Shown here piece by piece: positions 1 to 34,758 of a DNA stretch of 34,758 nt; positions within the stretch are counted from its first letter, which is position 1, and the number at the start of each line of letters is the position of its first letter. The stretch lies in IMG/VR virus record IMGVR_UViG_3300013132_000126, positions 1 through 34,758 of that record; one strand, 5' to 3'. A program made the translations under genes and the position numbers. Below the pieces are notes generated by a model, which was not told the DNA's origin, made no database searches, and saw only the letters and a list, made by a program, of their open reading frames with translations. Source of the DNA: a virus.

Positions 1-83
1 GTCACGCCGTCGCGGCGGAAACTCGGTTCACCCCCTACCCCGTCGTCATTCCCGCCATTATGGCAATCTCCAAAATCGCTCAT
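1..83 (-). CDS. Small ORF running off the window edge (partial)
   Basis: An ATG at 83 overlaps the TGA stop of the metallophosphoesterase gene (ATGA overlap), the same coupling used throughout this operon. The frame is open to base 1 and gives 27 residues rich in Gly and Asp, starting MSDFGDCHNGG. If the window is a circular genome the frame would close with TAG just across the junction, making a 28-residue peptide. There is no clear Shine-Dalgarno sequence and no recognisable domain, so it may not be a real gene. Confidence 0.25.
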   Translation of the reverse strand, partial: MSDFGDCHNGGNDDGVGGEPSFRRDGV

Positions 84-946
84 GTTGGCACCGCTCGATA
101 TTCAAGCCAATAGCTGCGATCATCCTTGCGCGTCGTGAGCTCCAGCCACCACCCACCGATCGGCCGAGCCGCGCGACCCATCTGCACATGCCAACCGTCT
201 GACGACTCGTCCTTCCAGCAGCTTGCGCGCAAAAAGAGCTGACGCCGGCGCCGTACCACGCCTCGCGCCGTGATGCTGGTCATCACATTCTCGTCTTGGT
301 TGCGCCGATGAATGTGGCCGCTAAGGTACACATCCGCCAGGTACATCGACCTAGTCCGCGAGTGGTCGATCATGCCGCGCGTGATCTCACCTCCGCCACC
401 GTAGCCGTGGTGATAACAAATGGTCACAGTGTCTTTCTGCGTTTTGGCGCCGCTAAAATTGGCCACGCATTGGACAAACGCCCAGTATGGTCCGCACTCA
501 ACCAGTGATCCCTCGCGCCGCAGCTCCTGACACAGGCGTTGCAGCAAATCAACTTCGTGCCGCTTGCGGATTGATGTCTCATGGTTGCCGTAAGAAATGA
601 TCGCCAAACTTTCTCGCCACGGCATCAGCCATTCAGCAGCCGTCGAAACCAGCAGGTCGAGATAATTGCCGCCACGGTGCTCAGGCCGCAGCACCTCCTG
701 CGATGCTCTCGGATCCCATCGTCCCTGCATGGCATCAAAGAAATCGCCAGCGATGATCACCGGCGCGCCGACTGCCTTGGCCTCGTTCAGGCAATCCCGC
801 AACAGCTCACGCTCGCAGTGCGCTGAGTCCCAATGGATGTCCGCCAGCAACAGCACACGCCGAGAGTCGCCGGCACGCTCACACGCTATGCGCATGAGGT
901 AGGCGTTCTCCTCGGCCTTGGCAATCGACCACCACGGGGTGGCCAT
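80..946 (-). CDS. Metallophosphoesterase (calcineurin-like)
   Basis: About 288 residues, likely a metal-dependent phosphohydrolase or nuclease. The five signature blocks of the calcineurin-like family appear in order: ADIHWD (D-x-H) near residue 35, GDFFD near 67, GNHE near 121, HHGYG near 179 and GHIH near 210. The start at 946 is chosen because its ATG shares one base with the TAA stop of the upstream gene; the frame is open further upstream but only inside that neighbour. It is the last full gene before the window edge, in a run of virion genes. Related phage enzymes act in DNA metabolism or as Mre11-like nucleases, but the substrate cannot be told from sequence. The fold call is solid, the role is not. 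Confidence 0.85.
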   Translation of the reverse strand: MATPWWSIAKAEENAYLMRIACERAGDSRRVLLLADIHWDSAHCERELLRDCLNEAKAVGAPVIIAGDFFDAMQGRWDPRASQEVLRPEHRGGNYLDLLVSTAAEWLMPWRESLAIISYGNHETSIRKRHEVDLLQRLCQELRREGSLVECGPYWAFVQCVANFSGAKTQKDTVTICYHHGYGGGGEITRGMIDHSRTRSMYLADVYLSGHIHRRNQDENVMTSITARGVVRRRRQLFLRASCWKDESSDGWHVQMGRAARPIGGWWLELTTRKDDRSYWLEYRAVPT

Positions 947-1236
947 TATCCACCGACCTCGTCGGACACAAAAAACGACCCCTGCTCGGCTGCTTGTGCC
1001 GCGCCTGTCCCCGCCCAACGATAGGTCACATTGCCAGCAGCCGAGGCGCTGTAGTCGTATCGGTATACGCCTGTTGCCGATTTCACGATGGCTCCATCAA
1101 CGCCATATTGCAAGGTAGTCAGCGCTCCGGTAGCTGACCTGATGTACAGATAGACCGCAGTCGGATCGGTGTTGACGCCACCGATCTGGAATGTCGCCGT
1201 CAATCGCACCAGATCACCGCGATCATAGGTCGCCAT
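946..1236 (-). CDS. Small beta-rich virion protein
   Basis: 96 residues with alternating hydrophobic and polar residues, Gly/Thr turns and the phrases TDPTAVYLYI and VTYRWAGTG. This pattern fits a compact beta-sandwich like those of small phage tail or fibre-associated proteins. A good Shine-Dalgarno (GAGG, 6 bases before ATG) sets the start. It follows the big repeat fibre and shares one base with the metallophosphoesterase gene. It is probably a virion or fibre accessory protein; the function is inferred from type and position only. Confidence 0.6.
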   Translation of the reverse strand: MATYDRGDLVRLTATFQIGGVNTDPTAVYLYIRSATGALTTLQYGVDGAIVKSATGVYRYDYSASAAGNVTYRWAGTGAAQAAEQGSFFVSDEVGG

Positions 1237-1244
1237 GTGTCACC

Positions 1245-3719
1245 TCACTGATCTCCGATCGTAGCGGTGGCTATGCTCGCTGATGATATTTCCAAGGTGA
1301 CTAGTGTTGACTGATTGCCTGAAACAGAGCCGACAAGCTGCTCAACAACCGAGGCCGATCCGACCACCGATTCTGCCAACACAACGGCATTGACCGCAGA
1401 ATCGGACACGGCCACGGTGGTGGGTGCCGCAAACTGCACCACCCAGTTGGCGCTGTTTCTGGTGACCACATAGCCTGCGTTACTGCCAGCGATGCTCCGT
1501 GCCGATACCAGATTGGCCGACTGTCCAGCCACGGTATATTGCGCTAAACCTGCCGAGATGTTGCGACCGAGGCTAAAACTTGTCGCCACGCCTGACCAAT
1601 TGAACGCGGCGCCAGCAGACGGCATTGCTAGCGATTTGGTGAATCCTAGACCTGCTGAGGTGACACCAAACACTCCCGATGCGCACTGCATCCCGTAGTT
1701 GGTGATGAATCCAACGCCAATTCCGGCCAACGAAATCGATTTAGCCTCTGCGACAAGCACCCTGTGCCACAGCAGGCCTGCAGGCAACGCGACTACGGCG
1801 AGCTGGCCAACACCACCAGAAACTGACCGGCCGACATTTATGTTGGCATCGGATCCGAGGCTTAGCAGCGAACTGACGGCAACAGGAAACGACCTAGCGG
1901 ACGACAAGCCGGCATTCGCACCATCGACCAAAAGCAAAGCCGCATCCGCTGCCAATACTTTTCCTGTTGCAAAATTGGCAGCAGCTCCATTGGCAACCAA
2001 TGGCAACGAGTCAGCCACCATCGACCGAGAAACTTGAAGCGTTGCATTGATGCCGGTGACAGCGTAGATAGTCAACGATGCAACTATCGAGCGACTAACG
2101 GTCGACCCGATCTCGTTGGCGGATAGCACATAGCTGCCAGAATCGGCAGCCACGAATCGATTGGCAGCGAGCTCGGCGCTGGCTGGCGTAAACTCGAACG
2201 ATCCAGCGGACGCAGCGATTAGACGAGAAGATGTTGGCTCGGCTGAAGACGCTCCTATGACAAATGAACCCGCAATCGCGTCAATCGCCAACGATCTTAG
2301 TAGGCCAGCAGTCTCCCCGGCAGACAGGTAGCTGGTCGGTTCTGCCACCAAGACAATGGATCGCAGCAAGCTTGCAGGCAGCCCTACAAGCGCAAACGAA
2401 ACCGAGCTGGCGCCAATCGAGTAATTGGTTGATCCGGGAGCATAGGACAAGCCGGCAGAAATGCCGGAGACCACAAACGAACCCACTTCGGAGGCGACGG
2501 ATCGCCCAAGCAAAAGGTTTGCAGCGACTCCCGTAAGCGTGAAGGAAGCCTGAGAGGCCTCCATCGACTGACCAATCGCAAGATCGGCATCGCTACCCGT
2601 GAGCGCAAAGGACCGCGCATCGGCGGTCATGGAATAGTTGGTGCCAGAGCTCGTTTTATTTAGATCGGCATTTTGTCCAGACAGAACAAACGATCTGGAG
2701 TCGGCCGCCAAGCTATAGATATCCCAACTCGTTCCAACGCCGGCGCTGCTAACCGATCCGGCAGGCAAGGTTCCAGGATTTGCAAAGCGAGATCCAAAAC
2801 CGCTGGATGAGAATCCATAAGCGTTACAAAACGGGGTACTGGTATTCCCTAGAACCACAGCGTCATCAAGCAATGAGATCCCTCGACCAGCCGATGTCGG
2901 TAGAGTCGATGGGTTCGCAAACTTGGTTCCCGGCCCAGATCCAGATGTCCAGGGATATGCATGAATAAAAGGAAAATTATTAGCGCCAAAACACATCGCT
3001 GAATTATTTCGAGTAAACCCGATCCCAAAAGAATTGCCTACACTTGCAAAGCTGGTATATCTGGTGCCAAAACCAGATGACGACCAAGGATAGGCACTAA
3101 TAGGCGGCGTCGATGAGGTTGCAAAAGCCAGGTCGTTGCCATCTCTTGAAAACGCGACACCATTTCTGGTTCCGGCAACAACAGATGCGGCATTCGAATA
3201 CCTAGTTCCAAAACCAGATGACGACCAATCGTACACATTTTGGTAAGGCGAAGCATTCGTACTGCCTAGCGCAATGGCATCGTTTGCCACCGTGCCTCGA
3301 AAAGAGGCACAAAACGATGCCGCAGAAGGTAGTGTCGATGGATTGGAATACCTTGAACCTATGCCGCTTGATGAAAAAGAGTAGGCCGCAACAAAGGGTG
3401 TTGTGCCAAGGCCTCCGGCAAATTGAGTTCCGCTCGGATGCCAAATAACATCAAATCCGGCAGCAGGCCATGCTGATGATGGATTTGAAAGCCTTGAACC
3501 AATACCGCTAGATGAAAAATTGTAAATGTCCAGCCACGGACTTCCTAGCGTTATTCCCGACAAAAGCGAAAGATAATTCCCTCCAAAAAATTTGACTCCC
3601 GCATTTGCTGCTGCGGGAAGGGTTGAAGGATTTGAAAACCTTGAGCCAAAACCAGATGACCAAGGATAGACATCAAGAAAAGGAGATGTATTGCTGCCAA
3701 ATGCAACATATCGAGGCAT
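1245..3719 (-). CDS. Large repeat tail fibre / receptor-binding protein
   Basis: 824 residues made almost wholly of two kinds of repeat. Residues 1 to about 330 hold seven copies of a roughly 46-residue unit with the core YPWSSSGFGSRFSNPSTLP, suggesting a beta-propeller of about seven blades. From about 340 to 780 there are some 17 shorter units of about 23 residues of the type R-S-hhA-ss-G-SF-hhsG-ssAsL, known from fibre proteins in metagenomic phages. The start has a strong GGAGGTGA Shine-Dalgarno. DNA coding for the propeller part (about 2.7-3.7 kb) is clearly more AT-rich than its neighbours, a sign of separate origin. Host recognition is the likely role. Confidence 0.75.
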   Translation of the reverse strand: MPRYVAFGSNTSPFLDVYPWSSGFGSRFSNPSTLPAAANAGVKFFGGNYLSLLSGITLGSPWLDIYNFSSSGIGSRLSNPSSAWPAAGFDVIWHPSGTQFAGGLGTTPFVAAYSFSSSGIGSRYSNPSTLPSAASFCASFRGTVANDAIALGSTNASPYQNVYDWSSSGFGTRYSNAASVVAGTRNGVAFSRDGNDLAFATSSTPPISAYPWSSSGFGTRYTSFASVGNSFGIGFTRNNSAMCFGANNFPFIHAYPWTSGSGPGTKFANPSTLPTSAGRGISLLDDAVVLGNTSTPFCNAYGFSSSGFGSRFANPGTLPAGSVSSAGVGTSWDIYSLAADSRSFVLSGQNADLNKTSSGTNYSMTADARSFALTGSDADLAIGQSMEASQASFTLTGVAANLLLGRSVASEVGSFVVSGISAGLSYAPGSTNYSIGASSVSFALVGLPASLLRSIVLVAEPTSYLSAGETAGLLRSLAIDAIAGSFVIGASSAEPTSSRLIAASAGSFEFTPASAELAANRFVAADSGSYVLSANEIGSTVSRSIVASLTIYAVTGINATLQVSRSMVADSLPLVANGAAANFATGKVLAADAALLLVDGANAGLSSARSFPVAVSSLLSLGSDANINVGRSVSGGVGQLAVVALPAGLLWHRVLVAEAKSISLAGIGVGFITNYGMQCASGVFGVTSAGLGFTKSLAMPSAGAAFNWSGVATSFSLGRNISAGLAQYTVAGQSANLVSARSIAGSNAGYVVTRNSANWVVQFAAPTTVAVSDSAVNAVVLAESVVGSASVVEQLVGSVSGNQSTLVTLEISSASIATATIGDQ

Positions 3720-3729
3720 AGGTCACCTC

Positions 3730-4167
3730 CTATGCCGTGGCGCGACTGGCTTTCAATTCAACGATTAGACTCCTGATCCTTGGCAAATCGCTGCACCCGG
3801 CCACCAGCGTATCCAGGACCATCTTGGACTTTCGCTGCTCCATGCGTTCAGACCTGACCCTTGCTTTCAGTTCATCGCGAAACGCCAATCCCGAGGCGAT
3901 CTCAAGCTCATCATCATCCTCGATGGCTGATGCCATTTGATCCCTAGTTAGTCCTCGATACTGGACCAAGTGCGCCGGCCATTGCGTTGGCAGATTGCCT
4001 AGAGCGGCGATCATTGACTCAAAATTGTTTATGTTGATTTGGTATTGATAGACCTCATTCTCACGCATCTCGATGGATTGCGCGAGGTTCTTGTCGTGAT
4101 CTTCCTGCGTGATGCCGCCATTCGGTGCGTCGAACTGGCGGCCGCCGCCCATGTCGATGTCAGGCAT
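3730..4167 (-). CDS. Hypothetical protein between virion genes
   Basis: 145 residues, hydrophilic and mostly helical in character, with a Gly-rich start (DMGGG) and a charged middle (EDDDELE). No family recognised with confidence. It sits between the small virion protein upstream and the repeat fibre downstream in the same transcription direction, with short gaps and AGGTGAC upstream of the ATG. A fibre-assembly or minor virion role is possible from position. No membrane segment or signal peptide is visible. Confidence 0.6.
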   Translation of the reverse strand: MPDIDMGGGRQFDAPNGGITQEDHDKNLAQSIEMRENEVYQYQININNFESMIAALGNLPTQWPAHLVQYRGLTRDQMASAIEDDDELEIASGLAFRDELKARVRSERMEQRKSKMVLDTLVAGCSDLPRIRSLIVELKASRATA

Positions 4168-4175
4168 CTGTCACC

Positions 4176-4583
4176 TCAGGCAATCGTCAAAACGCCATTA
4201 ACTTGATCGAAGTCCACGGTGAATGTGTCACCACTGGCAAGTGTGATGCTGCTGCCGTAGTCGTACCAGCCAATCAAATTGCCGCTGGCGGCTGTGGAGT
4301 TGTACAGCACCACATATCGGAACGCCGCAACGGCACCGCTGGCAGTAAGGGTCAGGTCGGCACAGGTCAATTTGTAGGTGCCGCTTGTCTGCGCGCTGGA
4401 GGAGGTGGTGATGTTGCGGCTGGACAGGTTTGTGTAGCTGATCTGCGTGAGATCAGCCAGGACGCTGTTGGTCGCGACAGGAGCGGTATTGGTCAAAGCG
4501 ACCGTGAGCTGGTCGCTGCCAAGGTTGTGAACCTTCTCCGCAACATCCTCGACGAACGAATTAAACTTATTGAATGTCGCCAT
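4176..4583 (-). CDS. Virion structural protein (tail/decoration type)
   Basis: 135 residues starting [17 protein letters not shown], followed by [15 protein letters not shown]. This opening is typical of a widespread family of small phage virion proteins annotated as structural or tail proteins, with a short N-terminal helix and a beta-rich, Thr/Ser-rich body. The ATG at 4583 is preferred over a GTG three bases upstream because GGAGG lies seven bases before it; its A is shared with the TGA stop of the HNH gene. It opens the left-hand structural block. Confidence 0.7.
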
Positions 4584-4861
4584 CACATATCCTCCGTGCG
4601 GGTTTTCCTACTGTGGCAGCTATGACACAGCGCCTGAAGGTTCTCGGGATCCAGCCTGGCTCCACCCTGCCTGATCGGCCTGATGTGGTCGACCTGGCTT
4701 GCCTCGTGTCCGCAACGCCGGCACAGTGGCTCACGGCGCAGCACCATCAGTCGCAGCGCTCGCCAGACGGAGTCATATCCGCGCTGAGCGGTAGTCGGCC
4801 TGGCCTGCGCCTGTGGCAGGTTCGGCCGATGCGGTCGATGCTGAGGCAAACGATTGGCCAT
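4583..4861 (-). CDS. HNH endonuclease
   Basis: 92 residues with a full HNH core: CRRCG, then [11 protein letters not shown], then [14 protein letters not shown]. The two CxxC pairs form the zinc site and the His of VDHI is the general base. Small HNH proteins of this kind are often encoded beside terminase genes and assist cos cleavage during DNA packaging. Here the terminase would come next on a circular map after the 4.6 kb structural block. A second, different HNH gene lies at 16.1-16.4 kb. The start is the first ATG; its Shine-Dalgarno is weak. Confidence 0.88.
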
Positions 4862-4870
4862 GCCAACAGA

Positions 4871-5284
4871 CTAGCCTCGACGGTTCCCGAACAGCGTTGG
4901 ACCATGCACCCCGTTGGTGTCGAGCGGGTGCCACAGACTGCATCCGGCCTCGGCTCGGCGCTGCAATGCCGCCATTTTTGCCTTACTCCGTGGCGTCGCA
5001 TCCGAGCTTTTGAGCGGACGAGGAGGTTCGGCGTATAGCTCGGGACACACATGCAGGCAAGCCGAGGCCCACTGCCTGGCACTGAGTCCGATCAGCCTGT
5101 CGGGTAGCAGCTCCAGCCAGCGCTCAATGACTCCGAGCGTGTAGTCGTGTCCGCCTGACCAATCGTTGCTGAGGTCTTCGACCGCCTTATCAGGGAACCC
5201 GCACACCTGGCCAAGTCCAAGGACGCGATCCTCGATGACGCGCTCATTAAGTTTGCCGGTCTGATCGTTATTCCAGTCGCTCAT
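4871..5284 (-). CDS. Hypothetical early protein downstream of RusA
   Basis: 137 residues starting MSDWNND, overlapping the 3' end of the RusA gene by 17 bases. It is rich in Trp, Leu and Arg, with a helical middle (VIERWLELLPDRLIGLSARQWA) and a basic C-terminal part. No domain recognised. The placement between RusA and an HNH nuclease suggests a role in DNA processing or late regulation, but that is inference from context alone. Confidence 0.55.
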   Translation of the reverse strand: MSDWNNDQTGKLNERVIEDRVLGLGQVCGFPDKAVEDLSNDWSGGHDYTLGVIERWLELLPDRLIGLSARQWASACLHVCPELYAEPPRPLKSSDATPRSKAKMAALQRRAEAGCSLWHPLDTNGVHGPTLFGNRRG

Positions 5285-5627
5285 AATGCACCGAGGCGTA
5301 GGCCTGCGGCTCCTGCGGTCCCACCGATATGCCGACGCTCGGCACATGCTCCCAATCGTCATCCACCAGCAACCCGTAACGCACCGACCAGTCGAGGATC
5401 GGCTTGATCAGGTTGTCCAGATCTCTGCCGCGTCGCCACCCTTTGCCGGTGTGAATGGTGATCGTCACCTTGACGCGGTCGAACAGCACATCGCCTCGCA
5501 ACAGGCCGGCGGCAAACGCGGCCACATCGGCCTGAGCGACCCACAGGTCATAGTTCTTCGACCTGTGAACCCGTCCACGATTGGCGCGCCAAATCTTGTT
5601 GACGCTCGGTGGGATCGGCAGGATCAG
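5268..5627 (-). CDS. rusA: RusA-type Holliday junction resolvase, probable CTG start
   Basis: Cleaves four-way DNA junctions during phage recombination or before packaging. The N-terminal LPIPPSVNKIW and the acidic set RDLDNLIKPILD plus LLVDDDW match RusA; the Asp residues fall at 69, 71 and 90, one off the catalytic Asp70/72/91 of E. coli RusA. There is no ATG, GTG or TTG near the domain start. The only codon giving a normal 119-residue protein is the CTG at 5627, which overlaps the TGA stop of the beta clamp gene as CTGA, mirroring the ATGA junctions elsewhere. In-frame ATG codons exist only more than 40 codons upstream, deep inside the clamp gene. Family call strong, start codon inferred. 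Confidence 0.85.
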   Translation of the reverse strand: MILPIPPSVNKIWRANRGRVHRSKNYDLWVAQADVAAFAAGLLRGDVLFDRVKVTITIHTGKGWRRGRDLDNLIKPILDWSVRYGLLVDDDWEHVPSVGISVGPQEPQAYASVHYERLE

Positions 5628-6706
5628 CTCAATGGCATCACAAGCTGGTACAGATCCTGCGACTGGATGATGATGCTCGGCTGCTTTGACAAGCTTATCG
5701 TCGCCGTCGGTTGGTCGATTGCCGCGAGTGCATCGAGGAGGTACTGAGAGTTGGCGGCGAACTTTGCCGATATTTCGTGCTCGCATGCCACCTCGACTTG
5801 AGCCTTGCCGTGAGTGCTGCTGGAGCTCAGCACGACTTTGCCAGGCAGATATTCGACATCCACCCTGTTGAGCTCCGAGACACAAGCTACCTGCTTGATG
5901 GCACTGACCAGACCCTCGGTGTGATGCACGCAACCGTAGGCAGGCTCCTTTGGCAGCACCTCCCTGTATGCCGGGAACTTTCCCTCGAGCAACGCGGCGG
6001 TCAGCACGGCCACTGGCAGGCCGTCCTTAAACCAATTTACCGTGACATGGTTGCGGCTGGCCTCGACTCTGGTTTCGCTGGCGCCTTCAAAACCCATCAC
6101 CTGCATAGCCGCGCGAGGCAGCAGGATGTCGCCAACAGAACCTTGCACGCAGTCAATCTCGCGGATGGCCAGGCGTCGGCCATCGGTGCAGACAAGTCGC
6201 ACCCCTGTCTTGCTCGACTCGATCAGGAGGCCGGTCATCGTAAACCTGGCCGTCTCGGATGCCACCGCATGTTCGACGCTGGCGATGCCGGCACTCAATA
6301 CAGCCGGCTCGCAACTGAACAGCGTTTTTTTGCCGCCGGTGTCAGGCAGTCCATGGACCGATAACAAATCGATCGGCGCCAACTTCCACTCGGCCAAGGC
6401 AGATGTGATGGTGGTGCCGCTGTCGTCGTGGACTAGGTCTAGCTCCGGTGTTTGCGCCGTGGCAAGGATGGCAGCCAACTGCTCGGATGGCAAAGCAATT
6501 TCGCCAACCTGTGCATCGTGCTGGTTGACAGGTATCCACACCGACATCCAGACACCAGACTTGGCGTCGGCAGCCGACAGCATCGCCTCGCCAGGACGAT
6601 GCGCAACGATGCTCAGCTTGGTGGTTTTCGACTCAGTTTTTCTTACGACGCGGCCGAGCTGCCGGAGCGCGGACGCTAGAGACTTCATCGATATTGTCAG
6701 CTTCAT
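5624..6706 (-). CDS. dnaN: DNA polymerase III beta sliding clamp
   Basis: 360 residues, the usual length of bacterial beta clamps (E. coli 366). It begins MKLTISMKSLASALRQ and ends LYQLVMPLS, matching the family N-terminus and the C-terminal VMPM-type tail that lines the partner-binding pocket. Middle features include LVCTDGRRLAIRE and LLPRAAM, typical of domains 1-2. A phage-encoded clamp would tether the host replicative polymerase on phage DNA. The ATG at 6706 lies inside the 3' end of the upstream small gene. Other replisome parts (polymerase, helicase, primase) are not in the window, so this clamp probably works with host enzymes. Confidence 0.92.
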   Translation of the reverse strand: MKLTISMKSLASALRQLGRVVRKTESKTTKLSIVAHRPGEAMLSAADAKSGVWMSVWIPVNQHDAQVGEIALPSEQLAAILATAQTPELDLVHDDSGTTITSALAEWKLAPIDLLSVHGLPDTGGKKTLFSCEPAVLSAGIASVEHAVASETARFTMTGLLIESSKTGVRLVCTDGRRLAIREIDCVQGSVGDILLPRAAMQVMGFEGASETRVEASRNHVTVNWFKDGLPVAVLTAALLEGKFPAYREVLPKEPAYGCVHHTEGLVSAIKQVACVSELNRVDVEYLPGKVVLSSSSTHGKAQVEVACEHEISAKFAANSQYLLDALAAIDQPTATISLSKQPSIIIQSQDLYQLVMPLS

Positions 6707-6920
6707 GCTGTTGTAACCCCAGCAGAGACTGGACCACATCCCGTAGCCGGTCAATCTCTGCCACAAGGAGCCGGACCGCGCACCCCGCGTGGTCCGCATG
6801 GCATCCATGCCAGTGCGTCGTCTGCGCCGTGGTGTCGCACCACCGGCGCTCTATTTCCGTGATCGCGCGGAGCGACAAGGCGCTATGGCTTTTGTCGTGG
6901 GATCGGCGGGAACCGCTCAT
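6633..6920 (-). CDS. Small His/Cys-containing hypothetical protein
   Basis: 95 residues. The middle has clustered His, Cys and Asp (WHGCHADHAGC) that could bind a metal, followed by a helix (LLVAEIDRLRDVVQSLLGL) and a basic tail (RPRRKK). The ATG at 6920 shares its A with the TGA of the preceding frame and has GAGG seven bases upstream. Its last 74 bases overlap the start of the beta clamp gene, an unusually long overlap for this genome. No family recognised. Confidence 0.55.
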   Translation of the reverse strand: MSGSRRSHDKSHSALSLRAITEIERRWCDTTAQTTHWHGCHADHAGCAVRLLVAEIDRLRDVVQSLLGLQQHEADNIDEVSSVRAPAARPRRKKN

Positions 6921-7092
6921 CAACTGACCTCGCCGCATCCGTGATGATCTGCGCCGCCGACAGGAGATATCTCGACGCCGTCCTCGGGTGCTGCGGCGAT
7001 TCGGATAGAGCAGATCCCGCTTCCCTGACGAGCGTCACCGCCTCGCACAGCCGCGTCGCCAGCTCCTCGTACCACGCCGGAAACTCTTTCAT
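6883..7092 (-). CDS. Small helical hypothetical protein
   Basis: 69 residues, Glu-rich and helical (EFPAWYEELATRLCEAV), with a Pro-rich end. Two things support it: GGAG eight bases before the ATG, and codons that mostly end in G or C as in other genes here. It overlaps the 3' extension of the DUF3310 frame for its whole length except the last 37 bases, and the next gene by 38 bases. I think this frame, not the DUF3310 extension, is the coding one in 6920-7092. Function unknown. Confidence 0.5.
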   Translation of the reverse strand: MKEFPAWYEELATRLCEAVTLVREAGSALSESPQHPRTASRYLLSAAQIITDAARSVDERFPPIPRQKP

Positions 7093-7312
7093 TCGTCGCC
7101 TCCAGCGCTGCGAGGAACTCGATGTGCCTGATCGCTTTCCTCAGATCCTCGGTGCCGTTCTTTTGCTCCCACCTCCATAGGTACTTGAGCACATTGCCAG
7201 CGTGGTAGCCTTTCATCCGCTCGGCTCCAAGCATGGCCATCTGCGCGCGCAGGCAATCGACCTCGCTGCCATCGTGGCTGTCGTAGTATGACGGATTGAC
7301 GGGATCGCTCAT
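6920..7312 (-). CDS. DUF3310 (SaV-like) protein with odd C-terminal extension
   Basis: The first 72 residues are a clear DUF3310 domain: DPVNPSYYD, then GYHAGNVLKYLWRWEQKNG and EDLRKAIRHIEFL. These small phage proteins may be nucleotide-metabolism or regulatory factors; no activity is firmly known to me. The frame then continues about 57 residues of Gly/Ala/Arg-rich sequence that looks like an out-of-phase reading of the following small gene, and stops with a TGATG overlap. The normal stop seems lost or the two frames overlap. The start is set by GAGGAG before ATG and an ATGA junction with the sigma-like gene. Confidence 0.75.
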   Translation of the reverse strand: MSDPVNPSYYDSHDGSEVDCLRAQMAMLGAERMKGYHAGNVLKYLWRWEQKNGTEDLRKAIRHIEFLAALEATNERVSGVVRGAGDAAVRGGDARQGSGICSIRIAAAPEDGVEISPVGGADHHGCGEVS

Positions 7313-7857
7313 GCTGGTCTCTCCTCGTCACATCGAATGAATCGCAGAATTCGGCGCATCGACTCGTGCTCGAGTTGCCTGATCCTTTCCCGAGTCAAAC
7401 CGAGGCTGTTGCCGATCTCCTTCAAGGTCTCGTTGGCTAGGCGGCGCAACATGATGCACCGATGCGGCTGCGGCAGCCTCGCCACCAGCTCGCGGCACCA
7501 GCGCTGCTCATCCCTGGAGATCGCCTTGGCGTCCACGCACTCGGAGCTGGCGACCAGTGGCTCGAGCTTTCCTAGAGCTATGGTCTTGCCTGTCCGTTTG
7601 CTTCGCGTGTAATAGTTTACGCAGTGCGATCTTCTGCTGCGCACGCAGACGCCGACATAACATGAAAAGCTGCCAAGCTCCGGATCGTAAGACTCCGCAG
7701 CGATTACCAGCGCCAGCAGGCACTCCGACTCCCACTCCTCGTGAGTCATGTCGAACGGCTTTCGCATGCGCCTAGAGAACCAATACGCCAGCGAAATGTT
7801 CTGCTCAACCAGCTCCTGCTGCTCACGCGTCAGAACCCTGTTCCTACTCCTCGACAT
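7309..7857 (-). CDS. Sigma-70-like transcription factor
   Basis: 182 residues. The N-terminal half (LVEQNISLAYWFSRRM to about residue 70) resembles sigma region 2. The C-terminal half (LANETLKEIGNSLGLTRER followed by IRQLEHESMRRI) is a clear region 4 helix-turn-helix that contacts the -35 element. It probably redirects host RNA polymerase to later phage promoters. Among three close ATGs, 7857 is chosen because GAGG lies six bases before it; 7863 or 7869 are possible. It overlaps neighbours on both sides, so it is part of the early operon. Confidence 0.82.
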   Translation of the reverse strand: MSRSRNRVLTREQQELVEQNISLAYWFSRRMRKPFDMTHEEWESECLLALVIAAESYDPELGSFSCYVGVCVRSRRSHCVNYYTRSKRTGKTIALGKLEPLVASSECVDAKAISRDEQRWCRELVARLPQPHRCIMLRRLANETLKEIGNSLGLTRERIRQLEHESMRRILRFIRCDEERPA

Positions 7858-8059
7858 CGCCATCCTCATCTAGCTCGGTGATTTCGTCCGACACCGCATC
7901 CAGCGCCATCATGACCATCCGTGTCTGGTTGCTGGTCAACGCCGTCACGCTGTTGACCCGACCATCCCGCACCGTGTGCAGGTAGAGCATCGACTTGTCC
8001 GGAGTCAGGCCGATCTCGATGTCGACCAGTCCCTCCTCGACGGTGATGGAGACCTTCAT
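7844..8059 (-). CDS. Small acidic hypothetical protein
   Basis: 71 residues starting MKVSITVEEGLVDIEIG and ending in an acidic run (ELDEDGDVEE). The first half alternates hydrophobic and polar residues as in a beta sheet, the rest looks helical. It is joined by ATGA to the upstream gene and overlaps the sigma-like gene. No family recognised. The acidic tail could hint at DNA mimicry or protein binding, but this is speculation. Confidence 0.6.
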   Translation of the reverse strand: MKVSITVEEGLVDIEIGLTPDKSMLYLHTVRDGRVNSVTALTSNQTRMVMMALDAVSDEITELDEDGDVEE

Positions 8060-8691
8060 GCGCGCACCTTGGCCAGGATCTTTTCGATGGTCTCGCTGAG
8101 CTTCCTGCTCGACTCGACCTCGGCAGACGACTCAGGATATTGAGCCGATGGATCTTTCCGCGCGACGCGGTCCTTCTCGTTCTCAAGCGACTTGTACTGT
8201 CGGTAAAACTCAAGCTGCAGCGGCCAGTGCGGGTTGGCGCTCTCGTACTGCGTCAGCGTGATCATGCCGCCACCAATCGACCGTCCGACATTGCACCTGT
8301 CGCACTTGGCGCACTGCGTGCTGGCCGGTCCCCCAATCGTCCCCGTCCACACGCCGTCGTTGGTGATCTGCCGCGAGTGAGGTAGGCCGCAGACGATGCC
8401 GCAATCGAAGCACAGCGGACAAGGCGCGCGGTTGGTCACGACGGGAGCCACCATCGAGCTCTCGTAGTCCATGCGCCGCAGCTCCTCGCGGATCGCCTGC
8501 AAGTGCTCCTCGGCAAACGACGGCATCTTGGTGCGCCTGGCGATGGCGTGGACCACCTGCACCATCTCGTCGTTGGTCCGGCCTTCCTGGTCAAACAAGG
8601 TCGCCCACGCCTGAAGCGTGACGGACTGCTTGGGTTGAGTCATGAACCCGAGCGATTGATACAGCTCCCACCATGGGATCTGGTCAGTCAT
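8056..8691 (-). CDS. Replication-region protein with Cys clusters
   Basis: 211 residues in three parts. Residues 1-80 are helical with Trp pairs (IPWWELYQSLGF). About 90-150 carry two Cys clusters (CPLCFDCGIVC and CAKCDRC) likely to bind zinc. The last 60 are charged and helical. It lies two genes downstream of the replication initiator and is ATGA-coupled on both sides. The arrangement would suit a helicase loader or replication accessory factor; I cannot name a family, so the role is inferred from position and the zinc-binding pattern. Confidence 0.55.
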   Translation of the reverse strand: MTDQIPWWELYQSLGFMTQPKQSVTLQAWATLFDQEGRTNDEMVQVVHAIARRTKMPSFAEEHLQAIREELRRMDYESSMVAPVVTNRAPCPLCFDCGIVCGLPHSRQITNDGVWTGTIGGPASTQCAKCDRCNVGRSIGGGMITLTQYESANPHWPLQLEFYRQYKSLENEKDRVARKDPSAQYPESSAEVESSRKLSETIEKILAKVRA

Positions 8692-8870
8692 GCGCTCGCC
8701 TCCTGGTCGTCCAGCACCAGCCGCACCCACTCCGGCGGGTCGTCGCCAAAGTGCTGGCGCAGCAGCATGCGCATCCATGCCAGCTCGTTGGCCATCCACG
8801 ACACATCGATGCCGGCCTGCGTGTCCTCGTACCTCGTCTCGATCTCGCTGATGATCCGGTCCTTGTTCAT
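8688..8870 (-). CDS. Small hypothetical protein
   Basis: 60 residues starting MNKDRIISEIETRYEDT, acidic and helical, rich in Met and Trp in the middle. The ATG at 8870 forms an ATGA junction with the initiator gene and its stop forms another with the next gene, so it belongs to the replication cassette. No domain recognised. Confidence 0.6.
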   Translation of the reverse strand: MNKDRIISEIETRYEDTQAGIDVSWMANELAWMRMLLRQHFGDDPPEWVRLVLDDQEASA

Positions 8871-9655
8871 GGCACCACCTCCGTGGCCGGAGGCTTGGCC
8901 GACTTCGCCTGCACCTCGGCCAGCTTCGCCATCCACGCGGCATGCAGCGCCGCCTTTGCGTCTTGGTTTGGAATTGATGAAAGATTGTTAATGGGTGAGG
9001 CGTCTGGCTCCTCTCCTCTCCTCTCTCTTTCTCCTCTCTCTCCTCTATCTTGGGACGGTGATGTCACGCTTTTGTCACGGTCGACCGTGACGCCAGTGCG
9101 CCGTGGCGTCACGCTCCCACCGTGACCACAGAGTTCTTTATCCTGTAAGGGTTTACGATTTTCATCATTTGCCACTGTGGCACTAGGTGCCAGTGGCGTC
9201 ACGGTGTCACCGTGACATGAGCGTGACGCCACCGTGACATGAGCGTGACGCGAGCGTGACGCCACCGTGACGCCACCGTGACCACACGGTGACGCCGGCT
9301 CAAACCGTCCGGTACGGTCCCGGTGCCTAAACTGGCGAGACTGCATCAGGACGCGATCCTTGGCAGACTGGCCGTTATGCCTCTCGAAATTGGGGATACC
9401 GACCCGGCCTTCCTCGATGATGAGCCAGCCGGCCGCACAGCATGCGTCGCACCAGCCGGGACATCCGAGGCGCTTGTCCAGCGCTGCGGTCGTGACGGCG
9501 ACCCAAGGGTTCTCAGCGGTTGCCTGGCCGTCGAACCACGCCCACATGGCGCAGAGTCGACCGATTACTGCGTAGTGGTCGAGCTCCAGCGTGTCGGCAA
9601 TCAGCCACACGGATGGGTCGTCGGCAAGGTTGGTGCGTAACTTGATCCAGGACAT
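8867..9655 (-). CDS. Phage replication initiator-like protein with internal repeats
   Basis: 262 residues. The N-terminal 110 residues (MSWIKLRTNLADDPSVW, then LDKRLGCPGWCDACCAAGWL and GVGIPNFERHNG-type ending) resemble the winged-helix N-terminal domain of phage replisome organisers and DnaD-like initiators. Residues about 120-205 are low complexity, encoded by an array of GTGAC/GTCAC repeats that look like iterons. The C-terminal part is helical and charged. Placing origin repeats inside the initiator gene recalls the lambda O gene. The start has AAGGAG eight bases upstream. The initiator role is inferred from the domain, the repeats and the adjacent genes. Confidence 0.65.
   Translation of the reverse strand: MSWIKLRTNLADDPSVWLIADTLELDHYAVIGRLCAMWAWFDGQATAENPWVAVTTAALDKRLGCPGWCDACCAAGWLIIEEGRVGIPNFERHNGQSAKDRVLMQSRQFRHRDRTGRFEPASPCGHGGVTVASRSRHAHVTVASRSCHGDTVTPLAPSATVANDENRKPLQDKELCGHGGSVTPRRTGVTVDRDKSVTSPSQDRGERGERERRGEEPDASPINNLSSIPNQDAKAALHAAWMAKLAEVQAKSAKPPATEVVP
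9060..9300. repeat. GTGAC/GTCAC iteron-like array, candidate origin
   Basis: Fifteen GTGAC or GTCAC pentamers occur in about 230 bases inside the initiator gene. Eight GTGAC copies start at 9212, 9223, 9234, 9245, 9256, 9267, 9278 and 9289: exactly 11 bases apart, close to one helical turn, mostly as CGTGACGCCAC. At 9198-9216 two 9-base arms (GTCACGGTG and CACCGTGAC) form a near-perfect palindrome. The stretch 9127-9175 between the two repeat clusters is more AT-rich and could be an unwinding site. In the protein the 11-base unit appears as an 11-residue repeat (VTVASRS). A replication origin is inferred. Confidence 0.6.
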
Positions 9656-9659
9656 AGAG

Positions 9660-10130
9660 TCAGCTCCTTGGCAGCGTGGTGATCGGTTGAAGATGGGATT
9701 GCGGCACGAAGTAAGCAGCAGGCCTACCACCGTGCGCCTGGCGCCACTGTGACTGCTTGGCGTCTCGGCCAAGGATCCATCCGCGCACGCAGTAGTTGGG
9801 GCACTTTCCTGTGACCAACACCCAGCAGGCGTCTGGATCGTCGCCATCACGAACGATTAGGTCGTAGTCGTGTTTGGATCGAGTCCTGACTTGAATGCCA
9901 GGAAGGTCGTGATTGGCAAAAGTGTTGACGCTGCCATCCCAATAGATGTTCAGCGCCTTGGCCACCGCGAGCTCACCGAGAGCTCCCTCAATGTGCTCGC
10001 TCCAGCCATCGCCGTCGTAGCCATGGCGATCAGGCAGGCCGTTCTTCACCGCCGCCAGTTGCCGCAGCCGCCCGATCTCCGATGCCATCGCGGCCTCGTG
10101 CCACGACAGCGAAACCACCACCTGAGACAT
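9660..10130 (-). CDS. Nuclease-like hypothetical protein
   Basis: 156 residues. The pattern HIEGALGELAVAKAL, then DLPGIQVRTRSKHDYDLIV and ACWVLVTG, resembles the layout of a PD-(D/E)XK-type nuclease core (helix with Glu, Asp, then a strand with a Q-V-R motif in place of E-x-K). It also resembles small phage proteins of unknown role found in replication regions. The start at 10130 has GGAGAG upstream. It ends five bases before the replication initiator gene. Fold assignment is tentative. Confidence 0.5.
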   Translation of the reverse strand: MSQVVVSLSWHEAAMASEIGRLRQLAAVKNGLPDRHGYDGDGWSEHIEGALGELAVAKALNIYWDGSVNTFANHDLPGIQVRTRSKHDYDLIVRDGDDPDACWVLVTGKCPNYCVRGWILGRDAKQSQWRQAHGGRPAAYFVPQSHLQPITTLPRS

Positions 10131-10440
10131 CGTGTCTCTCCGCACCCATCGTGTGTGGCCGGGATTGGCATCCATGCCTCCGCCCGGTCGGGTTGCGCGT
10201 CAGCACGCGACTTTAAAATTCAGGCCAAGCCTGCCAAGCCCTGCCTTACCTTGCCTCGCCGCGCCCCGCCATGCCGTGCCCAGCCAAGCCTGCGATGCCA
10301 AGCCAAGCCCCGCCTCGCCCCGCCATGCCTTGCCCAGCCAAGCCTGCGATGCCAAGCCAAGCCCCGCCTCGCCGTGCCAAGCCGCACCACGCCTCGCCTG
10401 GCCTCGCCGTGCCTCGCCTGCCTTGCCCTGCTGTTTCAAC
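10131..10440. repeat. Intergenic (GCCNN)n microsatellite
   Basis: From about 10222 to 10431 the plus strand is built of close to 40 GCC triplets, mostly five bases apart with two variable bases between (GCCAA, GCCTC, GCCCC, GCCAT). Within it a 54-base unit at 10264-10317 is repeated at 10318-10371 with a single mismatch (10276 against 10330). No stop codons arise, so all three minus frames look open, but the predicted peptides are simple Gly/Ala/Arg repeats. The stretch from 10131 to 10221 holds only the ribosome binding site of the gene to its left. Function unknown. Confidence 0.8.
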
Positions 10441-10935
10441 TCAGCCAGCCTTTTCTTGACGCATTAAGCTGCTGACCAGAGACTCGATAGACCCTTGTCG
10501 TCGTTCCAGAGCTCGCTGAGCGTTAACCATTGCAGACAACAGAAGCAGCGTGCCTTCATGCGCCCGCCTAGAGTTTTCGTCCATGGCAGACCAGTCGACA
10601 TGCTCAAGAGCCTGAAGGCCACGACGCATCTGAACATCAGCGCGATCCTTGCGCCATTGCGCAACGACCTGATGCTCCTTGGCCTCGGCGACTCGATACC
10701 CAAGGCCACGAACACAACGCACAACGCGCTTGAGTCTTTTGGCCAAAACACCAAGAGATCGATTGACGGCACTGCAAACATCATTGCGGTCAAAATGGCG
10801 ATTAGATCCAGCGTTCAAGGCGTCTTGAAATGCCTGATAAGTAATCAGTGTTCCAGGAGCACTTGCCGCAACAAGGTCTAATACCACTTCAGAGTCAGAC
10901 CTGCCGCTCTCCCTTGTAGTTTTAAACTTAGTCAC
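10441..10935 (-). CDS. Putative DNA-binding early protein (winged-helix-like)
   Basis: 164 residues from a GTG start at 10935, chosen for its strong GGGGAGG six bases or so upstream. Residues 20-95 hold a helix-rich block ending RVVRCVRGLGYRVAEA, reminiscent of the last wing of OmpR-type winged helices (R-x-x-G-Y-R). The remainder is charged and helical. It overlaps the RAMP-like gene by eight bases. A transcription or replication regulator is plausible; no family match is certain. Confidence 0.5.
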   Translation of the reverse strand: MTKFKTTRESGRSDSEVVLDLVAASAPGTLITYQAFQDALNAGSNRHFDRNDVCSAVNRSLGVLAKRLKRVVRCVRGLGYRVAEAKEHQVVAQWRKDRADVQMRRGLQALEHVDWSAMDENSRRAHEGTLLLLSAMVNAQRALERRQGSIESLVSSLMRQEKAG

Positions 10936-11506
10936 AATTAACCACCTCCCCAATGAATCGACCATAACCATTGACGCGATTGTCACCGATGCCTTCGACC
11001 TGGCCTGCAAGTTCAACTAAGCGCTGCAACTCGTCGAAGTTCATTCCAGCGTCCTCGATGAACAGGCCTGTCACCTGCATCGCCCACGCGGGGAATTTAG
11101 GACGCACCCTCATGACGCGCTTGCCTTGAACGCCAACAGACAAGCGAGAAGTAAATTTTTGATCATTGTAAATTTCGTCAATTGAACTTGGTCCGTCATG
11201 AGCCAGCGGCACATTTAGTTCGGAAAAGTTCAAAGCACGCTCAACAGTCTTGCCCTGCTTGTTAATGCGAGCCGTGTTAATCAGGCACTTGCGCAGCTTG
11301 GATGTGGGTTGCACAACAACCCCGCCATCCGAATACAGCCCGCCGTACCACTCAAGCATTTCAATCATCTTGAAATCGGCTTCTGTCTTTTTCTTTTTAC
11401 TTGTCAACTCCTTGATCTTGCGATTCCATTCGCAGTTGGGGTCAACCATCTGCGGATTGTGCATCAGCAGCGGACTTGTACCCTTGACAACAATTCTAAT
11501 TTTCAC
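10928..11506 (-). CDS. RAMP-like phage protein with glycine-rich loop
   Basis: 192 residues from a GTG at 11506 with GAGG six bases upstream. It opens with a beta strand (VKIRIVVKGTSPLLMHN), has a lysine-rich helix (SKKKKTEADFK), a conserved-looking LEWYGGLYSDGG block and ends GIGDNRVNGYGRF. Such a C-terminal G-x-G-x-x-R-x-x-G-Y-G-R-F loop is a hallmark of RAMP-fold RNA-binding proteins (Cas5/Cas6/Cas7 types). I know similar unnamed phage proteins, but no Cas genes or CRISPR array lie nearby. The gene is followed downstream by a DNA-binding-type gene and preceded by a terminator. RNA binding is a hypothesis. Confidence 0.6.
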   Translation of the reverse strand: MKIRIVVKGTSPLLMHNPQMVDPNCEWNRKIKELTSKKKKTEADFKMIEMLEWYGGLYSDGGVVVQPTSKLRKCLINTARINKQGKTVERALNFSELNVPLAHDGPSSIDEIYNDQKFTSRLSVGVQGKRVMRVRPKFPAWAMQVTGLFIEDAGMNFDELQRLVELAGQVEGIGDNRVNGYGRFIGEVVNCD

Positions 11507-11581
11507 GAAACACCTCACTTTATGGCATGCCGTTAGACTTCATCCGAAATGGATTGTCTTGGCTACCCAACGGATCCAATC

Positions 11582-11617
11582 AAAAAAGGACACAAGCCGG
11601 ATCCTAAACTTGTGCCC
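11582..11617 (-). terminator. Rho-independent terminator
   Basis: On the minus strand a stem of about seven base pairs (GCACAAG with CTTGTGT) encloses a 12-base loop and is followed by CC and six T residues. It lies between the DUF669 gene and the RAMP-like gene and directly after a tRNA-like hairpin. It would end or attenuate the early leftward transcript here. Confidence 0.65.
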
Positions 11618-11619
11618 AT

Positions 11620-11669
11620 GACGCGCTCCGGGAGTCGAACCCGGACAAGGACCGCCTACGATCGCGCGC
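11620..11669 (-). ncRNA. tRNA-like acceptor/T-arm element
   Basis: The minus strand carries a perfect T-arm: stem CCGGG/CCCGG around loop TTCGACT (11644-11628). It is followed by AGCGCGT, whose last six bases can pair with GCGCGC at 11669-11664, giving an acceptor-like helix stacked on the T-arm. D-arm and anticodon arm are replaced by about 19 bases, so it is not a working tRNA as read. The terminator begins three bases downstream, which suits the 3' end of a small RNA. It could also be a decayed tRNA. Confidence 0.35.
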
Positions 11670-11706
11670 CAACACATGGTGTCAGGCCGCCTGCCCGCAC
11701 CAGTGG

Positions 11707-12135
11707 TCAGAATGGACAGTCGGGAGCCGCAGCATCCCCGAGGTCCGTGGAAATCTCGGATTTGGAAAACGACCTCACGCGCGTGTTGATGTACTCGCCG
11801 CTGTCGTCCAAATAGACCGTGGCCCTGGCCTGCTTGCCGACCAGCTCGGCCGTGTCGAACTTGCGCTCAATGCCGACTGCGGATGCAAGCTGCCGCAGCT
11901 TTTGTTTGGCCATGTTTTGAACGCTCGGATTTGGGTGGCCGACATTCAAATACTCCATGACATGCAGACCGGCATCAGGTCCACTGACAGCTCGCAATCG
12001 CAGCTTCAGCATCGGATGGCCGTTGCGACTGTTGGTCTCTTCAGCGCTGACAATCTTGAACTCATGCGTTCCGGCGCGCACAAACTTGTTGACCGGCGCC
12101 GACGCCTGATCCTGTGAATCCCAATCAATCTCCAT
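11707..12135 (-). CDS. DUF669 protein (ssDNA-binding type)
   Basis: 142 residues. The body KFVRAGTHEFKIVSAE, then NGHPMLKLRLRAVSG and VMEYLNVGHPNPSVQNMAKQ, is typical of DUF669 phage proteins, which are encoded with recombination genes and are thought to be single-strand DNA-binding-like. The acidic, aromatic C-terminus (DAAAPDCPF) resembles SSB tails that dock partner proteins. A near-perfect AAGGAGG six bases before the ATG marks the start. It lies downstream of the annealing-type protein, fitting a recombination/replication cassette. Confidence 0.78.
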   Translation of the reverse strand: MEIDWDSQDQASAPVNKFVRAGTHEFKIVSAEETNSRNGHPMLKLRLRAVSGPDAGLHVMEYLNVGHPNPSVQNMAKQKLRQLASAVGIERKFDTAELVGKQARATVYLDDSGEYINTRVRSFSKSEISTDLGDAAAPDCPF

Positions 12136-12370
12136 GCGTAGCCTCCTTGATGCAGTTTTCACACACTGGCCGACCTTCCTCGTGCCGGCCAAAAACAACC
12201 GCGTAACCGTGCGCCACCAGCATGGACACCTGGCTGTCCTCCTCGACCACCGACTGTCGCACGCACAGCCGGCGGCACTTCGAGCAATCGACGCACTGCA
12301 CTGTTGGCGGCACTGAGATGTGCCGGCCAAGTCCGTCGGTGGTCCAGACGCAGGGTCGATGCAGCTTCAT
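12125..12370 (-). CDS. Small Cys-rich protein, zinc-binding type
   Basis: 81 residues with CVDCSKCRRLC in the middle and CENC near the end, enough for one or two zinc sites. The overlap with DUF669 is 11 bases and the junction with the upstream gene is ATGA, so it is part of the early operon. No named family recognised; it could be a small regulator or nucleic acid-binding protein. Confidence 0.6.
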   Translation of the reverse strand: MKLHRPCVWTTDGLGRHISVPPTVQCVDCSKCRRLCVRQSVVEEDSQVSMLVAHGYAVVFGRHEEGRPVCENCIKEATHGD

Positions 12371-12588
12371 TGGTTGGCCTTGCGACCTTTGTAATCAGCT
12401 CGAGCCTGCAGCCGGCCAAGCACCTCGTCGGCCTGATCGACCGACAGGCCTTCCCTTTTGCGCAAGCCATAAGGCTCTAGAATCTTGGTCCAATCCTCCA
12501 TCGACAGACGCAAGAACCCCGAGAGCTCTGACATGCGCCTAAGCTGGCCGCGCAGGCATGGCCGGAACTTGGCGTTTTCCTCGCTCAT
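12367..12588 (-). CDS. Small hypothetical protein
   Basis: 73 residues, charged and helical, containing GFLRLSMEDWTKILEPYGL and a basic C-terminus (KGRKANQ). The ATG at 12588 shares its A with the TAA of the upstream gene and the stop forms ATGA with the next. No domain recognised. Confidence 0.6.
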   Translation of the reverse strand: MSEENAKFRPCLRGQLRRMSELSGFLRLSMEDWTKILEPYGLRKREGLSVDQADEVLGRLQARADYKGRKANQ

Positions 12589-13325
12589 TAGGCGGCTCCC
12601 ATTTTGATGATGCCGCCAAGGTGAGAGATGATCTCGTCGGCCTGATCGGCCAGCAGGCTGTCAGACACCTTGCTGCTGCGGATCTTGTAATCCTGCCTAA
12701 CCTTTTCCCAATAGTCGCCGTCCAGCCGTCCTGTCTCCTGCGCCTTGGCGTAAAGCACCAGGATCTCGTCAAGCTGCTTGCGGCTAGCCCTCAGAGTCTT
12801 TGCAGGCTTTTCAACAGGCGCAGTTGTCGTTGTCACGACCGGCACGACATTGGCGACAATGACCTCGGCGTCGTGTGGGATCTCCTCGGCCGGGGTCGTC
12901 TCCAGTCCGGCGTTGAGCAGCGGCACTACCCACGCCAGGGCGCTCCGACAGGCGCGACTGGTGGCGCGCGTCTGAGCCATGGCACGCCTGGCGTACTTTG
13001 GACGCCTCGTCCACATCGGCTCATCGACGCCGACATAACCCTCACTCGATGCGACCACCTCGCCATCGGACAGGCGCACCAGATCGCACACGGCGCGGAT
13101 GTCGCCGCCGTCGAGCTCCTCCACGACGCTGATGCGAGGGGACAACCCGTTGGCCGCAGCAAGCGCCTGCCACCCCTCGGCCTTGATGTAGCTCTTTCCT
13201 TGGAGCTGCATCGAGCACTGCAGCACAATGGCTCGGCAGGCCTCGGCCACCTGCTCGCCTTTTCGCACGACCTCGCGCGGCATCACCGCCGTGGTCTGCA
13301 CCTCATTGGCTGGAACCAGACTCAT
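12588..13325 (-). CDS. Putative recombination/annealing-associated protein
   Basis: 245 residues. The core SYIKAEGWQALAAANGL, then RRPKYARRAMAQTRATSRA and ACRSALAWVVPLLNAGLE followed by TTPAEEIP, matches a family common in phages and actinobacteria that is usually encoded near ssDNA-binding and recombination genes. A Thr-rich linker (VVTTTTAP) separates it from a helical C-terminal domain of about 70 residues. A strand-annealing or replication-restart role is inferred from neighbours such as DUF669 and RusA. It begins with ATGA coupling to the CsrA-like gene. Confidence 0.6.
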   Translation of the reverse strand: MSLVPANEVQTTAVMPREVVRKGEQVAEACRAIVLQCSMQLQGKSYIKAEGWQALAAANGLSPRISVVEELDGGDIRAVCDLVRLSDGEVVASSEGYVGVDEPMWTRRPKYARRAMAQTRATSRACRSALAWVVPLLNAGLETTPAEEIPHDAEVIVANVVPVVTTTTAPVEKPAKTLRASRKQLDEILVLYAKAQETGRLDGDYWEKVRQDYKIRSSKVSDSLLADQADEIISHLGGIIKMGAA

Positions 13326-13663
13326 CGCTCAACCTCCTGTTCGACTTCAACTTTCATCTGCCAAATCCTTCCCTTGTTTCGATAGACGCGACCAATCGCG
13401 TCCTCGTAAACCAACCACCCATCGACGCTCTCATGCCGCGTCCACGAGGAGGACATCGGCGGCTTGACGGTCTCCCATCCCGAGACCGTGTTGGTCTCCA
13501 GGACTTTCTTGCGCATTACAGTGACCTCGTTGCCGGCGTGGATTCCCACGCGCACCTTGCCATTGCGGACATCTAAAATCTCGATCTTGATCTGCTCGGC
13601 TTGCGTGTCGACGACCAGATGGTCGTTGCTATCACCGCCGTGGCGCAGCGTTAGCACTAGCAT
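13322..13663 (-). CDS. CsrA-like post-transcriptional regulator with C-terminal extension
   Basis: 113 residues. The first 56 align with CsrA/RsmA: MLVLTLRHGG for the first strand, IKIEILDVRNGKVRVGI for the middle strands and EVTVMRKKVLE for the last strand and helix. CsrA dimers bind GGA motifs in mRNA leaders and repress or activate translation. Here a further 57 residues (rich in Trp, Val, Glu) follow, about double the normal length of 60. AAGGAG seven bases before the ATG sets the start. A phage copy could reprogramme host translation or control its own GGA-rich junctions. Confidence 0.78.
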   Translation of the reverse strand: MLVLTLRHGGDSNDHLVVDTQAEQIKIEILDVRNGKVRVGIHAGNEVTVMRKKVLETNTVSGWETVKPPMSSSWTRHESVDGWLVYEDAIGRVYRNKGRIWQMKVEVEQEVER

Positions 13664-13881
13664 CACGCGACTCCTTTCATGATCCGAAGCCGAGTCATCC
13701 GAATAAACAGGTCGTGCATGCTGCGATCGATCTTGTCTACTTCCTGCTTGTAGCGGACGCAGTCCTGCCACCGCTCCTCGACCCATGCGGCCGTCTTGGC
13801 CGCCAGCATGTGCCGGCGATGCAGCACCAGCAACTCTTGCTCATTGAGCAAACGGTCGTATTGATCGTCATCTGCCACCAT
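13663..13881 (-). CDS. Small coiled-coil-like hypothetical protein
   Basis: 72 residues, strongly charged and helical with many His, Arg, Gln and Glu (LLNEQELLVLHRRHMLAAK). It resembles a short coiled coil. GGAGG lies four bases before the ATG, and the stop overlaps the CsrA-like start as TGATG. No family recognised. Confidence 0.6.
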   Translation of the reverse strand: MVADDDQYDRLLNEQELLVLHRRHMLAAKTAAWVEERWQDCVRYKQEVDKIDRSMHDLFIRMTRLRIMKGVA

Positions 13882-14001
13882 TCACCTCCTAAAACTAGTC
13901 GTCACTGTCGTGCCGCCGTGCTGATAGGTCACGGAGACCTCGGTCTGAACTGCCGCGCACCCCACGCAGCAGGCTGCGAAAACGATCACGATGATCCTCA
14001 T
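13882..14001 (-). CDS. Small lipoprotein-like peptide
   Basis: 39 residues: M-R, then a hydrophobic stretch IIVIVFAACCVGCAAV, then a Thr/Val-rich tail. The hydrophobic start with Cys at 11, 12 and 15 looks like a lipoprotein signal peptide, though the lipobox is not canonical. GGAG lies about seven bases before the ATG, and the stop codon overlaps the Shine-Dalgarno of the next gene. It is the first gene of the leftward early operon. A role in superinfection exclusion or membrane anchoring is possible but unproved. Confidence 0.5.
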   Translation of the reverse strand: MRIIVIVFAACCVGCAAVQTEVSVTYQHGGTTVTTSFRR

Positions 14002-14011
14002 GTCCGTCTCC

Positions 14012-14048
14012 GGTGTGTGATGGTGTACACACCTTCGACGCAAGTCAA
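14012..14048 (-). promoter_or_regulatory. Candidate leftward early promoter/operator
   Basis: The minus strand has TTGACT (14048-14043), a good -35 match, upstream of the first early gene; the expected -10 region is poor (CACCAT or nearby). Overlying it is a dyad: GGTGTG at 14012-14017 against CACACC at 14028-14033, with a perfect GTGTACAC palindrome at 14023-14030. The same GTACAC core recurs beside attP. It is likely an operator for one of the two small DNA-binding proteins encoded next to it. Confidence 0.4.
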
Positions 14049-14101
14049 CACAAACTTTGAAAGATTTTGTTGGTTTGGCGAATTTCTGCTAGGGTCAGAA
14101 A

Positions 14102-14338
14102 ATGCCAACCGACAAGAAACGAACCAATGTTGCGTTAAGCGAAGAGGCTCACGCTCTCGCTAAAAACCTTGCATCAAGGGATTGCCGTACTATTGGGTTG
14201 TTGATTGAGTTCTTGCTGCGCCGCTACGCCGAGGAGCGCGGCTGGACCGACCTGTTGGCCGCAGCAGATTTGTTAACGCCGACAGCTCGCGCGCCGCAGT
14301 CAAAGCACGACTCTCCGCCCGCTGGCGAGGCTTCGTGA
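14102..14338 (+). CDS. Ribbon-helix-helix-type regulator
   Basis: 78 residues. The opening KKRTNVALSEEAHALAKNLA, then TIGLLIEFLLRRYAEE, has the strand-helix-helix layout of CopG/Arc-type DNA-binding proteins. It is one of only two plus-strand genes and is divergent from the leftward operon, with the GTGTACAC palindrome between them, so repression of that operon is a fair guess. AGGG lies eight bases before the ATG. Its last 149 bases overlap the 3' end of the excisionase-like gene on the other strand. Confidence 0.55.
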   Translation: MPTDKKRTNVALSEEAHALAKNLASRDCRTIGLLIEFLLRRYAEERGWTDLLAAADLLTPTARAPQSKHDSPPAGEAS

Positions 14339-14522
14339 CTTGCAGATTGTCAAGGAATTGCGTCAAATCCTGCTCGTCAATTCGCCAGGTGCCACCAACC
14401 TTGAATGCGGCGAGCGTGTGTTGCTGGCCAAACCTTTTGACGCCTGATGAAAACCAGCGACGGACAGTGTCATCGGATACGCGGTATTTGATACACACTT
14501 CCGAGATCTTTAAGTAACCCAC
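14190..14522 (-). CDS. Excisionase-like helix-turn-helix protein
   Basis: 110 residues from a GTG at 14522 with GGGGAG seven bases upstream. The body GYLKISEVCIKYRVSDDTVR followed by RWF and VGGTWRIDEQDLTQFLD is a MerR/Xis-type winged helix (helix_turn_helix_17), as used by excisionases to bend attachment-site DNA. The basic C-terminal tail is encoded opposite the ribbon-helix-helix gene. It lies next to attP and the integrase, which fits directionality control. ATG starts exist upstream (14537, 14564) but with poor ribosome sites. Confidence 0.65.
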   Translation of the reverse strand: MGYLKISEVCIKYRVSDDTVRRWFSSGVKRFGQQHTLAAFKVGGTWRIDEQDLTQFLDNLQVTKPRQRAESRALTAARELSALTNLLRPTGRSSRAPRRSGAARTQSTTQ

Positions 14523-14686
14523 GGACAAACTCCCCATCAATGGGGTGCGCACCTCTGCGCTCATTGCGGCGCGCGTCCAGGCGCCGGAGTAAGGGATGTC
14601 CTTACTTCTGTTACTGTACGACTGTCCACTAAAATCGGACAAGTCGCAGTATTGAAAAAATTACAGCCACAGGACTTGTCCGGCAA

Positions 14687-14925
14687 GTACACACGGTACA
14701 CAATTCCAAAACGCAGCACACAAAAACGCGGGGTTTTTGCGGGTTTTGCGTACACAAACTTTTCTAGGCTTTTTTACGCAAAGTCTTGTAAGAGAACGAC
14801 TTATCTATTCATTTTAGATTGGTTCGGGACCAAGAGGTCGCAGGTTCGAATCCTGTCGCCCCGACTCGACTTACGACAAAAAGCCGGTACACAAAAAAAG
14901 CAAATGGTACACAAAAAAGTACCAA
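14687..14925 (+). repeat. GTACACA repeats flanking attP (arm-type sites)
   Basis: The motif GTACACA or GTACACAA occurs at 14687, 14696, 14750, 14887 and 14907, on both sides of the tRNA-derived core, with a related GCACACAAAAA at 14715. Two more copies lie inside the integrase gene (15605, 15618) and a palindromic form at 14023. Direct repeats in this position are typical of arm-type binding sites for the N-terminal domain of tyrosine integrases. Confidence 0.5.
14819..14864 (+). other. attP: attP core: 3' half of tRNA-Pro(CGG)
   Basis: The plus strand reads as a tRNA from the anticodon stem to the discriminator base: TTGG, loop TTCGGGA with anticodon CGG at 14825-14827 and G37, CCAAG, AGGTC, T-arm GCAGG-TTCGAAT-CCTGT, acceptor CGCCCCG and A73. 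The 5' half is absent, so it is not a working tRNA. This is the usual form of a phage attachment core that rebuilds the host tRNA 3' end on integration. It ends 40 bases before the integrase start. Confidence 0.8.
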
Positions 14926-16034
14926 AGCTGTGCCATCACAAGGCTAAGGGTCTGGCGTATGTGCGAGACCCGAGAACCGGAACCCGGCATTACTTTGGAC
15001 GCGCCAACACAATTCAAAGCGTCGAGCGGTACAACGCTTGGGTGCGCAGGTATGCGCAGGAAGTCAGCGTCACCGCTGCGCCAGTGGCGAGGCCGGCTCA
15101 GGTGGCTGGACTCATGGCTCTTTTTTATGCCGACTGCCAAAGGGTTTACAGAACCGCCGATGGTGTCGAAACCGAGACGCTAGGGGTAGTTAGGTCGGTC
15201 ATGCGAGAGCACATGGCCGAGCTGGCCGTCCGTCCGCTGCATGAGGTAGGCAAAGCGGACCTAATTGCCATACGGCAAACCTTGATCCTGCGAAATCTTG
15301 CGCGCAAAACGATCCGCGAATACATGCGGATTGTGTTGCAGATGTTCAAGTGGGGCGCTGGCTTAGACCTCATGGATGAAGCGCAGTATTTGCGCATGCG
15401 CACCCTGCCAGCGCTTCGCCAAGGGGAGACTCGGCCATCAAAGAAAGTGCAGCCAATACCAAGAAAACATCTGTTTATGATCCTTCGCCAGCTTAAGGAG
15501 CCTTGGAAAACCGTACTGGCTTGGCAACTTTTGACTGGTCAACGCACGGAAACGGCGCTCCGTGTCCAATCAGACGAAATCGATCAATCTATTAGGCCGT
15601 GGCGGTACACACCTCGGGTACACAAAAACACCTGGCGAGGTCATGCGCTGACCATCCTTGTCGGTCCTCGCGCGCGCAAACTGCTAGCGCCGTTTCTTTT
15701 AAAAAGTGGGTACCTTTTCCCCGCCAGAAAAATGAATGTGCGAGTAAATTGCCAGGCGATGAGCAAGCCTCGGGATAGTGACGCCTACCGGCTGGCATTC
15801 ACGCGAGCGACCAAGCGGCTTGGTCTGCCGCCGTACAACCCTCAACAGGTTCGGCACACTGCTGCCACTTTTTTGGTTGGCCGCATGGTTCCTGAGTCGA
15901 TCATCGGTGCCATTCTTGGCCATCACGGCCGTGGCGACGATGACTCGATTTCAACCGGCTCCACCTCCATCACAGGCCGATATGCCGCCGTGCCAAGGAG
16001 GCGGGTCGAGGCTGTGGTCGAAAAATGGGGATAA
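14904..16034 (+). CDS. int: Tyrosine recombinase integrase
   Basis: 376 residues from the ATG at 14904. The N-terminus (KVPKLCHHKAKGLAYVRDPR then TGTRHYFG) is the small domain seen in many planctomycete-type integrases, followed by a core-binding helical domain (about 60-180) and a catalytic domain. Visible catalytic residues are Arg in LLTGQRTETALR, a Lys in HKNTWRGHAL, Arg in QQVRHTAATFL, His in ILGHHG and Tyr in TGRYAAV. The first His of the usual H-x-x-R box is Gln here. The frame is open upstream through attP to 14652, but the homologous N-terminus and att position favour 14904; the ribosome site is weak. It drives integration into tRNA-Pro. Confidence 0.85.
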   Translation: MVHKKVPKLCHHKAKGLAYVRDPRTGTRHYFGRANTIQSVERYNAWVRRYAQEVSVTAAPVARPAQVAGLMALFYADCQRVYRTADGVETETLGVVRSVMREHMAELAVRPLHEVGKADLIAIRQTLILRNLARKTIREYMRIVLQMFKWGAGLDLMDEAQYLRMRTLPALRQGETRPSKKVQPIPRKHLFMILRQLKEPWKTVLAWQLLTGQRTETALRVQSDEIDQSIRPWRYTPRVHKNTWRGHALTILVGPRARKLLAPFLLKSGYLFPARKMNVRVNCQAMSKPRDSDAYRLAFTRATKRLGLPPYNPQQVRHTAATFLVGRMVPESIIGAILGHHGRGDDDSISTGSTSITGRYAAVPRRRVEAVVEKWG

Positions 16035-16065
16035 GCCGCCTTGCGCATCCATGCGCCCCGGCGGC
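16035..16065. terminator. Hairpin between convergent integrase and HNH genes
   Basis: Two nested inverted repeats: GCCGCC at 16035-16040 with GGCGGC at 16060-16065, and GCGCAT at 16043-16048 with ATGCGC at 16051-16056. They form a strong GC-rich stem right after the integrase stop and before the stop of the leftward HNH gene. There is no T-tract on either side, so it may stop both transcripts by structure or with Rho. Confidence 0.5.
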
Positions 16066-16080
16066 GGGGAGTGCTCGTAC

Positions 16081-16395
16081 TCACGAGCGTGGTCGGCGTG
16101 CAAACTCCAGCAATCGCTGCAAGTAGACCGCCGCGTCGTCCCGCACATGCGGGTTGCTTGCGCTCCAGTCCCGCAGGTGGCCGAGCTGGAAGTGGCACTC
16201 ACGGCACAGACAGATCAGGTTCGACTCGTCGAGCTCCCGCGACGGGTCGATGTGATATGGCACGATGTGATGCGCCTCCAGGTCGCGGGTCGCCTCGCAG
16301 CCTGAGCAGCAGCGACCCTTGATGAAGCGGCTGCGCAGCGCCGGCCATTTTGGCGAGCGCGGCGTGCCGCCCCAGATCATCGACCAGCGCCACAT
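16081..16395 (-). CDS. HNH endonuclease (second copy)
   Basis: 104 residues with CSGCEATRDLEAHHIVPYH, then NLICLCRECHFQLGH: two Cys pairs and an H-H-I core, a standard HNH fold. The sequence differs from the HNH protein at 4.6-4.9 kb, so it is not a duplicate. It ends the leftward late operon, just before the convergent integrase. It could be a packaging-associated nickase or a free-standing homing nuclease; context does not decide. Confidence 0.85.
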   Translation of the reverse strand: MWRWSMIWGGTPRSPKWPALRSRFIKGRCCSGCEATRDLEAHHIVPYHIDPSRELDESNLICLCRECHFQLGHLRDWSASNPHVRDDAAVYLQRLLEFARRPRS

Positions 16396-16396
16396 C

Positions 16397-16723
16397 CTAG
16401 GAAGAGCTCTTCAACAGCTCGGCAAGCAATCTACTCACCAGCCACTCGACGAGCAGCGCCCACGGAATGATTCCCTGGCTAATTTGTTGTTCGGCAACAA
16501 GCTGGTCCAGGGTATCGAGCGCGACGGCGTCGACCTCCCTCGGATCCGCAGGCGAGCCAACAAGTCTTGGCGCCGCTGCGACCTGGCTAAGGGCGTAGCC
16601 GAGGAGGCAGTAACCTGCCGCAACAACATCGCGGCTGAACGCAATCTTGCCGCGCACATAGTCGATGATCGTGCGAACGGCATCCAGATCGATCTCGGCA
16701 GGCAGCTCGTGAGAGTGCGGCAT
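16397..16723 (-). CDS. Small hydrophobic hypothetical protein
   Basis: 108 residues. A charged N-terminus is followed by hydrophobic helices, including VVAAGYCLLGYALSQVAA and a C-terminal IIPWALLVEWLVSRLLAELL that may be amphipathic or membrane-associated. The ATG at 16723 has GAGGTGG just upstream. It follows the papain-like peptidase, so a lysis-related or membrane role is possible. No family recognised. Confidence 0.5.
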   Translation of the reverse strand: MPHSHELPAEIDLDAVRTIIDYVRGKIAFSRDVVAAGYCLLGYALSQVAAAPRLVGSPADPREVDAVALDTLDQLVAEQQISQGIIPWALLVEWLVSRLLAELLKSSS

Positions 16724-16730
16724 AACCACC

Positions 16731-17621
16731 TCATATCGTCCAGCTCAGGCGGCGAACCGGGAATCCGGCAATCGCTGAAAACGCCCAGCTATCGTTCTGT
16801 CGCAGCATCTTGTCGATGACACTGCTCGATGCGTAAAACCCCTCGGGACCGGGATCACCCGGACCTGTCGGACCTGTGTGCGTCGACGCTCCCCATGAGT
16901 TGTCAATGCGGCCGTATTCCGCGCCATCGATCGTGCTGTACCCGCACAGGCACATGCAGTGAGCCCATGAGCCGGATGGCTGGCTCATGCCGTTTTTGTC
17001 GCGCGTCATTTTGAACCCTTGGCTACTGCAGACACTGATGCCGTATCCGCTGGCCATCATGCGCTTGGCCTCGGTCCAGCTCCGCACCTGTGTGGACATG
17101 ACCTGATGCTTGCGGCTTTCCGGTTCGAGCTCGTCAGGCACACCTGACGCGCCGTATCTCTGGCACCTGGCAACGCTGTAGGCGGTCAAATCGATTGAGC
17201 CATACTTGCCTCGCGGGATAAGGCCGCCGGTGACGCTGACCCATTTGGCCGCCCACGCACCGACCGCACCGTCTCCACGGAGGCGACCGCCGGCCACCTC
17301 GACGCGAGCGCCGCCGTAGATGCACTCCTCGGCCAACTTGCGGAACTCTTCCTTCTCACCGTTGGCGATCTCGGCACACATGCTGTACTCAATAGCACGA
17401 GCCGTGCCAAATGCGACGCACGATCCGACCTCGCCTTGTGTCGCCGGCGGCAACAAGTCGCCTGTGACATGTCGCGCAAACTGCCAAAGGTGTACATGAT
17501 CCGGCAGCGGATGATCATGCTGTCCGGCCGGAGTGTCGCCGGCGACAGGATACGGCAGCTCTTGGAGGAGCTGGTCAACCGCCTCGTCGTCCCTGACCCA
17601 TCCGGTGTAGATTTCGCTCAC
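16731..17621 (-). CDS. Papain-like (C1) cysteine peptidase
   Basis: 296 residues from a GTG start that overlaps the previous stop as GTGA. The catalytic set of papain is visible: QGEVGSCVAFG (oxyanion Gln62 and Cys68), HCMCLCGYS (His near residue 220) and GRIDNSWG (Asn). A Gly/Pro stretch (TGPTGPGDPGPEG) follows. No signal peptide is seen. No peptidoglycan hydrolase is evident in the window, so this may be the lytic enzyme, attacking a protein wall, or a virion-associated peptidase. The fold is clear, the target is inferred. Confidence 0.8.
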   Translation of the reverse strand: MSEIYTGWVRDDEAVDQLLQELPYPVAGDTPAGQHDHPLPDHVHLWQFARHVTGDLLPPATQGEVGSCVAFGTARAIEYSMCAEIANGEKEEFRKLAEECIYGGARVEVAGGRLRGDGAVGAWAAKWVSVTGGLIPRGKYGSIDLTAYSVARCQRYGASGVPDELEPESRKHQVMSTQVRSWTEAKRMMASGYGISVCSSQGFKMTRDKNGMSQPSGSWAHCMCLCGYSTIDGAEYGRIDNSWGASTHTGPTGPGDPGPEGFYASSSVIDKMLRQNDSWAFSAIAGFPVRRLSWTI

Positions 17622-18262
17622 TTCACCGACTCCAAGAGAGCCGCCGTCGTGGCGTAGATGTCGGCGACCTGCTGGCGCTGAGCCGGCGTGATGCTAGCGG
17701 CTGGATCATCAGGCACCACCGTGGCAATCTCGGCGCCCACACGCTCACGCAGCGTTGCCAGCTTGGTGCGAGGCACGCCGGCCGAGAGCTTGAGCAGCGC
17801 CTCGTAAAGCGCGCCTGCCGTGTCGTATTGCTTGCGTGCCTCGACGGCGCACTGGCGGTAGAGCTGCGCCACGGCGACGCGGGATGAGTCCCTGTCAGGC
17901 TCTTGAATCGCACCCCAGATAGCCAGCAGCGAACGCTCGTAGGCAGTCGGCTCTTTTGGCCTTGGCGGCTGCGTTTCGCCAACGACAACCGTGATGATCA
18001 CCGGGTCGGATGGCATGTCACCGAGTGCGGTGTATGCCAGCAGGCGGTACCGTCCTGGCAATGGAGCCGTGACGACCGTGGCTGTCGGATCGGACAAGAG
18101 TCCGGCCGGGAATGAATTGAGGCCGTTGTCCAGCGAATAGTATTTGACGCGCTTTCCGTCGGTCTTTGGCGTGATGGCGATAAACGCACCCGGTTCGCCT
18201 CGCACCTCGGCAGGCACCTCGATCTTTTGGCCGACCAGTAGCAGCAGCGCCGCGACGATCAT
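17618..18262 (-). CDS. Secreted or membrane-anchored hypothetical protein
   Basis: 214 residues with an N-terminal hydrophobic segment (MIVAALLLLVGQKIEVPAEV) that looks like a signal peptide or anchor. Next comes a beta-rich region of about 75 residues, a Pro-rich hinge (GETQPPRPKEP) and a helical domain of about 120 residues. It is ATGA-coupled to the holin-like gene before it and GTGA-coupled to the peptidase after it. It may deliver or regulate the peptidase at the envelope; the family is unknown to me. Confidence 0.55.
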   Translation of the reverse strand: MIVAALLLLVGQKIEVPAEVRGEPGAFIAITPKTDGKRVKYYSLDNGLNSFPAGLLSDPTATVVTAPLPGRYRLLAYTALGDMPSDPVIITVVVGETQPPRPKEPTAYERSLLAIWGAIQEPDRDSSRVAVAQLYRQCAVEARKQYDTAGALYEALLKLSAGVPRTKLATLRERVGAEIATVVPDDPAASITPAQRQQVADIYATTAALLESVK

Positions 18263-18504
18263 GTGTGCTCCTTCCCTCGACAGACTGTGCTCACCCGCTC
18301 AATTTCCTTGGCCAGTTGCGCCTGCGTCTGAGCGATGGCGTCAAGGGTCGACTCTAGAGACGCAAGGAAGGCAAAGTGCCTATCCCGCAGCGGGATCACG
18401 ACCTGTGTGCCGATCCAGGCCGCCAGGTGATAGCTGCCGTAGGCGATGGCGCAGCAGATGGCTGTTGGCAATCCAAGGTCTCGGATGAACTGGATCGGAT
18501 CCAT
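18259..18504 (-). CDS. Holin-like membrane protein
   Basis: 81 residues: short N-terminus (MDPIQFIRDLG), one hydrophobic helix (LPTAICCAIAYGSYHLAAWI) and a charged coiled-coil tail (LDAIAQTQAQLAKEIERV). Size and layout fit a single-span holin or a small membrane partner of the lysis system. The ATG at 18504 is nine bases from AGGAGG; the ATG at 18510 is too close. It lies just upstream of the secreted protein and the papain-like peptidase, suggesting a lysis cassette. Confidence 0.5.
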   Translation of the reverse strand: MDPIQFIRDLGLPTAICCAIAYGSYHLAAWIGTQVVIPLRDRHFAFLASLESTLDAIAQTQAQLAKEIERVSTVCRGKEHT

Positions 18505-18534
18505 CGGCATAGTCCTCCTCTACGGACAGACTAC

Positions 18535-19401
18535 CTAGTCGTGAGTCCGAAACTGCCTAGCCTGCGTGTCGTCACGGTGCCATAGATCGGGGTGCATCAT
18601 CTCGACATCAACCTCTACGACGATGCACTGGTCAAGCGGCAAGCGGCGCCGAAAGTAGTCGCGCATCTGCTTGACGCTCCACCCCATCTCGTAGGCGGCG
18701 ACCAGATGGTTTCGGTATTTGTCGTTCAGTGTCAGGCAGTATTGGACCGGCACGCCAAACCGCATAAACCTATGGCACCATTGCAGGTCCGAGTGGCACA
18801 GCACCTTGCCGCCGGCGCGGCGTACTTTTTCGTGGATGTAAACCTCCTCGCCGGAAAACCCCACAAAGTCTTGCGAAAACTCAGGCCACGCATCCCGTCG
18901 CATGAGCATGTATGCCGTGCCGTGCGCTTCTACCTCAAAGCACAACGGCGCCTGCTGGCGTGTGTGCCAGACCCCAAGCATGCCGCCGCGCAGTTCCGCA
19001 AGCAGCTCGGTGGCGATGGTGACGCCGGACTCGTTAACCAGCGGACCAACCCACATGTCATTGCTGATGCAGACCGAGTTGATAAATCGCTTGATCGTGT
19101 CGACATGGCCAGGAGACAGCAGGACATGAGAATCGAGCAGGAGGACATGCTCGCCCTTGGCATGCTCAAACACGCTGTTCTTGGCGTGCGCCGGACCTCG
19201 GTTCTTTGATGCGTGGATGTAGCGAGCCTTGGCGTGGCCGCAGGCAATAGCCAGATCTTGGTTGGCCGTCGGCATGTCGTCGATGACCAGCAGCTCGACC
19301 TCGGTGTCTGACAACGGGACATGATGCAGTCGCAACGACGACAGGGTCCACCATGCACCCTGAGCGTCGCCGTAGTTGGCCATGCCGATGGTAAGCTTCA
19401 T
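18535..19401 (-). CDS. GT-A glycosyltransferase with DSH motif
   Basis: 288 residues with a GT2-like fold: MKLTIGMANYGD, nucleotide-binding strand VELLVIDDMP, and LLLDSHVLLSPG where D90-S-H92 is the metal-binding DXD equivalent. The later SGEEVYIHEKVRRAGG resembles the acceptor-side GGEx...E block. A DSH triad is also the metal motif of polypeptide GalNAc-transferases, though the common bacterial relatives usually have DCH. It follows two genes from the Thr/Ser-rich tail proteins, ATGA-coupled to a Cys-rich small protein, so sugar transfer onto these virion linkers is a reasonable hypothesis. Fold certain, acceptor unknown. Confidence 0.8.
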   Translation of the reverse strand: MKLTIGMANYGDAQGAWWTLSSLRLHHVPLSDTEVELLVIDDMPTANQDLAIACGHAKARYIHASKNRGPAHAKNSVFEHAKGEHVLLLDSHVLLSPGHVDTIKRFINSVCISNDMWVGPLVNESGVTIATELLAELRGGMLGVWHTRQQAPLCFEVEAHGTAYMLMRRDAWPEFSQDFVGFSGEEVYIHEKVRRAGGKVLCHSDLQWCHRFMRFGVPVQYCLTLNDKYRNHLVAAYEMGWSVKQMRDYFRRRLPLDQCIVVEVDVEMMHPDLWHRDDTQARQFRTHD

Positions 19402-19763
19402 TTAGACTCGTACCTGTCACATCCCACGCACTGGCGAATCTCAGTCTGCCGTGGAGCATACGGCCGGCACTGCCCGTAGACGCTGCACTGCCGCAGCAGC
19501 GCCGCGCCGCCGCCGCAACCGCAGGAAGGTTTGTCTTCAAGCGCCACGCCAAGGTGGAAGCATGGGTTTCTGATGACGGTTTTGATTCGTTCTAATTGCG
19601 CTTTTTGCTGCTCGGTAATTTGAGGCGGAGCTGGCGCCGGAGCAGTCGCTGGCGTAACGGTTGCAGGATCACCACCCCACATGGATCGGTAGCGCTCGTC
19701 GTGTTCGTACAGCCAGCACAGCCGGCAGGTCGGATGCGGTGGGTCGTGGCGACAGGGTTTCAT
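19398..19763 (-). CDS. Cys-rich protein paired with the glycosyltransferase
   Basis: 121 residues with three Cys/His groups: CRHDPPHPTCRLCWLYEHD at the start, CFHLGVALEDKPSCGCGGG in the middle and CRPYAP..CVGCDRYE at the end, separated by a Pro/Ala linker and a helix. This layout belongs to a family I recognise as commonly encoded beside such glycosyltransferases and Thr-rich proteins. Zinc or iron-sulphur binding is likely. It is joined by ATGA to the genes on both sides, so the three are made together. Function unknown. Confidence 0.6.
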   Translation of the reverse strand: MKPCRHDPPHPTCRLCWLYEHDERYRSMWGGDPATVTPATAPAPAPPQITEQQKAQLERIKTVIRNPCFHLGVALEDKPSCGCGGGAALLRQCSVYGQCRPYAPRQTEIRQCVGCDRYESK

Positions 19764-21076
19764 TCGGTGAGGCTCAGTGTGAATGCGCCATCGGCTTGAT
19801 TTCCATAAACAATACCTGCATTAGGATTTGATCCACTCAACTCGCAGGTGTCAAAATAACTAGGAAAATCAATGGTGTAATTGATTGGCAAAACAGGACA
19901 TGAAAAATTTATTTGATCACCGTTTGCCTGCCGCCCGACAAATGTGCATGGTGTAAAGTTGTCTTTGCCTTCAACTATCCACGAAATAAACGCGCCTAAA
20001 ATTCTTCCGCCGCCTTCTCCGCATTCAATGTTTAATCCGACATGGACATACAGATCGTTGTCGCAATCGTATTGTGCGGCGCCAAAACAGTTACCGAGCC
20101 GATAATATGTCAGGCCGTTGCACGGGGTGACTTTCTGATATTTTAGTCCGTTAAAATTTACAGAACCAGTGCTGGCGTAACTGTAGAGAGTTGGAACTCC
20201 GTTGGTCCTAGAAACAAAATTGATTTGCACGGACACCCCGTCCATGCAATCAAATAAACCAGCCATGTTAAATGTTACATAAAGAACTGCAGGAATTGTT
20301 TCGCCGCAGCAAGTAACTGGACAGCAATCATTATTTCCGCAGCACGCCTGACATGTTAGCCGTCCGCAGTTCGCCGTCTGGTATTCGCCATCCACTGTCC
20401 CCGGTGTTGTCGGCGCTTGGCATGAGCAACCATTCGAGCAATTGCCGGGACCGTACTTGAGCCATGTGGCTCCTGCGGCCGACCAACGCCAAGTGCATCC
20501 GCCAGTGCATGGCGCGGCGGTTGTCGTCGTGGTCGTAGTGGTCGATGATGTCGTGCTTGTGCTTGTCGAGGTAGTGCTGGTCGATGTGGATGTCGTGCTA
20601 GTCGAGCTGGAGCTTGTCGAGGTCGTGCTGCTGGATGTTGATGTCGTCGTGGTTGTGGTCGTCGTCGTTGTGCCACCAGGTATGCAGTAGCCACCTGCTG
20701 TCTCGCCGTTGACTGTCCCCGGTGTCTCAGGAGGTGGAGGACATCCACAGCCCTCGCCAACACATCCTGAAAATTCAAGAACCCATTGATTAAGCGCGTC
20801 TAACCACTGGTACTGACAAACCCCCTCGCATGGCGCCGCAGTGGTGGTAGTCGTGGTAGTAGTGGTCGTGCTACTTACTGGCTCCTCGGTTGTCGTCGTG
20901 CTAGTCGGCGTCGAGTCAATACACCAAGTTGCAACCTCCTCGCCAATAAATTCACCCGGCGTTGGAGGCACATACGAGCATTCGCACGGAGCCGTGCAAT
21001 CGCTGGACAGGATCGACCAGCTACTGCCGTCCCAAATCCAAAAGCATGTCGTTTCGCACAGGTTGTATTCAGGCAT
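19760..21076 (-). CDS. Modular Cys/Trp-rich tail protein with Thr/Ser mucin-like linkers
   Basis: 438 residues. Three copies of a Cys/Trp module lie near residues 6-50, 82-130 and 190-240, each starting C-x3-C-x-[WY]-x-W (CETTCFWIW, CEGVCQYQW, CTGGCTWRW) and continuing with C-x-C-x-x-P and P-G-x-x-x-G-E. They are joined by runs of Thr and Ser (about 20 and 50 residues) ending AAPC. Residues 245-438 form a Cys-rich beta domain encoded by visibly AT-richer DNA. The long Thr/Ser linkers look like bacterial mucin stalks. Likely a virion spike or receptor-binding protein modified by the nearby glycosyltransferase. Confidence 0.65.
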   Translation of the reverse strand: MPEYNLCETTCFWIWDGSSWSILSSDCTAPCECSYVPPTPGEFIGEEVATWCIDSTPTSTTTTEEPVSSTTTTTTTTTTAAPCEGVCQYQWLDALNQWVLEFSGCVGEGCGCPPPPETPGTVNGETAGGYCIPGGTTTTTTTTTTSTSSSTTSTSSSSTSTTSTSTSTTSTSTSTTSSTTTTTTTTAAPCTGGCTWRWSAAGATWLKYGPGNCSNGCSCQAPTTPGTVDGEYQTANCGRLTCQACCGNNDCCPVTCCGETIPAVLYVTFNMAGLFDCMDGVSVQINFVSRTNGVPTLYSYASTGSVNFNGLKYQKVTPCNGLTYYRLGNCFGAAQYDCDNDLYVHVGLNIECGEGGGRILGAFISWIVEGKDNFTPCTFVGRQANGDQINFSCPVLPINYTIDFPSYFDTCELSGSNPNAGIVYGNQADGAFTLSLTE

Positions 21077-21269
21077 CTCCGCGCCTCGGTGGAGGCGTGG
21101 TTGTCCTGCCAGTCGTTGTCATGTCTCCAAAATAGACGCCGTCTCGTAGCGGCGGCCAGCACGGCGGATCGCACGACTCATGCGCGTAGGGAACCCACTG
21201 CATGCCATCCCACATCCATTGGCAGTCGATGGGAGTCTGAGTGGTCGGGATCACATCGGCGTGCAGCAT
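21069..21269 (-). CDS. Single-module Cys/Trp protein
   Basis: 66 residues carrying one copy of the Cys/Trp module (DCQWMWDGMQW, then CDPPCWPP) and a short Thr/Pro tail. It overlaps the end of the upstream Thr-rich gene by 19 bases and the start of the next by eight. It looks like a free-standing unit of the module repeated in the following protein, possibly cut off from it by mutation or serving as a separate building block. Confidence 0.55.
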   Translation of the reverse strand: MLHADVIPTTQTPIDCQWMWDGMQWVPYAHESCDPPCWPPLRDGVYFGDMTTTGRTTTPPPRRGDA

Positions 21270-22009
21270 GTTGATGTCGTTTCCCCTTCCGTCGTGCCGT
21301 TAAAAGTTGGATATGATGGGATCGCCATAGGGTTACAGAAATTACCGTACAAACTCCAGAAATCACCCATCCACATCCAGAACGCATACCCATAGGGTGC
21401 GGCATCGCATGATGTGCTTGTCGTTGATGTCGTGCTGCTGGATGTCGATGTAGTTGAGCTGGTGGTCGATGTGCTACTGGTCGTGGTGCTTGTAGAGGTG
21501 CTTGAAGTAGAGCTTGTCGTGGTGCTGCTTGTCGGCGCCGCCGTTGTTGTCGTCGTGGTCGTCGTGCAGATATAGGCGCACGGTATGCACACGGTCGAAT
21601 AGACAGGCGTGATGACGCCATCAACGCAGGACAGCGAGGTCACAAAATCAATCGTCAGGGTTTCGCAAGAGCTGCCGCCAGCGATGACTAGATAGACGCT
21701 GCCTGTGGCCACATCGCCGGCGTAGCGGCCGATGTACTTCGTGTTGGTTGTCAGCGCCGCGCCGTTGATCTCCCGGATCAGGATACTGCCAAGATCTGTC
21801 CAGGTTGCCGTGGTCTCGTTGTACTCCTGCAGGTAGCCGGGATAGGTGCCGCTAGTCGGAGATCCTGACACCCTGACCACATGCACGATCGGGAGCTGTC
21901 CGGCAAACTCCTGCGGCAGAGTCTTGGTGTTCAGCAACCCGCGCTCATAGTCCGACAGCACCGCCGCCAGGCGTTTCAGGTCTTCGTCGCTGACAAGGTA
22001 TCCAGCCAT
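21251..22009 (-). CDS. Tail protein with Thr/Ser-rich stalk
   Basis: 252 residues. The N-terminal half has a short helix (DEDLKRLAAVLSDYERGL) and a beta-rich domain ending CIPCAYIC. A Thr/Ser run of about 50 residues follows, then a C-terminal part with WMWMGDFW that is a degenerate Cys/Trp module. The start ATG shares one base with the stop of the previous tail gene. At DNA level the linker is an ACN/TCN trinucleotide repeat (21412-21569), likely prone to length change. A virion location is inferred from position. Confidence 0.6.
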   Translation of the reverse strand: MAGYLVSDEDLKRLAAVLSDYERGLLNTKTLPQEFAGQLPIVHVVRVSGSPTSGTYPGYLQEYNETTATWTDLGSILIREINGAALTTNTKYIGRYAGDVATGSVYLVIAGGSSCETLTIDFVTSLSCVDGVITPVYSTVCIPCAYICTTTTTTTTAAPTSSTTTSSTSSTSTSTTTSSTSTTSSTTSTSSSTTSTTSTSCDAAPYGYAFWMWMGDFWSLYGNFCNPMAIPSYPTFNGTTEGETTSTCCTPM

Positions 22010-22947
22010 CACAGACTCGGGAATGCCACGCGAGGATACACATGGAAGGTCAGGTAGGTGTAGGCGCCGACCGGGTCGGCCTCGATCAGCGTGCGGCTTA
22101 GCTTGTATCCGCTGCCATCGAGCGGAACAGGCGATGACACCGGAACGCCGTTCATGGTGATGTTGCGCATCTCGCCGCTGATGGCGCTTTTTTCGCGCTT
22201 GCCGGCATCCATCACGACGACGGCCCACCCGAGCGGCCGATAAGAAAACACAAGGCTCCAGCGCCAATACGCGACATTGTTTTCAAACGCTCGCTGCGCC
22301 GAGACGCTGTCGAGCTTGGCCAGGCCGGCGCCGATCACATATGGTCCAATCGTGTAGCTGCTGCTGTTCACATACCCGATCGCCTGGATCCAGGCGCTCG
22401 ACGGTGCGCTGCTGCTGTTGAGTCCGACGGTGAGCGTTGCGGCGCCGCGCTCGGTCTCCAATGGTGGCAGGAATGGATCACCTGCCGAATTGACGATCGG
22501 CACGGTGTACGCATTGGTGCTCGTGTTGCACGCTGTTGCCGTGGCGATCTTGTAGCTGGTCGTGGAGATCTGATAGTCGCGCGGACGACTCAACGGCGAT
22601 TGCACGCGGTCAGCCGGATCCTGGCCTTTCTGCTGATTATCGACGGCAGGATCGCCGGTGCTGGCATTGCTGCTCTGGTCGGCATAGTAGGCATAGTTCG
22701 CCGTGACGCGCCATTGGAGCGGGTCGCCAGCGTCCTGCTGGACATCGAGTGATGTGCAGCGAGCCAACGCATCCTCGGGATGAGCTGACCAGATCAAGGG
22801 TATAGAAGGGTGAGAGCCTGCGTAATAGGCGCCATAAGTCGCTGAGTCAGTTCGTACTAAAAAAACGCGAGTATAGGTTCGTTGGTAACGCTGATCGACC
22901 GCAGCGCGTCGACCCTGATCCAGCTCCTTGAACAGCTTGTAGGCCAT
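22009..22947 (-). CDS. Tail protein downstream of the tape measure
   Basis: 312 residues with mixed beta character, many Tyr and Ser, and no transmembrane part. Recognisable stretches are RTYTRVFLVRTD near the start and WRWSLVFSYRPLGW near residue 235. The position directly after the tape measure gene fits a distal tail or tail-tip protein that starts baseplate assembly. No named family recognised with confidence. Confidence 0.6.
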   Translation of the reverse strand: MAYKLFKELDQGRRAAVDQRYQRTYTRVFLVRTDSATYGAYYAGSHPSIPLIWSAHPEDALARCTSLDVQQDAGDPLQWRVTANYAYYADQSSNASTGDPAVDNQQKGQDPADRVQSPLSRPRDYQISTTSYKIATATACNTSTNAYTVPIVNSAGDPFLPPLETERGAATLTVGLNSSSAPSSAWIQAIGYVNSSSYTIGPYVIGAGLAKLDSVSAQRAFENNVAYWRWSLVFSYRPLGWAVVVMDAGKREKSAISGEMRNITMNGVPVSSPVPLDGSGYKLSRTLIEADPVGAYTYLTFHVYPRVAFPSL

Positions 22948-22948
22948 G

Positions 22949-25423
22949 TTATCTGCCTATTGCCGCCACCGGCGGTCCCTTGACTTTCTCGAATGCCTTG
23001 ACCAGTTGATCCGAGTATGCCAACTGCTTGTCGCTGTTGAACGCCGCGCGCTCGGTGGCGATGCGGATCTTCTCCTGGATCGACATCGTCTCCTCGCCGT
23101 ACTGCGCGCGCACACGAATCTCGACATCGGCGGCGCTGCCACGCACAGATGCAGACGAGAACTGCGACTCGCCGCCGATGTTGTTACTAATGAGATCCTG
23201 AAGGAGCTTGCCAGTCTTGCGGTTGGCTGCTTCGCGGAACCTGTTGATTTCTTTTTGATTGATTGCGCTTCCCATCAAGGCTTCTTTGGCTTCCGTTGCC
23301 GATTTTGAAATGTTTTGCAATTCATGGTTAAACGATTCAAACGGCGTGCGCATCTGCGTCAGCGTGTCGGTGGCAAACTTATTGGTGCTCTTGGCCATGG
23401 CCTCGAGAGCAAGTTGCGCCTCGCTCACTTGGTTGTTTAGTTTGTTGAATCCGTCGGCAACCTTCTGTTGGGGATTGGCGGCATTGGCGGCATCGCGAGC
23501 GGCAGCATTGGCTTTGATGTTGTTGAAAAACTCAGTGATTGCGGCCGACTGGCCAGCTCGTATAGTCGCGATCTCTTCCGGCCTGCCACGGATCAACTCT
23601 TGGTTGATTTCCGCTTCTCGTTGCAACCTTTTGGTTTTACCTGTGACCTGTCCGGAAACCCCCTCGCGCATGCTAATTTCAAATTTCTTGGCCATTAGCT
23701 CCAAAGAAGCAACCGCGTCCTCAATCGCAAATTTGAAATCTAGCGCCAGTTTGGCAAAACGCTCGGACAGGTCATAGGTGATATCCCGTATGTTTTTGAA
23801 TGTGTTCTGTATTCCCTGCGCCTTGTCCTTTGGATCAATCACCGGAATGAATGTGTCGGAGATCTCCTTAACAATGTCCCTGATCGCCATAAACGCGCCA
23901 CGCAGTCCGGCAGCGATCGAGGTGATGTCGAAGCTGTCCAGGAACATCTTCGAGATTTCGCGGAAGGTGTCCTCCATGGTCGTCTTGAGCCGCCGCACCT
24001 GGCCTTCAAACGAGCCGGCAAACCTTGCCGCCGCGTCCTGCATGTCCTTGCCGTTGGACGCAATCATGACCGCGCGGATTCCCTCGGCGCTGGTTACGGA
24101 ACCTTCCCGCACTGCCGCCATAGCCTCCTCGAGCGAATGCGTCTTGCCAGTGGTCTGCTCCAGCACCTTGGCCAGCGACTCGTAGACCCTGATGCCTTGG
24201 GACTGCAGCGCGTCCAGTTCGCCAGCGCCGGCGATGCCGGCCTTGAACATGCCGGCGATGGAGCTGGTGATCGTGGCGGCGCCTTGCTCGCCGAGGAGCT
24301 CGGCCGCACCCTGCACCTGCATCACGGTCTTGGTCGCCGCCTCCATGGAGATGCCGGCATTGGCCAGGCCGGACATGGCGGCGATGTTTTCCTTGAGAGC
24401 TACGCCGGACGCCATGGACGCCTGGCGCATGTCCTCGATCGCCTTCGTGCCTTTCGCAAAACTGCCGGCGAGGTACGCCGCGCGGATCTGCATCGACTCC
24501 AGCTCGGCGCCGAGCTGCGCGAACTGCATCGCTCCGCCGGCGATGCCACCGGCCACGCCAAATGCCATGCCGCCGGCGGCACGGATGTCGGCAGCACCGG
24601 CGGTCATGCTGGCCAACTTCTGGTAGGTCGACTTGTTGCGCCATTCGTCCAGCGCTTTTTTCTTCTCGGCCGCTTTTTCCTCGGCGCGAATGTCGGCCTC
24701 GATCTGCCGCGAAGTCATGCTCATGCGCCGAGCCTTGGTTTTTTCGTCGGCAAACAGCTTGTCTCTTTCCAAGGAGTTCATGCCGGCAAGCTGCTTTTTG
24801 CGCGCCTCGTCGGCGGCAGCCTGCTGCTTTTTCTGCGCTTGAGCCTCCTGATAGGCGCGAATCTGTGGCGCTGACATGGCGCCAAGCATCTTCTTTTCGC
24901 GCTCGGCTGCCTTGAAATTCTCCCGCTCCAGCGCATTCATTCCGCGCAGCTTTTCCTTGAACGCAGAAAACGCCGACTCCTTCTTGTCTCTGGCCTGCTG
25001 TTCAACCTTGGCTTTTTTCTCGGCCTCAGCTTCAGCCTTAATCTGCTCAGCAGTCATTCCCATGAGCCGAGCCTTCTTGCGCTCAGCGATCTTGTATTCC
25101 TCGCGCTCCAGCGCGTTCATGCCAGCCAGTCTGGCTTTCAGTGCGTTGTAGGAGTCTTCTTTTTGGATCGCCTCGGCACTCATCCCCATGCGGCGCTGCT
25201 TCGTTTCCCTTGCCAGGATAGCCTGTTGCCGCTCTAAAGCATTCATCGACTCCAGGCGCTTCTCAAACGCTTTCTGCTCGGCGTTGGCGCGCCTTTGCTT
25301 GATTGCAAGATCATCAATTTCTTGGCCGGTTTTCTCGACATTATCGGCAAGCTTTGCAAGGCCAGAGATTGCCTCGTCGCCGTCCCATCCCATGGCCAAA
25401 GATGTGCGGATGATGCTAGCCAC
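22949..25423 (-). CDS. Tape measure protein
   Basis: 824 residues; sets tail length and is injected with DNA. The GTG at 25423 is used because GGAGG lies six bases upstream; it overlaps the chaperone stop by eight bases. Residues about 55-270 hold four copies of a charged helical repeat with the core GMNALERE and a following GM(T/S)AEQIKAE block. A Gly/Ala-rich hydrophobic segment (GGMAFGVAGGIAGGAM) follows near 285-300, then a tape-measure core with AAYLAGSFAKG and a helical C-terminus. Length and place after the frameshifted chaperone genes make this assignment firm. Confidence 0.88.
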   Translation of the reverse strand: MASIIRTSLAMGWDGDEAISGLAKLADNVEKTGQEIDDLAIKQRRANAEQKAFEKRLESMNALERQQAILARETKQRRMGMSAEAIQKEDSYNALKARLAGMNALEREEYKIAERKKARLMGMTAEQIKAEAEAEKKAKVEQQARDKKESAFSAFKEKLRGMNALERENFKAAEREKKMLGAMSAPQIRAYQEAQAQKKQQAAADEARKKQLAGMNSLERDKLFADEKTKARRMSMTSRQIEADIRAEEKAAEKKKALDEWRNKSTYQKLASMTAGAADIRAAGGMAFGVAGGIAGGAMQFAQLGAELESMQIRAAYLAGSFAKGTKAIEDMRQASMASGVALKENIAAMSGLANAGISMEAATKTVMQVQGAAELLGEQGAATITSSIAGMFKAGIAGAGELDALQSQGIRVYESLAKVLEQTTGKTHSLEEAMAAVREGSVTSAEGIRAVMIASNGKDMQDAAARFAGSFEGQVRRLKTTMEDTFREISKMFLDSFDITSIAAGLRGAFMAIRDIVKEISDTFIPVIDPKDKAQGIQNTFKNIRDITYDLSERFAKLALDFKFAIEDAVASLELMAKKFEISMREGVSGQVTGKTKRLQREAEINQELIRGRPEEIATIRAGQSAAITEFFNNIKANAAARDAANAANPQQKVADGFNKLNNQVSEAQLALEAMAKSTNKFATDTLTQMRTPFESFNHELQNISKSATEAKEALMGSAINQKEINRFREAANRKTGKLLQDLISNNIGGESQFSSASVRGSAADVEIRVRAQYGEETMSIQEKIRIATERAAFNSDKQLAYSDQLVKAFEKVKGPPVAAIGR

Positions 25424-26080
25424 GCCTGACCTCCGCACCACTAGCCAGCAGGATCGCTCGCGCCTGCTCGGGACTCATCTCCCTCGTCGAGGACTCCTCG
25501 CCGTAGCGCGGCAGGAAGTCCGACATCGAGACATCCTTGGCCCACGGTGCCGTCGCGGCCCACGCCGCTGTCGCCGCCTGAATGTCGCCGCGAACCTGAC
25601 CCCATGGATCAACCGACATGAGCGCCATCCACTCGGCCAGCTCGCTCGCACTCATCCGCTCACCTAGCTCGGCGACCGTACAGCCGAGATGTCCGGCCAA
25701 GGCAAACATCAAGCGGCGGGTCGGTCGCTCGCGGAGTTTTTTTCCAGCGCATCCACATCGTCCTTGGTCATGCGGTTGAGCTTGAGCGCTCTCTCCCACA
25801 GACGGTCGGCGATGCCGGCAGGCAGCGAGCTGAGCTGCTGGATATCTGCATCCCCAAATAACCTGACGCCATGCTCATCGCACAGCGACAGGCTCAGCAG
25901 CTTGGCTCGAACATCCCGCCACTTGGCCATTCCCTTGGCTTCAATCGAGGCTCCCTCGTAGAGGTCGCGCTCGCCAGCTGTCAGCTCGCGCAGGTGGACC
26001 GCGTCTCCCCACTCGGGAACCTCGACGCGTTCCACCCGCACCTTGGCCTTGGACAGGATGTCCGCCTTGCTCAGTCCCAT
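25416..26080 (-). CDS. Tail assembly chaperone, -1 frameshift product (G-T type)
   Basis: The second chaperone frame (25416-25743) has no start of its own suited to translation and is reached by -1 slippage at A-AAA-AAC from the shorter upstream gene. The joint reads DALEKKLRERPTRR and leads into LAGHLGCTVAELGERMSA and AEWMALM, which is typical of the T-domain of lambda-like G/GT pairs. The fused protein binds the tape measure and tail tube subunits during tail assembly but is not in the virion. The product is about 221 residues. Confidence 0.8.
25709..26080 (-). CDS. Tail assembly chaperone (G type)
   Basis: 123 residues starting MGLSKADILSKAKV; it has the usual acidic and helical body (LRELTAGERDLYEGASIEAK) and ends SASDRPAA if no frameshift occurs. 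It lies between the tail tube and tape measure genes, the fixed place of this gene in long-tailed phages. GGAG precedes the ATG. The last part shares its DNA with the second chaperone frame. Confidence 0.8.
   Translation of the reverse strand: MGLSKADILSKAKVRVERVEVPEWGDAVHLRELTAGERDLYEGASIEAKGMAKWRDVRAKLLSLSLCDEHGVRLFGDADIQQLSSLPAGIADRLWERALKLNRMTKDDVDALEKNSASDRPAA
25736..25742 (-). promoter_or_regulatory. -1 frameshift slippery site A-AAA-AAC
   Basis: On the minus strand the codons GAA AAA AAC of the chaperone gene form the heptamer A AAA AAC in correct phase (frame checked from the ATG at 26080). A slip of one base backwards moves the ribosome into the second chaperone frame, 38 bases or so before the zero-frame stop. 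GC-rich sequence follows and may form a stimulatory stem. Confidence 0.8.
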
Positions 26081-26090
26081 CGATCGCTCC

Positions 26091-26534
26091 TTACAGCGCC
26101 GCGCTGGATATCGTCAGGGTCACGGTGTACTTCAGCGTGTCGTCGCCTGCGGCGATGGTCGGCGTCGTCACATCTGTGATAAACCCGGTGAACGAGAACA
26201 GCGTGTCAATCGCCGATCCGGTAAAGTCCACAGTCACCACGCTCTTGGTTTTGGCAGTAAGCCGAGTCCGTAACGCCGTGAGCTGGTTTGAAGCCGTGGC
26301 GGTGTCGTCCAAGAAAAACTCAAACTGCACGGTGCCTGGATCGATCCGAGCCGGATATTTCACCAAGGTGGTGTCGGCCAGTCCGGTCTGGTCGCTGGTG
26401 GCAACCGTGGAGCTGTTGCTGCCAATTGACACCAGGTTGGCCAACGAGCTCGAGGCGCCCGTGGTCTCGATTCCTGACACCAGCGTGATTGACGCGATGG
26501 ACGCGGCAGCGCCCGCAGCTAAAACCTTAGGCAT
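26091..26534 (-). CDS. Major tail (tube) protein
   Basis: 147 residues, rich in Thr, Ser, Ala and Val, with beta-strand patterns and an N-terminal helix-poor opening (MPKVLAAGAAASIASITL). PARIDPGTVQFEFFLDD is typical of tail tube subunits, which form stacked hexameric rings. It lies between the tail completion and chaperone genes, where the tube gene is expected. The start shares one base with the stop of the preceding gene (TAATG). Confidence 0.8.
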   Translation of the reverse strand: MPKVLAAGAAASIASITLVSGIETTGASSSLANLVSIGSNSSTVATSDQTGLADTTLVKYPARIDPGTVQFEFFLDDTATASNQLTALRTRLTAKTKSVVTVDFTGSAIDTLFSFTGFITDVTTPTIAAGDDTLKYTVTLTISSAAL

Positions 26535-26950
26535 TATCCACCCTCCATAGTGCCGACGATTGTGAGCATCGTCAAGCGTGCCTGTTCGTCCGAGCCGTCG
26601 GTGTAAGCCTGCGACTCGTCCGACTCGTTCTCAATTCTCCAATGGTGAACAATCGTGCTCCCGATTGTCTGCCGCGCCGGAGACGCCTGGATGCGCGCCT
26701 TGACCCAGTCGGCCGACGCTTGAGCCACGCTTCGAGTCATGGCCACTATGGTCATTTCGACGACCTCGGTGCTGACCGCAGGGGTGCCGTCGAGTTGCAT
26801 CACCCGCGTGCGACTCGATCCGGTCGTCACCGCAAACGGCAGCGACGATCCCTGCGGCGCCTGCTCGGGATGGATGCCGCCAGGGAGATTGGCCGCGTAG
26901 CCGGTCTGGCCGGACAGGTAGTCGCGGAGCACCTTGCCAAGGAGGCTCAT
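26534..26950 (-). CDS. DUF3168-type tail completion protein
   Basis: 138 residues. The layout LRDYLSGQTG, GIHPEQAPQGSSLPFAV, VVEMTIVAMTRS and HHWRIENESDE matches the DUF3168 (gp17/HK97 gp10-adjacent) tail terminator family, which caps the tail tube at the head side. The ATGA junction with the upstream gene confirms the start. Order head closure, gp10-like, DUF3168, tube is standard. Confidence 0.82.
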   Translation of the reverse strand: MSLLGKVLRDYLSGQTGYAANLPGGIHPEQAPQGSSLPFAVTTGSSRTRVMQLDGTPAVSTEVVEMTIVAMTRSVAQASADWVKARIQASPARQTIGSTIVHHWRIENESDESQAYTDGSDEQARLTMLTIVGTMEGG

Positions 26951-27528
26951 TTTCCGAGCTCCTCAAGGATTGCCTTGCGCGTGACGCCCTCAATGATGTC
27001 CTCGGCGTCACGAAGAGCTGGACGCAAAAACGGTCTGGCCTTGACCCTTACGAACTTGTCCTGACCCCAAATCTGAGCCGTAAATCCGTTCTCAACTAAA
27101 TGCGTGTACAGACTCGGCCGGACCATCGTCATGACATTGCGTTTGGCAGGATCCGACTTGCGTCTCTTGAGGTATTTTATAAATGCCATAGATGTGAATC
27201 GTCGCCTTGGACCAATGACGGCGTATACATTTCCGTTGCGACGATTGACGCCAACCCTAAATCCGATAGATCGCTTGAGCGTGCCTGATGAGCCGTAAAC
27301 AGGCACCCTTTTGCCATCATGGGTCACACGCACTATGCGCTGAGGCGCCAACTCCTGAACGCGCTTGACCATATAGCTTGACGCCATCTGGCCGGCTTTT
27401 TTTAAGCTGGACTTTAGTTTGGCCGGAGCCTCCGACCTTAGATACGCCATGGCATTTGCAAATCCGTCAAGCTGTGCCACCACTCTGCTGGTGCTGGAAT
27501 TGAATTTTGCGCGAAATGGTTTCTGCAT
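26947..27528 (-). CDS. HK97 gp10-like neck/tail protein
   Basis: 193 residues, basic and rich in Arg and Lys, with SLKKAGQMASSYMVKR near residue 40, a central GTLKRSIGFRV and a C-terminal KARPFLRPALRDAEDI. The last motif (PFLRPA) is the mark of HK97 gp10-like proteins. The ATG at 27528 overlaps the previous stop as TGATG; a GTG three bases earlier is a possible alternative start. It helps join head and tail. Confidence 0.82.
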   Translation of the reverse strand: MQKPFRAKFNSSTSRVVAQLDGFANAMAYLRSEAPAKLKSSLKKAGQMASSYMVKRVQELAPQRIVRVTHDGKRVPVYGSSGTLKRSIGFRVGVNRRNGNVYAVIGPRRRFTSMAFIKYLKRRKSDPAKRNVMTMVRPSLYTHLVENGFTAQIWGQDKFVRVKARPFLRPALRDAEDIIEGVTRKAILEELGK

Positions 27529-27854
27529 CACGCACCCGTCCTTTCGGTGGCGGTGATCTCGAGCCAGCGGTTGCGCTCATCGAGGTTGCGCACAAATTGA
27601 AAGTTAAACTGCCTAGAGCCGAATAGCGCTCGATGCGTTGCCGCCACATCACTGCGGTATCGGATGGTGATCGTGTGCGTCTGCTGCACCTGCATCGCCT
27701 CGGCGATCGTGTTCTCCTGGCCGCTAGCCGGTATCACCGAGGCGTAGACCGTGGCGTATGTCGTCCATGATCGCGTCGCCTGGCCGTAGGCGTCGATCGT
27801 GTCCACAGGCGCCTGCAGCTCGATGCGCTTGCGCAGATCGCCAATGACAGTCAC
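27528..27854 (-). CDS. Head-tail adaptor (head closure, SPP1 gp16 type)
   Basis: 108 residues starting with GTG in a GTGA overlap. The strings LRKRIELQAP, then AYGQATRSWTTYATVYA and THTITIRYRSDV are typical of the phage head-tail joining family (SPP1 gp16-like), which plugs the connector. The position before gp10-like fits. Confidence 0.85.
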   Translation of the reverse strand: MTVIGDLRKRIELQAPVDTIDAYGQATRSWTTYATVYASVIPASGQENTIAEAMQVQQTHTITIRYRSDVAATHRALFGSRQFNFQFVRNLDERNRWLEITATERTGA

Positions 27855-28546
27855 TGGTAGTCACCCATCTGGTAAAGGCGCAGGATGGAGTCGACGGCCA
27901 GTGGCGTCTCACCGCCAAATGAACCGACCGCCTCGCGGTGCTCATACCAGTGCGCCGCCAGCATCTGGATTGCCGTTTGCAGCAGCGGTGGACACGCGGC
28001 GGCACTGGTGCCGTAGCCGACCACGAAGTCCACTTCGACGGCATTGCTGCGACCTGGCTGAGTGAGCGGCCAGTAGGTCATCGGCGGCAGTTGCAAGCGT
28101 GGAGGGTTGCTGTCGAGGTCGTGGATGTAGTCAGTGTCCTTGGCCAGCGTGGTGAGCGTCCCGGCGCTGTTGTAATAGCGCACCCTCGGCATGTCGTAGC
28201 CGTAGCCGTCGGCGGTCGTGACATACGCGACAGGACCACGCGGTAGCTCTACCGGCGCTCCAACATAGGTGTCAAAGTTGTAGCGCCATGTGCGGCGCAT
28301 GGTCTCGTATGGCGCGTTGAAAAACTTCGGCTGCTCAAGCGGACCACCGGGGAAGGTGTCCAGCGTCATGCGCCAGGTGGTGCGCACCAGAGAGCGCCGG
28401 GTCCACCGCTCAACATGATCGCGCGCTGCCGAGATGAGGCCGGATATGAGCGCGTCGTCGCTTGAATGATCGACGCGGAGCCAGCTCTTGGCCGACGCCA
28501 AGGTCACTGGCTCCGCTGCGGGTGGCGTGAGAACGGAGATCGCCAC
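27851..28546 (-). CDS. Head-tail connector (gp6-like)
   Basis: 231 residues from a GTG with GGAGGT upstream. The opening PVTLASAKSWLRVDHSSDDA and LISAARDHVERWTRRSL is the standard start of gp6/phiE125 gp8-type connector proteins, which form a ring under the portal. The middle has aromatic and Pro-rich sequence and the end is helical (LLQTAIQMLAAHWYEHREA). It is larger than the shortest gp6 proteins because it has this second domain. Confidence 0.85.
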   Translation of the reverse strand: MAISVLTPPAAEPVTLASAKSWLRVDHSSDDALISGLISAARDHVERWTRRSLVRTTWRMTLDTFPGGPLEQPKFFNAPYETMRRTWRYNFDTYVGAPVELPRGPVAYVTTADGYGYDMPRVRYYNSAGTLTTLAKDTDYIHDLDSNPPRLQLPPMTYWPLTQPGRSNAVEVDFVVGYGTSAAACPPLLQTAIQMLAAHWYEHREAVGSFGGETPLAVDSILRLYQMGDYQ

Positions 28547-28549
28547 GGA

Positions 28550-28735
28550 TTACCTCCGTTCCTTGGACTTGCTCCTCTTGGCTTCTCCGGACTCGGCCTC
28601 AGCCTCGGCCGGCACAGGGATGGCGTATTCGGCCTCGATCAGGCGCTTGCCTTCGGCCGCGTCGACCTCGATCAGGTCGCCCGGTCGCCAGGCGAGCGTG
28701 TCACTCGCCAAGGCGACCAACAGTTGCACTTTCAT
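28550..28735 (-). CDS. Small head-region protein
   Basis: 61 residues. The N-terminal part (LAWRPGDLIEVDAAEGKRL) fits the small proteins often found between capsid and connector genes, and the C-terminus is a charged tail (AEAEAESGEAKRSKSKERR). GGAGG lies seven bases before the ATG and the stop overlaps the ribosome site of the connector. A head decoration or connector accessory role is likely from place only. Confidence 0.65.
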   Translation of the reverse strand: MKVQLLVALASDTLAWRPGDLIEVDAAEGKRLIEAEYAIPVPAEAEAESGEAKRSKSKERR

Positions 28736-28753
28736 CTCAGTCCCTCCTCGGGA

Positions 28754-30151
28754 TTAGGCCTGAGTGAGAAGCTTGATGGCGGCGCTGATCAGCACCTTGG
28801 AGTCGCACCGCTGGAACGCGGTGAACGCCACCTGGCCGTACTCGGCGTACCTTTCGTCCATCCTGACGACCTGGATGTCCAGTGCGTCGCGGATGATGTA
28901 CTTTCTGAAGTCGCCGAACAGCACGGTCTTGTTGGTCGTGGCGATCGTGCTGGACATCGAGTTGTTGATAAGCACCGGGTAGCCGAACAGTCGGTTTGGC
29001 TCGCCGACGATGTAGCTCTCGGTGAACACGGGACGACCCTGGCTGTCGAGCAGCTTTCGGATCGCAAGCAGCACATTGTCGTGCATCATGAACGCCGCAT
29101 CGGGACGATACGCCCGATCGAGCGAATGCACCAGATTCAGCAGGTCGTTGACCGCAATGGCTGCGGCGGCGGCGGAGGTGGCGCCAGCCGAGGCACCCGT
29201 CACCAGGCCTTGCGGCTGCGAGGAGCCGGTGCCGGTGGCGAAGTGGTCGGCCTGGATGCGGCCGAGTCGCTCGCCAAGCAGGTCACCCAAGAGGGTCGGG
29301 ATGTCGACGATCGAGTCTTGCATGAGCTCGACCGAGACATTGACCAGCTTGGAGCTGTACTTGTACGAGTTCAGAGTGACCTTGCCGAAAGTGACATCCT
29401 GCGAGTTGAACGCGGTGTTCTCGGCGATGATCTCACCCTTCTGGGTGGTGTCATTCACCGTCGGGATGTCGTAGGGGTTGCCGGTGCTGGTGCGGATCAC
29501 CTGCGCGTACTCGCGGACATTCGCGAAGTACAGGAGCTGCTTTTCCAGCGCGTCGGACAGCGTGGTGGGAACCAAGTGGCCGCCGGCGGTTGTGGTGCCG
29601 ACGGATTGCGCGCGCTGCTCGATTTCCTTGACGGAGCGAGGAGCGGTGGCGTGCAGCGCCACGGACAACGAGCGGGTGTTCAGGTTGAACCCGATCCGCT
29701 CAGCGGCGGCGGAATGAGCATCGGTGCAGAGGCCGGACGGCTGGAGCATCCACCCGCGCAGCGCCATGCTGCGGTCTTCCTTGGCCTTGCGGTCGTTGAG
29801 GTCCGACACATAGGCCGGAGCCTCAATCGGAGCGGGAGCGCTGCGGCGGCGCTCACCGGAAGTGCGTCGCAGGATCGACAGGCGGGACTCAAGGTTGTTA
29901 AGCCTCAAGCTGTTTTGGCCGACAGCAGGAGCCGCGACAGGAGCATCCTCGGCGGCGTCGTCGGCTGCGTCGCCGGCGACTTCGGCCTCGAGAGCGGCCA
30001 CGCGGCCATCAAGCTCAACCACCTTGGCGGCGAGAGCGTCCCAGCTCGCCTGCTCGTCAGGGGTGAGCTCGCGCTTGTTGAGGGACTCGAGCTGCGAGAC
30101 GAGGAGGCCGCGCTCCTCGATCAGCTTGTCGATCTGCTGAGTACGGTTCAT
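28754..30151 (-). CDS. HK97-fold major capsid protein with delta domain
   Basis: 465 residues. Residues 1-70 form a coiled coil (QQIDKLIEERGLLVSQLESL) that would act as the scaffolding delta domain. An Ala-rich linker follows, then the capsid fold from about residue 170: GGHLVPTTLSDALEKQLLY, ERLGRIQADHFATGTG, FMMHDNVLLAIRKLLDSQG and NRLFGYPVLINNSM. These are classic HK97-type signatures. CGGAGG upstream of the ATG sets the start. The prohead protease upstream would cut off the delta domain. Confidence 0.92.
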   Translation of the reverse strand: MNRTQQIDKLIEERGLLVSQLESLNKRELTPDEQASWDALAAKVVELDGRVAALEAEVAGDAADDAAEDAPVAAPAVGQNSLRLNNLESRLSILRRTSGERRRSAPAPIEAPAYVSDLNDRKAKEDRSMALRGWMLQPSGLCTDAHSAAAERIGFNLNTRSLSVALHATAPRSVKEIEQRAQSVGTTTAGGHLVPTTLSDALEKQLLYFANVREYAQVIRTSTGNPYDIPTVNDTTQKGEIIAENTAFNSQDVTFGKVTLNSYKYSSKLVNVSVELMQDSIVDIPTLLGDLLGERLGRIQADHFATGTGSSQPQGLVTGASAGATSAAAAAIAVNDLLNLVHSLDRAYRPDAAFMMHDNVLLAIRKLLDSQGRPVFTESYIVGEPNRLFGYPVLINNSMSSTIATTNKTVLFGDFRKYIIRDALDIQVVRMDERYAEYGQVAFTAFQRCDSKVLISAAIKLLTQA

Positions 30152-30202
30152 GCGAACCTCCGTAAAGGGTGAAATACTTCCGCCACTACTAACATCCGAG
30201 AG

Positions 30203-30775
30203 TCACGATCGGCGACCGCGCCGCTTGATCTGCTCGAGGCGCCAGGCGCGCGCTTGCTGGCATCGAGCCAGGTAATGGAACGAGGAGGCGCGCAGCGATC
30301 GCAGCGCCACCGATGTGTCCGGATAGGCCGGCATGGCGACGATGGAGACTTCGTGGAGATCCACATCCATGAGCGTGCGCAAGCGGCCGCCGCCCTCGGC
30401 TGTCCCCCATGAGTCGCCGCCGCCGGCCACAGTGAACCCGAACGACATCTGCGACACATCGCCGCGCTTCAGCAGCTCGCGCAAATCGTTGGCGTAGGTG
30501 GTATGCGGCAGGTCGATCTCGACCATCAACCCGCGCTGGTCGCTCGACAGGCGCAGCGTGCCGGCGCTTAGCCGACCGATCACCATGGAGTCGTCGTGGC
30601 CGACCAGCGCGCGGACATCAGCCCCGGACTTGAGCGACCGCTCAAACGCCGAGGGATCAATCACCTCGCGGAACCCTCCCAAGTCTTCGGACATCGGACC
30701 GTAGACGGCGGCATAGCCGACAGCCGTGTTGCCGTTGGTGCTGATCGAGCCGCCAGCGCGTCGCTCCATGCTCAT
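30203..30775 (-). CDS. HK97 family prohead protease (U35)
   Basis: 190 residues. VGYAAVYGPMSEDLGGFRE, then LVGHDDSMVIGRL with the active-site His, VSQMSFGFTV with the Ser, and LHEVSIVAMPAYPDT match family U35/S78. It trims capsid and scaffold during head maturation. The ATG at 30775 forms ATGA with the portal stop. 51 bases separate it from the capsid gene and hold the capsid ribosome site. Confidence 0.9.
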   Translation of the reverse strand: MSMERRAGGSISTNGNTAVGYAAVYGPMSEDLGGFREVIDPSAFERSLKSGADVRALVGHDDSMVIGRLSAGTLRLSSDQRGLMVEIDLPHTTYANDLRELLKRGDVSQMSFGFTVAGGGDSWGTAEGGGRLRTLMDVDLHEVSIVAMPAYPDTSVALRSLRASSFHYLARCQQARAWRLEQIKRRGRRS

Positions 30776-32289
30776 GGTTGCGCCTCCGGTTTGGTGCCGA
30801 TCGGTCGCCACTTGATCCCCCATGCGTGCTCGCCACCCGGCTTGCCGGCGGGGATCAACACGCGCTCGCGCTCAATCCCGCAGATTCGGCAGCGATTGGT
30901 CTTGCCGTGCTCGCACGACGCGATCTGGTGCTGAGTCATCTGCTCGGCTAGGCGGATGGTCGACTCGTCAATAGTCGCCAGGTCGTTGACTTCCTCGGAA
31001 ATGGGTGGCTCGCCGTCCGTGGTCGGGGTGACTGCAGGAGCAACAGTGCCCACGGACGGCGAGCTGGCCGGAGCGCTTGGACCAAGCGGCGCCTGGATCG
31101 GCTGCATGTTGAGCGGTTGGAGGTATTCGTCGCCGCCGGCGATTGGGTCGAGACCTTCCTTGGACCGGATCTCGTTGACGCTGAGCCATCCCCAATTGCG
31201 ACCGATGGCGTAGGCGTTATACCGTGCCGCCTGATCGGCTCGCAGGAGATCGTCGATCTTGTGCTCGGCGAAATAGATCCGGCGCTCAACGCCGGTCAGC
31301 AGCTTGGCGTAGATCTCCTGCTCGATGCGCACCAGCCATGGTCGGATCGTTTCAGTCAAAAACACAAGGTTTTCCGCCTCCATGGAGGCGTAGCTGGCGC
31401 CTTGTCCCCGCAGCTTGCCGACAGGGATGTTAAACCATCTGGCGACTTCTTGGAGCTGGAATTGCCTCGTCTGCAGGAACTGCGCGTCGTCAGGAGGGAT
31501 GCCAAGAGCGTCCCACTTCATGCCCTCCTCGAGGATGGCGACGCGGTGGCTGTTGTTGACGCCTTGATGCAGCCGCTCAAAGTCTTGGCGAAGACGGCCG
31601 CGTGCGTCATCGGATAGCCGGCCTGGATGCGTTAGCACCCCGGACGGCTTGGCTCCGGAGCCAAAGAACTTGGCACCAAACCGCTCGGCCGCCATGGTCA
31701 GGCCGATGGACTCCCGAGCCATGCGGATGACCGAGTAGCCGACAAGTCCGTCGAACCCGAGGCCACGCAAGTGGAATATCTCGCTCGGCAGGTACTGATG
31801 GGTGCCGACGCGGGGATGGCGGTACTCGTAGATGAGCTGGCCGCTGTCATCGCGGCGTGGCGCCATCCAGTCAGGACGCAGGATTGGCAGCGAGAGAACT
31901 TCTCCCGTCGGACCTCGCACGACCTCGGCGTATGCGTTGCCATAGGCCAGCACATGACCCATGAGCGTTTCGGCCCACAGCATCGCCGTGATCTCGGGGT
32001 GCGGCATGCAGTAGAGCAGCTCGTAGAGCGGGTGCTCCGCCGCAACCTTGCGACCCCTGCCGTCTACCGATCGCTCGTACAGGATCAATGGCAGGGAGCC
32101 GACCGTCTCCGAGATGACGCGGATGGCGCACCAGATCGGAGACGACTGCATCGCCGTGGACTCGGTCACCACGACGCCGGCGTCGGAACCACTGCCGCCA
32201 AACAGCGTGACAAGCGCCGGGTCGCGCAACGAGAAGGTTGCGCGGCTCTCCAAGCCAATCAAGGATCGCAGCGTGTTGACTAGTCCCAT
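30772..32289 (-). CDS. HK97 portal protein with Cys-rich tail
   Basis: 505 residues. AMQSSPIWCAIRVISETVG, HPLYELLYCMPHPEITA, YGNAYAEVVRGPTGEVLSL and RWFNIPVGKLRG are typical of the HK97 portal family, the dodecameric ring through which DNA passes. After a Pro/Ser/Thr linker (about 405-440) a C-terminal segment of about 60 residues carries CEHGKTNRCRICG, a likely zinc site not found in the standard portal. The start lacks a good Shine-Dalgarno; 29 bases separate it from the peptidase stop. Confidence 0.9.
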   Translation of the reverse strand: MGLVNTLRSLIGLESRATFSLRDPALVTLFGGSGSDAGVVVTESTAMQSSPIWCAIRVISETVGSLPLILYERSVDGRGRKVAAEHPLYELLYCMPHPEITAMLWAETLMGHVLAYGNAYAEVVRGPTGEVLSLPILRPDWMAPRRDDSGQLIYEYRHPRVGTHQYLPSEIFHLRGLGFDGLVGYSVIRMARESIGLTMAAERFGAKFFGSGAKPSGVLTHPGRLSDDARGRLRQDFERLHQGVNNSHRVAILEEGMKWDALGIPPDDAQFLQTRQFQLQEVARWFNIPVGKLRGQGASYASMEAENLVFLTETIRPWLVRIEQEIYAKLLTGVERRIYFAEHKIDDLLRADQAARYNAYAIGRNWGWLSVNEIRSKEGLDPIAGGDEYLQPLNMQPIQAPLGPSAPASSPSVGTVAPAVTPTTDGEPPISEEVNDLATIDESTIRLAEQMTQHQIASCEHGKTNRCRICGIERERVLIPAGKPGGEHAWGIKWRPIGTKPEAQP

Positions 32290-32318
32290 ATTGGGAGACT
32301 AGCCGGATCCATGCACGA

Positions 32319-32759
32319 TTAGCGGTGGACAGCAATTCCCCAGCCTCGATAGACCGCGCCGAGGCGGTCGATCTCGGTCCATGATCTTTTCCACGCGCTC
32401 ACTCGCATGTGCGCCGGACCCTCGGACGGACACTGGTAGTACACCAATCCCTCATGGATTCCAGCAACCACGACATAATGTCCGACGCCGTCACGACTGA
32501 GCAGGCAGATCACTGGCCGGCTCGATCCGGCATGATGCCACAGGTCTCCCATGTCCATCTCGCCAGAGATGACACGCAGTCCGAGGCCTCGAAGCGTAGA
32601 CTCGATTGCGCGCGGGTCGGTGCCGTCGATCATGTTTGTGGACAGAGGAGCAAGGTCTCCAGGCGTGACCTTGCGGCGCAACCGGCGCAGTACGACGAGG
32701 ACGGCGGTGTAGCCGCAATCATGCTCGGCCGACTGGCGCAGATCAGGCAGCGCGATCAC
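32319..32759 (-). CDS. C39-like cysteine peptidase domain protein
   Basis: 146 residues from a GTG (GTGA overlap with the terminase stop). Cys15 in EHDCGYTAVLVVLRRLRR and His94 in GVGHYVVVAGI match the C39/papain-like double-glycine peptidase layout, with TDPRAIESTLRGLGLRV between. The usual D-P after the His strand reads QCP here, so the third catalytic residue (Asp) may be missing. Such a domain between terminase and portal genes is unusual. It could be a capsid-linked peptidase, an antagonist of host signalling peptides or an inactive fold. Confidence 0.7.
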   Translation of the reverse strand: MIALPDLRQSAEHDCGYTAVLVVLRRLRRKVTPGDLAPLSTNMIDGTDPRAIESTLRGLGLRVISGEMDMGDLWHHAGSSRPVICLLSRDGVGHYVVVAGIHEGLVYYQCPSEGPAHMRVSAWKRSWTEIDRLGAVYRGWGIAVHR

Positions 32760-34288
32760 AGCAGCTCGAGCCCCCTGCCCTCGTAGACCGATGAGCCGGC
32801 CACCTCGCCGAGTCTAGCGCGAGCCGTGGCCATTACGCCGGCGATCAGCAAGTCAATCTTCTCGGTTGATTTGGACTTGGACGGCTTGATGTTGCCGGCG
32901 CTGTCCTGCTCAACGACAGCGTTGCCGACGCACCACCGCAGCACGGGGTTGCCGTCGTGCTTGAGCCTGTGCTGCATGACCAGCGCTTGGAAGTCCTTGG
33001 CCGCCGGCGACATGCTGGCATACCCTTGGCCAAACGCCACGACATTGACGCCATCGGCTTGGAGCTGCTGCGCGAGCGCGGCGGCGTTCCAGCGGTCGAT
33101 GGCGATGTCCCGGATTTGGTAGCGTTTGGCCAGCTCGCCGATCTTCGACCGGATGCGCTCGTAGTCGATCACCTCGCCATCAACGATCTCGATGTGTCCC
33201 TCGGCGGCCCACTTGTCGTAGCGCATTTTGTTGCGGCGCTCCCGCTCTTTCAAGCAGGCCTTTGGCGCCCACGCAAACGGCTTCAGGTACACGACATCAT
33301 CGACCGGGAACGCCAAGACAAGCGCTGACAGGTCAGTCGTCGCCGACAGGTCGAGGCCGGCCCAGCATTGCCTGCCGTCGAGGTTTGGCGCCTCGTCCTT
33401 GCAGGAGTCCCACTTCTCGATGTCAAGCCATGAGGCGTAGCTGTCGGTGAACCTGTTGAGGTGGAGCCGGATAAACGACTGGAGCTCCGCCGGCGACGAT
33501 CGGCACTCGTTCACCTTGGCTCGGAAGTAATCGGAATGGACGCTGACGCCGTAGCCGGGATTGGCGATGCGCCAAGTCTGTTCCTTGTCCCACGGTGCCG
33601 ACTCCGGCGCCTCGTAGATTACCGGCCACATGGTGTCGTCGATCTCGTTGCCAGCCTTGCGCGCCGCCGCAATTGCCTTGGCGCGAGTCACGATCTCGTA
33701 CCAGAGACTTTCCCTGTCGTGTCCGGCCGTGGAGATCATGATCGTCACTGGCTGGCGCCGAGAGAGCACGCTGGTGGTCAGCGCCTCGTAGAGCTCGCGG
33801 TCAGGCCACACATGAACCTCATCGAGGATGTTGGCGGAGGCGTTTAAACCGTGCTGCAGCTTGCCGTCGGCGGCGATGCACCGCAGGAACCCGCCGTCCC
33901 TGCGCACGATCTCCCGGCGCAGCACAGTGCATCGTTTCAGTAGCTCGGGACAGGATCGCACCATGCCGGCGGCCGTGTCGAACACAATCGCCGCCTGGTC
34001 TCTTGAGCCAGCGGCGCAGATCACCTCGGGATATGGCTCGCGGTCGCCAAACAGGTGGTACAGGCCGAGCATTGCCGCAAGAGTGCTTTTGCCGTTTTTC
34101 CGCGCAAGGCCAATCGGCATCACGCGGTACTGGCGCAGACCATCAGGCCGCAGGGTGCCGTAGAACGGCAGCACGATGTCCCGCCACTGCCAGTCGTCCA
34201 GCTCAAATCGCTTGCCGGCGTGCTCACCCTTGAGATGGCGCAGGTGGCGGCTGAAGGTCCGGACCTTCTCGGCGGTCTCGAGGTTCAG
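32756..34288 (-). CDS. terL: Terminase large subunit, probable CTG start
   Basis: 510 residues; the packaging motor ATPase and nuclease. From the proposed start: Q-motif region KRFELDDWQW at about 26-35, Walker A GLARKNGKST with Lys67, Walker B ANILDEVHVW, and nuclease acidic residues in WAGLDLSATTD, IAIDRWNA and KIDLLIAGVM. The small-subunit stop TGA overlaps a CTG (CTGA), and this is the only codon placing the start before the Q motif; the first in-frame ATG (M57) would remove it. No ATG, GTG or TTG lies in the normal position. An in-frame start well upstream inside the small subunit gene is less likely. Confidence 0.9.
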   Translation of the reverse strand: MNLETAEKVRTFSRHLRHLKGEHAGKRFELDDWQWRDIVLPFYGTLRPDGLRQYRVMPIGLARKNGKSTLAAMLGLYHLFGDREPYPEVICAAGSRDQAAIVFDTAAGMVRSCPELLKRCTVLRREIVRRDGGFLRCIAADGKLQHGLNASANILDEVHVWPDRELYEALTTSVLSRRQPVTIMISTAGHDRESLWYEIVTRAKAIAAARKAGNEIDDTMWPVIYEAPESAPWDKEQTWRIANPGYGVSVHSDYFRAKVNECRSSPAELQSFIRLHLNRFTDSYASWLDIEKWDSCKDEAPNLDGRQCWAGLDLSATTDLSALVLAFPVDDVVYLKPFAWAPKACLKERERRNKMRYDKWAAEGHIEIVDGEVIDYERIRSKIGELAKRYQIRDIAIDRWNAAALAQQLQADGVNVVAFGQGYASMSPAAKDFQALVMQHRLKHDGNPVLRWCVGNAVVEQDSAGNIKPSKSKSTEKIDLLIAGVMATARARLGEVAGSSVYEGRGLELL

Positions 34289-34710
34289 CCGAGGATCTTC
34301 AGCAGGTCGGCCGGACCGTCGTCTCCGTGCTGAGCTCCGGCTTGATTCTCCGCCGGCAGCCGCGTGCTGCCTCGCGTCCGAGGCGCCAGGTACAGCGCCG
34401 CCAGGATGTCCCGCAGCCGGGATTCCGTCCGGCTGAGCTCCTGCCACGCCGGATGAAGGCGATCGTCTCCCGCTTTTGGCGGATTTGCCGCCACGGCTGC
34501 GCGCAACACATCCGCTCGCGCCGCGACTCTCGCCGCCAGCACTACCAGCATCAGGTCGGCCTGTCCGCCCATCCCGACCCATTCGAGCGCCTCGCGTATC
34601 CATGCGTAGTGCGCCTGCTCCTCCTTGGTCAGTCCGGCCGGCTTCAGCGGCAGTGATCCGCCTGGCTTCAGCCAGCTCGACCGATCGGTCTTTTTTCGCC
34701 CGCGCGCCAT
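34285..34710 (-). CDS. terS: Terminase small subunit (P27 family)
   Basis: 141 residues. MARGRKKTDRSSWLKPGG and LTKEEQAHYAWIREAL are followed by LMLVVLAARVAARADVL and HPAWQELSRTESRLRDIL, the layout of P27-type small terminases, which bind the packaging site. It is the first gene of the late operon. The Shine-Dalgarno is weak (AGGAAG about 16 bases upstream). P27 phages usually package from cos sites, with an HNH protein helping. Confidence 0.85.
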   Translation of the reverse strand: MARGRKKTDRSSWLKPGGSLPLKPAGLTKEEQAHYAWIREALEWVGMGGQADLMLVVLAARVAARADVLRAAVAANPPKAGDDRLHPAWQELSRTESRLRDILAALYLAPRTRGSTRLPAENQAGAQHGDDGPADLLKILG

Positions 34711-34758
34711 TTTGGCAGCTCACAACTTCCTAAGTTCCAACAGAATTTCCCACCCTAA
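34711..34758. other. Right end, non-coding
   Basis: 48 bases upstream of the small terminase gene. I see no gene, clear promoter or hairpin. The end may be close to a cos site or to the point where a circular contig was opened. Confidence 0.4.

Follow-up and report, generated by a model that had tools for sequence, protein, structure and literature searches.

Among the closest described systems are those of the mycobacteriophages Che8, Corndog and Myrna, whose own glycosyltransferases (GTs) glycosylate the C-termini of their capsid and tail tube proteins (Freeman et al. 2023, as cited in PMC12363180 and PMC12619734). Phage-encoded virion glycosylation itself is therefore already known. The locus described here shares with these phages, as they are portrayed in the two citing papers, a phage-encoded GT together with structural proteins of the same phage. 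It differs in the proposed targets, since long mucin-like tracts of Thr and Ser would be modified here, on many different carriers. The GT genes are linked to phage structural genes, in our case within the tail module and in the related locus L238 behind the capsid gene. L238 resembles the mycobacteriophage arrangement: its major capsid protein carries a C-terminal Thr tail and is encoded 4 nt before the GT, and a Thr tail is also present on the protein in the tail-tube position.

The window, i.e. the whole stretch of 34,758 nt that was analyzed (IMG/VR record IMGVR_UViG_3300013132_000126), is a siphovirus-type contig. Directly after the tape measure gene, in the late structural gene cluster, it harbors a cassette of six minus-strand genes in the order tail gene, stalk A, small Cys/Trp ORF, stalk B, Cys-rich protein and GT-A enzyme. 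The cassette and its surroundings comprise the following features:

30772..32289, minus strand, portal protein (PHROG 12, E 2.1e-118)
28754..30151, minus strand, major head protein (PHROG 10, E 1.4e-71)
25709..26080, minus strand, tail assembly chaperone (PHROG 344, E 2.9e-29)
22949..25441, minus strand, tape measure protein (Pfam TMP_3, E 7.8e-8, below the curated cut-off)
22009..22947, minus strand, tail-region protein, 312 aa (ORF directly downstream of the tape measure gene, syntenic in L002)
21251..22009, minus strand, stalk A, 252 aa (ORF and composition; N-terminal domain, Thr/Ser tract of about 50 aa, C-terminal Cys/Trp module)
21069..21269, minus strand, 66-aa ORF made up of a single Cys/Trp module (module motif shared with L002, L006 and L030)
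19760..21076, minus strand, stalk B, 438 aa (ORF with tracts; homologues in L002, L030 and L006)
19398..19763, minus strand, Cys-rich protein, 121 aa (ORF conserved in L002, L006 and L030)
18535..19401, minus strand, GT-A glycosyltransferase, 288 aa (Pfam PF00535; GT27-like by fold and catalytic motifs)
18259..18510, minus strand, small 83-aa protein with a hydrophobic N-terminal segment (ORF, holin-like by position)

According to the ORF reading, the six genes are joined by start/stop overlaps or by overlaps of 4–19 nt. The tail-region gene and stalk A meet in a stop/start overlap (TGATG), the 66-aa ORF shares 19 nt with stalk A and 8 nt with stalk B, and overlaps of 4 nt connect stalk B with the Cys-rich gene (ATGA) and the latter with the GT. 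A preliminary description of this DNA had listed the stalks, the Cys/Trp modules, the Cys-rich protein and the GT-A enzyme as genes coupled by overlaps or short gaps, and all of them could be located in this arrangement. Its designation of the stalks as tail proteins follows from the gene order after the tape measure gene and not from homology. Since the tape measure gene lies immediately upstream, we regard the cassette as the end of the tail module, and we infer from this position that the stalks are tail proteins. Gene order is also what places them on the virion, as the structure prediction for the C-terminal domain of stalk B, made from four sequences, gave a pLDDT of 30. The 312-aa tail-region protein had no Pfam or PHROG match and the 83-aa protein no family match, its holin-like role being suggested by position. 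The Cys-rich protein is possibly a zinc-binding accessory protein.

Stalk B is built of three Cys/Trp modules with two Thr/Ser tracts between them, followed by a Cys-rich C-terminal domain. Its tracts span residues 52–83 (62% T/S) and 132–191 (87% T/S), while the tract of stalk A covers residues 145–204 (82% T/S). The two main tracts have a core of about 50 residues each that are nearly all Thr or Ser, and a 40-residue window with 100% T/S is present in each stalk; in 1000 shuffles of each stalk's own residues, the best window did not exceed 0.68 and 0.60. Thr is encoded by all four of its codons. Between the window and L002, the stalk B tracts display mostly synonymous differences (pS 0.27, pN 0.03), and the amino acid changes, four of four, are exchanges between T and S. 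These observations rule out that the tracts arose by chance or as a DNA-microsatellite artefact. The dN/dS relative to L002 was 0.09 for the GT and 0.11 for the Cys-rich protein. Both the GT and the hydroxyl residues of the tracts are under purifying selection.

The GT yielded an AlphaFold2 model with a pLDDT of 90. In comparisons of this model with the PDB, the top 43 Foldseek and the top 27 VIA-align matches were polypeptide GalNAc-transferases (GT27), with a Z score of 22.7 versus 19.4 for the next family. The characteristic motifs of the GT are DSH at residues 90–92, FSGEE at 182–186 (GEE at 184–186) and WCHRF at 208–212. In an hhalign comparison with GalNAc-T2 (E 1.2e-4, at a probability of only 55%), DSH was aligned with DSH, FSGEE with WGGEN and W-C-H-R-F with GHVFR. 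The GEE acceptor-side block and the DSH metal site, the latter noted earlier as a feature of polypeptide GalNAc-transferases, were recovered, and the structure check by Foldseek, VIA-align and hhalign favors the reading as such an enzyme. All 94 homologues read retain D-x-H, whose central residue is S, C or G, as well as W-x-H-x-F, and a GGEE-type block occurs in nearly all of these. Where GalNAc-T2 has WGGEN, the GT block reads F[GS]GEE; most members retain the GGE core, but not the W and N.

The likeness to GalNAc-T2 and its kin comprises the best-matching GT-A fold, the D-S-H metal site, the GGE block, the third His in H-x-F and a likely Ser/Thr polypeptide acceptor. However, the phage GT has 288 aa and an identity of 12–17% to GT27, and consists of the catalytic domain only: there was no ricin-type lectin match in Pfam, and no membrane anchor was seen. 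By sequence it is not recognized as GT27 and scores as a generic GT2 (PF00535, E 2.9e-10, 40.8 bits versus a curated cut-off of 23.3), and 18 of 18 family members matched PF00535 at E ≤ 1. In view of the GT2 score and the missing lectin domain, we do not assign the protein to GT27. With bacterial GT2 enzymes it has in common the PF00535 match and the N-terminal nucleotide-binding half, which matches many GT2 structures. It departs from them in the metal site, which is D-x-H (DSH, DCH or DGH) rather than D-x-D in every member read, and in the acceptor half, which matches no GT2 structure by sequence. This C-terminal half, when searched alone against the PDB by sequence, had no meaningful relative; phosphoribosyltransferase matches were dismissed as chance. 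The GT60 Skp1/mucin GlcNAc-transferases contain D-S-H, too, and act on protein Thr or hydroxyproline, including protozoan mucins; they were not among the PDB matches listed for the GT model. In BFVD, phage proteins annotated as "Glycosyltransferase, GlcNAc" were found only at 10–14% identity.

We examined the linkage of GT and stalks in 80 viral GT homologues, grouped in 47 clusters, and in 87 control loci with an ordinary DAD-type GT2. A stalk was counted if it was on the same strand and ended within 4 kb upstream of the GT. Under the strict rule, this was the case in 25 of 47 GT clusters versus 0 of 87 controls (p about 1.7e-14, the control being unmatched for phage type), and under the loose rule in 32 of 47 versus 2 of 87. 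The GT family is thus not one that is usually found apart from Thr/Ser-rich proteins. The immediately upstream gene was a stalk at 17 of 44 loci versus 4.95 expected from the same loci, and the immediately downstream gene at only one of 44. Directly adjacent carriers fall into 21 groups with no detectable homology outside the tracts, and the linked carriers include small Thr proteins of 201 aa. Of 12 records (10 different GT clusters) with no adjacent stalk, seven contain poly-ACN runs elsewhere, counted here without singly verified reading frames. On the starred branches of the GT tree the stalk label switches at least 10 times, and therefore the pairing is recurrent. It is not universal. In the window's nearest non-syntenic relatives (46–49% identity) the GT is not beside a stalk, and several family members, the sister group of the window's clade included, have replication genes as neighbors or lie a long way from any stalk.

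Linkage survey and fold comparison support the reading as a virion O-glycosylation cassette that had been put forward before, and we consider it likely that the phage GT glycosylates the Thr/Ser tracts of the neighboring stalks. In the same direction point L025, L226, L217 and L019, where the GT is followed by genes for FkbM and other methyltransferases, UDP-GlcNAc 2-epimerase and additional GTs. Three points are inferred: the tracts serve as acceptor, the host supplies the donor, and the virion carries the stalks. The GT would be a soluble, phage-encoded enzyme of polypeptide O-glycosylation, which decorates Thr and Ser hydroxyls of the tracts with a sugar, probably a HexNAc taken from a host UDP-sugar. 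This would happen during stalk synthesis, ahead of tail assembly. The Cys/Trp modules may form disulfide- or metal-stabilized beads, spaced by stiff glycosylated stalks. Protection or adhesion as the biological role is a guess.

A different possibility, which we think unlikely, is that the GT modifies host surface polysaccharide in superinfection exclusion or seroconversion, the stalks being simple flexible linkers in its vicinity. Phages commonly carry GT2-type enzymes that alter the host O-antigen, such enzymes are also the weak PHROG matches of the GT, and Thr stalks mostly occur without this GT (for T6AAP-type stalks in IMG/VR, it was found near only 2 of 101). However, directly beside the window GT there was no further GT gene and no transporter gene, and it lies within the late tail gene cluster with its 4-nt overlaps. 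Moreover, ordinary DAD-type GT2 loci lack the strict stalk linkage, and the fold is matched best by transferases that modify proteins, not by enzymes of lipid-linked sugars.

It is improbable, too, that the GT acts on another virion or host protein, or on hypermodified DNA as might apply to T4-like and large-phage members, and sits beside the stalks because a site of moron insertion follows the tail-fibre genes. There is precedent for DNA-modifying phage GTs (Pyle 2024, as cited in PMC12619734), and the family members in L164 and L174 adjoin DNA polymerase-like or replication genes. On the other hand, the window proteins scanned included no hydroxymethyl-pyrimidine gene, and the linkage follows the Thr tracts, whose varied carriers include a capsid protein and the small Thr proteins, and is not tied to tail fibres per se. 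An inactive or vestigial GT that hitch-hiked in one lineage is hardly credible in view of the low dN/dS (0.09 to 0.14), the complete retention of the metal-site motifs and the repeated label changes on the GT tree.

As to the host, integrase relatives of about 30% identity occur in 41 of 294 Planctomycetota genomes, a count without a control phylum beside it that is only suggestive of a Planctomycetota host; no tRNA gene was found. No relatives of the GT were found in cultured phages (tblastn with four members against 50,697 phage records including mycobacteriophages, E ≤ 1e-3 to 1e-8) and, for the one member searched, in plasmids. A search of the literature outside subscription papers and preprints returned no phage pair of Thr-rich protein and GT, no mucin-like phage glycosylation and no bacterial GT27. 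The preliminary description had spoken of a new mechanism; given the mycobacteriophage precedent, virion glycosylation by phages is not new as such, but the enzyme family and its mucin-like targets appear to be undescribed in the literature searched.

The pairing of GT and stalks is found in many unrelated phages, and therefore such phages probably sugar-coat their own particles. For a broader reading we see about even chances: a widespread phage enzyme family would perform mucin-type O-glycosylation in bacteria, recognize the tracts whatever their carrier (tail stalks, capsid C-termini or head fibres) and provide many phages with a glycan coat, and it may represent prokaryotic kin of the enzymes that initiate mucin chains in animals. 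If this is true, phages of many lineages produce mucin-like glycoproteins by means of a GT27-like enzyme and of Thr/Ser tracts dedicated as acceptors, and the puzzling class of poly-Thr phage proteins would be explained. Compact bacterial-type O-glycosyltransferases would become available, and the finding would bear on phage adsorption, immune visibility and the origin of mucin-type glycosylation.

The window, a virus record 34,758 bases long, encodes a terminase large subunit, portal, head protease, major head protein, head-tail connectors and a tail assembly chaperone, as well as replication genes. Immediately after the tape measure gene follow six minus-strand genes whose junctions are stop/start or overlaps of 4–19 nt, bearing out the preliminary description, which had proposed an overlap-coupled set of stalks, Cys/Trp modules, a Cys-rich protein and a glycosyltransferase (GT). 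Downstream of the GT lie a holin-like small protein, a 214-aa protein and then a papain-like peptidase.

Features of the window, with the cassette in gene order
22949-25441, tape measure (Pfam TMP_3 match, under the curated cut-off)
minus strand, 312-aa tail-region protein
21251-22009, minus strand, stalk A (252 aa)
minus strand, 66-aa Cys/Trp module ORF
19760-21076, minus strand, stalk B (438 aa)
minus strand, 121-aa Cys-rich protein
18535-19401, minus strand, GT (288 aa)
16731-17621, papain-family peptidase (PF00112, E 1.3e-6) in lysis position, past the GT
14652-16034, integrase

The tape measure has 830 aa versus 675 aa in L002, the closest relative, which suggests different tail lengths; the gap apparently falls within degenerate repeats of ~40 residues near the N-terminus. 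A phage-encoded CsrA-like regulator lies at 13322-13786 (PF02599, E 3.5e-9). At 14652-14960, on the upstream side of the integrase, a long ORF carries 'GTKRSQVRILSPRLD', the kind of peptide typically seen when a tRNA end is translated; this may mark an attachment site. ARAGORN found no complete tRNA.

Pfam places the GT in GT2. An AlphaFold2 model built from an 18-member alignment (pLDDT 90) was compared with the PDB, and the first 43 Foldseek matches and first 27 VIA-align entries were all polypeptide GalNAc-transferases (Z 22.7, versus 19.4 for the next family). In a profile alignment with GalNAc-T2 (query checked against entry 2ffu), DSH, FSGEE and WCHRF fall on DSH, WGGEN and GHVFR (E 1.2e-4, probability 55%). 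D-x-H and W-x-H-x-F occur in all 94 homologues read, and the GGEE-type block in nearly all. Judged by motifs and predicted fold, the enzyme is GT27-like rather than an established GT27 member, since it has no lectin domain. Its dN/dS is 0.09 against L002 and 0.14 against L006, another locus sharing the stalk-region genes.

The stalks are genuine. Both contain a 40-residue stretch of 100% Thr/Ser, far exceeding shuffles of their own residues, and all four Thr codons are in use. Between the stalk B tracts of the window and L002, pS is 0.27 and pN 0.03, and all four amino-acid changes are T<->S; selection therefore retains hydroxyl residues. The Cys/Trp modules were seen in the window's phage group only.

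Co-occurrence of GT and stalk, which the preliminary description proposed to survey, extends to other viruses. A stalk-blind pattern (A-[KR]-N ... GE ... DSH block) found 25 viral loci, nearly all matching the window GT by tblastn; 23 encoded, at the site of the pattern, a GT reading frame of 120 residues or more. A Thr/Ser stalk lay upstream in 9 of these 23, versus 0/80 loci from the same pattern with DAD. A profile scan found 176 relatives, of which 80 were retained, giving 47 testable clusters at 90% identity. Under the strict stalk rule, a same-strand upstream stalk lies within 4 kb in 25/47 clusters (within 400 nt in 20/47), versus 0/87 controls with ordinary DAD-bearing GT2 enzymes; under the loose rule the counts are 32/47 and 2/87. 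Within the GT loci themselves, a stalk gene directly precedes the GT in 17/44 cases (4.95 expected) and directly follows it in 1/44; this polarity and the same-contig comparison make phage type an unlikely confounder, although the DAD controls are unmatched for phage type.

The adjacent carriers form 21 groups that share no detectable homology beyond the tract, although several keep few residues once the tract is masked. L238 is a bacterial MAG locus; its carrier is a major capsid protein (1-1302; PHROG 4523, E 4.7e-34; Phage_capsid_4, E 2.3e-21), whose C-terminal poly-Thr tail ends 4 nt before the GT. A second protein in tail-tube position (3756-4730), without a family match, also has such a tail. 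As judged from these sequences, the constant partner beside the GT is the Thr/Ser tract rather than any one protein. Just ahead of the GT, stalk proteins mostly not detectably related otherwise have the C-terminal motif C-x(2,5)-C-N-x-L-x-[FY] in common (L179, L180, L184, L185, L189-L191, L193, L196, L202, L209, L218, L220, L221 and L224), perhaps an attachment peptide.

Not every member shows the association. Those of several large or T4-like phages sit away from stalks, as does the sister group of the window's GT clade, and the GT tree requires at least 10 changes of stalk label on well-supported branches, so the pairing was gained or lost repeatedly. Among 12 records with the GT away from a stalk (two pairs share a GT cluster; some are short fragments), poly-ACN runs occur elsewhere in 7 and are absent from 5. 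Loci picked for a T6AAP stalk, a type of phage Thr stalk, have a GT nearby in just 2/101; thus the stalk is well predicted by the GT, but the GT poorly by the stalk. Genes for methyltransferases, a UDP-GlcNAc 2-epimerase and further GTs come after the GT in some phages, as would be expected for elaborated glycans.

A search of 50,697 phage records with four family members found no match, and among the bacterial genomes sampled the family is rare (2/294 and 2/199, centre genomes counted). Bacterial homologues (L232-L245; Streptomyces, Brucella sp., Desulfofustis, Planctomycetota and others) lie mostly within longer ORFs. The open-access papers searched yielded no description of the family or its stalk pairing, and both appear undescribed. 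Phage-encoded virion glycosylation itself is known from mycobacteriophages, where capsid and tail-tube C-termini are modified, according to the citing passages in PMC12363180 and PMC12619734.
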